A stretch of DNA of 64,000 nt from Mesostigma viride (Eukaryota; Streptophyta; Mesostigmatophyceae; Mesostigmatales; Mesostigmataceae), in assembly GCA_009746045.1 (NCBI GenBank), contig RPFO01000692.1, positions 787,140 to 851,139 of the forward strand. The letters are read 5' to 3'. A program made the translations under genes and the position numbers. Numbering within the stretch: position 1 is the stretch's first letter; each line of letters starts with the position of its first letter. Under the pieces are notes generated by a model. That model worked only from the letters and a program-made list of their open reading frames with translations. It was not told the origin of the DNA and ran no database searches. Positions 1 to 64,000 of the stretch are shown here, piece after piece.

Positions 1-290
1 CAGCCCGCGTACGGCGGAGCATGATGTCCGCCATGGCCCGAGTCAGCGCCACCGACAAGCGCTGACGCCAATATGACGTCCAGGTCCGCGCCGACCATGG
101 GGCCCGCTGGCCCTCCAGGTCCAGCCGGTCCTCCCGGAGCCGGCAACACTCCTTGAAGAAGGCGGAGGTCAGGGGCCCCATGGCCCCAAACTCCTCCAGG
201 ACAAAGGGCACCACACGATGGTGCCCGACGTCGCCGTAGGCCAGGAGCTTGGCCCGCTCCGCCCGGTCCGCCGTGTAACCTGCCGTGAGG
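1..290 (-). pseudogene. C-terminal fragment of RLE-type non-LTR retrotransposon polyprotein
   Basis: Read on the minus strand, this stretch is nearly identical to the C-terminal coding end of the fragment at 35840-36406, so it belongs to the same non-LTR family. It covers the region after the restriction-like endonuclease motifs, ending with the Trp/Arg-rich tail. The stop codon lies beyond the left window edge and the upstream part is cut off at about 290, where an AT-rich junction begins. No catalytic motif remains, so this is a dead fragment. The family assignment comes from the longer copy, which shows a CCHC finger and an RPD...D motif. Confidence 0.7.
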
Positions 291-372
291 GAGCTTAATA
301 ATATAATTACTTACAGCAATATATATTATATAAGTATATTTAAGTAATAATTATATTTTTATAATATGTTCA
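291..372. repeat. AT-rich junction with RLE-element tail sequences
   Basis: This TA-rich stretch contains the motif TAATTACTTACAGCA, which is the reverse complement of the 3' tail seen on all RLE insertions here. It also holds a plus-strand-like relative, TAAGTAATAATTATATT. The same AT-rich segment precedes the paralogous repeat at about 31500-31565. It looks like a (TA)n target that received one or more very short RLE 3'-end insertions. Confidence 0.5.
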
Positions 373-784
373 CTCCGGTGCGCTTTTCCAGTCCTAGTGG
401 CTGGCCACCTTAGCCATTCTGAGAATGCCCACCTGTGTAGGGCAAAGGGGGGGGGTGTCTGTTTTGCCCCACATACATCTGTACCAAATACCAAGGGTGC
501 ATTGGTCCTGCACAGTAGCAGGTCACCCTGTTATCATGATGTCAGTAGTACGAAGGGTGCATTGGTCCTGCCCAGTAGCAGGTCACCCTGTTATCATGCT
601 ATCAGCAGTAAGGGGGGTGTTTGGAATCATACACTGACCCCATGCATAGACGCCGTTGGCGGTAATGGGAAATTACTATTAGGCGTCTAGCACTAGTGGT
701 TTTATATAGGGTACCGTTGGCGGTAATGGGATATTTTATATATGAGATTGTAATAATATATTCAGACACGGCCAACCAACCGTC

Positions 785-1165
785 ATGGATGTCAAGTTTT
801 TGGTCGTCACAGGCGCTTCCACGTCCTTCATCAACGCGGCACTGGTGCGCCGGCTGGGCCTGACGCCCAGCCCCCACACCGGACGGCCGTGCATCTGACC
901 CACTCGGATGGTCGCCAACACCAATCGCCGGTCTGGCAGATATCAAAGGTGTGCTGCAAGGCACCCCGTTCGACCTGGCTGCGACCATCGCACCGCTGGG
1001 CGCAGCGGACATCATCATTGGGCTCGACTTTGGACGCGCTGGATGTGGACATTCGCGTGCGCCGGCGAGTAGTTTGTTTTCCCGATGGTTCCTTTTGGTG
1101 CCCTGACGGCGAGTATAGGGCATATCGCATTACACACGAGCGCCCGGCGGTCCAGCATCCTTGAC
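785..1165 (+). pseudogene. Retropepsin-like aspartic protease remnant, catalytic Asp lost
   Basis: The segment opens with a retropepsin core in which the active-site DTGAS reads VTGAS, so the catalytic aspartate is replaced by valine. A TGA follows at 896. The second half of the fold continues in another frame at about 969, ending in the hydrophobic-Gly motif IIIGLDFG, which in this family marks the second core strand. A further frame change precedes the last segment, with RVRRRVV. The copy at 31978-32365 keeps DTGAS but shares the same stop and frame changes. The protease was therefore broken before these copies separated. Confidence 0.75.
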
Positions 1166-1421
1166 TCCTTGGCAGTAATTGGACGATCGCGTGGACGCGT
1201 CGTCCCCGGGGGAAGGGGAGGGGTCGCAGAGCGTATGAAACCAGATGGCTACTAATAATACCATATACTTCTTTACTATACCTACCTTTTATATACTAAG
1301 TACTTGTACTGGTCCACTACACTTCTTTATGATACCATACTCTTCTTAACTATATCTAGCTCCTGTATGATCGGCACGGTTCGGCGTTGGATCGAGCCGG
1401 CCATCTATGTAGGAATCCACC

Positions 1422-1527
1422 GCGCAGCCGCGCGTGGATCCGACGACCCTTCTACTGCCATGCCAGGGATCGATGCGCAGCCGCGCGTGGATCCGACGAC
1501 CCTTCTACTGCCATGCCAGGGATCGAT
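1422..1527 (+). repeat. 53 bp tandem duplication
   Basis: Two adjacent copies of a 53 bp unit beginning GCGCAGCCGCGCGTGGATCC and ending GGGATCGAT. The paralogous element at about 43400-43430 lacks both the unit and flanking bases, jumping from GAGCCGGCC directly to CGGGATCGATGCGCC. Confidence 0.8.
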
Positions 1528-4500
1528 GCGCCAGCGTGCGGATATTATATATTTTCGATATTCTCTATTTTCTATATAATATATTTTCTCCATGATATAT
1601 TCTCTATGGGATAATCTGCAGTTGGCGGTGGGCTTGAACGGGTCGTCCCGAAGAGGACCACGTCAGGCACTCAGCACCGCATGTGCACATGGTCCTGGCC
1701 TTTTTGGACATGGGCTCACCGGATGCTTGATGATTCTACTACTAAGGCGTCCGTACCGAGGCATCTCCGCGTGGGATGCCGGATTCGGCAGCGAGTGCCA
1801 GTGACCCCAGACTACGGCCTGACTGCACGTCGCGTCCCGCGTGACCAACGGACGCGGAGTCCCATGGCACGCGGCCAAGTATTATTATAGGGAGTCTTCC
1901 GGCTGGCGGCTATGAGTCACGGCTCCCTGACTTCCTGGCGCATGAGGGACGCGCCTCGCTTCTCGTGCACCCGTACGTGATTAATTTCACCATTGCGACA
2001 CGGTGCATGGAGACGGCACGGTGCGTGGAGGCTGTTGCAACCCCGATGCGACTGGGCGATCAGGCAGGGCGGAGCCTGTACTGAATCGTGGTCGGCCGGC
2101 AAACAGATGTACAGCACCTTGTTGAATTGTCGGTAGCCAACCAATTGGCTACCCCGGCATTGAGTCGACGCCTAGCTGGGTCAGGGCACTCCTGGGCTCG
2201 AGTAACCGTGCATGCGGGGCGCGCCCGCGTCCGCCGCGACCGTCGGGAGTAAGGGCCCCCGGGGCTGCAAGCATATGCGGGCACGGTGCAGTTGCATGGC
2301 GACAGCACGTACTGCCGGCAGTAGTGGTGGATGACCCAGCCGGTCGTGGTTGCACTGGTTGCGCTGGTGCCGGTCGTGGTTGCATCAGAAGCAGGTGGCG
2401 GTGTCCGGTCATTGTCTCACCGCCTCAACAGTGCGCGTGCATGGTGCCGATGCCACATGATGTGGCGCTGTCGCCCCGCAGACTGCCGGTGTCCGAGTAA
2501 CACCCGGTATCACTGCATAGGGCCGGTACATCCGCTCTGAGCGGACCCGGCGCTGACGCGCGCTGAGCCATGGCAGAGCACTGAGGTACATGGGACGTGC
2601 GGGATCTGGCCGTCGAGGGCGAGTCACGGGGACTGTAGTAACGGCGACCCGAGACTGAGAGGCAGGCAGGATCGAGCTGCTGGAGTCTGAGCACCTAGTC
2701 ACTGCCCGCGACCCTGTGCATGGCTACCATCGCGCAGTGTTCGCGTCCCTCCTGTGGGCTGAGCCCGGTAGGGAGTTGTTCCTTGCACCACTGGTGGAGG
2801 CCGATCGAGCGTGATTTGCAAGTGGCTCGTGTCCGCGCGCCTACGAGGTTGCATGGATGAGGGACTCAGAGCAGGGCGTTCCATGTGCATGGCGGGCGGG
2901 CTGTGTGGGCTTCAAAATGTACTATACCCCATGGCCATGCACTGGTACAGGGGTGGTGAGAGGCCTTCAAGCTTCGAGTGGGGGATGTGGCGATGCGCGG
3001 TGGGGACTGCATACATAGGGGCGTGTTTCTGTTGCGGGAATGGGATCCTGGGCAAGACAGTCAAGCGGGGTGGACAGGCGGTGATCGGTCGTGCGCGGCA
3101 TTGACCCCGGTCCACGATCGCTGTATGTGCTTGAGCACCTGTGGGCTGGGCGCGATCGAGCCCGAGGAGCTCTTGTTTGGGACTGCGGGGTTGCTTCGGC
3201 CCTACTCCATGAGCAGCACGGTGTCTCGCAGGGGCAACGTTACTGATACGGCAGTTCCTGCAAGGCGTGTCACTCCCCGACCTGCCCATTGCATTATATA
3301 AGTGCGGGCATTGCGGGCGCTATGCAGTCCACGTCGGCGGCCTCGAGCATCACATGCTTATGGGCCGCGCAAACATCAACCGTGCTCTTGCTGTGCAAGT
3401 GTCACGGAGGGTGTGACTGCGAGCTGAGGAGTTTTCCCCCGCTTGCGGTGGAGTTCAGGCACATTGGCAGTAAGGAATGCGGGGACCGGCGACTGCTCCG
3501 GTCTATGCACGTCGGCCGGAGTGGTGTTGTGCCTAAACTACTGCAGCTTCGTGGAGGAGTTGGCAGGGCGCACTCCAGTGGACACGCTGGGGCCCTGCTA
3601 GTTTTGGCCATATTATCCAAGTTTCCGGTGTTGATCGACTTTGCCTGTTTCCTGCGCTGGATAGAGACGGCGGGGCGCACTCTAGTGGACACACTAGGGC
3701 CTTGCGGGCACCTGCATGCGTTCGCAGGTGCAGGGGAGGCGCACTCTAGCGGCCACGCTAGGGCTTCCCCCGCTATACAGCCACTCCAGCGGCGGCCAGG
3801 GACGGCCACGTTGCATGGTCGGTTGGCTCACGGCGCGCCTGTATTTGAGAGGACGCGTACAACTGTCGGTAGTGAGGCGATGGATCAGATTCTTCTGGTG
3901 CACGCCCTCGCTTCTGAGCATGGGGCCTGCACTGCATGCTGTGCCTCACCGTCGTCGACGCTAGTAGTACTTCTTAATCGTCATGTGATTACGCGCATCA
4001 GTCGCGCTGTAAGGCTGGGTTTCGGCTGGACGGGATACATGACTGGCCACCTCGTCGGCCGGATCATCAAGTTGTATGCAGGAAAAATATTCCCTCTGCT
4101 GACAGCCCGATTGGCTATATAAAGAGTTGCCCTTGCGTGGCAAGTCTGGGGGGACCTGGTTTCACTGGCCCGTTGGTGCACAAGGGCTGGGACATAGTAC
4201 CCCTATGGTCAACATTTCATCAAGTTTGAGGCTGCTCAGGACCTCAGGACTGGTTGCGCGGATTACATGGACTGTGCATTATTATGTGGATGGGATAGGG
4301 CACGCGGTGGCGCCCCCTAAGGTGGCTCCAGTGGATCGGCGCGTCAACAACGGCGGTCGCTGAGATGGTTGTGAGAGTTTTATGACGGATGGCGGAATGA
4401 TCCTGTCATCCTGTTTCATGCTACTACGTCAGGGTTGGTCCTGTGTATCAACCTCTAGAGGAATTGGTATTACTAACCCGCGGGTGAACCGGGGTTGGGA

Positions 4501-4566
4501 CATAGTACTCTTATAGTAGCTTACTTGTTTCCTTTCTATCTCTTGTACGGTAGGGACTACCGACCC

Positions 4567-4582
4567 CCGTGGGGGGGAGGAG
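4567..4582 (+). other. Polypurine tract next to 3' LTR
   Basis: A G-rich run ending GGGGGGGAGGAG lies directly upstream of the LTR start TGTTACG. This is the expected position of the plus-strand primer, and it marks 4583-5250 as a 3' LTR rather than a solo one. The same arrangement precedes the LTR at 47387. Confidence 0.7.
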
Positions 4583-5250
4583 TGTTACGTCCCGGCCCTT
4601 TTGGACGGACGTAACAATGGAATAAATTATGTAGTTTGACTTGTTGTCATGGTCCGTAGGACTTTGGGACTCATTTCGGGACTTAATTTGGGAATTGTCC
4701 CTTGGTCAGGACTTTTGTATGGAACTATGACAGTTTGGGTGATTCGGACCAGTTATTTTGGGCCTAGGTTGTTGTATGCGTGTATCTTCTAGGGGCCGGT
4801 GCAGTCGCGCCGCGCTGCGTACTTTATAGCTAGTTGAGATATTGTACTCATGCGTGGATTCTGTAGGCGAGGGTCGATGTCGACCCGAGGATCTTGTGTG
4901 GACTGCATGCTTTGGAAGGTCGGCGCCATGTCGGCGCCCCTTGCCAGCGTAGTGGCAGACCTAGGTGAAATTGGTCCGAGGACGAGAGTCTCGTCCTCTT
5001 GGTTTGATGAATGATAAGTGCGAATACGCCTACACATTAAACCTGGGGCAACTATCCATTTGTAATTGGTATTGCTAGCCATTATAAGTGTGTATTAATT
5101 AGCTTGGCATCAAGTCGCGGTGCCAGATATCTCACGACCCCAGTCGTGAAGCGCAATCTGCATTAGGCCACCTTGAATCTTCCTAATTCCGGCATGGTAG
5201 ATCTTTCGCTACGTGGCTCAGGCTAGGTGTGTCTGGGCTGGGACGTAACA
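4583..5250 (+). repeat. 3' LTR of Ty3-like element (TGTTACGTCCC family)
   Basis: The LTR starts TGTTACGTCCC and ends GGGACGTAACA, a perfect 11 bp terminal inverted repeat with TG...CA ends. Related copies lie at 20289-20871, 28207-28552 (partial) and 47387-48065. No target-site duplication is expected here because the 5' end of the element is missing. Confidence 0.85.
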
Positions 5251-5609
5251 TGCAATATGAATAATCATTAGTATCAACGATGCATTCATGCAGGCGTGAA
5301 CCTGTGAAATACAACAAGCATGCAACAACGACTCTAGCACACTTAGTAAATACTGCTCATAATATCTGTGGCACATGGAACATGGTTAAAACACACATGG
5401 ATGACCTGTATGGCTGCACATGAACTGTCCACCTAGAGAAGACTAGAAATTCAGCATGATATCAAGAGCCATCCACACAAATATATGTCTTACCGCATCT
5501 TAGGGCTTCTTCGGGTTGAGTTGGCGCATCGAGCTTGTTGAGCCCTGCTCGAAGTAATGCTCAAATGCGATGCCCAGGCCCGCCAGCACATCATCAAATG
5601 TGATTAGTT
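5251..5609. other. No gene recognised
   Basis: Moderately AT-rich sequence between the LTR and the next ORF. No coding domain or repeat could be identified. Confidence 0.5.
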
Positions 5610-6152
5610 TCACAGGTGGTCCGACGAGTTCCAAACGTGGTTGCTAATTTTCAGGCAGTGCCTGAAGGCCGCCTCGCAAACGCGAAAGTGAAAAGGGGTC
5701 ACAAACCCTGTGTTCATATCCTTGACTCCCCCGTCGAGAACGAACCGAAAACCAGCGCCATGAACGAACTTGTGACGAGTAGATGACGACATCGTGGTTA
5801 TGGCGTCGTACCCCCCCTGGTGCAGCTGCTGCTTTATCGCCGCCTTCCTGTCCTCTTGCTTCCGCCCGGGCAAAAACCAGGCGCTTCGCAATGCTTGGAG
5901 ATGTGATATTCTAATGGGCTTCATGCACTCGTGGCCGCACTTACAGTCGAACGTCTCGTCGGTCACTAGGCTGCCGGCATGGGTGCTGCCGCTTAGCACT
6001 ATGGCTGCGAACTTGCGCTTCCCATGGTGTCCCATCACCATGATAGCGAAAGCCAGGAAGCAGATAGCCACGATTATGTCCCAGCAAAGCCATAGCACAC
6101 CTTCCGTTTCGACCGCCATGTCGGCCACTAGTCCGGATAGCTCAATGTGCAC
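5610..6152 (-). CDS. Unknown transposon-like protein starting inside a palindrome
   Basis: Open frame of 180 residues on the minus strand. Residues about 22-45 form a hydrophobic stretch (IIVAICFLAFAIMVMG). Then comes a Cys cluster CKCGHEC followed by an Arg/Trp-rich helix (LRSAWF...GRKQEDRKAAIKQQL), and a C-terminal aromatic segment. The Cys cluster followed by a short basic helix resembles the N-terminal part of some cut-and-paste transposases, but this is only a similarity in pattern. The first 25 codons lie in the left arm of the palindrome at 6080-6690, so the right arm repeats them facing the other way from 6617. It could be an element-encoded accessory protein or the first exon of a longer gene. 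No function is assigned. Confidence 0.4.
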   Translation of the reverse strand: MHIELSGLVADMAVETEGVLWLCWDIIVAICFLAFAIMVMGHHGKRKFAAIVLSGSTHAGSLVTDETFDCKCGHECMKPIRISHLQALRSAWFLPGRKQEDRKAAIKQQLHQGGYDAITTMSSSTRHKFVHGAGFRFVLDGGVKDMNTGFVTPFHFRVCEAAFRHCLKISNHVWNSSDHL

Positions 6153-6690
6153 CTGACCTTGACACTAATCGCACAAACAGCCACAATTTTGCAAGCAAGA
6201 AGACATGGCTACCTCGGCATTTCATGAAATGTACTTCGTGAAATGCATTTCGTGAAATGTACTAAGGAACGTGATTGGCCGGCGTTCGCTCGCCAAATCT
6301 CGCAAAATGTACTAAGGCACGTGATTGGTCCCGCAAAATGTACTAAGGAACGTGATTGGCCGGCGAAGATTCTGTAGGGAATTTTAATTGCCTACAAAAT
6401 CAACGCCGGCCAATCACGTTCCTTAGTACATTTTGCGGGACCAATCACGTGCCTTAGTACATTTTGCGAGATTTGGCGAGCGAACGCCGGCCAATCACGT
6501 TCCTTAGTACATTTCACGAAATGCATTTCACGAAGTACATTTCATGAAATGCCGAGGTAGCCATGTCTTCTTGCTTGCAAAATTGTGGCTGTTTGTGCGA
6601 TTAGTGTCAAGGTCAGGTGCACATTGAGCTATCCGGACTAGTGGCCGACATGGCGGTCGAAACGGAAGGTGTGCTATGGCTTTGCTGGGA
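6080..6690. repeat. 0.6 kb near-perfect palindrome
   Basis: Arms at about 6080-6365 and 6404-6690 are near-perfect reverse complements around a 38 bp centre that is itself partly palindromic (TGTAGG...CCTACA). Each arm carries repeats of a motif built on AAATGTACTAAGG-ACGTGATTGG. The arms include the start of the minus-strand ORF, so two divergent copies of its N-terminus exist. The structure resembles a foldback element or an inverted terminal duplication. Confidence 0.85.
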
Positions 6691-7858
6691 TGATTATCAT
6701 CGTAGTACATCATATGTATTACAGTACATTTCACGAAGTACATTTCATGGAGGCAGAGGGAAAGTTCCTGTTCATGGTGAGTCGGGGTTAGCAATCACGG
6801 CAATGTCGATACATGTACTTGCAGTATATACAAATGCCATAATGTCCTTAGATGCAGCATGAATGTCTATTGTTCGGATTTCTTTTATCACGATGCTTAG
6901 GATGCCTTCCGACAGAAATCTGCTGCGCTACAGGTCGGGAATACCTGAACTTGATATGCGTGGCCAGTGGCCATGGCAGCCGGGGTCGGTAAGAATTAAC
7001 TTCGATAGCCATGAATAATGCGGAAAGTGAACGTTGTCCACCCGCTGCACAGGGAAAATGGCTGCACAGGAACGGCCTGACGTGATACTGTCGCAAAGCA
7101 GTTCTCATAAGCCGACAATTACACATTCGACTTATGATCGATAATCGGCGCAGGCCTTCGACATTCAAGCGCGCATCGAAACGTCGTGAGGATTTCGGAC
7201 ATTTAGATGAAGTTGGATTGTTTTCGGCCCTCGTATTTGCCATGATCTTGGCCATCCAATCTTTTTGCTTCGTGCACAGTTTGCGTTTGCAGTTAAGCGT
7301 AGGTACATGACAAGCTTGCGTTTGCGTTTGCGTTTGCGTTTGCATTTGCGTTTGCGTTTGCTTTGCCTTTGCGTATACATTTGCATGTGCGCTTGCGTTG
7401 CCGTTTGCTTATGCGTCCCAATGTATGTCTGGCTTTGGGCAATTCTATTTCCTTGTCGTTGGGATATGAGTGGGTGCTGGCGGTGGTGTTACTGTCGGCA
7501 GGTAGAGTGGCAGTGGCTTCAACTTCTGTTGCTTTTTCATTGCATTTGCATTTTCATTGGGTCTCTGTAGTTAACAACTGCTTTAAATATCTTTGTTAAT
7601 AGCCGGCTTCAGCTGTAATTTCGATTGCATGTTGCTTTTGAATTGCATTCGCACTGGGCACATGCAGTGGGCATTAGGCATTGGTAGTGCAATTACACAT
7701 GCAGTCACACTTGCAATTGCAATGAAGTTGAAATTGAAGCTGCAGCTAAAATTTGCTACGTGCCTACTGGTACAGTCGCATGTGCAGTCAACTTTGTGCT
7801 TGTTTATTATTAATTTCTTCTCGCTTTTCGTATTGTGTGGTGGTTAGAATGGTGATGG
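6691..7858. other. Non-coding stretch with TTTGCG microsatellite
   Basis: No convincing gene. A (TTTGCG)n-like array lies at about 7316-7372. The rest alternates T-rich and low-complexity sequence, and no protein domain was recognised. Confidence 0.6.
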
Positions 7859-8070
7859 CAGGGGCAGGAGCAGGGGCAGGGGCAGGGGCAGGGGCAGGGG
7901 CAGGGGCAGGGGCAGGGGCAGGGGCAGGGGCAGGGGCAGGGGCAGGGGCAGGGGCAGGGGCAGGGGCAGGGGCAGGGGCAGGGGCAGGGGCAGGGGCAGG
8001 GCAGGGGCAGGGGCAGGGGCAGGGGCAGGGGCAGGGGCAGGGGCAGGGGCAGGGGCAGGGGCAGGGGCAA
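7859..8070 (+). repeat. CAGGGG hexanucleotide array
   Basis: About 35 units of CAGGGG with one slipped unit near 8000, which changes the translated dipeptide from Gly-Ala to Gly-Gln. Strong G/C strand asymmetry gives potential for G-quadruplexes. Any open frame here is an artefact of the repeat. Confidence 0.95.
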
Positions 8071-8232
8071 TCATGAGTTGCTTTCGGCCTGGCATGTGCA
8101 CCAGAACTGGCATATGTGCTCGCAATGCAGCTTGCTACTCTTGTTCCTTTTGTTTGCCTTTTCTTTTGTTTGGGAACTGTTCGTGCAGGGGGGTGGGATG
8201 AGGCCGCGAGTCTCTGGGCAGGGGCATTGACG

Positions 8233-9425
8233 TGGGTAGGTGTGTGTCTGGGCTAAGTCTGCAATTGTCGCTGCTGTGCTGTACTTCTGGCTGTGGCTTA
8301 CGGTGCATTTGTGGCTTGGAGTAGGGGTGAGGCTAGGGTGGGCGCAGGCGCGGGCGTGGGCGTGGGCGTGGGCGTGAGCGTGGGCATGGGCGCGGGCGTG
8401 GGCGTGGGCGTGGGCGTGGGCGTGGGCGTGGGCGTGGGCGTGGGCGTGGGCGTGGGCGTGGGCGTGGGCGTGGGCGTGGGCGTGGGCGTGGGCGTGGCAT
8501 GGGCGTGGGCGTGGGCGTGGGCGTGGGCGTGGGCGTGGGCGTGGGCGTGGGTGGGCGTGGGCGTGGGCGTGGGCGTGGGCGTGGGCGTGGGCGTGGGCGT
8601 GGGCGTGGGCGTGGGCGTGGGCGTGGGCGTGGGCGTGGGCGTGGGCGTGGGCGTGGGTGTGGCGTGGGCGTGGGCGTGGGCGTGGGCGTGGGCGTGGGCG
8701 TGGGTGGGCGTGGGCGTGGGCGTGGGCGTGGGCGTGGGCGTGGGCGTGGGCGTGGGCGTGGCGTGGGCGTGGGCGGGCGTGGGCGTGGGCGGGCGTGGGC
8801 GTGGGCGTGGGCGTGGGCGTGGGCGTGGGCGTGGGCGTGGGTGGGCGTGGGCGTGGGCGTGGGCGTGGGCGTGGGCGTGGGCGTGGGCGTGGGCGTGGGC
8901 GTGGGGGCGTGGGCGTGGGCGTGGGCGTGGGCGTGGGCGTGGGCGTGGGCGTGGGCGTGGGCGTGGGCGTGGGCGTGGGCGTGGGCGTGGGCGTGGGCGT
9001 GGGCGTGGGCGTGGGCGTGGGCGTGGGCGTGGGCGTGGGCGTGGGCGTGGGCGTGGGCGTGGGCGTGGGCGTGGGCGTGGGTAGGTGTGTGTCTCAGCTA
9101 CGTCTGCTATTGTTGCAGCTGCGCTCTACTTCTGGCTGTGGCTTTGGGTATATTGTGGCTTGGAGTAGGGGTGAGGCTAGGGTGGGCGTAGGCGGGCTGG
9201 GCGTGGGCGTGGGCGTGGGCGTGGGCGTGGGCGTGGGCGTGGGCGTGGGCGTGGGCGTGGCGTGGGCGTGGGCGTGGGCGTGGGCGTGGGCGTGGCGTGG
9301 GCGTGGGCGTGGGCGTGGGCGTGGGCGTGGGCGTGGGCGTGGGCGTGGGCGTGGGCGTGGGCGTGGGCGTGGGCATGGGCGTGGGCGTGGGCGTGGGCAT
9401 GGGCGTGGGCGTGGGCGTGGGTGAG
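8233..9425 (+). repeat. Duplicated module with GGGCGT hexanucleotide arrays
   Basis: Two tandem modules each have about 110 bp of unique sequence (8233-8345 and 9081-9192, starting GTAGGTGTGTGTCT) followed by a GGGCGT array (about 8346-9080 and 9199-9421). The arrays contain phase-breaking indels, mainly GGGCGTGGGTGGGCGT and GGGCGTGGCGTGG. G-quadruplex formation is plausible on this strand. Long open frames across the arrays are artefacts. Confidence 0.95.
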
Positions 9426-9640
9426 AATGGGCGGGTGCGGGGGCAGGGGCGGGGCATGGGCATGGCGGGGCGGGTGGGCGGGGGCGGGGCGGGGGGGGGG
9501 CGGGGGCGGGGCGGGGGCGGGCGGGGGGCGGGGGCGGGGGCGGGCGGGCGGGGCGGGCGGGGGCGGGGCGGGGGGGGCGGGGGGGGGGGGGGCGGGGGCG
9601 GGGCGGGGGGGGGGGGGCGGGGCATGGGCGTGTGCATGGG
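9426..9640 (+). repeat. G/C-only low-complexity tract
   Basis: Nearly pure G and C in irregular GGGGCGGGGC-like units, with G runs of up to about a dozen. It continues from the GGGCGT array as a degenerate derivative. Confidence 0.9.
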
Positions 9641-10422
9641 CGTTGGGGGGTCAGGGGGCTGGGGTTGGGTTTGGGTGGGTGGGTCATTGGTGCAATGTTT
9701 GGAGTTGGGGCTTGTGTGTGTGTGTGGGGGGGGGGCATGGGGATTGCCATGCGCGTGCGCGTGGGCGTGGACCCGCGTGATCCTCTGTTCGTGTACATGT
9801 TCATGCATGTGCCATGACGGCACAATGCATGTCAGATTCGTGACTTTATCGTGTGTTCCCTAGTTGCAAGTATTACTGCTAAAATTCATTGCAGCATTCC
9901 ATTCCTTGCATAATGCTTGATTGCTTGCATCGGTTCATTCTATACTTCGATCATGACCTGAAGTGCTTAAGTATTACCAGACTCTCGTGCAGTGTCAGAA
10001 TGTCCAATTTTTAGCACACATGCATGTTTGCACACCAAAGCCCTCATTCCCATGTTGATAAGGCTAAGTAATACAATTTTTTTTGGTGCGGTGATCCACG
10101 AAATGCAGCTGTGAATGGCTCTAGGAGGTGACCAATGGTGGCAAGACCTGTTATTGAGCATTGGGAGACGTTACAGGGGCATCAATCACAGTTACAATTA
10201 GTTCAGATGTAGTTCAATTTAGTACATTATAGTATAAATGTAGTAGAAAATAGTACAACCTAGTATATTGTAGCATATACTAGTTCAACTACCTCCAGAT
10301 GAGATCCAGGGGCTATGGGGACACTTTTTATGCAAAACTGAACTTGAAACAAGCAAAAAACAGGAAACTTGGAAAAACTCAAAATGTACTTGTGCTGGAG
10401 TACATTCTTAACGGCTGGCAGG
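9641..10422. other. No gene recognised
   Basis: A short GT/G-rich stretch at about 9710-9737 is followed by ordinary non-coding sequence. At 10205-10290 there is an AT-rich patch with repeated TAGTACA/TAGTTCA motifs. No coding signal was found. Confidence 0.5.
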
Positions 10423-12233
10423 GACAGGTGTTTTTTATTACAGATCAGTCGGGATTCTTAGTTCGATGCGTCAGACCATGGTCAGACAGCGGTTTTTCCG
10501 ATCGAAATCTGATTCGTTTGGTCAGATTCCTGTTTCCGTCACGCCCGTTACGGAACATGTGTGAAAGTTTGGCGCAGACAAGATGTGACCGTCTGTGTAA
10601 CGTCCGGGGAAAGCGATGCGCGCATTTTTTTTCCCCTAGCATGGTGGGCATGGCGACGTGAATTCAGGCTGCTCGGCATGTCGGAGGACTAGGCCAATAA
10701 TATGGCGGAAATTTTCTGTTTCATGAGGTCACTGCTTTGTTTTCATGTGATCGGCATGGGCGTTTTCATGTCATTAATCAGAGCGAATTTTCTGTCCTCT
10801 GGAATAATTAAGAAAAGGAATTCATGTTGGCGGCAGTGGCTGACAAGTTTTGCGGACTAAACTTATCGTAGTCAAACCGTTAACGTTGCTAGAACTGGAT
10901 TGAAAGCTTTGACAACCGGGGGTTGGCACTTTTCCGGTTTGTCTCGGTAAGTAATTACATGATGCATGCGCGCGATCGAAGTAACGCTCATCCGCCTGCA
11001 TGGGAGGCCGGCTTTTCTTGCGTCCCCTGGGCGAAAGATTTACAAGGGTTAGGTACAGTTTGTCGGGCGACGGTATCTGCTCTGTTTTTTGTGCTGTACG
11101 GGCTCATCGTTGTGAGCTTTTTGCGCCAAACTTTGCAGTTTCGCCTGGTCGTTTGCCCCCTGCGCATGCTCGAGTATAGTTCAATATGTACCTGGCAATT
11201 TTTGATTGCTTTCGTTGGCAGGTACGCCAGATTATGGTTCATAAGGACAGTAATAGAGCTTGGTTTTGAAACGGGCTTTTTGGGAGAATATTGCGCGTAT
11301 TTCTTGTGCATGACGAGAGACCAAACCTTAGCAGCGGCATGAGCTAGTGCGCCTCGCTAGGAGCTGAAAATCTGCCTAACGCTTTACATTTTCACACGCA
11401 GGAAAGGAAGCGCGATAGTGATCACATGTTTGACATGTTTTGTTAGAGTAAATGTATGTAGGTATCGGTTACCATGGGTTCATTTCAGTACTCACCCTTG
11501 AGGAGGAGACTTGCAGCCTAACATCATATGGCAAGGCAGCCAAGCTAGCCATGGCTGGCAATATGGTTTACAACAAGCTATACCTTGCATACATGATTTA
11601 TTGATTGCATTCCGCTATCCCTTTGTCTTTGGGCATGTTGGATAGCGTACTGAGGTCATTTTACAAGGTTTTGTTGCGTTCAGTATTTTCTTTTGTGGCA
11701 CACAGCTTTCACTTTAACAGCTGGAATAAATATGGGAACCGCTAGATAGTTAGTCATGTGATGCATACAACATTATTGCTCTGCAGCCTTTTACAGCACG
11801 TCGTGCCATGCCCTAGGGAACGTGAGGGCATACGTTGCCCTGAGAGTCTTGCCACCCCTTTTCGTCCACCGACTGACTGAGTTGGCATGGTTGTGGGCGT
11901 ATTCCATGATGCATGAAGTGTTCCTGTGTGCAAACACCGTCTGAAATGAATTAGCATCTGCCCAGATGGTAATCTAAACCAATCTAAACCAACTGCCCTT
12001 GTTTGTTCTACGTTAGGGTCTCCTCAAACTTTCATCATGTCTAGTTTTTCACACATTTCTTGGTAACTTGTTCATGCATTTCTTGGTAGCTTGCACACGT
12101 GCCTTTCTTGCAAAAGGAGATCCTAATGTGGCCACTGCATGGCCACGTAGAGTAACTAAATAAGCTAGGAATTCATCATGGATGTGAAAGAATTAAGTGA
12201 GGGTAACAGGTGATGGACTCCTGCCGAGCAGCT

Positions 12234-12730
12234 AATCAAGAACTGACATCGCTGCGGGGGGAATACTGCACGTCTTTCGCAAGAACGATGATGACAGGCA
12301 GGGAGAGGTTGCCAGCGCCAGCCAGCAGGGCAAGTATCATGCTGTTGACCTTGGCGCATGGACATGCACGTGCCGGGAGTGGCAGATCTACGGGGTGCCA
12401 TGCAAGCGCGCATGCAGGCTGGCACGCGTCCTTCACGTCGAGCCCATTACCCTGGTGGAACCTGTGTTGACTACAGCAGCCATGCTCGCAGCGTACACGG
12501 CGGCAGCACCTCTCACTCCCGTGTCGACAGTGGGACTTGCGAAGGACGGGCTCCACCCCCCTGCGACAACTGCCCAACGAGGCCGGCCGTGTAAGCGTGC
12601 GAAGAAAAACCCTCGCATCCTCAGTGCTGGCGAGGAAGGCTTGACTCGGAAACAGGTTCGCACAGTCACGTGCGGACGCTGCCGTCAACATGGCCATAAT
12701 AGGCAGACGTGCAAGGCCGCCTTGCCATGA
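12234..12730 (+). pseudogene. MULE transposase C-terminal fragment (SWIM and CCHC knuckle)
   Basis: Starting just after an in-frame TAA at 12233, this frame encodes the C-terminal third of a Mutator-like transposase. It has a beta-rich lead-in, then the SWIM-type finger CTCREWQIYGVPCKRAC, where the usual His after the last Cys is Arg. A linker follows with RGRPCKRAKK, then the terminal zinc knuckle CGRCRQHGHNRQTC (CX2CX4HX4C) and a stop. The catalytic DDE core and N-terminal domain are missing because the left inverted-repeat arm begins immediately upstream. The fragment cannot be an active transposase. It does support assigning the surrounding inverted-repeat structure to the Mutator-like group. 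Confidence 0.8.
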
Positions 12731-13165
12731 GTGAGATGGTCGAAGTGGCCAACAAGAAGTTAGCTCGGGATGCATGTGACTTGCAGTATTCTGCTTGTGA
12801 ACTGTGAAGTTATACGAAGTACGACAACTAACAGATACTGCAGCCTTGACCAGTGGGCTACTTGAGCCAAATGTGCATGGCTCCTGCTGTGGCTTCTAGC
12901 AATAAGAATACAAGAACTTTGTACACCATGAACACCCACCCATATCTGAATGGGGCCTACCTTTGCAAAGAAGAATGGTAGTTATCACTATGCTCCATGA
13001 CTTCCCACTTAAGATTAATTCATTAATTATTTAGTCTCGTGTCCCACTAAGGATAAGTGTTATCATAACTCAATCTTGAAAAAAGTGATCAAGTTGAACT
13101 GTGCACTTTAATTAATTAATTAATTGATGACTTACTTACTTACTAACTTACTTACTTACTTACTT
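12731..13165. other. Non-coding spacer of inverted-repeat element
   Basis: No gene. It ends in tetranucleotide runs (TTAA)n and (TTAC)n at about 13110-13165, which border the LINE-derived module. Confidence 0.6.
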
Positions 13166-13620
13166 TATTAAACTCGTGCCCCCGTTGGGGAATCATGGAG
13201 CATTGACCCCGATGGTCCGTGACTCCCCAACGGGAGCACGAGTCTCATTAATTGATTAATGAATTGACCCCGATGGATGGATGGATGGATGGATGGATGG
13301 ATGGATGGATGGATGGATGGATGGATGGATGGATGGATGGATGGATGGATGGATGGATGGATGGATGGATGGATGGATGGATGGATGGATGGATGGATGG
13401 ATGGATGGATGGATGGATGGATGGATGGATGGATGGATGGATGGATGGATGGATGGATGGATGGATGGATGGATGGATGGATGGATGGATGGATGGATGG
13501 ATGGGTGGATGGGGACACACAATCCTACCGGTCGAATCTATCTACAACATCAAAAATCAAGTCAACTCTATCATTCTAAGCTCTCTACCCTAGGGGTCCT
13601 GTCTAGCGTGGTAACTGGTT
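13166..13620 (-). repeat. LINE 3'-end copy with expanded GATG array
   Basis: The unique parts match the 3' end of the LINE fragment at 20872-21070, including ACTCGTGC-CCCGTTGGGGA, GGAGCATT-ACCCCGATGG, CCTACCGGTC and CTAGGGG--CTGTCT. Here the short GATG run of that copy (about three units) is expanded to about 60 units (13272-13512). An extra inverted piece makes a hairpin with 28 bp arms at 13172-13199 and 13216-13243. The element reads on the minus strand. Confidence 0.75.
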
Positions 13621-14181
13621 TGTATAGTTCATGGCAAGTCTACCACTTGACCCATCTGGGTTTGTCCTTGGGGCCAGGCCAGGTCAGGATATAGCGCCCA
13701 GCCGGCTGGGGGCCAAGCCGCTGGGGGCCGGCCAGACCGAGGTCGGTGTCTACAAGTATCATGGATAAATAGTACAAGTATAAATTGAGAATAACCATTA
13801 GTTAATTAGTTAATTAATTTACACGTCCAAGAATACTTGACTCTTTTAACGTAACTACGTCACGTGAGCATTAGTCCTCAGGGATATTGAATATCAAGGA
13901 GACAACCAGCGCAGGCCAGCGATTCGATAGTGATTGAATATCAAGGAGACAATTGAATGTAGTTGTCTCACTTGATAGCAGGGCGTAACCTCTCCAGTTA
14001 TAAGCTCCTGAACCATAAACTAGCAAACGATGTAAGTGCCTAGTAAAGTGTCTATCATTGACTCTTCACGATGTTTCATGATTGTGCATGCAATTAGTGG
14101 TATGGGCCAGCAAGCCAGCATTGCATGTGTAAAGTTAGTCATTCATCAGCTAGTCAACAATGAACAACCAGTTAGTCAATC
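13621..14181. other. Non-coding spacer of inverted-repeat element
   Basis: No gene recognised. A sentence-like repeat TTGAATATCAAGGAGACAA occurs twice at about 13885-13955. Confidence 0.5.
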
Positions 14182-16119
14182 AATCACCTATTACCCTCAC
14201 TTAATTCTTTCACATCCATGATGAATTCCTAGCTTATTTAGTTACTCTACGTGGCCATGCAGTGGCCACATTAGGATCTCCTTTTGCAAGAAAGGCACGT
14301 GTGCAAGCTACCAAGAAATGCATGAACAAGTTACCAAGAAATGCGTGAAAAACTAGACATGATGAAAGTTTGAGGAGACCCTAACGTAGAACAAACAAGG
14401 GCAGTTGGTTTAGATTGGTTTAGATTACCATCTGGGCAGATGCTAATTCATTTCAGACGGTGTTTGCACACAGGAACACTTCATGCATCATGGAATACGC
14501 CCACAACCATGCCAACTCAGTCAGTGTACGAAAAGGGGTGGCAAGACTCTCAGGGCAACGTATGCCCTCACGTTCCCTAGGGCATGGCACGACGTGCTGT
14601 AAAAGGCTGCAGAGCAATAATGTTGTATGCATCACATGACTAACTATCTAGCGGTTCCCATATTTATTCCAGCTGTTAAAGTGAAAGCTGTGTGCCACAA
14701 AAGAAAATACTGAACGCAACAAAACCTTGTAAAATGACCTCAGTACGCTATCCAACATGCCCAAAGACAAAGGGATAACGGAATGCAATCAATAAATCAT
14801 GTATGCAAGGTATAGCTTGTTGTAAACCATATTGCCAGCCATGGCTAGCTTGGCTGCCTTGCCATATGATGTTAGGCTGCAAGTCTCCTCCTCAAGGGTG
14901 AGTACTGAAATGAACCCATGGTAACCGATACCTACATACATTTACTCTAACAAAACATGTCAAACATGTGATCACTATCGCGCTTCCTTTCCTGCGTGTG
15001 AAAATGTAAAGCGTTAGGCAGATTTTCAGCTCCTAGCGAGGCGCACTAGCTCATGCCGCTGCTAAGGTTTGGTCTCTCGTCATGCACAAGAAATACGCGC
15101 AATATTCTCCCAAAAAGCCCGTTTCAAAACCAAGCTCTATTACTGTCCTTATGAACCATAATCTGGCGTACCTGCCAACGAAAGCAATCAAAAATTGCCA
15201 GGTACATATTGAACTATACTCGAGCATGCGCAGGGGGCAAACGACCAGGCGAAACTGCAAAGTTTGGCGCAAAAAGCTCACAACGATGAGCCCGTACAGC
15301 ACAAAAAACAGAGCAGATACCGTCGCCCGACAAACTGTACCTAGCCCTTGTAAATCTTTCGCCCAGGGGACGCAAGAAAAGCCGGCCTCCCATGCAGGCG
15401 GATGAGCGTTACTTCGATCGCGCGCATGCATCATGTAATTACTTACCGAGACAAACCGGAAAAGTGCCAACCCCCGGTTGTCAAAGCTTTCAATCCAGTT
15501 CTAGCAACGTTAACGGTTTGACTACGATAAGTTTAGTCCGCAAAACTTGTCAGCCACTGCCGCCAACTGCATGAATTCCTTTTCTTAATTATTCCAGAGG
15601 ACAGAAAATTCGCTCTGATTAATGACATGAAAACGCCCATGCCGATCACATGAAAACAAAGCAGTGACCTCATGAAACAGAAAATTTCCGCCATATTATT
15701 GGCCTAGTCCTCCGACATGCCGAGCAGCCTGAATTCACGTCGCCATGCCCACCATGCTAGGGGGAAAAAAAAATGCGCGCATCGCTTTCCCCAGACGTTA
15801 CACAGACGTTCACGTCTTGTCCGCGCCAAAATTTCGCACAAGTTCCGTAAAGGGCGTGACGGAAACAGGAATCTGACCAAACGAATCAGATTTTGATCGG
15901 AATCTGACCAAACGAATCAGATTTTGATTGGAAAAACCGCTGTCTGACCATGGTCTGACGCATCGAACTAAGAATCCCGACTGATCTGTAATAAAAAACA
16001 CCTGTCTGCAATTAGTGAAACTAATCTGTAAAATCCAACTTTACTAATCTGCAATTTTCTCTAAAATAAAACTACTAATGCGGGGGGTGTAGTCTCCTCG
16101 AGTGCTTGGTGCAGGATTT

Positions 16120-19100
16120 ATGACGTGTGCGGCCATGGGTCTGTTTGGTGGCTTGTGGGCGTGGTCAGTCAGGTCGGTCACAGCTGGTGCGTCGCTAGAC
16201 TACAATACCGGTCCGAGGTATTGTTGTGGGTGTGTTTCAGTTGGGGTACAGTGTAGTCCTCATCTTGGTCGATCGATCGGTGGTCGATACTGTGATCGTG
16301 GCTACGCACGCGTTATGATGGTTGTGTATGCTGCAAGCATATTTTTTTGCGCCTTTTATTGCAGCGCTGTCTCGGTGGATGCAACGCCAAGTCCAAATAT
16401 TTCATTTCAGCACGTAAGCGACGATTTTCGCGGTGAGGTGGATACACGGAAGGTGCCTGGCGTTCCGATGATGCGCAAGAATCTACCTAGCTTGCAAGCG
16501 GTGCGCCTGCAAGTAAGCTGGTTGCGGTTTAAGTGCATTTATACCTGAGTGACTACGAGGTACAATTTGAGTTACAATTTGGGAGAGCTGACTGCAGGCA
16601 ATTTCACAGATGGTGTCAGCATTTAAAGATGCTCTCGTGATGTTGACTTGCACTAGATGCCCTTTGTTTACCTGGTATGCTCCGCCATTAGACGTGGGGT
16701 ACGGTGCGTTAAAGCCTACGATGTGACACTGTCGCTAAGTTAACATTTTCGGCTTTGCCGAAGTTTTTATATCTCATTCATTGTGTAGGCCCCAACCATA
16801 CATATATACCTTGTGTATATTTTACTGACACTACAGTATTCCTCAAAAGCCAGGACAACTGCCTCGTGGCCTCTGTTTACGGCCTGGTCACCAACGGAGT
16901 TGGAGGTTCCGCTAAGGCGTCAGAATGCTTATACGGTATTGCTATCTGACCTTATCTAGTGTACATGTGGCAGGTACCCTTGTTAGGACCTTGTTTTTAG
17001 CTGCCCATGCCCTGTGCCATTCTGAACTATAAATCATCATCTTTGAATCCACCGGGCATTCACCATGAGACGAGAGTTGGTGCCACATCCCGTTGCGCAT
17101 GCCAGCCGGGTGATCCCCCCCTAGGCCTTGCGGGTGTTTGGAAGCCGCATCGGGCCGCTCCATCGGTCCATCCGGGCAGGTGGCAAGAAGAGCTTACAGC
17201 TGGGTGGCCGTATATATGATATTACTAGCAGGACCATATGCTGTGACAGACGCACAGAGACGGGTGTCAGTAGGACCTTATGCTGCCCTCCCTGGTGGCA
17301 CCCTCCCTGCGGCGACACCGACGCAGATCGCGCAGTGGGCAGCACATTTCCCCCCGGCGGGCCCTGTGAGAGCCATCCCAGGGAGGGACAACCAACGCAT
17401 CGGTGATGGTCCACCATGGGGGCAATGGTCAGCCGTGCCACTGCCACCCCTGTCACTCTCAGACTTCAGCATGGGTGCGGGCAGCCCACTGGTGTCGCTG
17501 GAGCACCGCCTCGTATTCTGCGAAACGCTCAAGGTCGGCTGCACCAAGTGGAGGCAGGTAGGGGGTCCATGGGATTCGGGGCCTCGGTACAACAGGCTTC
17601 TGGATGCATGGTTGATGGTTGACAACCATCTACCTGCTGTAAACTCATCTATCGCCATTGTTGTTGCTGCATTTTCCCTCTGTTGCTTTCATTGCAAATA
17701 GTGGCCTTTAAATGTTATGGAACACGTATCCATTATTTCCTAGCACTTAACAAATCCGATGAGAAAATCCAGTGCACGAAGTTCCCTGAGGTTGTGACCA
17801 CCCTGGGAAGGAGAAGAAATATCCTGACTATCACTCTTGTGCCACGTCTTTTGCTTCTGGTCGTATGTTGTTCTGGAGCTCGCTATTGGCAGTGACCATG
17901 GGTGGAATGATGGTGTAATGTGAACCGGTACGGGCGTGTGCATGTACGTAGCCGGTAAGGGGGATTGTTGTACGTACCATTATATCTACCCGCTGTAACA
18001 CACACGTACGTAATCGGTAGGGGGGATTCTGACACACACCGTTGTTGTAGCAACCCGCAGTAACACCACCCTGCTGCAATGTGGAAATGGTAGCACCCGC
18101 TCGGGCATCGGCCCAGAATGACGTGTGCAAGATATATCGACCAACATTCCAACTGGCTCTCCCGGTCTACCGACCCAACCGCTCGTCTGCATCTTGCTCG
18201 GCTTGCTGCCAACCACGCCTGCCACGATGCCACCTGTCCCCTGCCATGACATCACTGCAGTTCTTCCGCCGACTGGGCGGGGACCCCTACTGGGGGGCCC
18301 TTGATGCCAACTGGCGCCTCCGCATGGGGGTCCACAAGGATAATTTGCTGCGGCTAAAAAACCTGGACTTTGCTCAAGCGTCCGCCATCATGGCGCGGGA
18401 CAGCGGGTACTTTTTCGCTACCGTCATCCGCGATCCCCTTGAGCGGCTGCTGTCAGGGTTTCTGAACAAATGCTGGTATAAGCATATCCATATGGCGCCG
18501 TGCATCCAGGGGGCGAGCGGTCGTGGCGCCGGTGGGGTGGCCATGGCCTCATTGGCAGGTGCCGGCAGCCATGTGGTGGATGATGGTGCCAACCGCACAA
18601 GGCGGGGGGGTAGCCAAAACACTCAGGGGCATACTATGAATGGGGAGCGCAGTGGCATTTCCACTCAGGATCCGTTCGGCAGCCTGCAGGGAGAATCAAA
18701 TGCGCGCACTGCCATGGAGCGCAAAGGAAGGCGGATGCCGGTCGAGGGGCGCTTAGCCTTGGAAGGGAACGGAGGGGTCCAGAGCCCCAGCCAGGGACAC
18801 ATGGATAGCAACGGGCCAGGGGATTCTGTGGCTGCGTTTGCCAGCACGGTGCAGTACTTTGCAGAGCTATCGCCTGGACAAATGGACCTTCACTTTCTCC
18901 CGCAGGCCTACTTCTGCGACCGCTATAAATATCTCCCCCGCTACGACGCGGTCGCCCGCAGTGACGATGACATTTATCACATGCTGTCCCGCCTGGGTCT
19001 CTGGGAACCCTTTGCTGCCTCTGGTTGGGGCCCTGGGGCCAACTTGTCAATGCTTGAGTTCACCAATTATCACTCGGTGGGTGTGCGTGCAGACGCACGC

Positions 19101-19274
19101 GAGAGCGATGGCCCACAGCCCGCGGCCCATTCGCTGCTGAAGAGGTACTACACCTCAGACGTTCTGGCGGTGGCGCTATCAGTACTGCAAGTGGATTACG
19201 AGCTGTTCAGGCTGCCTATCCCTGGATGGGCACTTCAGGTGCAGGCCGCAGCTTCCAGGGAACGAGGCCAGTGA
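16120..19274 (+). CDS. Carbohydrate sulfotransferase-like protein, intron-split
   Basis: The gene encodes a Golgi-type sulfotransferase that uses PAPS to sulfate glycans. One exon ends at 17557 with the 5'-phosphosulfate-binding motif CETLKVGCTKWRQ. A 703 bp intron (17558-18260, GTAGGG...CTGCAG, phase 0) follows, and the last exon (18261-19274) starts FFRRLGGDPYW. That exon carries the 3'-phosphate motif RDPLERLLSGFLNK, a low-complexity insert of about 110 residues, and the conserved LHFLPQAYFC...YDAVAR block, then the stop. A likely first exon (16120 or 16315 to 16512) encodes a signal or anchor segment, MMVVYAASIFFCAFYCSAVS, before a good donor site (CAA|GTAAGC). The acceptor of the middle exon is uncertain; CGCACAG at 17257 keeps the phase. 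The two motif exons are firm. The 5' end is inferred. Confidence 0.75.
17558..18260 (+). other. Intron of sulfotransferase gene
   Basis: GT...AG boundaries join the codon for Gln of KWRQ directly to FFRRL, as in related sulfotransferases where these motifs are contiguous. The intron contains a short repeated unit (CGTA--CGGTA-GGGGGATT) near 17945-18030. Confidence 0.75.
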
Positions 19275-20288
19275 CATGCAGCGACTGAGCACAAATATGT
19301 ATAATTACCAAATCAGTTTCAGCGACAGCGGCTGGGAGAGGGGTGCGGGACGGGGGCGATTTCACTTGGTAACCCGCTGCATGGTGGTGGTGGCGGGTTA
19401 CTTTGAGGCGACAGTTACCTCTTGGTACACAAAACTCAGGCACCCAGCGTGTGGTGAGGGGAATACGCTGTTCAACGAAAAGCAATATTTCTGTGAACAT
19501 AGGGAACTCAGCTAGTGGTTGGTGAGGTGTGCCCGTGACTCTGTCCGAGCCCAATATGCACACATGTTGGCATGGCTGCCATTTGCCGACGAAAAAAACC
19601 TAATATAGATGTTGGCGTTGCCCCTGTGCTTGCTTTCACGAGGAACAAGCAACAACGTAAGGCTGTTTTTATTCATGAGAGGTAAGGCTGTGGATAATGA
19701 TGATGGGTGATCAAAACATTTGAAGGGCTCGCAACACAGTCCGTTGAGAAATTCCTGCCGCTAAAGGCTGTTGCCATGACCATCTGGGCGGTGCGCACAC
19801 GGTGCACCTAAATTTTCTTGGTCCGGAGGTACCACAAGTACCGCAGGAACTTCTATAGCCCAAGAATATTCCTGCTTGTCCTGTACCCTTGGCGTGGCGA
19901 GGCGTACTGTGCAGATCATGTCGTGAATATGCGTTTAGGTAACGCCCGTCAGAGCTGTACAGTTGCGGGCCGCGCGGTAAGCCATTACACTAGACGAGGA
20001 AATAATGACTTGTACCAGTAGTGTAGTAGGATAACGATTTGACAACCGGGTCAGTGAAATTTACTCGTTTGGTACTTTTGATCGTTTTCAGAATTATTTA
20101 GCTTCGCTCATTTTATATATATTCATTGAGAATGATAGATTACGGAGGTGAGATAGGCATGCAACATAAGGAAAAACCGACATAGCACCAATCGGCGGCA
20201 CGCTGACTGCTGAACTTCCTCACATTTCCACCGCCGCCGCCTCCACCTCCACTGCCATTTCCGCCTCCACTGCCGACATCAAAGTAAT
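19275..20288. other. Downstream of sulfotransferase; no gene recognised
   Basis: Presumably includes the 3' UTR. A CCGCCTCCACCTCC-like trinucleotide patch lies at about 20230-20270. Positions 20284-20288 (GTAAT) are the left target duplication of the adjacent solo LTR. Confidence 0.5.
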
Positions 20289-20871
20289 TGTTACGTCCCG
20301 GCCCTTTTAGTCGGACGTAACAATGGAATAAATTACTAAGGCCTTGTGGCCGTTGTACTGGGTTTTATGAATATTGACTAATGTGTGAATTGGACTAGTT
20401 ATTTTGGTCCTAGGCTGACCTTTTAGGGGCCGGTGCCGTGGCGCCGCGCCAGTTCTGGGTCTGTCCGTAGTTCTAGGCGTGGATCCTGTAGTTGGGGGTC
20501 GATGTCGGCCCGGATCCTACGTGGAATGAGTGAATTGGATTGTCCAGTAGGATTTGGTGTGTATCTGCGCCGCAACCAACCTAGGTTAAATTAGTCCGAG
20601 GACGAGAGTCTCGTCCTCTTGGTTTGATGAATGATAAGTGCGAATACGCCTACACATTGAGCCCGGGGCAATTATCCATTTGTAATTGGTCTTGCTAGCC
20701 ATTATAAGTGTGTACAAATTAGCTTGGTATCAAGCCGTGATGCCAGATATCTCACGACTCACGTCGTGAAGCGCAACCTACATTATGCTACCTTGAATTA
20801 TTCCTAATTCCGGCAAGGAGGGTCTTTCGCTACGTAGTTCAGGCTAGGTGTGTCTGGGCTGGGACGTAACA
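20289..20871 (+). mobile_element. Solo LTR of TGTTACGTCCC family with 5 bp TSD
   Basis: It starts TGTTACGTCCC, ends GGGACGTAACA, and is flanked on both sides by GTAAT (20284-20288 and 20872-20876). This is the expected footprint after LTR-LTR recombination removed the internal part. At 583 bp it is shorter than the 668-679 bp relatives, mainly in the first half. Confidence 0.9.
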
Positions 20872-20876
20872 GTAAT

Positions 20877-21377
20877 TAATTAATTAATTAGACTCGTGCT
20901 CCCGTTGGGGAGTCACGGAGCATTAACCCCGATGGATGGATGGATGGGTGCAAACAGTCCTACCGGTCTAATCTATCTACATCGGCGACATACTACATCT
21001 ATCTAACAGCATTCTAACTACAACATCTATCTAGACAGCCGCACGCTGTCCTAGGGGAGCTGTCTGGCGTGCCTCCCACGGGATTGCACACGCGGGCGCT
21101 TCCCCACTGGGGGGGGCTCGTTGTCCTCTACGACCTGGGCCCACTTGGCCTTGTCCATCATCTTCTTCCAAATCACAGAGAGGCCTAGGCCCCCCATGTC
21201 CTCTACTAGCTGTTCTTTGAAGGTGCGGGCCTTGCGGCGTCTAACATCACTGGGCCCGGCCCACGTCAGGAGGTGCCGGCCAGGCTGGGCTGGTCGCAGT
21301 CCTGCGGGGGGGCCACGTGAGGTATCTACCTGGTTGGTGCGAGCTAGGTGCCCTACTAGCTGCAGGCGTCGCTGCTT
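20877..21377 (-). pseudogene. LINE ORF2 C-terminal tail and 3' UTR
   Basis: The coding part (21051 to about 21377, minus) ends with the tail typical of non-LTR reverse-transcriptase proteins: RRLQLVGHLART, then a basic RRRKARTFKEQL, then LGLSVIWKKMMDKAKWAQVV, followed by a short basic end and stop. The 3' UTR (20877-21050) contains ACTCGTGCTCCCGTTGGGG, three GATGG units and a terminal (TTAA)n. The same module, with the array expanded, is at 13166-13620. Reverse transcriptase and endonuclease are absent. The fragment is cut at about 21378, where sequence on the opposite strand begins. Confidence 0.7.
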
Positions 21378-21379
21378 AA

Positions 21380-22072
21380 TGGTGCCGACATCAAAGCCCA
21401 GCTCCTCGACCTCAACCAACGCCTTCAAGCCACCGCCAACGCCCTTGAGAGCTTGCATGACACCGCCGGCCTCACCGCCCAGGCGGTGAAGGACATCGCC
21501 GCCCAGCCGGCGCCTGCTGGCTCGGCCGGCGATGCTCCCTCCACCTGGGCGGACTTGCTTAAGCAGCACACCACCTCCACCACCTCCACCATCTCGGCAC
21601 AACTCAAGCAACAAGCCCTCGACCTTCGCGAGGAAGCCGACATCGCCCGGCGCAGCCACAATGTCATCGTCAAGCACTTCGACCAGCTGGCAGGTGAGTC
21701 TGACCTCCCGCGAGCCTTCTTACGGCATGTAAGCGCGACATTTTTGCCCCCATGCTACTCACTGGTGAGCTGGACATGTCGGCTGTCCGCCTCCCCCGCA
21801 CGCGGGGGAAGGCTGGCCCGGCACCCGTGCTCCTCACCTTTAAGTACATGGCGGACAAGCTGGCGTTCCTTAAATGCCGCAAGAAGCTCTCGGAGACTCG
21901 CTTCACGCTGGACGACGACATGACCCTGGCCCAGCAACAGCGGCGACGCGAGCTATGGCCGACCTACCTTCAGCTCCGGCAAAGCGCAGGGGGGAAGCCG
22001 GTATACTGGAGGGGGGCGGTCATCCACGTTGACCACAAGCCCTGGCAGCCCCCTCCTGCCACCTCAGACTAG
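21380..22072 (+). pseudogene. LINE ORF1-like coiled-coil/RNA-binding protein, frameshifted
   Basis: The first frame (to about 21700) encodes an amphipathic coiled coil (IKAQLLDLNQRLQAT..., QLKQQALDLREEADIARRS). The second frame (about 21720-22072) encodes LLTGELDMSAVRLPRTRG...VLLTFKYMADKLAFLKCRKKL and LDDDMTLAQQQRRRELWPTY. This pattern resembles the ORF1 nucleic-acid chaperones of LINE elements. One frameshift near 21665-21720 breaks it, and no stop separates the two domains otherwise. It lies head to head with the LINE ORF2 tail, which suggests a rearranged or inverted insertion. The ORF1 assignment is from pattern only. Confidence 0.55.
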
Positions 22073-22664
22073 GGAATTCATACCAGTAGTGTAGATTAGT
22101 CAGGCTTAGCCTAGCATGTGGCCCACGCGCATGTGCGCCCATAATGGCCCCCATGGATGTTGCCTACAGAACTTAGCCAAGCCATGCCTATAACGGGACG
22201 CCCATGGATGTTGCATTAAGAATTTCGCCATGCTATGCCATGCAGAGAGATGCTCTCTGTAGAGAAGCCATGTCCTAGCTCTTGTATAGCCATGATGATC
22301 TTCCCCCACATAACATACTCCCCCTTAGCTGGGCATAGTGTGAAGATTATGAGGGTGCAGGTGCCTTGGTGCACCTAGAGCAAGGGTCGCTTACATTCCC
22401 GCCACCCTTGCAGGAAGTAGCCTAGAATGTATTAAAAGCCATATGCCCCTTCTCAGGGCTATGTGCTACATTGACTCCCAACGGAGTGATGTTCCTAATT
22501 AATTAATAAAAGGAAAAACCCGATGGCTGGGAGAATAACCCTGAAGAAATTAATAGTAATCTGACACGGACATCCAAGGATCACGCCAGCGGCACAAGGT
22601 ACAACTAACTATAATACATCACAAAACCACACGCAGCAACAGCGCTGCCGGCCCACCATGCAGG
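22073..22664. other. No gene recognised
   Basis: It contains two similar segments (CCCATGGATGTTGCCTACAGAA and CCCATGGATGTTGCATTAAGAA-like, about 22150-22220), but no coding region or named repeat. Confidence 0.5.
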
Positions 22665-22835
22665 CCTGGAAGGGATCTAGACCGCATGGGTCGCGACAAA
22701 GTCGGCCCGGGTGCGGCGGAATAACACATCAGCCACGGTGCGAGTGAGGGCGAGTGACAGGCGCTGCCGCCAATACGAGGACCACGTGCGGGCCGACCAC
22801 GGGGCGGTCTGACCCTCGAGATCGAGGCGGTCATT
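22665..22835 (-). pseudogene. Diverged RLE retrotransposon C-terminal fragment
   Basis: The minus strand reads RLDLEGQTAPWSARTW, SYWRQRLSLALT and RRTRADF before a stop near 22675. This parallels the C-terminus of the fragments at 1-290 and 35840-36406 with many substitutions, so it is an older or different subfamily member. It is truncated upstream at an ATTTTATATATG junction. Confidence 0.7.
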
Positions 22836-22903
22836 TTATATATGACGCGTGGACGGGCTCAAAGGGTACCGACCTGCCGTAGGTAGCGTAAGACTAGCGC
22901 TTG

Positions 22904-24338
22904 TCACGAGGGTACTGCACCCAGTTGCTGCCACAGCTGCTCTGCCGGGTCGACATCGAAGATGATCGAATCGAGATCCGGTGTGCCCATGTCCGTGAGC
23001 GCAAACCAGATGTCCGTGCGATGACACCGGTCCACGAGCGCTCGGTAATGCTGGACCAAAACCTGGACCCTCTTCTTGGTCAGGTCATGGAAAAAGAGGT
23101 GAATAAAATCCATCACCATCTCATGGCGAAGAGGATACCCCGAGGCGTAACGATAGGTATTACAATGAGCTCGGAAGAGCTCATAGGCTTCCTCTAACGT
23201 CGCACCCGCGCCCGCTGAGGTGAACTCCTCCCGAAGCTCCACCTTGGGCAGCGATGGCACACGAGTGGATTCGCCATGCACGCCGTACGGCATGCGGTGG
23301 AATCGCTGGACGTCGTCGCTCTCACCCCATGGTGTGCTGGCTGGCTCCCGATCGACTTGGCCCCAGCCGAAGTCTGACCGAGTGCCGCCAAGCCTGGGAC
23401 ACCCTGCCGGTGCCACCCAACGGCGTTGCTGCCGCCGTCATGGGTGGCCGACCTGTGCTAAACAGGCCACCTGATGCCCCCCCGCTGGGGGCTGCACCAT
23501 ACCCGCCGCGCCACGACAACGTGCCTTGGCTGGGTGCCCGTAGGTTCCCCCCCAGCGTATGAGATGCGTCGGCAGTCGACCGAGTGCCTACCCGACCGAC
23601 GTTCGGCTGCAGCTCGTCATCATGCGCCACTTCCCCGTCGCCCCGCCGTTGACCTCTTGGTCCGGCGCGTGGCTTACTGGGTTGAACGTTGCGTAGCGGA
23701 CCTGTCCCGCTGCGCTCTTCGTCGAAGTGCCCGCGTTGGTCACGCTGCGCCTCAGGTCGCCGCGCTTCCTCGGCAGCGGCCTCCTCGTCGTCGGCAGCCT
23801 GCCTGGCCTCGGCGTCGCGTTGGGCCGCAGCTTGGCAGGCGCGTGCAGCTTCCGTGATTGCTTCCGCCTGCCGCCGTTGCTCAGCGCGCTCCGTAGAACG
23901 CCGCAGATTCCGCGCGCTCCAAAGCCAGTCGCACAGTTTCTTCAACATTGAGCGTCGCCTGTTGCGATAACTGCGTCACTTGCTGAGCTCCGAGTGCCGC
24001 CAGCTCTGCCGCTTGCTCTTGCAGCAGGCGCAGCACTTGGGTAAGAGCACCACCATCCCCTGCCGAAGAAAGGGAAGGCGCTCCATTACCTAACAAAGCG
24101 GTGTCCGCACTAGTGCCGAGAAGACCGCTGGGCGGGTCAGTTGCTTGACCGCGCCCGTAGCTACCGGCGCTGACCCACCACTGCCTGATGCTGTGGGGTC
24201 AGTTCCTGACATGTTGATGTTGGTATCAACCCTGGAGAGCTCCTGCCCGTCGGTGTCGACGCCCGTGTTGGCACAGCCGGCGTGGCTTGCCCATAACGCT
24301 GTGACCGACCTAGTGTGATATGACATAAACTGCCACAA
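22904..24338 (-). pseudogene. Gag-like coiled-coil gene, copy A (frameshifted)
   Basis: Three overlapping minus-strand frames (24338-24090, 24096-23881, 23948-22904) together cover a protein with several parts. It starts with a Ser/Gly-rich N-terminus (MSYHTRSVTALWASHAGC), then has an Ala/Glu/Arg coiled coil (AEQRRQAEA...AARACQAAAQRDAEARQ) and a Gly-rich linker. The C-terminal helical region includes EEAYELFRAHCNTYRYASGY and HEMVMDFIHLFFHDLTKKRV, like a capsid-type domain. There is no zinc knuckle. A second copy lies inverted at 27396-28206. The repeat nature and layout suggest a retroelement gag, but no pol is linked to it. A host gene family is not excluded. Confidence 0.45.
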
Positions 24339-24482
24339 CCACTACTAAAGTTGCGACGGTCTAATCTGAAAGACCAATGGTTGATCAGGCCACTATGTGT
24401 GCTAATCTTCCCAAGAAAACTGCACACCGTCTGTCACGGACGCGAGCTATGTCATCCGGGTGCCCACTATGCACAAGACCGG

Positions 24483-25834
24483 CAGTGATTGGCCATACGC
24501 GATACGCGTCGTACGCGGCCCCAGGTGTATAATGTATAATACGCGGTGTATAATGTATTATACGCTAATCGTACGCTAACTGTTGAAAACCCCTTTTTTG
24601 GCATGGTTTTGAGGGGTTTTCAACATTCTGAGCAACCAAGCATAGTCTGCTGGTGTTTTTCCATACCTTTTGCCTATACATGACATATATAGCATGACCT
24701 TGGCATTGCCATCACTACCTAAATACAAGCATAGTTTCTAACGGTCTAACTTGATAGTTTCTCTTCAAAATCGAGACAACATGCAACTAAGTATCAATAC
24801 CAGTATCAATGCACAACTCACTGGAAAGGATAATAAATTTGTAGAACTCAAGATATGCATGCACTATACATTGCCCCGAGGTGTCGATGACATTGAAGGG
24901 CGTCGATGGCATTGAAAGGCGCAAATGAATGCCTCGCACAGCTCCTCGTCCAGCTGCTCTTTGCTGAGCCCATAAGGTGCGGGCAAATTACCGTCGGTGG
25001 ATTGGCCCTTTGGTGGTCCGCTTGGCCCAGCCGCCCCAGCAGCGCGCCCCGAGGTGTTGCTGGCATGAGCGGACACCCAGTTAAAGGCGTCGGTTTCTAC
25101 AACGTCTGCAAGCCTGTCTTTAAGTGCCGCCAGCACATCAGCCTGCTTCTTGGCGTCACTAGTCGCCTTCCTCTTCCTGGTATTGCTTTCCTTCTCCGCC
25201 TGCTCGACCAGCAGCCGGCTGTAACGGAGTACTCCATCATCCATGTAGTAGTCATTTGTCTGCTGCTCATTCTTGAGGATGCGCTCTTTGCTAATGTATG
25301 TCCAGACAGTTTCGGATGTGGCCTCTTCTTCATCGGGCCGCACATCATCATCGTGTTCCATTGACTCATTCGTGTCAGCCATGCCTGGATGTCGATATGC
25401 TACGATATAGGTGCCAGACGACCACGACGTTGCTGGCACACCTTATCACCTTCTTGATCCAGATAAATAGGTGTACGTTTATTCCAAATATACTGTTGCT
25501 TATCACCTTCTTGATGATGAATCTTCAGCCTTCCCGCCTTCACCTTCCCGCCTTCACAAGTCACAATGAGCGCGCTTTTAGCTTTAGTGCACTATACACT
25601 AGCTAGCTCATCACGCAATTATTTGTTCCTACTACAGGTCGGCGCGCCGCAGTCTAGGCAAGCAAATGCACCCACCTCGTAAGCCAAAAATATGCCAAAA
25701 AATACGCGAAAATACGCAAAAATGCGCAAAAATACGCGTTGCGTATAAAAGTACCCCATTTTCGTACGCGCCGCTTGCGTATCGCGCATAATACGCTAAA
25801 TACGGCTTATAATACGGCGTATGGCCAATCACTG
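24483..25834. mobile_element. hAT-type DNA transposon, non-autonomous, 8 bp TSD
   Basis: The 1352 bp element has perfect 18 bp terminal inverted repeats, CAGTGATTGGCCATACGC, and is flanked by the perfect 8 bp target duplication AAGACCGG (24475-24482 and 25835-25842). TSD length and CA(G)NG-like ends fit the hAT superfamily. Subterminal regions are rich in TACGC/GCGTA motifs, as seen in hAT subterminal repeats. No transposase is encoded. Confidence 0.9.
24864..25382 (-). CDS. Unknown protein encoded inside hAT-type element
   Basis: Open frame of 172 residues from the second ATG (the frame is open to an ATG at 25439). It has an acidic N-terminus (ESMEHDDDVRPDEEEATSE), then a helical basic region (EKESNTRKRKATSDAKKQADVL), a Gly/Pro/Ala linker and a short acidic C-terminal helix (KEQLDEELCEAF). 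No hAT dimerisation motif, BED finger or catalytic residue is visible. It may be an element accessory protein, captured host sequence or an exon remnant. It is the only sizeable intact frame in the element. Confidence 0.4.
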   Translation of the reverse strand: MADTNESMEHDDDVRPDEEEATSETVWTYISKERILKNEQQTNDYYMDDGVLRYSRLLVEQAEKESNTRKRKATSDAKKQADVLAALKDRLADVVETDAFNWVSAHASNTSGRAAGAAGPSGPPKGQSTDGNLPAPYGLSKEQLDEELCEAFICAFQCHRRPSMSSTPRGNV

Positions 25835-25842
25835 AAGACCGG

Positions 25843-27288
25843 TGACTTAATTGCGCAAGGAATTTGTTTTCTGCGCATTTTCGACGAAGGCTAGTGACCG
25901 GGGGGGGCCGGGGGACACTAGCACTTGCAGCATAGGGGCAGGGGCAGGCGCGCCGGGCCAGGCACAGTCGGGCGCGCAGCATAAGAGCGGACGAAAGTGT
26001 ACGTGCGCGCGCGCCGGGCCAGGCACAGCTGGGCGCGCAGCACCGGCTGACTTGAGCGGACGGCAGCACAAGTGCGCAGCGTCGAGAGGATCATACGCGA
26101 GTTAGTGGACAGCTGGAGCTGGAGCTGGAGCTGGAGCTGGAGCTGGAGCTGGAGCTGGAGCTGGAGCTGGAGCTGGAGCTGGACTGCTGGACTGCTGGAC
26201 TGCTGGCCTTCAACAGCGCCGAGGCTATTGACAGGCCAGGTGTCTTTGTGGTGTAGAATAGCGGGTCAACGTTATGAGGACTGGACAGAAAATGGAAAAG
26301 GACCATTTGCGGTGCGGAGCCAGATCGCTGGAAAGAATGTGAAATCGCTGGCAGCCCTACAAAGGGATTTCTTCTAGAAAGGAAAGATTAGAAGCAATGT
26401 TTGCTGGGCCACTCACACGCGAGGTGTGAGCGTGCAGATTGTTTGAAGGACATTATGCTTCGACCTTGGTGGTCGTGGCTCAATGCCTGACATTCCCAGG
26501 GACAGAAATGCCGGAGCCTCTAGGAGATGAGATCGGCAACAGGATAGCAATTTAGATTTGTCGGGATGCCTTCCTGCTTTTGTTGGCATGTGTGGTAGGA
26601 AGCCATGCAGGACGGCAACTGGAATTCGGTTTTTGTTTGCATGGTTCAGGCAGCAAGACAGTTTTGGCATTCCTGGCTGGACTGACAAGTGTGGCGTGTG
26701 GCATGACGAATGGTTTGGTTCATAGTCGAAGAGGACTCTCACGTAGCGTGGAGTCTCTTCGAGTTTCTCGTTAGTGGCCTTCGTGTTTCTCCCTTTCCTT
26801 GGGAGCAAGGCCGGTAGCATGTCATGGAGCGCTGCCTAACTGCGGGCTCGTGAGCATGGAGTGCATCGATATTGCGACTATCAACGTGTTGTAATTGTAT
26901 TAACTTTCTCAATAAATTCCGCATGTGCGGCTTCATCATCAGACTGTGCAAAGTGTGTGTTGTGAAAGCATTGTTCTATAGCAGGGTAGGCAAAAGCATC
27001 ATCTTGCACCATCATCATTGTCGCAATTAGATTAGTTGGAGCGTCTAGCTAACGCCCAGCAAGGATAGTCAAACGCGGCACGCAACGGTACACAAGGGGA
27101 TCAATAAGGTGGTCATCAGGCACGAGGGACAGTTCCTTGTCCTCGGCTGAGAGCCCTCCTTTCATTACTCGAGGAGACTACCTCCATCTGCAAAGGAATT
27201 CCTGGACGCAGGATTTAATTGAAAGCTTTTAGACTTCAAATCAGATATAGTGATAGCAATTGAGGAAAATTTTTTATTTCAGCAAAGA
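25843..27288. other. No gene recognised; GGAGCT array
   Basis: A (GGAGCT)n array of about 13 units lies at 26105-26183, followed by GGACTGCT repeats. The rest shows no domain in any frame. Confidence 0.6.
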
Positions 27289-27395
27289 GAGACGGTGTGC
27301 AGTTTTCTGGGGAAGACTAGCACACATAGTGGCCTGATCAACCATTAAGTCTTTCAGATTAGACCGTTGCAACTTAGTAGTGGCTGTGGCAGTTT

Positions 27396-28206
27396 ATGTC
27401 ATATCACACTAGGTCGGTCACAGCGTTATGGGCAAGCCACGCCGGCTGTGCCAACACGGGCGTCGACACCAACGGGCAGGAGCTCTCCAGGGTCGATACC
27501 AGCATCAACATGTCAGGAACTGACCCCACAGCATTAGGCAGTGGTGGGTCAGCGCCGGCAGCTACGGGCGGTCAAGCAACTGACCCGCCCAGCGGTCTTC
27601 TCGGCACTAGTGCGGACACCGCTTTGTTAGGTATAATGGAGCGCCTTCCCTTTCTTCGGCAGGGGATGGTGGTGCTCTTACTGTACCCAAGTGCTGCGCC
27701 TGCTGCAAGAGCAAGCGGCAGAGCTGCATGGCGGCACTCCGAGCTCAGCAAGCGACGCAGTTATCGCAACAGGCGACGCTTGTTGAAGAAACTGTGCGAC
27801 TGGCTTTGGAGCGCGCGGAATCTACGGCTGAAGCGAGGCGTGCTACGGAGCGCGCTGAGCAACGGCGGCAGGCGGAGGCAACCACGGAAGCTGCACGCGC
27901 CTGCCAAGCTGCGGCCCAACGCGACGCCGAGGCCAGGCAGGCTGCCGACGAGGAGGCCGCTGCCGAGGAAGCGCGGCGACCTGAGGCGCTGCGCGACCAA
28001 CGCTGGCACAGTTCGACGAAGAGAGCAGTGGGACAGGTCCACTACGCAACCCAGTCAGCCACGCGCCGGACCAAGCGGTCAATGGCGGGGCGGCGGGGAA
28101 ATGGCGCAGGATGACGAGCTGCAGCCGAACGTCGGTCGGGTAGGCACCCGGTCGACTGCCGACGCATCTTATACGCTGGGGGGGAACCTACGGGCACCCA
28201 ACCAAG
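27396..28206 (+). pseudogene. Gag-like coiled-coil gene, copy B (truncated, frameshifted)
   Basis: This is the plus-strand copy of the gene described at 22904-24338, with the same start (MSYHTRSVTALWASHAGC) and the same coiled-coil segment in a second frame (27728-28114). It stops at 28206, where the sequence changes into the 3' half of an LTR. The breakpoint lies in a short shared stretch (AAGGCA), suggesting microhomology-mediated joining. The fused frame runs into the LTR and ends at 28316. That fusion is accidental. Confidence 0.5.
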
Positions 28207-28552
28207 GCATGCTTTGGAAGGTTGACGCCATGTCGGCGCCCCTTGCCAGCGTAGTGGCAGACCTAGGTGAAATTGGTCCGAAGACGAGAGTCTCGTCCTC
28301 TTGGTTTGATGAATGATAAGTGCGAATACGCCTACACATTGAGCCCGGGGCAATTATCCATTTGTAATTGGTCTTGCTAGCCATTATAAGTGTGTACAAT
28401 TAGCTTGGCATCAAGCCGTGATGCCAGATATCTCACGACTCACGTCGTGAAGCGCAACCTACATTGGGCCATCTTGAATTATTCCTAATTCCGGCAAGGA
28501 GGGTCTTTTGCTACGTAGCTCAGGCTAGGTATGTCTGGGCTGGAACGTAACA
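28207..28552 (+). repeat. Partial 5' LTR of nested Ty3-like element
   Basis: The last 346 bp of the TGTTACGTCCC-family LTR. It differs from the 3' LTR at 47717-48065 by only a few substitutions and a 4 bp indel, while differing more from the copy at 4583. The two therefore look like the LTR pair of one insertion, now 19 kb apart because of nested insertions. Confidence 0.75.
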
Positions 28553-28553
28553 C

Positions 28554-28566
28554 TGGTTATCGGAGG
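28554..28566 (+). other. Primer-binding-site-like sequence
   Basis: TGGTTATCGGAGG follows the LTR end by one base. It differs by one inserted T from TGGTATCGGAGG, the initiator-tRNA-type PBS next to the copia LTR at 53442. It probably primes minus-strand synthesis. Confidence 0.55.
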
Positions 28567-29866
28567 AAATGTGCTGGAAAGGTTAGCTAACTCTCGCGGA
28601 GAGGGTTAGTGAAGCCAATTAGGATACCAAGGCGGTGCTTGGTGTAGGTAGAGGTCCCGGAATTCAACGATTGCTGACAGGTCGGCGGCCAGCCCGTAAA
28701 GGGATTCAACGACGACCTAGACAGCAAGCGGCCAGTCTGGGATACTCGGCGGGGCTAGCAATAGTCCTGTGGTGAGGTGCTGTCAACGATAGCGCTCATC
28801 TCTCCTGTTTTCAACGACATCTAGTGGCGGCCAGGGCTTGCCTTCAACGACACCGGGTGGCGGCCAGCTCAGGAGGGATTTACGTCATTGACGATGGTAC
28901 GTCCCCTAGTTAGAATTCTTTCTTTACAAGCTATGCCTGCTGAAGGCTAGCTGGCGAGCTCGCTTTCTCTCCGGGTCCGCACGCGTAGGGGGTTCTTGTT
29001 ATACGTTGTACCCTCTATAGGTTGTAAATGTCGTTGGTGCCTATGGACGTCGCGGAGACGGACATTCGTTGTTTGACCTGCAAGGGGTCGTGGGGGTGGA
29101 TACCGTCTTGCTGTTGCCGACTGTGTTGACGGTGTTTACCTCCGTGTGTGCGTATAGCCCTTGCCGCGGAAAGCTCGGGCGTGTGCTGTGTTAGACTCTG
29201 TGCTTCTCCCTCGTATGTTTTGGTAAAGGTCACTGCACTTAGAGGTAACCTGGGATTCCCCCCTTCTTTTCCTTCTTGCAAGCTTCTGCTAGCCTATAAT
29301 AATGCATTACGTCCCTACAGGGCATGTGAGGAATACATTAAGGATAAGGGCTCTACTGCTAGGTGGAAGGGTTTTGATCATCTAGGAGATGCAGATAAGT
29401 CTAGTAAGGAACACATGCCATTGCCTGAAGACATGCGTACCACTCACGGCTAGGTAGACAGCAGTCAGGAGGCTGGGACAGCAGTAACCTTTTCCCAGCT
29501 GACTATTGGCCCTAGCAGACAATAGAGGGGATTACACTACTTAGGGAACATAGCACTAGTACTCAGGCCTTATATATATATTAAAAACTATATATATATA
29601 CTATAAATATATATTATACTATAAATATATATTAAAAATATAATTACTTACAGCAGAGTGAAATCACTCAAACCAAAGCAAACGCCCAGCTATAAACCTA
29701 TATACAGAGCCATGTCAAAGCTCACACTATACTACGATAAGACCAATGGAAACGCCTAACGGGAGGAACCTTATATATATATATAGTACGTTTAATATAT
29801 ATATATTAAAAATATAATTACTTACAGCAGGTGTTGCCTGCAGTGTAAGGTATCGGTACGAGCATC
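28567..29866 (+). other. Leader of Ty3-like element with RLE tail insertions
   Basis: A 1.3 kb stretch between PBS and gag without a recognisable gene. TTCAACGA occurs repeatedly at 28660-28850 next to GCGGCCAG motifs. At about 29625-29772 and 29805-29830 there are reverse-oriented 3'-UTR ends of the RLE element (ATAATTACTTACAGCA...), set in (TA)n runs. Confidence 0.6.
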
Positions 29867-30122
29867 ATGCCACCAAGACGGAGCGAACCTGTCAACAGAG
29901 AGATAGAACAGGTAGACAACCACGAGCAAGGTATAGAGGTGGTAGAGGTACCACCGCACGTCCAAGTAGGGACAGGTACAGGTGAGGTCATGGAGAGACC
30001 TGCGGAAGACTCCCCACGATCCAGAGACCAGGGCCGCAGAGATTCATCAGATGATGACAGTCCAGACTCCAGGGTGGAACAAGGGGGAGACGGGCGCAGC
30101 CAGGAGATGTTCCAGCAGGGTT

Positions 30123-30168
<46 letters not shown>

Positions 30169-31420
30169 GCAGCAGCAGCAACCGCAGCAGCAGCAGCAAC
30201 TACCGCAGCAGCAGCAGCAGCAACCGCAGCAGCAACTGCAGCAACCTCGGGGGCAGAACAGCAGCATGGTTCACTCGCCAGCGGTCGTCAGCAACCTGAA
30301 TTTCAGCAGAGTGGCCTTGGATGACCCGGGGTATGAACACCCCTCGTCGGTACAGGTGCGGCGGACGCACGGTACGCCGACCAGATCCGGATCTCTCCCC
30401 CGGTCGCAGCCCCCAGCCTTCGGCTCCATCGCCTACCGGGAGGTCGGTGGGCCCAAGCCTAATACGGTGAAGGCCCCACCGATGCCCACGTTCAAGAATG
30501 TTCCCAAGCTGCACGCGGACATGAAACCGCGGGAGATTGACGAATGGGGGCGCATGTGGCAACAGCAGTATACCGTCTGGTGCAACCACCATAGTTGGGA
30601 ACTTGCCACCTGCGATCTGATCCCGCATGTTGTCAACAGCTGCATGGACCCTTCGGTGGTGAGCATCCTGAACTGTGAGAGCATCGCATCCCAGTCGTAC
30701 CCGCAAACCGTGGAGGAGTTGATGGACCGGGTGCGCCGCAAGTTGATACCCCCAGACGCGGAGCTCCACGAGCGACTTGCCTTCGGCAAGCTGCGCCAGG
30801 GGACCACTCCATATCGCGAGTTCCTATCCAAGTTTGAGTCCAGCGCCGCCTACCTGACCGACATGACCTGGTACGAGTACAAGATCAGATTCATTGAGGC
30901 ACTCAGCCCCGAGCTGCAGGACGAGGTACTAAAGCACTATGCTGAGGTTCCTTGGAAGGAGTGGGACATCTTGAATATCCAGAGATATCTTCTGCAGGTG
31001 GCCGACGTCGTGGCTCGCGGGCGCGCACCATCGGTGCGTCGGTTCTACCGATCAGGTCCCCCGCACGACGGCGAGGAGAACGATGACTCCCCCGATGACC
31101 TGGAGGACGGGAACGCTGACCATGGCCTCAACGCCATCGACGCGAGTAAAGCCCGTTGCTTCATGTGCTTTGAGGTGGGTCACCTCAGGCGCGACTGCCC
31201 CAAACTCCGTAGCAGGCACGCTGGACGTGGCACAGGGGAGACCGAGCCCAGGTTTTCAGGCCCGGCGTTCGGCAGTCGCCCGGACTCCTCCGGCCCAAGG
31301 GACAAGCCCCGCAACGCGGACGAGCGGGCGCCAGCAGGCCCGGCAGTTCACGACTCAGCACCAGCAGCCGCGGCCGCCAGCGATGAGTTCTACCAAGGGC
31401 GTGCTGCGCGCGGTCAATGA
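29867..31420 (+). CDS. gag: Gag polyprotein of Ty3-like element
   Basis: Structural capsid/nucleocapsid protein of 517 residues. An acidic, Arg/Ser-rich N-terminus is followed by a Gln-rich tract (about residues 85-127, CAG/CAA repeats). The helical retrotransposon-gag domain (about 205-390) includes DEWGRMWQQQYTVWC, LAFGKLRQGTTPYREFLSKF and IRFIEALSPELQDEVLKHY. One CX2CX4HX4C zinc knuckle, CFMCFEVGHLRRDC, lies at 431-444, before a Pro/Arg-rich tail. The gene is intact. The retropepsin remnant at 31978 lies downstream after an AT-rich interruption at about 31500-31565. A parallel frame reads through to 31439, so the original Gag-Pol junction may have involved a frameshift. Confidence 0.85.
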
Positions 31421-31555
31421 GATCGAGGCTCACGACTAGCCTCCGGACAGCGTGCGACCTTTGAGTCACCAGCAGTGGCCGGTTACGAGTTTGCCGCTGG
31501 GAAGTATACTATAATATATATTACTATATTAGTATATTTAACTAATAATTATATT

Positions 31556-32580
31556 TTTATAATATGTTCATTCCGGTGCGCTTTTCCAGTCCTAGTGGCT
31601 GGCCACCTTAGCCATTCTGAGAATGCCCACCTGTGTAGGGCAAGGGGGGGTGTCTGTTTTGCCCCACATCTGTACCAAATACCAAGGGTGCATTGGTCCT
31701 GCACAGTAGCAGGTCACCGGCTGTTATCATGATGTCAGTAGTACGAAGGGTGCATTGGTCCTGCACAGTAGCAGGTCACCCTGTTATCATGCTATCAGCA
31801 GTAAGGGGGGTGTTTGGAATCATACACTGACCCCATGCATGGACGCCGTTTGCGGTAATGGGAAATTACTATTAGGCGTGTAGCACTAGTGGTTTTATAT
31901 AGGGTACCGTTGGCGGTAATGGGATATTTTATATACGAGAATGTAATAATATATTCAGACACGGCCAACCAACCGTCATGGATGCCAAGTTTTTGGTCGA
32001 CACAGGCGCTTCCACGTCCTTCCTCAACGCGGCACTGGTGCGCCGGCTGGGCCTGACGCCCAGCCCCCACACCGGCCGGCCGTGCATCTGACCCACTCGG
32101 ATGGTCGCCAATTAACACCAATCGCCCGGTCTGGCAGCGATCAAAGGTGTGCTGCAAGGCACCCCGTTCGACCTGGCTGCGACCATCGCACCGCTGGGCG
32201 CAGCGGACATCATCATTGGGCTCGACTTTGGACGCGCAGGATGTGGACATTCGCGTGCGCCGGCGAGTAGTTTGGTTTCCCGATGGTTCCTTTTGGTGCC
32301 CTGACCGCGAGTATAGGGCACATAGTATTACACACGAGCGCCCGGCGGTCCAGCATCCTTGACTCCTTGGCAGTAATTGGACGATCGCGTGGACGCGTCG
32401 TCCTCGGGGGAAGGGGAGGGGTCGCAGAGCGTATGAAACCAGATGGCTACTAATAATACCATATACTTCTTTACTATACCTACCTTTTATATACTAAGTA
32501 CTTGTACTGGTCCACTACACTTCTTTATGATACCATACTCTTCTTAATTATATCTAGCTCCTGTATGATCGGCACGGTTC
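31556..32580 (+). mobile_element. Protease-containing segment of Ty3-like element, copy 2
   Basis: Matches 361-1383. It includes two roughly 60 bp tandem units (GAAGGGTGCATTGGTCCTGC...) at about 31680-31800. It ends at GGTTC (32576-32580), where the inner LTR retrotransposon inserted. The segment resumes at 43395. Confidence 0.8.
31978..32365 (+). pseudogene. Retropepsin remnant with intact DTGAS
   Basis: It begins MDAKFLVDTGASTSFLNAAL, keeping the catalytic Asp that copy 1 lost. The reading frame ends in TGA after GRPCI. The remainder, with AADIIIGLDFG and VRRRVVWFPDGSF, needs two frame changes that are identical to those of the copy at 785. A stop-free protease therefore does not exist in either copy. 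Confidence 0.75.
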
Positions 32581-33228
32581 ATTTAGATGAACGCGGATCA
32601 GTGAGTTTCTGGTCTTCCCAAGATGTGATGAATGGAGCCATGGTTTCAACCAGCGGCTTTTAACCTTTACGTACCACAGTTGCCTCACTACCCTGTGGTC
32701 ACTAGCCTGAGGCGGCAGCACCCACGGACGGTGTTGGGAAAAGACGCTTGGCCACTGCTGTGTCCGAGCCTTTCTAGGTCTCACCATTGCTGCCAGGCCT
32801 TGCACGCCTTGGCAGGTCCGCCACTGTCAATTTCCTTGGTTGCATCAATCCAGGACGTCTGTCCTTCCATGAATGACAGTAACGCTCTGGATTTATCCGT
32901 CATGACAAGTACCCGTCCATCCCAGGCCTGCAGGACTGCCAGTCCTGAAGTCCTGTGACATTCTTGGTACCATCAACCAATATTGACCACAGTACCTCCT
33001 AGTGACAGTCGGTCCTGTGACACGTAACGTGTGATGGTTCACCCAACACTGCCACGTGCCCTGTCCCTCACGTGTCCTTAGTCCTGGTACTGCTGTAGCG
33101 TCCGGCGGCATTACTTCGGGACTTGATAACTCTCAAGTTCCTTGTCCAAATGAGGCGTTTAGCACGGCGTTGGAAAGGCCACTTCAAGTATGACATGCTT
33201 AGCATATTGCATCACCAATATGCTAACT
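32581..33228 (-). repeat. 3' LTR of inner retrotransposon
   Basis: 648 bp, nearly identical to 42751-43394. The only clear difference seen is CGTA present here in TTTACGTACCACAG. On the coding strand a purine-rich AAGAAAGGG lies just upstream of the LTR and could be the polypurine tract. Confidence 0.85.
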
Positions 33229-33470
33229 CCAACCCTTTCTTGTTTTGGAGCTGCAAGCTTCACACCATGACCAACCCATTCCTTGCTGCCTTGTGAAATG
33301 GACACCTGGTTACCCTGGACTTATAATAAGCCTCATGAGCACCCCTTTTGCCACCTTAATGGTATCCTCTTTTAGGGATCTATGGTTCAACCCTGCCAGC
33401 TGATCATTAACTTGACCTGCAGGTCATCCCCAACCCTTTCTTTTGCAACTGTACCTTGGCTTGGGCTTAA

Positions 33471-35187
33471 CTCGTCGTCTGTCCCTGGTCCTCTACGGAG
33501 GACTGAGTTGAACTCAGTCCTCTCTAGAGGACCGAGTTTTTGGGTTTCGTAGAAAACTCGCCACGGTCAGAATGTTTGTCAAAAAAATTCTCTCAAAATT
33601 TATTCAAATACTACGTGAAAAGATCTTTCTTGGACATATTTTTGGGATTTTTTTGGATTTGGTATGAGCTAAATGTACGGTCAAAGTACAGGTGGTAAGG
33701 GTACTTTTCCACGTGAAACGCGAGTTCCGGAAATGCACGACCTAGCCATGGCGGCTCGCGCCCATGCATGCAGTTTACGTTTGCGGACGAGTTAGCTGTC
33801 CAAACTCAGGAAATAGATTTAACATGCCCTAAAGATGATAAAAATCAATTTTTAGCTCGCGGGGATGCGATTTACCCGGTGTCGGCACTGTTCTTGCTGG
33901 AAAAATCTGCGATAAGGCAGGTCGACGGAATTGATGACGGCGCTTGCTTTCCGGCGCAATTTCAATGGCTGATAGGTTTCTTTCTACATTTTAACATGCA
34001 TTGTATTAGAATAAATTGAGTGACAGTATAGATTTGATGATTTCGACCATTCTGTCACGTCATGGTCTATGTGCCGAAGAGTGCCACTTTTGCGGGCACC
34101 GCCTGGGCCAAGGTAACGCCAGCCGTGCCAGGTAAAGCCGGATAATCGTTGCCTCTTCGTTCCTTGATGTTCGTACATGAGTTTAAGCTTGCGAGGCGTT
34201 GTCAGGTTCAGGTCTTGATGCTGTTTCTTGACCGTTGCCTGCCCCTCTCTAAAACCCCCTTTTCAGATGATGTTAGCAGGCATTTGCCTTAACCCAGTGT
34301 AGTTGTGCAGGGTTTTAGGAGCTGTGCAGGTTTAAACACCTTCGTAGATGTTAGTTATTCTTTTGCTACGTTCATACTGCATGATTGTGTGGCCACGGGC
34401 TGCGTCAAGGGTGCATTCAAGCTTTTACGGGTGAGTGAAAAGTCTTGGTGACAAACCACTGCCATCATGTGCCAGCAACTATGTTGGCCACATCATGGCA
34501 AGGCAAAACAGTTATAGCCATATCTATTGTTGTTAGAAACAATGGAAATATGCTTAACCTACCCATTATATTGGTGGTTGACACTTATAACATAACCCTT
34601 TGTTGGTAGGTATCCAAGCCCATTCCCTACATGCATGCATAGGCTCTCACTACATGATAAGGTATGATATACCTGAAGTATGATGATGCAAGTGTGTTGT
34701 CCTGTAATGCTTGAAGGGAAATGAGTTGATTGGGATGGTTGGTGGCCACGGTATTGTGTAGTATGACCGCACTTACATGCTAGCAAAGTTAGCAAAAGCC
34801 CCATTCCTCTCCTGAGGACTGAGAGTTTTTTAATTGTTTCAGGCAGTTGCAGTGGCCAAATTGAGCCCAGTTTTTTGCCACGTTTCAAGAACTATATTGT
34901 TTACATGCCTATATTTTTTCTTCATGCACCAGGATTTGATTGAATTTTTCCCACTCGTTCTTATCCCGAAAAATGCAAATTCGCGAGCGGTGCCCAACGT
35001 CCGTGTAATTTTCAGGTGTTCGGGTCAAGTTTTCACATATGAAGTATTTTTGCCAACAAAATGACATCTAGTACACCCCCGATCCACATCAAAACATTTG
35101 GGATGGACCCCCCACCTAGTCGCTACACGCGGTTGAAAGTTGTCAACTCAGTCCTCCTGTGAGGACTGAGTTGGGACAGACGACGAG
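33471..35187. mobile_element. TTAA-flanked DNA transposon with 15 bp inverted repeats
   Basis: A 1717 bp insertion with perfect ends CTCGTCGTCTGTCCC...GGGACAGACGACGAG and TTAA on both sides (33467-33470 and 35188-35191). A TTAA target duplication is typical of piggyBac and a few other superfamilies. Both subterminal regions carry palindromes built on AGGACTGAGTT. Inside are only short frames (for example 83 codons at 33768-34019) without recognised domains, so it is non-autonomous. The TIRs do not start with CCC as usual piggyBac ends do, so the superfamily is open. Confidence 0.8.
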
Positions 35188-35191
35188 TTAA

Positions 35192-35702
35192 AGGAGGATA
35201 TTGAATATTCCTTAGGCAACATATCCTGGATATCTGAATGAGAGGCCCTGACTACAGGAAACGTATTACAGTGAGTTCCTGGTCTTCCCAGTTATCACTG
35301 GCGCCCGTTTCATGGCGCCCGCCCCGAGCGTTCCAGGCATCATCCATCCAAATGTTCACCAATGGAAACCACTTCAACACCACTGTGCCACTGCTTGATG
35401 GGGAGCCCATGTCATCACTGGGTGTTAAAGCCCAGGAGTCATACATACCAGGCTGTGGCTCAACTAGGGAATCGAACCCTACCCCAGAACCCCAGGTTAA
35501 ACTTAACCTGGTCACATGACAGACAACAAGAGAGATTGGCATACAACATGATTATGTTTTATTATAGAACATCCACCAAAACCAATGTTGAGTGTTCCCA
35601 GTGGACCAGCCTGCACCAGCAAGGCCCAACTGTCAGGTTACAACACCATAATATCCAAGGTTGTCACTTATTCACAGCTAAAGAAAACTAAACAAGAGAT
35701 AT
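35192..35702. other. 3' region of inner element; tRNA-like B box
   Basis: No gene. On the minus strand GGTTCGATTCC (within 35460-35480) matches the RNA polymerase III B box, with a perfect T-arm-like stem TAGGG/CCCTA. The rest of a tRNA cloverleaf is not apparent, so a tRNA-derived SINE or chance are both possible. Confidence 0.35.
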
Positions 35703-36511
35703 ATATTAAAAATATAATTACTTACAGCAGAGTGAAATCACTCAAACCAAAGCAAACGCCCAGCTATAAACCTATATACAGAGCCATGTCAAAGCTCTAT
35801 ACTACGATAAGACCAATGGAAACGCCTAACGGGAGGAACCTAATAGCCCTGCTGCACCGCAAAATCAGCCCGCGTACGGCGGAGCATGATGTCAGCCATG
35901 GCCTGAGTCAGCGCCACCGACAAGCGCTGACGCCAATATGACGTCCAGGTCCGCGCCGACCATGGGGCCCGCTGGCCCTCCAGGTCCAGCCGGTCCTCCC
36001 GGAGCCGGCAACACTCCTTGAAGAAGGCGGAGGTCAGGGGCCCCATGGCCCCAAACTCCTCCAGGACAAAGGGCACCACACGATGGTGCCCGACGTCGCC
36101 GTAGGCCAGGAGCTTGGCCCGCTCCGCCCGGTCCGCCGTGTAACCTGCCGTGAGGGAGGCCCCAGCCACGTGGCTAAGAGCCAAGGGCCGCGCCACCGAA
36201 ACGTCAATAAGCAGATGCCGGCCACCCCCCTCAAAGTCCAGCACCACGATGTCAGGCCGGTGGTTGGGGGAATAGAAGGCAGCGCCATCCGCATCCTCGG
36301 ACCGGATGTTCGCGTGGGGGAAAACCGACCGAATCATGGCGAGCACCACCGTCAGGAGGACAGTGTGCAAATACAAATACCAATTCTGATTCTGTTGGCC
36401 CCCCATGCAGGCAAGGTAGTGAGTCCCCGTGGGATCCAGCGGCTGCCCACAGCTACCACAAGGCCGCCCGGCCGGAACAAGAGGCTGCGGGGCAAATAGC
36501 TGGTGCCGGAG
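35703..36511 (-). pseudogene. 5'-truncated RLE-type non-LTR retrotransposon
   Basis: Minus-strand C-terminal coding region (stop at 35840) with its full 3' UTR down to about 35703. In order: a zinc finger CGSCGQPLDPTGTHYLAC (about 36470-36415), a linker, the PD-(D/E)XK-type motif RPDIVVLD and LLIDVSV (about 36260-36190), and a helical tail ending RRTRADFAVQQGY. A CCHC finger before RPD...D is the hallmark of the restriction-like endonuclease of R2-type elements, which nicks target DNA for reverse transcription. The reverse transcriptase is missing through 5' truncation at about 36511. The 3' tail TAAGTAATTATATTTTTAA abuts (TA)n. It sits within the 3' part of the inner LTR element. Confidence 0.7.
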
Positions 36512-36609
36512 ATATATATTAAAAATATAATTACTTACAGCAGAGTGAAATCACTCAAACCAAAGCAAACGCCCAGCTATAAACCTATATACAGAGCCAT
36601 GTCAAAGCC
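36512..36609 (-). mobile_element. Short RLE 3'-end insertion with 13 bp TSD
   Basis: Only the last 90 or so bases of the RLE 3' UTR are present, flanked by CCGGAGATATATA on both sides (about 36506-36518 and 36609-36621). This is direct evidence of target-primed insertion with extreme 5' truncation. Confidence 0.8.
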
Positions 36610-36828
36610 GGAGATATATATACAAACAACCTGGAAGAACTCTCAACATGGCCTGCCCTGTCATGGCCTAACTGCCCGAGGCCAAAGGCATCCCACTGTG
36701 CTAATCCTTTACAGGAAGAGCTTGCTCCTGTTGAGCCTTCTACCTGCTTGGTGACAGGTAGGCTACCTGTTGCCCTCCCCCCTGGGGACAACAGCACTGG
36801 TCAGCCACCAACTGGCAAAGGCTGGACT

Positions 36829-39800
36829 TCAAGTCCCACCAGAAAAGGGGTACATGAGCCCTTTGAGCACAGGGTATTGTAGCTCAGCCTTGCTCTCCAG
36901 CTTGGTGAGGGCGTCTGCTGGGTTGTCAACACCAGGCACATGTTCAAGATGAGCAAGGTAAGACATCTCCTTCAGCAACAAATAATCCAGATCCCTGCTC
37001 CTGGCGAGCTGTCTGTGCACAAACTGCACCATGCCCATGCTGTCTGTCTTGACCAGTGTGTGCAGCTGCAAGCTACAGGAAGCTACCTGACAGAGCTGGT
37101 AGAATAACTCCCTGAGGTAAAGAGCAGTGTGTAGCCCCTCACATATTGCCCTGCACTCAGCAATGTCACTGCTGGGCGTCACCCTGTTCTGTAACCTACT
37201 GTACCAGCTGACCAGAGAAGTGTGCTCCTGTTGTAGTGTAATGAGTGCTGCTGCCCTACCCCTGACATCCGTCACCTTCCTGCTGTCCATGGAACTGTCC
37301 ACAAAAAGCACCATGTTGAGTGGTTTGTACAAGTCCACAGCTGCCAGTATGAGTGGAGGTGAGCTCCTGACAGACTCAACCACCTGCTCTGCCCCTACCT
37401 CAACCAGCTGAGCATCTGTGAGCCTACTCAGCACCAACAAATCTGGGGCACAAATGCTAGCTAGCCAAGCCAACATTCCCCTGATTGTGGCACACCTGGC
37501 CTGGGTAATGGGCTGCTGGAGGGCATCAATGATCTGCTGAGGATAGTTGTTGCCACCCTCCATCTTGATAAACCAAGTACCTGCCCTCTTGATCAGCGTG
37601 GCCTGCATTCCACAAAACACCATGGGCTCATCCTGCTTCATGTGCTGGACCTTTCCTAACTCAAACCTCTTCTGGATCTTGGACAGTACTGAATCCACCC
37701 ACTCAGGAGGCCCTAAAAGGTGCAGGTCATCTCCATGCAGAGATGCAAACACAGGCAACCCTTCATGAGTACTCTGGAACAAGCAAGGATCAACTGGAGA
37801 CACAGTAAAGCCACAGTGAGTTTTCAGAAACTTTTCCAGGCTCTTTCTCCAGATGATAGGGCTGGACCTGAGACCCTCCAAACCCTTGAGTATTCTGAGA
37901 TATTTTGACTTGATCTCTGCTCTCCACACCTTGGGCACTGTTACAAAGAAGGGAGGGATATCACGCCACGTCTCCTTGGCCTGCTCCACATCACCCTTGA
38001 GAAAAGCCCTCTTGAAATCAATCAGCACAGAGCTGTACGCAATGCCCTTGACCAGGAAAGACAGATATATACACAGAACAATCCTCCAGGTATCATGCAG
38101 CATCCCAGGCGTATACAACTCCTCATCTGTCAGCTCCCCCGTGCCATGGTACTCAGTCACAACTGGCCTCACATGTGGCACCTGCACACCGTCTATCTCC
38201 TTCAGCTTGAGCACAAACAAGAGCCTTAGCAACTGATGCTCCCTGGGCAACTCATCCACAGGCTCAGCACAGTTAGACACTATCCAGTCATGCCCACTGG
38301 AGACAAACCCTAGAATCCATGCCTTAGCCATCTTGGGGCTTTGCATCAACTCTACCAACTGGTGCCAGGAAATAGGACTGTGACCAGCAATCTGGTACTT
38401 GTGCACCCCCAAGTCCCGTGGATCTAGGGTGGTTGGGATGATCAACAAGTCCTCAGCAATGGGCTCCTTGCCTTCAGGCCCCACACTCTGCTGCCCCTTC
38501 ACAGCCTTGACTGCCACAGCTAGACCCTTGGAGTAGTGATATCTCTGGAGGGGCAAACTGCCATGACCTTCTAGTGCAAGCTCATCTGCTGACAGAGTCA
38601 CTCCTGGCATGCACAAGAAATTCTGGCCCAAAATGGCAGGCCCCTGGTACCCTTCCACCACACAGAACGCAGTGGGGACACCCAGGATAGGCACAGTCAC
38701 TTCCCCTAGGATCTTCATTGTTACAGTGCCCGTAAAGTCACTCACTGCCCTGCAGCCAGCCTTATTCACCTTCAGGCCCTGAGCATCCTCCACCCTGATG
38801 ATAGACACCTCTGAGTTAGTATCCACTTCTAGGGTAGCAGCCCAGCAAGAACCCCATTCAGTCAACTTAGATACCTTGGGATCCTTGTGCTTGTTGAACA
38901 TGAGCGACCGGACAATGTCTGCCATGAGTGGCCTCTTGGACCCTGGTGCAGGCCCAGCCCCCGTTGGCTCCACCACAGGTGATGCAGTTGCCTCCTGCAC
39001 CTCATCATCATCAGAGGGATAGCCACCTCCCACGTCAGTGACAGGCACATCAACTACCTGGTCCTTAACCTGGCCCTCCAGCCAACACTGGGGTCCAGGC
39101 CCGTCTGCAGGCCAGATTGCATGTGGCTTGCGTTCCTTGACGTTGGCCCAGCTCAACCTGTAAACATGCCTGGGATTACTCTCCAAGGCCACAAGGCAGG
39201 AACGATTGGCATCTTCCACACAGGTCACCACCCCGTTCTGCCACTTGCCCCTCTTGCCCTGCATTGATGGCTCCTTCCACATTCTGACCTTCAGCCCCAC
39301 CTGAGGCCTCAGCACATTCCAGCCCCTATCCTTGCGTCTCAACTGAGCAAACACCCTGTCTGCTTTCCTCAAGCAAGCCTGGACCACTTCCTGGGCTAGC
39401 ATCCCAAACTGCAGTGCTACAGGATTGACAGCCACCCCGTCATAATAGTAGTTTATTCTGAGGTTCAACTGTTCTTCCACCTGCCTGGTCCACACTGCCC
39501 TCTCCAAAGCAGATGCTACCAGTGGCACCTTAGGTTCTGCCAGCACTACGGTCTTGACCTCCCTGATGGATCTCTCCACAGCACCTTGCTGTCCATGGCT
39601 CTCCCTGGGCGTGACCAGCAGCTTGCATGGCAGTTGCTCCTGCTGTGACAGTAGGCACTCAAACTGAATATCAGCCTGTACTGTCTTGTACACCCCAAAG
39701 CCTGGTAAGAGAGTCTGCAAGCCCAGCAGCAGGGTATTCCCCTTCATATCTGGCAGAATCTGGAGCAGCCTGTACCTGCTAAATCTGTCCACTGCCACCA

Positions 39801-40365
39801 AAATGTATAAGCCCCTGATATGCTGGACGTCTACCTGGATGTCCCCCTTCTCCCTGGCAGGCTCCCTAGCATGGGACCTTGGCTTCTTGGCAGCATTCTC
39901 CTTACAAGCACATTGCTCAGCTGCAGCCCTGCATGCTTCCCTCAGTGGCTCATCTCCAATCTTCCAACCAAACATCTCAGCCATGGCTGTGTGACCAAAG
40001 ATATTGTGCAGCCTGCGTCCAGCATCCGTGTAGCTCAGTTGCCTAGCCAGATTACGCACCTGGGAAGACGCCTGGACGGGCCCTGCGTGTGAGGACGCAA
40101 CATCCACCTTCTGCATCTTGGATCCAGAGGACCCAGCAGACCCTCCCAGCAGAGCATCTAGGCTCCCAGAGCCAACCCTGTCTGGGGACCCTCCACCTGT
40201 TGACAGTTGAGGGGATTGTTGTGCTGCAGCATGCATGCAATCTTGTGGAATGAGAACATCAGTACACCCCTGGTGCTGATCAGAGGTGGCACCCTGCCCA
40301 GATTTATTTACATGTGAAGCTGTGTCCCCACAGGGTGTCTCACTATGTACACGGGACTGCTTCAC
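36829..40365 (-). CDS. pol: Pol polyprotein with order integrase-protease-RT-RNase H
   Basis: A single 1178-residue frame. A GAG-pre-integrase-like HNIFGH and Cys cluster (about 120-153) precede the integrase core. Its acidic residues are near 179 (VDVQHI), 232 (QADIQFE) and 264 (GQQGAVERS). A retropepsin-like domain follows at about 505-600: LEVDTNSEVSII (Asp515, DTN instead of DTG) and PAILGQNFL. Next comes a copia-type reverse transcriptase: DFKRAFLKGD (Asp783), KGLEGLRSSPIIWRKSL, and the active-site box LHGDDLHLLG (877-880, HGDD replacing YVDD). RNase H comes last (VDSS, SSDIAECRA, TDSMG, DNPADALTK). Copia elements normally have protease before integrase. The frame is the same as gag and is separated from it only by UGA CUA GUG at 40371-40363, which suggests stop readthrough. 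Confidence 0.9.
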   Translation of the reverse strand: MKQSRVHSETPCGDTASHVNKSGQGATSDQHQGCTDVLIPQDCMHAAAQQSPQLSTGGGSPDRVGSGSLDALLGGSAGSSGSKMQKVDVASSHAGPVQASSQVRNLARQLSYTDAGRRLHNIFGHTAMAEMFGWKIGDEPLREACRAAAEQCACKENAAKKPRSHAREPAREKGDIQVDVQHIRGLYILVAVDRFSRYRLLQILPDMKGNTLLLGLQTLLPGFGVYKTVQADIQFECLLSQQEQLPCKLLVTPRESHGQQGAVERSIREVKTVVLAEPKVPLVASALERAVWTRQVEEQLNLRINYYYDGVAVNPVALQFGMLAQEVVQACLRKADRVFAQLRRKDRGWNVLRPQVGLKVRMWKEPSMQGKRGKWQNGVVTCVEDANRSCLVALESNPRHVYRLSWANVKERKPHAIWPADGPGPQCWLEGQVKDQVVDVPVTDVGGGYPSDDDEVQEATASPVVEPTGAGPAPGSKRPLMADIVRSLMFNKHKDPKVSKLTEWGSCWAATLEVDTNSEVSIIRVEDAQGLKVNKAGCRAVSDFTGTVTMKILGEVTVPILGVPTAFCVVEGYQGPAILGQNFLCMPGVTLSADELALEGHGSLPLQRYHYSKGLAVAVKAVKGQQSVGPEGKEPIAEDLLIIPTTLDPRDLGVHKYQIAGHSPISWHQLVELMQSPKMAKAWILGFVSSGHDWIVSNCAEPVDELPREHQLLRLLFVLKLKEIDGVQVPHVRPVVTEYHGTGELTDEELYTPGMLHDTWRIVLCIYLSFLVKGIAYSSVLIDFKRAFLKGDVEQAKETWRDIPPFFVTVPKVWRAEIKSKYLRILKGLEGLRSSPIIWRKSLEKFLKTHCGFTVSPVDPCLFQSTHEGLPVFASLHGDDLHLLGPPEWVDSVLSKIQKRFELGKVQHMKQDEPMVFCGMQATLIKRAGTWFIKMEGGNNYPQQIIDALQQPITQARCATIRGMLAWLASICAPDLLVLSRLTDAQLVEVGAEQVVESVRSSPPLILAAVDLYKPLNMVLFVDSSMDSRKVTDVRGRAAALITLQQEHTSLVSWYSRLQNRVTPSSDIAECRAICEGLHTALYLRELFYQLCQVASCSLQLHTLVKTDSMGMVQFVHRQLARSRDLDYLLLKEMSYLAHLEHVPGVDNPADALTKLESKAELQYPVLKGLMYPFSGGT

Positions 40366-40374
40366 TAGTCACTT
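40363..40374 (-). promoter_or_regulatory. Candidate stop-codon readthrough site between gag and pol
   Basis: AAG UGA CUA GUG on the minus strand: the stop is in frame with gag upstream and pol downstream. UGA followed by CUAG is a known leaky context in several cellular and viral genes. Readthrough would give a minority Gag-Pol product. Confidence 0.6.
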
Positions 40375-41692
40375 CTGATCAGACTGCCCCTTCTTCTTGT
40401 TTGGGCAATCCCTCTTCCAGTGACCTTCCTTGCCACAAGCAAAACACTTGCTCTTGCCAGACCCTCCCCCTGGGGCCTTGCTGTCCTGCTTGTTCTGGTT
40501 GCCTGAGGCCTGATTGTTATTCTGCCCCTGGCCACCACCCTTACCCTGCTGATGGCTGTTACGGTTGCCAGACTGGTTCCCCTGATTCTGGTTCCCCTGC
40601 TGACCTCCTCCACCACCCTGGTTCTGCTCCTTCTGGGCCTGCTTCCTTCTCCTGCTACCATACCGTGTCCCAGATGGGGTACGGTTCTTGCCCTGGCTAG
40701 CCTGAGACGCTGACCCTCCCTGAGAACTGATACCCTTGCAGGTAGGGACCCGGGTCCTGAAGTTTAGTATCACACGCTTCAGAGCCCCCCAGGTGCCATC
40801 AGTGAGATCACAGAGCTGCCTAGCAGTAGCCCTACCTTCCTCTGACAAGCCCATCTTATCAAAGAAGTGGTCTGCTGCTGCCCTGACTGTCACACTGAAG
40901 CCCTGCTTCTTGCCTGCCTCCACGATCAACTCAAACCTGGCCAGCTCAGCAGCCACCTCACCCTTGATCTCAAACTCATCAAATTCTCTCTTCTTTTCCA
41001 TGGTGAGATTGTGAACCCTGTCAGAAAACTCCTCCTTGATGTCATCTAGGAACTGTAGCCAAGTGTGCCCCTCTTTCAGAGCATGCCTAGCCATGTCATT
41101 GACCCTTTCAGACGACCCCTTGTTTGCGGTGGAAGAGTGAAACACCCTGACAATATCCACACCTGCTGCGACAGAGCCCACGACTAGCTTCATGTCATCA
41201 AGCCATTTATCCAGGTTGTCTTGCTTCAGGGAGGGTTGAGCGCTTTCTGCCCATTCATGACTGTCACAGCATCAGAAAATGGACGGGTGCCAGGCAACAC
41301 ACTCCCCACACGCACTGGTGGTGCCTGGGGAGGGTCAATCCTAGCCTCCAAACGCTCGGGCAACATACCAGACACCCTATCGTGAACAGCAGCTTGCTTT
41401 GCAGCACGCACACCTGGGGTGACGATGGCGTCCTCCTCACCAGGCGTTGTGAGCACCACTGCTCCGTAGGTCGCCTGGCACGCTTGACTTTCTCCGCCTC
41501 AGCTTGCCCATCACGCCACCGCTTGTGTGTTCTCCCGGCTCTGGGGTCCATCTCTGGGATAGGTTGCCCAGCTGGCGCCTCCACGCCCCTCTCCTCCATC
41601 GCCTCCCCTTCCTCTCTGGCGATGTCCTCCTCTGCCGTTCGCTCCCGTTGCTCCTCGAATGTCGCCGCACCCCGGCTTGCCCTCCTAGGCAT
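40369..41692 (-). pseudogene. gag: Gag of inner retrotransposon (two frame changes near N-terminus)
   Basis: The N-terminus begins at 41692 (MPRRASRGAATFEEQ) and is acidic and Arg-rich. Two frame changes follow, near 41470-41450 and 41245-41230. The main frame to 40369 contains a helical capsid region (TWLQFLDDIKEEFSDRV, EVAAELARFELIVEAGKK), a Gly/Asn/Gln-rich linker and the zinc knuckle CFACGKEGHWKRDC. It ends QSDQK-UGA. Since pol is open and the LTRs are nearly identical, the frame changes could be recent mutations, assembly errors or spliced introns. The Asn/Gln linker before the knuckle is shared with the related element at 58646-59158. Confidence 0.75.
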
Positions 41693-41760
41693 TATATACA
41701 ATGGCTGCGACCAACTTTGCAACAAGAAAACAGCAAACTCTCCACCTATCCTCCACCCCC

Positions 41761-42726
41761 TCAAGCCTCGTTTTCAGACGAAGCTTCTCCTGCAACCGGT
41801 GCAGGTGCTGGCTCGTGGAACGGTCCCTCCACCGGATTCAATGGCTGCCCCTGGTCGTCGTGAGTAGGCACAGGCCTAATAACCACCGGAAGCCTCAAAC
41901 CATACGCGTAATCACGTATCCAGCGAGAACGCCCCCACCTCAGCAAATGAGCCTCACCTAAACCAACGTTGTCGTCAATGTGGTAGCGATTAAGCTCGTC
42001 CCGCTGCGCCTGCTCACGGCCCTCCTGAGAGCCGTCGCCCTCGTGACGCCTCTGGGCCGGCTGTACTACCGCCCCTGCTGGCTGATCTACGAAGTCGTAG
42101 AAGGCGTCGTCGGCTGAGACCTCTCGACCGCCAACCACGTCGACAGTCAAACTTAGCTGGTTTAACTCTCGGCGAGAATGTGGAGTATCCCGACTAGTGT
42201 AGATGGAGAAGGGATTAAGAGTAATGAAGACACGATCAGCAGCGCCTCTGGTCAACTCTAAGACAGAGTGCGCCAGATTCTGGCACTCTGCCACCAACGC
42301 CTGCGTACTGCCACGAACGATGGCCTCCCGCCTGTCCCGGGCGACCTGCACCACGTTTGGCACGCCGGTGTAGTCGTCCCCAAGGCGGAGATTGGCGACA
42401 AGGTCGTTTATCTCTCGGGCACCCCCGAGGCTTATGGCAATTATCTGCAAAAGCAGAGTGACCACCTGCTCAAACGCGAATGCGTTTGTGTGGCCAGCCC
42501 GCCAAGACGCTGGCAGCCTTCTGATGATTTCCGCGAGGTCCTCGCGAAATCTCAGCAGCTGCTCGGCTGCTCCTCGGACGTACTCGCCCGGCGCCGACAC
42601 CGCTCGAATATTTCGGCGCACTTCCTCCGAGTCCTCGTGCCCTCCTGCGGGTACTGGACTGGACGCCGCTACCGTTGCTGCACGCGCAAAGGTGTTTGTC
42701 CTAGCTTCAGAGTCCGAATTCGACAT
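41761..42726 (-). CDS. Unknown 322-residue protein at 5' end of inner retrotransposon
   Basis: The first gene after the 5' LTR, starting 25 bases inside it (MSNSDSEARTNTFARAA) and ending 68 bases before gag. The frame stays open a further 39 codons into the LTR, but the ATG at 42726 lies just past the LTR. The protein is mostly helical: REDLAEIIRRLPASWRAGHT, EQVVTLLLQIIAIS, and a middle part with ADRVFITLNPFSIYTSRDTP. Then come an acidic/Gln stretch and a Pro-rich C-terminus (EPAPAPVAGEASSENEA). No zinc finger, protease, membrane span or nuclease motif is visible. Position and orientation make it part of the element, perhaps a matrix/capsid-like accessory protein or a captured gene. Function is unknown. 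Confidence 0.65.
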   Translation of the reverse strand: MSNSDSEARTNTFARAATVAASSPVPAGGHEDSEEVRRNIRAVSAPGEYVRGAAEQLLRFREDLAEIIRRLPASWRAGHTNAFAFEQVVTLLLQIIAISLGGAREINDLVANLRLGDDYTGVPNVVQVARDRREAIVRGSTQALVAECQNLAHSVLELTRGAADRVFITLNPFSIYTSRDTPHSRRELNQLSLTVDVVGGREVSADDAFYDFVDQPAGAVVQPAQRRHEGDGSQEGREQAQRDELNRYHIDDNVGLGEAHLLRWGRSRWIRDYAYGLRLPVVIRPVPTHDDQGQPLNPVEGPFHEPAPAPVAGEASSENEA

Positions 42727-42750
42727 ATCCGTCGACCAGACTGTAATACG

Positions 42751-43394
42751 ATTTAGATGAACGCGGATCAGTGAGTTTCTGGTCTTCCCAAGATGTGATG
42801 AATGGAGCCATGGTTTCAACCAGCGGCTTTTAACCTTTACCACAGTTGCCTCACTACCCTGTGGTCACTAGCCTGAGGCGGCAGCACCCACGGACGGTGT
42901 TGGGAAAAGACGCTTGGCCACTGCTGTGTCCGAGCCTTTCTAGGTCTCACCATTGCTGCCAGGCCTTGCACGCCTTGGCAGGTCCGCCACTGTCAATTTC
43001 CTTGGTTGCATCAATCCAGGACGTCTGTCCTTCCATGAATGACAGTAACGCTCTGGATTTATCCGTCATGACAAGTACCCGTCCATCCCAGGCCTGCAGG
43101 ACTGCCAGTCCTGAAGTCCTGTGACATTCTTGGTACCATCAACCAATATTGACCACAGTACCTCCTAGTGACAGTCGGTCCTGTGACACGTAACGTGTGA
43201 TGGTTCACCCAACACTGCCACGTGCCCTGTCCCTCACGTGTCCTTAGTCCTGGTACTGCTGTAGCGTCCGGCGGCATTACTTCGGGACTTGATAACTCTC
43301 AAGTTCCTTGTCCAAATGAGGCGTTTAGCACGGCGTTGGAAAGGCCACTTCAAGTATGACATGCTTAGCATATTGCATCACCAATATGCTAACT
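42751..43394 (-). repeat. 5' LTR of inner retrotransposon
   Basis: 644 bp, partner of 32581-33228. The internal region starts CGTATTACAGTCTGGTCGACGG. TGGTCGACGG, 12 bases in, is a weak candidate primer-binding site, since no initiator-tRNA-type sequence is present. Confidence 0.85.
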
Positions 43395-43399
43395 GGTTC

Positions 43400-46300
43400 G
43401 GCTTTGGATCGAGCCGGCCCGGGATCGATGCGCCAGCGTGCGGATATTATATATTTTCGATATTCTCTATTTTCTATATAATATATTTTCTCCATGATAT
43501 ATTCTCTATGGGATAATCTGCAGTTGGCGGTGGGCTTGAACGGGTCGTCCCGAAGAGGACCACGTCAGGTACTCAGCACCGCATGTGCACATGGTCCTGG
43601 CCTTTTTGGACATGGGCTCACCGGATGCTTGATGATTCTACTACTAAGGCGTCCGTACCGAGGCATCTCCGCGCGGGATGCCGGATTCGGCAGCGAGTGC
43701 CAGCGACCCCAGGCTACGGCCTGACTGCACGTCGCGTCCCGCGTGACCAACGGACGCGGAGTCCCATGGCATGCGGCCAAGTATTATTATAGGGAGCCTT
43801 CCGGCGGGCGGCTATGAGTCACGGCTCCCTGACTTCCTAGCGCGTGAGGGACGTGCTTGGCTTCTCGTGCACCTGCACGTGATTAATTTCACCAGTGCGG
43901 CACGGTGCGTGGAGACGGCACGGTGCATGGAGGCTGTTGCAACCCCGATGCGACTAGGCGATGAGGCAGGGCGGAGCCTGTACTGAATCGTGGTCGGCCG
44001 GCAAACAGATGTACAGCACCTTGTTAATTGTCGGTAGCCAACCAATTGGCTACCCCGGCATTGAGTCGACGCCTAGCTGGGTCAGGGCACTCCTGGGCTC
44101 GAGTAACCGTGCATGCAGGGCGCGCCCGCGTCCGCCGCGACCGTCGGGAGTAAGGGCCCCCGGGGCTGCAAGCATATGCGGGCACGGTGCAGTTGCATGG
44201 CGACAGCACGTACTGCCGGCAGTAGTGGTGGATGACCCAGCCGGTCGTGGTTGCACTGGTTGCGCTGGTGCCGATCGTGGTTGCATCAGAAGCAGGTGGC
44301 GGTGTCCGGTCATTGTCTCACCGCCTCAACAGTGCGCGTGCATGGTGCCGATGCCACATGATGTGGCGCTGTCGCCCCGCAGACTGCCGGTGTCCGAGTA
44401 ACAACCGGTATCACTGCATGCATAGGGCCGGTACATCCGCTCTGAGCGGACCCGGCGCTGACGCGCGCTGAGCCATGGCAGAGCACTGAGGTACATGGGA
44501 CGTGCGGGATCGGGCCGTCGAGGGCGAGTCACGGGGACTGTAGTAACGGCGACCCGAGACTGAGAGGCAGGCAGGATCGAGCTGCTGGAGTCTGAGCACC
44601 TAGTCACTGCCCGCGACCCTGTGCATGGCTACCATCGCGCAGTGTTCGCGTCCCTCCTGTGGGCTGAGCCCGGTAGGGAGTTGTTCCTTGCACCACTGGT
44701 GGAGGCCGATCGAGCGTGATTTGCAAGTGGCTCGTGTCCGCGCGCCTACGAGGTTGCATGGATGAGGGACTCAGAGCAGGACGTTCCATGTGCATGGCGG
44801 GCGGGCTGTGTGGGCTTCAAAATGTACAATACCCCATGGCCATGCAATGGTACAGGGGTGGTGAGAGGCCTTCAAGCTTCGAGTGGGGGATGTGGCAATG
44901 CGCGGTGGGGACTGCATACCTTGGGGCGTGTTTCTGTTGCGGGAATGGGGATTCTGGGCAAGACAGTCAAGCGGGGTGGACAGGCGGTGATCGGTCGTGC
45001 GCGGCATTGACCCCGGTCCACGATCGCTGTATGTGCTGGGCGCGATCGAGCCCGAGGAGCTCTTGTTTGGGACTGCGGGATTGCTTCGGCCCTACTCCAT
45101 GAGCAGCACGGTGTCTCGCAGGGGCAACGTTACTGATACGGCAGTTCCTGCAAGGCGTGTCATTCCCCGGCCTGCCCAGGCATTGCATTGTATAAGTGCG
45201 GGCATTGCGGGCGCTATGCAGTCCACGTCGGCGGCCTCGAGCATCACATGCATATGGGCCTGCGCAAACATCAACCGTGCTCTTGCGGTGCGAGTGTCAC
45301 GGAGGGTGTGACTGCGAGCTGAGGAGTTTTCCCCCGCTTGCGGTGGAGTTCAGGCACATTGGCAGTAAGGAATGCGGGGACCGGCGACTGCTCCGGTCTA
45401 TGCACGTCGACTGGAGTGGTGTTGTGCCTAACTTCCTGCAGCTTCGTGGAGGAGTTGGCAGGGCGCACTCCAGTGGACACGCTGGGGCCCTGCTAGTTTT
45501 GGGCACTAGCTTAACGTGCCATATTATCCAAGTTTCCGGTGTTGATCGACTTTGACTGTTTCCTGCGCTGGATAGAGACGGCGGGGCGCACTCTAGTGGA
45601 CACACTAGGGCCTTGCGGGCACCTGCATGCGTTCGCAGGTGCATGGGAGGCGCACTCTAGCGGCCACGCTAGGGCTTCCCCCGCTATACAGCCACTCCAG
45701 CGGCGGCCAGGGACGGCCACGTTGCATGGCCGGTTGGCTCACGGCGCACCTGTATTTGAGATGACGCGTACAGCCGTCGGTAGTGAGGCGATGGATCAGT
45801 TTCTCCTGGTGCACGCCCTCGCTTCTGAGCATGGAGCCTGCACTGCATGCTGTGCCTCACAGTCGTCGACGCTAGTAGTACTTCTTAATCGTCGTGTGAT
45901 CACGCGCATCAGTCGCGCTGTAAGACTGGGTTTCGGCTGGATGGGATACATGACTGGCCACCTCGTCGGCCGGATCATCAAGTTGTATGCATGAAAAATA
46001 TTCCCTCCTGCTGACAGTCCCGATTGGCTATATAAAGAGTTGCCCTTGCGTGGCAAGTCTGGGGGGACCTGGTTTCACTGGCCCGTTGGTGCACAAGGGC
46101 TGGGACATAGTACCTGTTAGGGATATTATATCCACCTGGCCACACAATGTATCCCAGCCTGATTTATTTCTTGTTGGATTTATTCCATATGGACTGGGAA
46201 TTTGATAGCTATGATAAGCTAGATGGATTGGGCTCAATGAGCTGATCAATATTCATGTGCCATAGTCCTATACTTGGACATGGATGACTTGTACCCTGAG

Positions 46301-47386
46301 TCAGCCTAGTAGCATCACGTATTTGATTGACAAGTGGTGCTATGGCCTATTGGACAAGTGTTTGGTCCATGAGCTGACAAGTGTTGGAAGCTCATGATGA
46401 CACATGTTATGACTTACATGATGACAAGTGGGTAGACTCATTGCATGACACTTGTCACTCCAAGGAGAAGAGATGTGTCACTTTATTAATCATGTTATGT
46501 GGCACATTATTATGTAGACACTTGGCATCTAGCTATTATGCCAGCTCATTGGATCATGTCTAGAATGTTCTAGGAATGTTCTAAGAATATGCCGGGAATA
46601 TTCCTGGAATATACTGAGAATATGCTGGGAATATGCTAGGAATATGCTAGGATGTTTCTACAAGCTTCTGTGATGATGTCATTGCTGATGTCATCCTTCC
46701 TAGCCTAAAAGGTATAAAAGGAAACTGCCCCCTAAGGGCAGGTACCTCCATTGAACCTCTATTGAACCTCCATCTAACCTCCATTTAACCTCCATTTAAC
46801 CTCAGACTATTGTACCTCCATTCAAACTCTTTTCCTAACCTCTAAGCCTATGAAATAAAACTCTTTTTCTGGTCTCTCTTCCATTGTCTTCAAGCTCAGT
46901 CTTTCATCACCTGCAAGGTGAAAGGGTAGCAAGGCCAAGCACAAGGCATTGTGTAAAACCCATTAGTTTCCTCTCTCCCTTTTCCAACAGTACCCCTATG
47001 GTCAACATTTCATCAAGTTTGAGGCTGCTCAGAACCTCAGGACTGGTTGCGCGGGATTACATGGACTGTGCATTATTATGTGCATGGATGGGATAGGGCA
47101 CGCGGTGGCGCCCCCTAAGGTGGCTCCAGTGGATCGGCGCGTCAACAACGGCGGTCGCTGAGATGGTTGTGAGAGTTTTATGACGGATAGCGGAATGATC
47201 CTGTCATCCTGTTTCATGCTACTACGTCAGGGTTGGTCCTGTGTATCAACCTCTAGAGGAATTGGTATTACTAACCCGCGGGTGAACCGGGGTTGGGACA
47301 TAGTACTCTTATAGTAGCGTAGCTTACTTGTTTCCTTTCTATCTCTTGTACGGTAGGGACTACCGACCCCCGTGGGGGGGGAGGAG
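43400..47386 (+). mobile_element. 3' internal part of Ty3-like element, copy 2, resumed
   Basis: Continues the element interrupted at 32580 and matches 1383-4582, minus the 53 bp duplication and apart from the solo LTR at 46115. Many short open frames are shared with copy 1, but no reverse transcriptase, RNase H or integrase motif is recognisable. It ends in the polypurine tract GTGGGGGGGGAGGAG (47372-47386). Confidence 0.75.
46115..46989 (+). mobile_element. Solo LTR (TGTTAGGGATATT family) with TSD GTACC
   Basis: An 875 bp TG...CA sequence starting TGTTAGGGATATTATATCC and ending CCCTTTTCCAACA, flanked by GTACC (46110-46114 and 46990-46994). The paralogous copy 1 has the uninterrupted site CATAGTACCCCTATGG at about 4193-4208, proving the insertion. 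A minus-strand relative is at 49321-50166. Confidence 0.95.
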
Positions 47387-48065
47387 TGTTACGTCCCGGC
47401 CCTTTTGGACGGACGTAACAATGGAATAAATTATGGAGTTTGACTTGTTGTCATAGTCCGTAGTAGGACTTTGGGGCTCATTTCGGGACTTAATTTGGGA
47501 ATGGTCCCTGGGTCAGGACTTTTGTATGGAACTATGACAGTTTGTGTGATTCGGACCAGTTATTTTGGGCCTAGGTTGTTGTATGCGTGTATCTTCTAGG
47601 GGGCGGTGCAGTCGCTCCGCGCTGCGTACTTTATCAGCTAGTTGATGAGATATTGTACTCATGCGTGGATTCTGTAGGCGAGGGTCGATGTCGACCCGAG
47701 GATCTCGTGTGGACTGCATGCTTTGGAAGGTTGACGCCATGTCGGCGCCCCTTGCCAGCGTAGTGGCAGACCTAGGTGAAATTGGTCCGAAGACGAGAGT
47801 CTCGTCCTCTTGGTTTGATGAATGATAAGTGCGAATACGCCTACACATTGAGCCCGGGGCAATTATCCATTTGTAATTGGTCTTGCTAGCCATTATAAGT
47901 GTGTACAATTAGCTTGGCATCAAGCCGTGATGCCAGATATCTCACGACTCACGTCGTGAAGCGCAACCTACATTGGGCCATCTTGAATTATTCCTAATTC
48001 CGGCAAGGAGGGTCTTTCGCTACGTAGCTCATGCAGGCTAGGTGTGTCTGGGCTGGGACGTAACA
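47387..48065 (+). repeat. 3' LTR of nested Ty3-like element
   Basis: A 679 bp TGTTACGTCCC-family LTR directly after a polypurine tract. Nearly identical over its 3' half to the partial 5' LTR at 28207-28552. Confidence 0.85.
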
Positions 48066-49320
48066 TGACGCCTCGGTATCTTTACAGCGACCCGTGCAGA
48101 TCCGCCCGCCATGAGAGTCTCTGCTCGAGCGTCATGCTGATCCGCCTCGTGTTCGGCTCTCCATGCTTCTAGGGCGACGACACCGGCCCTCGTTGGCGGC
48201 ATTTCATGCTGCCGCGGTCCTCATGCCTCTCCGAATGCGAGTGCTGACTCTGGAGACATTGGCGGCACTTCATGTTGTCGCAGCCCCTCGCCGCCTTTTC
48301 AATTGTTGGTGCGACATTGACCGGATTGCTTCAACCTGCGTTGCTACGACAATTGGCGTTTAATGGCTGTAGCCGCCCCTTCGCCTCGACATTCGGTCAC
48401 CGACTACTGTTGCGCCCTGTCGTGCGTTGGCGCACTGAGGCGCCCATATGGTCATCACGCCGTTCAGGTATGAAGTGTCCGGCCGCCATGACCCTTTCGA
48501 TCTTGGGCCCCTATGCCGAGAACGTTACCAAGGTGTGATCGAATCCTGATGTCTAGTATGGCGACACTTTTATGTCGGTTGCATGCGGCATATCTTCGTG
48601 CGACCGTGGTCTTTCCGACCACGTCTGCGTTGCGCCGCCCACATGGTATCGATCGGCGTCGCCAGCGACTTTAAGCATGTCACGCCATGCTACACATGTC
48701 CCTGTTTATCGAGATAAGACCCAGTTGCTTCTCTGAGGTCGTGCTGTAAAGCATTCCTCATGTTGTTGAGCATATTTGTATCTCCCAGCTTCAAGTGGTG
48801 CCTCACTTGTTGAGTGCACGTTATTAGGCTACTCGAGTCGAGTGTGAGCTGCCACTTTCAGGACCCGGAGTAGGTAGCCGGCCTTACGCCAACCTGGACC
48901 CATTCTTTTTTTTTACTCGTGTAAGGGTCCCGGTAGATAGGACCCATGCTGGAGTGGGATGATAGAGGCCATGGGAATGACCTTGCAAAGGAGAAGCAGC
49001 CAGTCGGTAAGGTGGTGCGCCCCACGCCCTGACCAATGGAGGCCTGATACCATCAGTAGCAGGAGAGTCCCCGCCGTTTGAAACAGGTTCCAGTCAGGCA
49101 GGCCCCCGCCCTGGCGAACAAGTCACACGAACTCTTTATTCTGGCGACTGCTGATCCCTGTAAGGCCGTACCCGTGGTTGAAGTCTGAAAGCCCCTGCCT
49201 GATATAGGATTCATTCATGGTTCCTCCCTTCTGCTCCCACCTCATGGAGGAGGGGGAGGAGTGTTGCATCCCAACGCAACAGTAGTGTTACGCTCCCGCC
49301 GTAACTGCTTGGACGTAGAG
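48066..49320. other. No gene recognised; end of another element likely
   Basis: No domain found. A purine run GGAGGAGGGGGAGGAG at about 49245-49262 followed by TGTTGCATCC resembles a polypurine tract plus LTR start of a further family. It is cut 58 bases later by the LTR at 49321. Confidence 0.4.
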
Positions 49321-50166
49321 TGTTGGAAAAGTACAGGAAACTAATGGGTTTTACACAATGCCTTTTGCTTGGCCTTGCTACCCTTTCACCTTGCAGGTGA
49401 TGAAAGACTGAGCTTGAAGACAATGGAAGAGAGACCAGAAAAAGAGTTTTATTTCATAGATTTAGAGGTTAGGAAAAGAGGTTCAATAGAGGTTAAATGG
49501 AGGTTAAATGGAGGTTAATGGAGGTGGAATAGAGGTACCTGCCCTTAGGGGGCAGTTTCCTTTTATACCTTTTAGGCTAGGAAGGATGACATCAGCAATG
49601 ACATCATCACAGAAGCTTGTAGAAACACCCTAGCATATTCCTAGCATATTCCCAGCATATTCTCAGTATATTCCAGGAATATTCCTGGCATATTATTCTT
49701 AGAACATTCCTAGAACATTCTAGACATGATCCAATGAGCTGGCATAATAGCTAGATGCCAAGTGTCTACATAATAATGTGCCACATAACATGATTAATAA
49801 AGAGACAAATCTCTTCTCCTTGGAGTGACAAGTGTCATACAATGAGTCTACCCACTTGTCATCATGTAAGTCATAACATGTGTCATCATGAGCTTCCAAC
49901 ACTTGTCAGCTCATGGACCAAACACTTGTCCAATAGGCCATAGCACCACTTGTCAATCAAATACGTGATGCCACTAGGCTGACTCAGGGTACAAGTCATC
50001 CATGTCCAAGTATAGGACTATGGCACATGAATATTGATCAGCTCATTGAGCCCAATCCATCTAGCTTATCATAGCTATCAAATTCCCAGTCCATATGGAA
50101 TAAATCCAACAAGAAATAAATCAGGCTGGGATATATTGTGGCCAGGTGGATATAATATCCCTAACA
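49321..50166 (-). repeat. LTR of TGTTAGGGATATT family, minus strand
   Basis: Reverse-complement relative of 46115-46989. On its coding strand it is preceded by TAAGGGGGG, a polypurine-tract-like run, so it is probably a 3' LTR whose internal region lies to the right. No matching 5' LTR was found in the window. Confidence 0.8.
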
Positions 50167-51316
50167 CCCCCCTTAGCCACATGGGCACAATGCAAAAGAT
50201 GTTTGGGTAGGTGGAATCTCAACACCCCCCTTAACCACATGCTCGTAGCATGCCGTCCAGTTGCTAGCATGGTGCAACTGAAAATGAAGATGCCGTCCTC
50301 GTGAAACGCTTGAAGCTCCAACATGCGGTCACGAGCCGCACTACCGCCACTGATGCCCCCCCGGCAACGCGAATGAGTGTCCAACCATAGCAGCAACGCA
50401 CTAGCTGCCCATCTTGGATGGCTGATACCCAACCCTTAGTTGGAAAAAGTGCTCTAGATGCTACATTCCCCCCTCACTCAAAGCGGCTGCCCATGGACAC
50501 AATAGGGGCACACAGTCCCACACAAATTATACGGCAACACATGCCAACAAAGAAGGTCCCTATGAGCTAACCCAAACGGTATAGAGGTAGGGCAACGGCA
50601 ACAATACGTGCTGTACACACACGGAGCAACATAACATACGCCATCTCACAAAATTAATGACACCAACATCACGTTTTACGCCAATATTGAAACGGGGTGA
50701 ACAAACAAACATGGCAACAAATGCCACACAAACAAGGTACAATACAACCTTCAACACAAGACACAGTGGCCATAACAGATAAACGCGCTTCATAGCAAAG
50801 AAAACAGGAGGTGCAAAACATTACCGCCACAAAGGCGAATTACACAAGTAACGATTACTTCGTCACGATTCACAAATCAATGCCCGAGAGTAAACATTAC
50901 GTCCGACATTACAGGCTATGCCGAAATGCACAGCCGAATTCGACACAAAGGACGTAAACACTTGCATAAAAGCAATGCTCTCAGCACAAAACAAAATAAC
51001 ACACGCGTCACAGGCACTTTAACTTACGAAAACAAGTCGTAGACGACGATATAACGGCGCTTCACTACGCCGCAGACCAGTGCCACAAATAGCGTGCAAA
51101 AACTCTGGATATACACTCCAGGTACGTAGAAAACGTCTCGTGGGAACAATCCAATAATGCGTGGGCCATTTCCACTGAACGCATGGCAAAATAAACACAT
51201 AACTGCTGGAAGAACACAAAGAAAGAACCAGAAAACGCAGGCTTACGGCGCTTCACAATTTCCAGCAAACACGACACAAAAGTCGACATACAAGTTAATT
51301 TCCCACAGACAAAACA
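50167..51316. other. Internal non-coding remnant
   Basis: No recognisable coding domain. Two related lines ending CACCCCCCTTA-CCACATG occur at 50166-50240. The stretch probably belongs to the element ending at 50166. Confidence 0.4.
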
Positions 51317-51796
51317 TTAGGGCAACCTTGAGAAGTGGGGTCTGTGCATCCTGGGCGACAATTTCCAAGGGTCGTTGCAGCTAGCGCAATTGCAAATGCC
51401 ATGGCCTGGCCGAACACCGTCAACTGACCGACGTGATGCCTTGGCAGCATTTTGCAGTCGAGTTGACCGTTGGTGCTTGACCGCACTTTGGCTGACAGGT
51501 CGCTGTCCACGTTGTTGTCGGCTCGCTCGAGGCCTCGCGCCAGCACCGGACTTGGCAGTCCAGGACTTGGAAAAATTTGGCAGCTTGGTCGATTTCGCCC
51601 TTGCGTCACGAATTTGTTCCCCCTCAGTTAGGCTGGCAGCGTTCATGCGCCGCGCCTTTGGTCTGGTCGCCGGACTTTGGTTACTAGCACCAGTATCACC
51701 TGGTATGCTGGCGGCGACAACGCGCTCCGCCTGCACTGGGCTGTTCTGGACCGCGGTTTCTGGAAGTACATCAGCGTCTGACACGGACTTCTCCAT
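51317..51796 (-). CDS. Unknown basic protein, possible exon
   Basis: Open minus-strand frame with MEKSVSDADVLPETAV at the likely start, Ser/Ala/Arg-rich throughout, and a short Cys cluster near the end (GICNCASCNDPW). No family is recognised. It overlaps the 3' end of the copia gag-protease frame at 51771 in a different frame. It may be an internal remnant of that element or of its neighbour. Confidence 0.25.
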   Translation of the reverse strand: MEKSVSDADVLPETAVQNSPVQAERVVAASIPGDTGASNQSPATRPKARRMNAASLTEGEQIRDARAKSTKLPNFSKSWTAKSGAGARPRASRQQRGQRPVSQSAVKHQRSTRLQNAAKASRRSVDGVRPGHGICNCASCNDPWKLSPRMHRPHFSRLP

Positions 51797-53422
51797 TGCG
51801 CTGGAAACTTCTCGAATTGGCGTGAACACGAACTTCCACTGGGCCGGCGCAGAGTATAAAAAGCCACGCAGTGTGCGAGTAATGCCCAGTAGGCGGGCCG
51901 CCCCCGATCCCGCATACACGGGCAAGCATGGCCAGTATGACCGTTAGGCCCACGGCCAGCCACTCCGCCGCGTGTCCCGAGGCACGTGAGATGCTGCGCT
52001 CGCTGCTCGCCATTTTCTGCCCTTGACAGGCAGCGTCGACGTCCTTGAAGCTCGTCGCCGAAGATTTCAGCTCTGGGATGGCGTCCATCGCTGCGTCCGC
52101 ACCGCGCGCGGGCAAAAAGTAGGTGTTGTTCCTCGTCACGATGCTGCAGGGCCTGCTGTCCAGCACAGCAACCCGCCTGACGAGGTCGACGTTGTGGCCA
52201 TCCTTGACGAGCTGGCCGACAGATAAAAGTCGGGTGCTCAGCTTTGGAACGAGGAGCGCGTTTTGGAGGTGCACGTCTGCCTCCTGGCCCGGCAGCTTCA
52301 GCTTGACAGTCCCGATGGCTGTCGCCTTCAGTTTGCCGCCTGAGCCGGCGATTTCCCTGTTGTGAGGGTGCAGGCACACGAAATCCGATGGGCATGGCGT
52401 CATGTGACAGCTCGCTGCAGAATCCAGCACCCAGCTGGTCGGCGCCTTCTTTTCATATTGCGTGAGTGCAGCGGTGTCCGACGGCGATGGCGACTCGGCG
52501 ATGGTGGCGAAGACGAAGCCGGACGGCAGCTCTGCAGCCTCCTGGGTGATGTGCGCCTCGCTTGCACCTGGTGAGTGCCCCTTTCTCGCCGCTGATGTCG
52601 CGTGGTTCCGACGCGTCGCCTGGTTCTTGCGTTCTTGCTTCAGCTCCGGATGCTTCTCCCAGCACTGGGCCTCCACGTGCCCGGGCTTTTTGCAGTGATA
52701 GCACCGCTTTCCTCCACTTTTCTTGGTAGTAGTGTGGAAAGCCTGGCCGTCCGATGAGCTCTCCTTCTTTGCTTCAGCAGAACGCCCTCCCATCAGCATG
52801 TCCTCCGCCTCCAGCAGCGCAGCCTTTACCTCCTCCAAGTTGTCCTCCTTGAAATGCACCGATATCAGCGCAGGGCGATATTTGTCTGGCAGGCCGCTCT
52901 TGAGAATGGCTGCGAAGTCTTGGTCACTCATGACTCCCCCCACAGCACGGTACTCCGCCAGCAGCAGCAGTCCCCTTAGGATATACTGCCCCATGGTCTC
53001 CCCTGGCTTCATTTGCAGCCTGTGCAGCTGGACCCTGAGGTCCATCCGGTGGCTCTTGGTGAGCTTTTGCTGCTCGTAGACCTTCCTCAGCGTCTTGTAG
53101 AGCTTGCTGCCAGATTGGTCTGGCACGAGCGATAGGATGCGCCTCGCTTCTCCAACAAGTGCAGCTGAGATGACAAGGCCGACAGCCATGTCAGCCTTGG
53201 TTGGGGTCTTCCTAATGGTGCCAAGCAGAACATCCTTAACCCCGTAGAAGCGACAGAAGCCCTCAAGGGATGTCTTGGTCTCCTCCCAGCCACGTAGACT
53301 TGTGCCATCGAACAGTTCAGCACCATCTTGGAGCACACATTCAGCATAGGAGTGTAGTCCACCTCGCTTGCCATGGAGCTTGTAACTGGGCTGGGTTTCT
53401 TGGTGGTCTTCTTGGAGCTCAT
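51771..53422 (-). pseudogene. gag: Copia gag-protease remnant with foreign C-terminus
   Basis: The start codon is at 53422 (MSSKKTTKKPSPV), with one frame change near 53338, then 521 open residues. A copia-type gag domain (about 10-190 of the long frame) leads to the zinc knuckle CYHCKKPGHVEAQC (212-225). The protease core is WVLDSAASCHMTP (Asp305; the usual Gly is Ala), ending LLSVGQLVKDGH. Integrase, reverse transcriptase and RNase H are missing. After about residue 440 the sequence changes to an unrelated tail with a hydrophobic span AEWLAVGLTVILAMLARVC and a basic end. This is conventional protease placement, unlike the neighbouring pol family. The deletion junction created the tail. Confidence 0.8.
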
Positions 53423-53428
53423 GAACAA

Positions 53429-53441
53429 TCCTCCGATACCA
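53429..53441 (-). other. Primer-binding site, initiator-tRNA type
   Basis: TGGTATCGGAGGA on the minus strand, directly after the LTR end. It closely resembles the TGGTATCAGAGC-type copia PBS. Confidence 0.8.
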
Positions 53442-53975
53442 TGTTAGTTAGAATACGAACGACCGACTTGGTACAATGCTTGAGAACACAGAGTGCTGAG
53501 AGCAATGAATTGCTTGGTTCATTAGAAAATAGGTTTACCCTTTATCAACGTTCCTCTCACTGGCTGCGCCGCCAGTGACCGTTGGGTGCAGACCGTTGGC
53601 CCGAGGCCGCACGATGACAGGTAGCAGTCTAGTCACTGCATCGTGTGATCACAGATCAATGCACGCTGCAGTACGGTCCCTATCTAGGATTCTCTAGTAC
53701 CGTCCAATGACAGGACACTACGTATACTGGGTACTGACATCTGTCACGTACCCCAGTACCCAAAGTACCTATCTAGGGAAACGTATGCGACTCGACTAGC
53801 ATTCCTATCTGCATAGCCCACGTGGTATTTATATTCACATACCAACGTAGGTTTACAAGGCTTATTCATACGTTGTATTCACAATGCCTTTGAGACTTAG
53901 TCTACAGCAAAGCATGGAGACTAACTCCAGTATTGTTTTATTATTTATTTCTTAATGCAGGTCTGCACCCCAACA
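53442..53975 (-). repeat. 5' LTR of copia element
   Basis: On the coding strand it begins TGTTGGGGTGCAGACC and ends TATTCTAACTAACA next to the PBS: 534 bp with TG...CA ends. No partner LTR was found. Confidence 0.75.
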
Positions 53976-54299
53976 TTATTGTTATTGTTTTTAAGTTGAT
54001 TAGGGGTACAAAAGAGACATGGCTGGTTGAGCCAGGTTGGTTACAGCTGGCTGTTCTGGCCAGGTGTTATATTGCACATTAAATAAGGTGTACACAGCTG
54101 GCTGGTTTGGCCAGTTATTGGAGCACACATTAAGTAAGTGTATACAAAGCTTGTGTCCTCAAGCTGCAAATGGATACAAAGCTGACCTAGCCAGCACTCA
54201 CACCCTACAACGAATGTGTTGAATGTTATGGCGCCCAGCAGCTATCGCTGTGGTAAGGGGGTGTGGTGGTTGTGTACTGTGCTATGGCCAGTCATTTAT
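53976..54299. other. 3' flank of second IN-PR-RT element
   Basis: No gene. GGCTGGTT/GGCCAG repeats at 54025-54120 may be part of the 3' end of the element whose RNase H stops at 54300. Confidence 0.4.
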
Positions 54300-55445
54300 T
54301 CAAACACTGACTCTGATATCATAGGGGTTCATGTTCTGAAAGAGGAGCTGGTACTGTTGGCCAGCAGCATCCCGCAGCTTCGTTAGAGCGTCTGCTGGGT
54401 TGTCCTCATCATCCACATGAGTCCAGCTGGAAAAATAGGTGGCCTCCTGTTTGAGGATCACCCAATCCAAGTCAGTGTGGACAGCAGCAGAAACAGATTT
54501 CTTGGTTAGAAAACTGATCACAGAAAAGCTGTCAGTGTAGAGATGTGAGATTACATTGCATGTGCTGCCTGCCTGGGTTTGTAGCCAGGTGAGCATGTGC
54601 TGCAGGGAACGAGCATGCAATGCAGCAGACACCACAGCACGACATTCAGCTGAGTTGCTGCTGCCAGGTTTTCTGCGGTGTAGCCTGCTGTACCAGGAAG
54701 TGAGGGACATGTAATCTGACCTGTTGGTGAGAAAAAACAGCCCTGATTCCCGTGCCCCCATCTGATTGATTGTTCTGCTCTCCATGGAGCTGTCCATGAC
54801 ACATTGGATGTGGATGTCTTCCATCAGATTCAGGCCATGGAGGATGAGGGGGGGACAGTCTTTGACCAACTTCCTGATGTGACTGCATTTTATCTTGACT
54901 AGAACATCATGGGTGACCCTGCTGATGACAGCTAAGGGAGCCCCACAGATGGCTGACCACCACCCCAGTTTGCCCTGAACAGTGGCACACATGTGTAAGG
55001 GGAGTTAGTTGTCCTGCAGCAGATCTAGACAATCTTGGATATATTCTGCAGGAGGGGAGAGAGAGCAGACCCACTGATCTGGCTGCCTATGCAGCTGCAA
55101 CATGATGCCACAGAACTGGATGGGGGTTGTGCTCAATTCCACCTGTTTGCCAATCTCATATGATTCCTGGACCTGCTGAATAAAGGTTTCCACCTCAGCT
55201 CTAGGCCCACAAATGAGTTGGTCATCTCCATGCCACACAAAGAACAGCAGTCCAGAGGGGGTGGGTACAACAAAAAAGCATGGGTCCAGGTCATCATACG
55301 TGGCCTTGAGCTTTTTGAATACTTCCTCTGCTGAGTCTCTGAAAATTTTTGGGGCACTGACAAGCCCTTCCACCCCAATGTTGATGATAAGGTGGGGCTC
55401 ATCAATGTAAGGTTTCCACACAGCTGGGGTGTCTACCACGTACAC
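54300..55445 (-). pseudogene. pol: RT/RNase H part of second unusual pol (interrupted)
   Basis: Two frames. 55445-55005 encodes the second half of the reverse transcriptase: FVWHGDDQLICG, again HGDD, preceded by DPCFFVVPTP. It ends in a stop after LLQDN. 54992-54300 encodes RNase H: VMDSSMESR, NSAECRAVVS, YTDSFSV, DEDNPADALTK. It continues the polyprotein at 56333-57976, from which it is separated by the 882 bp palindromic insertion. The frame break near 55000 is a second lesion. Conservation of HGDD here and in the intact element argues that it is a family feature rather than a mutation. Confidence 0.8.
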
Positions 55446-55450
55446 CTTCC

Positions 55451-56332
55451 AGTTACGTTAAATAGTGCCGGAACCCTTTGCCGCCTGAGGCAAATCGGTC
55501 CGTAACACTATTTTGCCCGGAATAACCACTTCCGAGCACCCAAGTTAATTCGGCCGAATTAACTTGGGTGCTCGGAAGTGGTTATTCCGGGCAAAATAGT
55601 GTTACGGACCGATTTGCCTCAGGCGGCAAAGGGTTCCGGCACTATTTAACGTAACTAAAACCTGGCCTCGTGGAGGGGGGACGAAGAGCCCGAGACATCC
55701 GCCTAGGCCGCTGAGCACGCACCACTAAATGCGCCGGAGCTGCCTCAGTGAGGATTCGAACCCCTGACCTCCAAGGTGCACGGGTTTTAGTTACGTTAAA
55801 TAGTGCCGGAACCTTTTGCCGCCTGAGGCAAATCGGTCCGTAACACTATTTTGCCCGGAATAACCACTTCCGAGCACCCAAGTTAATTCGGCCGAATTAA
55901 CTTGGGTGCTCGGAAGTGGTTATTCCGGGCAAAATAGTGTTACGGACCGATTTGCCTCAGGCGGCAAAAGGTTCCGACACTATTTAACGTAACTAAAACC
56001 CGTGCACCTTGGAGGTCAGGGGTTCGAATCCTCACTGAGGCAGCTCCGGCGCATTTAGTGGTGCGTGCTCAGCGGCCTAGGCGGATGTCTCGGGCTCTTC
56101 GTCCCCCCTCCACGAGGCCAGGTTTTAGTTACGTTAAATAGTGCCGGAACCTTTTGCCGCCTGAGGCAAATCGGTCCGTAACACTATTTTGCCCGGAATA
56201 ACCACTTCCGAGCACCCAAGTTAATTCGGCCGAATTAACTTGGGTGCTCGGAAGTGGTTATTCCGGGCAAAATAGTGTTACGGACCGATTTGCCTCAGGC
56301 GGCAAAAGGTTCCGGCACTATTTAACGTAACT
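55451..56332. mobile_element. 882 bp compound palindrome with 5 bp TSD
   Basis: Three roughly 206 bp perfect or near-perfect palindromes (about 55451-55658, 55792-55999, 56125-56332) begin AGTTACGTTAAATAGTGCC and centre on TTCGGCCGAA. They are separated by a roughly 130 bp segment and its exact inverted copy, so the whole insertion is one palindrome around the middle unit. CTTCC flanks both ends (55446-55450, 56333-56337). It splits the reverse transcriptase of the surrounding element. Confidence 0.9.
56000..56050 (+). other. tRNA-like B box in palindrome spacer (inverted copy at about 55735-55785)
   Basis: GGTTCGAATCC is an exact Pol III B-box match, with TGGAGGTCAGG upstream like a variable region. 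No full cloverleaf is visible. It may be a tRNA 3'-half relic. Confidence 0.35.
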
Positions 56333-57976
56333 CTTCCCTTTCCACACAGATTCAGCCTTTTCTGGGTCCCCCCTGAGGAAGGCCCTTTTAATATCAGTGG
56401 CTTTGCAGACATAGTCTTGGCCTGTATTGAGGTTGTGTAGGAATAGGGAGAGCATGATCCTGAGTGAGGTTTGTTGCAACCCAGGTGTGTAGGTTTCCCC
56501 TTTTGGCAGTGTGGATGTCCCCTTTAATTCTGTGACACATGGTCTGGCATGGAAGATTGGGGAGCCCACTTTTTGTGGTTTTTGTTTGAGAACAAATTTT
56601 AATCTGAGCTTTTTGGCTCCCTCTGGCACGTCCCATGAAGGGGTGACAGGAGGTTTGTATTGAGGGTTTTTGGGGTTGGGCAGGACCCATTCCTGCCTGG
56701 CTTGGTGGACAATGGCCATCAGCCACTTGGTAAACCCTTTTTGTGTTTTGCATTCTTGTATGACGTGGGAGATTTGGTGGGGTGAGTGCATGGCTATGTC
56801 CCACTTACCCAGCCCAAAGGCTGAGGGATGGAGGAACTGGCTGTGCACTAACTTGTCCAGATCAGGGATCTCCCCTGGTGCATACTGAGTGTTGACTGCC
56901 TTGATGACAGCATCCATACCAGGGACAATACTGGAGAGAGGGATTTTAAAGTGGTCCAGAGGAACTGCACCCACCCCTGTGACACTGAGCTCATTAGCTG
57001 AGATAAGCACCCCAGGATAGGATACAAAAGGTTCCCCCAACAAGGTGTTACCAGAGTACCCCTCCACCACCTGGAAGGGTGTCTGAATACCAAGTATAGG
57101 GAGCATCACCTGTCCCACTACATCCAGTGAGCTTTGGCCTGAGAAATCCTGCACCCGTGCCCAAAATGAAGGTGCAATCTCAAGACCAGGGATGGCTTGT
57201 GCACTGATCACACTGACCTGTGCCTGAGTGTCTATTGCCAGGGTCCAGGGGTCCTGACTAGTGCACACAGCTGAGACTTTTGCCAACCCTTCGGCCACAG
57301 CAGCTTGTTGCTTATGTGACCTGTGTAATGCTTGCAAGGCGACTGCCAATCTTGACCTCAGAGCGGGAGGGTTGGCAGACAATTTGGTGCCTTGGGGCTG
57401 AGCTAATGCTTCCAACCCAGCTACCTCGTGCCTGGTTAAGCAATCCCCAGGTTGTGAAGTGGGCTTGGCTTCACTGAGGGTGGAAGGGTTCACAGAGGGT
57501 GCTGTGGTGCTGTCAACAGCAGTAATTGGTGGCTCAGGGCTACTGCTGGGCATGCTGGAGTTGCCAGATAGAAGTAGTGAGTCCATGCTTAAAGACTCTT
57601 CCCCAGGCACGTCTGCCATGGGAGAATAATACTTCTTAATTCTATGACAGCTCACCCTGTGACGCTTCCCATTGATATTGTGCTTGACCTCCACGGTCTT
57701 GCTGTTTTTGGTAAATCCACGGATGGTAACTGGACCTAGCCAGGTTCCAACCTTACCAAAGCTGTTTTCCTTGTAATAGAGAACTTGATCACCTTTTTGG
57801 AATACTGGCCTGGGATGGGTTTTATCTTTTTCTGCCAGTTTTGCTGAGGTTTGTGCACGTGCAGTGTTGTACAGTGCTATCACCTCTGGGGGATATACAC
57901 CTGCCTGCAGGCCTGCTGGGATTACTTCACCCCACTTGGCATGCAAGACAGGTCTCATGTTTAGGGTTGTGCACAT
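56333..57976 (-). pseudogene. pol: Integrase C-terminus, protease and RT start of second unusual pol
   Basis: The frame opens within the integrase C-terminal region (HAKWGEVIPAG, VLYYKENSFGKVGTWLGPV, KRHRVSCHRIKKYY). A linker follows, then the retropepsin-like domain: WTLAIDTQAQVSVIS (Asp249, DTQ for DTG) and GNTLLGEPF at about 310. The block PGVLISANELSVTGVGAVPL matches the intact relative. The reverse transcriptase begins (LRLKFVLKQK...TDIKRAFLRGD, Asp528) and is cut at 56333 by the palindromic insertion. The order integrase-protease-RT is therefore seen independently here. Confidence 0.85.
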
Positions 57977-57998
57977 TTCATGACACCAGAGTGCCCTG

Positions 57999-58690
57999 TC
58001 ACAATAGACCCCTGAAGTAGCAATGATCCTTGGAAGGATTTTTGGCTAGTAGGGTTTTGACAGATCTGATGGTTCTTTCAATGACCCCCTGACCCTCATG
58101 ATCTTCCAGCCCAGCAAACTCTATTGCTTCACACCCTTCCAGATCAGTCAGACAAGAAAATTGTTGATCAAGCAAAATTCTGTCAACTGGGTAGAATCTG
58201 GGTAAAGCAATCATGAGTGCAACACGTAGCTGCCCTGCAGACATGCCAGGTAGGGGTTCCATTACTGTGAACCTGGACCATGAGTCTTTTAGGATCAGGT
58301 AGGGTTGGACATCTTTGTTGATGTGCATCACATCCCCCACTATCATGCCTCTAGTGGTGGAAGGAGTTGCAGTATGCCATTTTTGAGGTTTGGGGCTATT
58401 GAACTGACATTCTTGACAGTGTTGTCTGGCCAGTTTGACTGCATTCCTGAGTTGTTTTCCCATGCTACTACCCCCCAGCCGTTTGGCCAGTTCCTCAGCC
58501 ACTGTTTCATGACCCATGGCTAGGTGCAGCTGATGAGCAAGCTCCTTGATATCTATGGAGTTGTCAACAGTAGGGGTTAGTGCTTTTATGTAAGGTTCCA
58601 GGACAAGGTGTTGGGAGGACAGTAAGGTTGCTGCCTCAAAATCAATTATGCCCTGGCTGCCATCCCCAATGGTAATGAGATCATCATCCT
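57999..58690 (-). pseudogene. pol: Integrase core of second unusual pol
   Basis: A pre-integrase segment (ELAHQLHLAMGHETVAEEL) and Cys pair CQECQF precede the catalytic core: GDVMHINKDVQPYLILKDSW (Asp), RILLDQQF (Asp), GQGVIERTIRSVK (Glu). The frame is lost near 58025 by a single-base change; downstream sequence continues in the 56333-57976 frame. Upstream it overlaps the gag end in another frame. Confidence 0.8.
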
Positions 58691-59158
58691 CAGAGTATAT
58701 GCAAGGTGAGAGAACTCACATTGTTTTTGGTAGCGAGTCCTGTTGCACCGGCTGCCTGGAGGTCCCAGGGGATGACGTGCGTGCCAGCAACCAGGGCAGA
58801 GATCCACGTTGGTGTTCAGGGAGTCGTTGTTGGGGCAGTTGTCCCGAATGCGCCCCCTCTGGAAGCACCTCAGGCACCGTGGGCCAGGGTTTCCAGGTTG
58901 GTTGTTGTTGTTGTTGTTGTTGTTGTTTCCCTGCTGGGACCGATTGTTGTTGTGGTTCTGGCCCTGCTGGGACCTGTTGTTGTTGTTGTTTTGGCCCTGT
59001 TGGGACCTGTTGTTGTTATTGCCCTGCTGGGACCTGTTGTTGTTATTGTTGTTGTTGTTGTTGTTGTTGTTGGAGTTGCCATGCAGGGGCCCTAAGCACA
59101 CCTGGAATTGTACTACATTTTTCAAATTGTACTTCAGTTTTGAAAGTTGCATTTTCAT
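58646..59158 (-). pseudogene. gag: Gag C-terminal part of second unusual element, poly-Asn
   Basis: An Asn-rich region (AAC repeats, four NRSQQG units) leads to a zinc-knuckle-like CLRCFQRGRIRDNC, in which the His position is Arg. Then follows a second Cys pair CPGC. The N-terminal capsid part is absent: upstream sequence (from 59160) is the tandem-repeat field. The Asn/Gln linker before the knuckle matches the arrangement in the intact gag at 40369-41692. Confidence 0.65.
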
Positions 59159-59204
59159 GCATCTAAAGTTTCAACTAAAGTCTTTGAGGAAAAAAAAGTT
59201 CGTC

Positions 59205-60295
59205 GGCGGCCGTGGCACCGTTGCACCGTTGCACCGTTGCACCGTTGCACCTCAAATTGCATATATGCACACACCTTTGCACATGCAACTGTTATCCATG
59301 GGATTTATGTAGGTGGATGGGTCATGCAAGAGTTACCTAGATGCTCATGACACCGTGCCACCGTGGCGCCGTTGCACCGTTGCACCGTTGCACCGTTGCA
59401 CCGTTGCACCTCAAATTGCATATAAACACACACCTTTGCACATAATGGTTATCCATTGGGATTTATCAAGGGTAATGGGTCATGCAAGGGTTACCTAGAC
59501 ATGCTCATGACACCGTTGCATCGTGGCATCGTGCCACCGTGCCACCGTGGCACCGTGGCACCGTTGCACCGTTGCACCGTTGCACCGTTGCACCTCAAAT
59601 TGCATATATGCACACACCTTTGCACATGCAACTGTTATCCATGGGATTTATGTAGGTGGATGGGTCATGCAAGGGTTACCTAGATGCTCATGACACCGTG
59701 CCACCGTGGCGCCGTTGCACCGTTGCACCGTTGCACCGTTGCACCGTTGCACCTCAAATTGCATATAAACACACACCTTTGCACATAATGGTTATCCATT
59801 GGGATTTATCAAGGGTAATGGGTCATGCAAGGGTTACCTAGACATGCTCATGACACCGTTGCATCGTGGCATCGTGCCACCGTGCCACCGTCGCACCGTG
59901 GCACCGTTGCACCGTTGCACCGTTGCACCGTTGCACCTCAAATTGCATATAAACACACACCTTTGCACATGCAATTGTTATCCATGGGTTTTATGTAGGT
60001 GGATGGGTCATGCAAGGGTTACCTAGATGCTCATGACACCGTGCCACCGTGGCGCCGTTGCACCGTTGCACCGTTGCACCTCAAATTGCATATAAACACA
60101 CACCTTTGCACATAATGGTTATCCATTGGGATTTATCAAGGGTAATGGGTCATGCAAGGGTTACCTAGACATGCTCATGACACCGTTGCATCGTGGCATC
60201 GTGCCACCGTGCCACCGTGCCACCGTGGCACCGTTGCACCGTTGCACCGTTGCACCGTTGCACCGTTGCACCGTTGCACCTCAAGTTGCATATAA
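59205..60295 (+). repeat. Higher-order tandem repeat built on ACCGTTGC
   Basis: Arrays of the octamer ACCGTTGC alternate with two types of roughly 110-130 bp segment. Type A contains GTTATCCATGGGATTTATGTAGG; type B contains GGTTATCCATTGGGATTTATC. A-B pairs of about 345 bp repeat three times, with near-identical copies. Open frames here are repeat artefacts. Confidence 0.9.
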
Positions 60296-60750
60296 ACACA
60301 CACCTTTCCGTTTTTCCGCGTTTTCCGCGGCCCGGCACTGAACGCAAATGGTTTTCACCTTTGCGGAGTGCCTGATCAGAGCACACCTTTGCACATGCAA
60401 TTGTTATCCATGGAGCCACCATGCCACCGTGCCACCGTGCCACCTCCACAACGGTATGAAAGTGCCAAAAAATGCCCTTATAAGCCCTACATGGAGCAAA
60501 TTGAGTCCAAACATGCTAGATATTGGTAGGCAGCATGTCCAGGACACCAGTAGAAGGAATTTGACTTTCCAGAATTTTCCGACATCGGTTGGTCTATTTT
60601 TGGCATGTCTATTTTTAGCAACTTTCCAGATTTTAATATAAACAAATACCATTTAGTATGCAAATAAAGAGCTCCTGGCCTGGCTATTTGCAGGTAGGCT
60701 AATGCTCATGTGTACCAACTGTGCACCAGGTCCCATGGTCATCTGACCTC
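60296..60750. other. No gene recognised
   Basis: Non-coding. It contains a remnant of the type A segment (TTTGCACATGCAATTGTTATCC at about 60388) and CCACCGTG repeats. Confidence 0.5.
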
Positions 60751-61260
60751 ATTTGGTGACAAACTGCCACCAAATGCTAGCAAAAACGCACTGTTTCACC
60801 ACATCTCATTGCAGTTTCCATAGAAGGTGTGTTCAGTCGAGGCTGGAAATTTGCAATCACATTGCACATCATAAATGTAGACATGGCACAAAAAATCAGG
60901 TCCATCGTACTGTATTTGGTAACAAAATGCCACCAAATGCTAGCAAAAATGTGCGTTTTTCGCGTTTTTAGACACATTTCATGACAGTTTTCATACAAGA
61001 TGTGCTCAGTTGGGGCTGGAAACTTGCAAGCATGTTAAATATCATCATTGTAGACATTGCACAAAAATTCAGGTCCGTTGTACTTCATTCATTGACAGCT
61101 CGCTACCAAATGTGAGAAAAAATGTGCGATTTTTGCATTTCCGCCACATTTCTTGCAGTTTCCCATGCCAGGTGTGCTCAGTTGAGGCTGAAAACAAGCG
61201 CGCATGTTAATCATCATCATTTCAGACATTGCACAAAACTTAATTCAGGTCCATCAAGTG
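60751..61260 (+). repeat. Diverged roughly 170 bp tandem repeats
   Basis: Three degenerate units each contain GCTA(C/G)-AAATG, a TTTCRCCACATTTC-like stretch, GTGTGCTCAGT-GGGCTGGAAA, an AT-rich CATCAT block, GACATTGCACAAAA and TCAGGTCC. Older than the neighbouring higher-order repeat. Confidence 0.7.
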
Positions 61261-62496
61261 TCATTGGGTTCACTGGTCCATGCAACACCTGCCAGTTTCC
61301 AGCTAATCACTCAACCTTGGATGCAAAGTTCTTTTGTAACGGTATGGCCAACTCCCACCAACTGTGTTGCTAACTGTTCAGACCTTGCACAGATAATATA
61401 ACACAACTTTTGTGACACATAGACAAAGATATATGAATATGAACAGTGGCTAGACATGGCTGTATATATGTGCATGTGGCCATGCTCAGGCAATTTTCAA
61501 GTAGGGGCTTGTTAGACATAAGAACTGCCAGCTGTCACGTTCGCTAGCATGATCAGTTCAAACCCACAGCATGCACGGTAGTCGCAAACTCAGCTTGGCA
61601 AGGTAATAATCTAATCATGCCAGGCATCTTGGCGGTCGGCATGGCTGCGATGTGTTTTGTGCGCCTTGATTCGGTAGCAGCACATCCCTTGGCAACCGGC
61701 CCGCCTGACTAAGGTTGCCACACATGGTCCTCTGCATCACCATGGATGTCCCCATGTCCCTGTCTCTGTTATAGGGGTTCACGTTGCTGGCGATGCAGCT
61801 TCCAAGTTGGACTAGATCTCCTCAGCCAGCGCTGTGGTGCATAGCCAGACAGCTCATACACTGCTCAGTTGCTACCTCGAGGTTGCCGGCTTGAAATGTG
61901 CCACCAAAGGACTGCACTTGGCCGCCATCATACCTAGCATGAAGAAGCCACTGCACAACCCCGGTGAGCCGCTTGGCCACCATACCGCAGTTGTCTTCAA
62001 CAGATAGTGCAAGGCCAATGGCCTCTTCACAGGCACGTGCCTTGTGCTCATGCTCTTGCTCTGGCCCTTGTCAGCATGAGATGCACGCCCTTGCATGCTT
62101 CACCATGTTTCTCCAAGCCATCCGTGACTACTTGCTTCAGAAATGTCATTCAACTCCTGCACGTCCTCAGCCACCAGACTGCCAAACTAGCTGGTGCCCC
62201 ATCCCTCACTTTGGTGAGGACTGCGATTCTGGCTAGCAGCTTAGCGATCGTGCGTGGTTGTGCCCGAGTTTCTGGGTGAGTGGCAGTGGCATTGGAGCAA
62301 GAGATGTTGAGCATGTGCGTGTGTCTATCCTCTTGACAAACAACCCCTCGCACCCCTGACATTGAGGAGTTTGGCCATGTGCCAGGTTGCCAGAATTCCG
62401 CAAACTTGCATCATAGGGAAATAAAGGATGGCTGGTTGTGCACACGACATGAGTAAACAAAACACACATCGCTGGTGCTTTCCGATATCCCCTACA
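61261..62496. other. No gene recognised
   Basis: Frames are broken. A plus-strand stretch at 61770-62010 has coding-like composition (HLAAIIPSMKKPLHNPGEPLG) but stops repeatedly. No family assigned. Confidence 0.4.
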
Positions 62497-63031
62497 TGTA
62501 AAGACCAAATGGTGGTGGCACGGAGTACAAAATTAATGGTGGTGGCACGCCGCCATTGTTGTTGTTGTTGTTGTGTCCCACGCCGCACACCGGTGGAGTA
62601 CAATTTGGTGGTGGCACGGTGTGCCGGTGCAACGGTGCAACGGTGCAACGGTGCAACGGTGCAACGGTGCAACGGTGCAACGGCCAGTGATTGGCCCGTT
62701 GCTGATTTGCTGACATGCATCCTAATAAAAATTGGCCGCAAATTCGTCCGGTCGCACGTGGGCACAAGATTTGCGGCCAATTTTTACTAGGCTGCATATC
62801 AGAAAATCAGCAACGGGCCAATCACTGGCCGTTGCACCGTTGCACCGTTGCACCGTTGCACCGTTGCACCGTTGCACCGTTGCACCGTTGCACCGTTGCA
62901 CCGGCACACCGTGCCACCACCAAATTGTACTCCACCGGTGTGCGGCGTGGGACACAACAACAACAACAACAATGGCGGCGTGCCACCACCATTAATTTTG
63001 TACACCGTGCCACCACCATTTGGTCTTTACA
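62497..63031. mobile_element. 535 bp palindromic (foldback) element
   Basis: Arms start TGTAAAGACCAAATGGTGG and mirror each other around about 62765. Each arm includes a TTG/CAA trinucleotide run and an array of the ACCGTTGC octamer. The centre begins CAGTGATTGGCC, the same first 12 bases as the hAT-type element at 24483. The 8 bp flanks of that core are inverted, not direct, so no TSD can be claimed. Confidence 0.8.
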
Positions 63032-64000
63032 GGGTCAGCTCACTTCCTTAGTGATTTCGGCACCTTATTTAGTGACAATTTTCGGTTCGTTAGTACGGTT
63101 TACCCGAGAAATCTGGTCGGATACTGATTAGTGACAATTCGTACCCGACCAAATCCAATCCGAAAGCACTAACGACGCGAATATTTAGTGCATGCAACTC
63201 ACTTCATTAGTATGATGGCGAGGTCGTCAGCTCGTGGAGCTATGGAGACGGCATTTCCCATTCTTGCTGCGAAAACAATCGTTTTAGAAAGAAATCTGTG
63301 AAAAATCTCGTGCTTATGTGTATAATTGCTACATTTCTCAGTCGGCAGCGCTCCACGCTGAGGTTGGAGTCATGCATATAGCGACCGATTGCGATGATCA
63401 AAGAATGAAAAACTGGGCTATCCGGAATCGTGTGAATCGTATGCCTACAGCTGCCTACGTGACGCGATCACTTCGAAAAGGCGTCGAATGCGGGATACAT
63501 CCATGGGCTCCATCGTACAGAATTTTTGGGGCGGACCGAGGTCGCTGCCGGTGGGAATGCCGTGAGAATACTGCGGAAACGTGCGTAAGTGAAAACTGGA
63601 TACTGCTTGACCTCCGGAGCATCTGGTGAGCCGCAGTTCTGGTTTAGGGTGATAGGGTGGTTGAAAATGGAGGTCTAGTCAGGGTTTGTTATTTTTTGTT
63701 GCGTTTCTTGCTGGAATTTTATTTTCCGGTGCTGTCGGTGGCCGCTGAAGAAATTCTTTGCGGGACCTAGGATGTGTGCTGTCCTTCCGTCTGGCACCGC
63801 TGCCGTGGATTCGACGGCCGCAAACACCTGCATTGATAAATTGCCGCACCTGACTGCGTCAATGTTATGGATGCTCAGGGTATTGTGGCGCCTTGAGTGT
63901 CATGTTGTCCATACGTCTTGCATATGGCATTCATCTATGTAACCTTTTGCCTCTTGCTGTTGGTTGCTTTGCTTTTATGCGCTTTATTTCATTTCCTTGG
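63032..64000. other. Unassigned; possible exon at 63318-63584
   Basis: A plus-strand frame (MHIATDCDDQRMKNWA, GIHPWAPSYRIFGADRGRCR) ends near a donor-like GC|GTAAGT at 63584. No domain is recognised and no second exon is visible. It may be a host exon or chance. Confidence 0.2.

Follow-up and report, generated by a model that had tools for sequence, protein, structure and literature searches.

A protease-like domain lies between integrase (IN) and reverse transcriptase (RT) in two diverged families of retrotransposons that are both represented in the window, i.e. the whole stretch of 64,000 nucleotides analysed here. Element 1 (E1) is an LTR retrotransposon on the minus strand (32581-43394), and its pol encodes integrase, a 110-residue protease-like domain, a copia-type RT and RNase H, all in one frame. 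Element 2 (E2, 54303-58715) has the same domain order, in pieces. The retropepsin active-site motif D[TS]G is replaced by DTN in E1 and by DTQ in E2. The order IN, protease-like domain, RT, RNase H is very probably a trait of the lineage, since the motifs are kept in the fetched loci, the genome holds many matches and one copy of the E2 family has an intact frame. From its motifs and from sub-threshold Pfam matches the domain (residues 497-606 of E1 pol) is judged retropepsin-like and likely to be retropepsin-derived; given such a descent, it could equally well be catalytic or not. The coordinates of all features are compiled in Table 1.

Table 1. Features of E1 and E2 in the window.
Feature	Position	Strand	Remarks
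Target site duplication GGTTC, left copy	32576..32580	.	flank of E1, 5 bp
3' LTR of E1	32581..33228	-	99.4% identity with 42751-43394 (648 columns)
E1 pol open frame	36829..40365	-	1178 codons
E1 RNase H, residues 963-1174	36844..37479	-	D1023, E1070, D1108, D1151; 37% identical to E2
E1 copia-type RT, residues 705-952	37510..38253	-	D783, HGDD 877-880; RVT_2 over residues 705-910
E1 retropepsin-like domain, residues 497-606	38548..38877	-	D515-T-N ... ILG 578-580; PF13975 E 0.16
E1 integrase, residues 97-397	39175..40077	-	H120, H125, C152/C154, D179, D232, E264; homologous to E2
TGA stop separating gag and pol	40369..40371	-	gag and pol in one frame; next bases CTA G
E1 gag, 3' part	40369..41193	-	PF00098 E 1.8e-7; CCHC zinc knuckle CFACGKEGHWKRDC close to the end
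Open frame upstream of gag	41761..42726	-	321 codons from the first ATG past the LTR; weak Pfam listings
5' LTR of E1	42751..43394	-	pair comparison with 32581-33228; ends read
Target site duplication GGTTC, right copy	43395..43399	.	flank of E1, 5 bp
E2 RNase H	54303..54965	-	37% identical to E1
E2 RT with HGDD	55008..55457	-
Palindromic insertion splitting RT in the window's E2 copy	55451..56332	.	inverted repeats
E2 RT start	56339..56632	-	homology to E1 pol
E2 retropepsin-like domain	56957..57280	-	IDTQ ... LLG; PF13975 E 0.17
E2 integrase, C-terminal part	57677..58000	-	homology to E1 pol
E2 integrase, N-terminal part	58035..58568	-	E 2e-19 to E1 pol (BLASTP)

Boundaries and insertion site of E1

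With LTRs, a target site duplication and a zinc-knuckle gag, E1 has the features of an LTR retrotransposon. On the sense strand its LTRs run 5'-AGTTAG...CTAAAT-3', whereas those of most LTR retrotransposons have the ends TG...CA, as stated in the available part of PMC12440569. An empty site for E1 is found within the window itself, where the paralogous duplicate 318-4089 contains a single GGTTC and no insert. We infer that both the E1 and the E2 family have been mobile recently.

Domains of the pol frame

The 1178-residue frame claimed by the first-pass annotation at 36829-40365 is present on the minus strand, and all of the residues named for it are in place (D179, D232 and E264; D515-T516-N517; I578-L579-G580). 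The Pfam family rve matched E1 pol with an E-value of 0.014 for the whole protein and of 0.00039 for the integrase tile alone, and residues 167-277 were matched by an IS481 transposase (E 0.00026). Both elements have the HHCC and DDE integrase of Ty1/Copia: HX4H occurs in E1 and E2, with CXC in the former versus CX2C in the latter, and the second D is separated from the E by 31 and 29 residues, respectively. RVT_2 (PF07727) matched E1 pol with an E-value of 8.6e-7 and 29.2 bits, against a curated cut-off of 31.6. The RNase H region of E1 pol gave no Pfam match and was assigned by its position and by what we take to be the motifs of RNase H. As IN lies upstream of RT, neither element has the order GAG-PROT-RT-RH-INT that is given for Ty3/Gypsy in the available part of PMC6317226. 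A copia-type gag with Pol_BBD is located near E2 (51771-53447).

Comparison of the two families and copies in the host genome

BLASTP of E1 pol against two pieces of E2 yielded E-values of 1e-50 and 2e-19, so the likeness of the elements is beyond chance; identity amounts to 31-43% per aligned domain. The protease-like domains are 42% identical (20 shuffles: mean 27%, maximum 36%) and have D, T and LG in common, while the linker preceding them is 26% identical, equal to its shuffled mean of 26%. Identities at the three codon positions are 0.49/0.69/0.31 for the domain and 0.33/0.51/0.28 for the linker. The RT palm is 43% identical, a value for which the control is weak, with a shuffled maximum of 53% (41% for the next part of RT). 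A decaying relic is disfavoured, because the conservation of the domain between E1 and E2 is close to that of the RT palm.

In the 440-Mb host genome at least 39 scored matches to E1 and at least 76 to E2 were detected on many contigs, 38 of the 39 and 74 of the 76 being without internal stop. The 20 E1 and 30 E2 loci that were fetched include the window's own copies and are the best-scoring ones, which biases sameness within a family upwards; D-T-N is kept in 20/20 E1 loci and D-T-Q (IDTQ) in 30/30 E2 loci, and the peptide of the domain is invariant in each of the two sets. Codon variants among the E1 loci were synonymous in 12 cases and non-synonymous in 4, a ratio not taken as proof because the loci were chosen by protein score. 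One copy of the E2 family, L022, has all four domains in a single uninterrupted frame of 1225 codons (DVMH 179, DTQ 545, HGDD 916, PADALTK 1194). The first-pass annotation had regarded the order as repeated in a second, diverged element, as a trait of a lineage and not a rearrangement of one copy, and the DTG motif as replaced in both; the intact frame of L022, the divergence and match counts of the two families and the motifs kept in the fetched loci bear this out. No relatives outside the host were found in scans of viral contigs, genome contigs and phages, and two matches in a plasmid scan (E 2 and 5) were taken as chance.

Identity of the protease-like domain

PF13975 (gag-asp_proteas) was the sole Pfam family listed for each isolated domain at E-values up to 10 (E 0.16 for E1, residues 497-606; E 0.17 for E2). 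Both domains scored 13.0 bits, below the curated cut-off of 28.2, and the family was absent from the listing for full-length E1 pol. The matches cover positions 14-90 and 9-89 of the 92 profile positions, and for a family named beforehand an E-value of 0.16 over 24736 models corresponds to about 6e-6 per model; among nine control tiles, one gave a family judged spurious at a similar E-value (0.14). With the clan AA proteases (PF13975, Ddi1, retroviral and Ty3-type) the domains share D-T, VSII or VSVI, the hydrophobic-hydrophobic-G motif near the C-terminus (ILG in E1; LLG in E2, residues 335-337 of its protein P0002), a stretch of 61 residues separating T from this motif and a length of about 100 residues. 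They differ from them by the absent active-site glycine, by a score below the Pfam cut-off and by a fold that is putative.

In hhalign comparisons with five Ddi1-type chains, DT and hydrophobic-hydrophobic-G were in register over 69 columns; the score was also reached by 48 of 300 column shuffles. AlphaFold modelled the two domain sequences with low confidence (pLDDT 35.0 and 42.4); Foldseek with the second, low-confidence model gave no match at E 0.001, and the 50 matches listed out of 191 contained no retropepsin; PDB sequence matches at E-values up to 10 included none either. The claim that gag contains no protease agrees with the Pfam and motif searches, which revealed no further candidate either in gag or ahead of integrase. 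D[TS]G[ASC] is absent from the sense strand of 32581-43394 and 53500-60500, and the five D[TS]G matches there are all located in frames of 29-93 codons.

Proposed function and alternative explanations

The explanation that we propose, and to which we give an even chance, is that E1 and E2 are two families of one LTR lineage with copia-type IN, RT and RNase H, in which a clan AA domain between IN and RT, with DTG changed to DTN or DTQ, serves as the maturation protease. Gag would result from translation that ends at the in-frame UGA CUA G, and Gag-Pol from translation that reads through this stop. Retropepsins dimerise on particle assembly, and the domain embedded in Pol would do the same; as the only candidate maturation protease found in the element, it may perform the putative cleavage. 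In retropepsins the aspartate is catalytic and the threonine braces the dimer, roles that D515 and T516 would hold in a loop now without glycine. The remaining cycle would be ordinary, with reverse transcription followed by integration with a 5-bp target duplication. We know of no retropepsin without the active-site glycine; that both families have lost it, and have replaced it by different side chains, is an argument against normal catalysis. As a possible though rather doubtful history, a copia-like lineage may have lost the protease upstream of IN and gained a different clan AA protease between IN and RT, working as D-T-N or D-T-Q.

It is less probable that the domain is a retropepsin relic without the DTG glycine that now has a non-catalytic use, helping the protein to dimerise or keeping IN and RT apart. 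Gag-Pol would then stay uncut, or depend on a protease supplied by the host or by a conventional copia element of the same genome. The change of glycine to N and Q in two families, with the rest of the domain conserved about like the RT palm, and the nearby copia-type gag (51771-53447) are consistent with such a relic. However, D and T are retained in both families, complementation in trans would fit poorly with elements that each assemble in separate particles, and both multi-copy families would have to manage with no protease encoded by themselves. Unlikely, in our view, is a domain that is not a retropepsin, i.e. a lineage-specific beta-rich insert or an N-terminal extension of RT in which DT..VS.I and LG are coincidental. 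The sub-threshold Pfam scores, the PDB matches without a retropepsin, the low-confidence AlphaFold models without support from Foldseek and the non-significant hhalign score would all accord with this, but the low per-model probability, reached in two homologues over most of PF13975, and the register of the motifs in hhalign argue for a retropepsin.

That single copies were rearranged or wrongly assembled is highly improbable, and this reading was rejected on the match counts of E1 and E2. In a plant survey of 13,863 classified elements only the two canonical orders were kept and elements with unexpected orders were set aside as likely mispredictions, according to the available part of PMC6317226; here, in contrast, the order is common to two diverged families with matches on many contigs, nearly all of them without internal stop.

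Relation to known elements

Like Ty1/Copia elements (Pseudoviridae), E1 and E2 have IN upstream of RT, an RT of the RVT_2 type and RNase H in last position, and E1 also shares the CCHC gag, the LTRs and the 5-bp target duplication. The protease of Ty1/Copia lies upstream of integrase, whereas the protease-like domain of E1 and E2 lies downstream of it and has DTN or DTQ; the RT motif is HGDD instead of the YVDD of Copia. A changed pol order in LTR retrotransposons is also known from Ty3/Gypsy elements of the Gmr1 type (Goodwin and Poulter 2002, cited in PMC3587641; also mentioned in the available part of PMC2774666). There a Gypsy-type element has a copia-like integrase position, while in E1 and E2 it is the protease-like domain that lies past integrase. 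The order IN, protease-like domain, RT was not found in the available parts of the open-access PMC literature searched on domain order, a scope without Repbase and most subscription journals.

LTR retrotransposon superfamilies are defined in part by how their pol domains are ordered. The lineage of E1 and E2, present in dozens of almost identical copies and with its protease-like domain at another place, shows that unexpected orders can be real. The protease as an exchangeable module is raised in the available part of PMC3248453, where it is held less likely than weak profiles, and the order of E1 and E2 fits this remark. A relocated protease-like domain with an altered motif raises the question of protein maturation in such elements. 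If the rather doubtful history given above is true, the D-T-N/D-T-Q site would belong to a working retropepsin without glycine in two recently mobile families; the missing glycine provides a sharp test of the needs of the retropepsin active site, or of the mobility of LTR elements without a cutting protease.

The gag-pol junction

E1 pol is probably made via readthrough of the UGA stop. The sequence TGACTAG is kept in 20/20 fetched E1 loci, and UGA CUA (G) is given as the human readthrough consensus in the available part of PMC4973966. The RNA 3' of UGA has no unusual structure (z -1.15), as 25 of 200 shuffles fold equally well or better. In Tca2 of Candida albicans, gag and pol are likewise separated by a UGA stop, and the available part of PMC2194720 reports a potential pseudoknot past it, whereas the RNA past the stop of E1 is no more stably folded than its shuffled versions. 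For the E1 frame at 41761-42726 Pfam listed DUF3172 (E 0.076) and N1221 (E 0.16), both weakly. The open frame that precedes the 3' part of E1 gag varies in length among copies.

Domain order of the pol frames

In element 1, a minus-strand LTR retrotransposon, the pol frame of 1178 codons reads integrase (IN), a domain with D515-T-N and I578-L-G, reverse transcriptase (RT) and RNase H; the roles of the cited residues in all four parts (see table) are presumed ones. The RT is of copia type by RVT_2 (E 8.6e-7; 2.4 bits below the curated cut-off). Element 2, the broken second element at about 54303-58715, shows this order too, in fragments, with a palindromic insert (55451-56332) interrupting its RT; in L022, a member of its family at another genomic site, all four domains lie in one 1225-codon frame. 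The order proposed in the first-pass annotation was thus seen in element 1, in the pieces of element 2 and in L022, and its residues D179, D232, E264, D515 and ILG 578-580 were found at those positions in element 1. The insert in element 2 is a nested palindrome, nearly perfect, whose arms are 103 nt long. The RT catalytic motif of both elements is HGDD (window 37726-37737; 55008-55457), whereas that of Copia is YVDD; HGDD as a search term retrieved no paper from the literature.

Features of element 1 and identity between elements 1 and 2 (20 shuffles per stretch, gapped alignments)
Feature	Window position or pol residues	Remarks	Identity (%)	Shuffle mean (%)	Shuffle maximum (%)
Element 1	32581-43394	minus strand; encloses pol frame 36829-40365			
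LTRs	32581-33228 and 42751-43394	99.4% identical over 648 columns			
IN	H120, H125, D179, D232, E264		34	25	31
IN C-part			31	25	32
Linker preceding domain			26	26	36
Domain	497-606	element 2: 56957-57280	42	27	36
Domain to RT			31	27	40
RT	D783, HGDD 877-880				
RT palm			43	29	53
Next RT part after palm			31	28	41
RNase H	D1023, E1070, D1108, D1151		37	23	28

Conservation and copies in the genome

The shuffle control separates the domain; alone, it fails to separate the RT parts, as their shuffled maxima show. At the three codon positions in turn, identity was 0.49, 0.69 and 0.31 for the domain, compared with 0.33, 0.51 and 0.28 for the linker. A decaying relic is disfavoured by this conservation, and we conclude that the domain is under constraint as protein.

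The 440-Mb assembly containing the window (2243 contigs) was searched with both elements, and the match counts are lower bounds since scoring was limited to the best candidates. Element 1 pol gave at least 39 scored matches (best of 9999 candidates), with the whole pol covered in 33 and an internal stop absent from 38; the element 2 piece gave at least 76 (best of 7424), 74 of them without stop, at 99-100% identity throughout those listed. D-T-N, ILGQNF and TGACTAG were present in 20 of 20 fetched element 1 loci and IDTQ in 30 of 30 element 2 loci, window copies counted, although these were top-scoring loci and sameness within families is therefore biased. The DTN and DTQ motifs noted in the first-pass annotation are thereby kept, and its claim of a lineage trait holds, two families with many matches each sharing the order; an accident of one copy was rejected for both on the same counts. 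The near-identical copies and, for element 1 only, one LTR pair suggest that both families moved recently.

Nature of the domain

In both domains VSII or VSVI follows D-T, and a hydrophobic-hydrophobic-G motif comes later, with 61 residues between it and the T; these features fit clan AA. PF13975 was the sole Pfam family listed for either (E 0.16 and 0.17; profile positions 14-90 and 9-89 of 92), with scores far under the cut-off, and was absent from the listing for full-length element 1 pol; among control tiles, one of nine gave a family taken for spurious, at E 0.14. Because a retropepsin had been named beforehand in the first-pass annotation, the match corresponds to about 6e-6 per model, to be read with the two domains being homologous, hence not independent, and with several retropepsin-type families in Pfam. 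Sequence matches in the PDB, taken up to E 10, included no retropepsin. In hhalign against five Ddi1-type chains the motifs were in register, and 48 of 300 column shuffles scored equally high. AlphaFold gave pLDDT 35.0 and 42.4 for its two models; with the second, no Foldseek match reached E 0.001, and the 50 of 191 matches listed contained no retropepsin. A protease-like identity is probable, and descent from a retropepsin appears fairly likely.

Whether the domain would cut protein is evenly balanced. D and T of the active-site triplet are kept in both elements and the glycine in neither; we know of no retropepsin with N or Q there. Within 32581-43394 and 53500-60500, D[TS]G[ASC] was not found on the sense strand, the five D[TS]G matches all lay in frames of 29-93 codons (two being LTR copies), and no alternative protease candidate was found. 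In element 1, about 120 residues separate the gag stop from H120, the first zinc-binding histidine of IN.

Comparison with known elements

The arrangement is real, repeated and conserved, and amounts to a new form of copia-type LTR retrotransposon, termed copia-like because its order departs from the Copia definition, in which the protease precedes IN. An IN-protease-RT order was not found in the open-access PMC papers searched, nor was it mentioned in the available part of an Ectocarpus paper (PMC12477816). A survey sorted 5410 and 8453 elements by pol order and removed unexpected orders as likely mispredicted (PMC6317226). In Gypsy elements of the Gmr1 type, the integrase is placed as in copia elements (PMC2774666; PMC3587641), Troyka retains the Gypsy order (PMC12440569), and two Symbiodinium DIRS-type structures differ in domain order but use tyrosine recombinase, another kind than ours (PMC5890265). 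Ty1 has DSGA (PMC6952103); in a copia element from the shrimp R. exoculata, DTGC replaces DSGA (PMC3587641). In a fungal survey the protease varied more than other domains and was perhaps an exchangeable module, weak profiles being deemed the likelier cause (PMC3248453).

Structure of element 1 and other features of the window

The sense-strand sequence of the LTR is 5'-AGTTAG...CTAAAT-3', and a purine-rich tract precedes the 3' LTR. GGTTC flanks the LTRs on either side. The flanks are 96% identical to 318-4089, where GGTTC is single and the insert absent, so that the empty site is present within the window; this duplication (318-4089 and 31513-46000) brackets the element. A CCHC knuckle (PF00098, E 1.8e-7) lies at the end of gag, and a single TGA separates gag from pol, frame unchanged. 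The context of this stop, TGA CTA G, matches the consensus for readthrough in human genes (PMC4973966), and pol is probably expressed by readthrough; RNA 3' of the stop folded no better than shuffles (z -1.15). A 321-codon open frame with weak Pfam listings (41761-42726) lies between 5' LTR and gag. An insert within the element at 35696-36608, with a 188-codon frame, ends in identical 100-bp direct repeats, found again at 29625-29721; its part 35866-36158 is 99% identical to 1-293.

The frames at 29867-31417 and 18081-19271 are a gag-like one (Retrotrans_gag E 0.011, zinc-knuckle matches) and a sulfotransferase one (PF03567 E 4.6e-9). At 46143-50140, large inverted repeats, their 447-nt arms 99% complementary and 3.1 kb apart, with further arms inside, resemble a DNA transposon whose terminal inverted repeats are long. 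A copia-type gag (PF14223 E 1.8e-6) at 51771-53447 is joined by Pol_BBD (E 7.6e-15) after a weak zinc-knuckle match, which we take to be the usual protease position; no integrase of this element was seen. At 59176-60000 and beyond, arrays of the 8-bp unit CACCGTTG are nested in longer repeats, with spacings of 159 and 184 nt.
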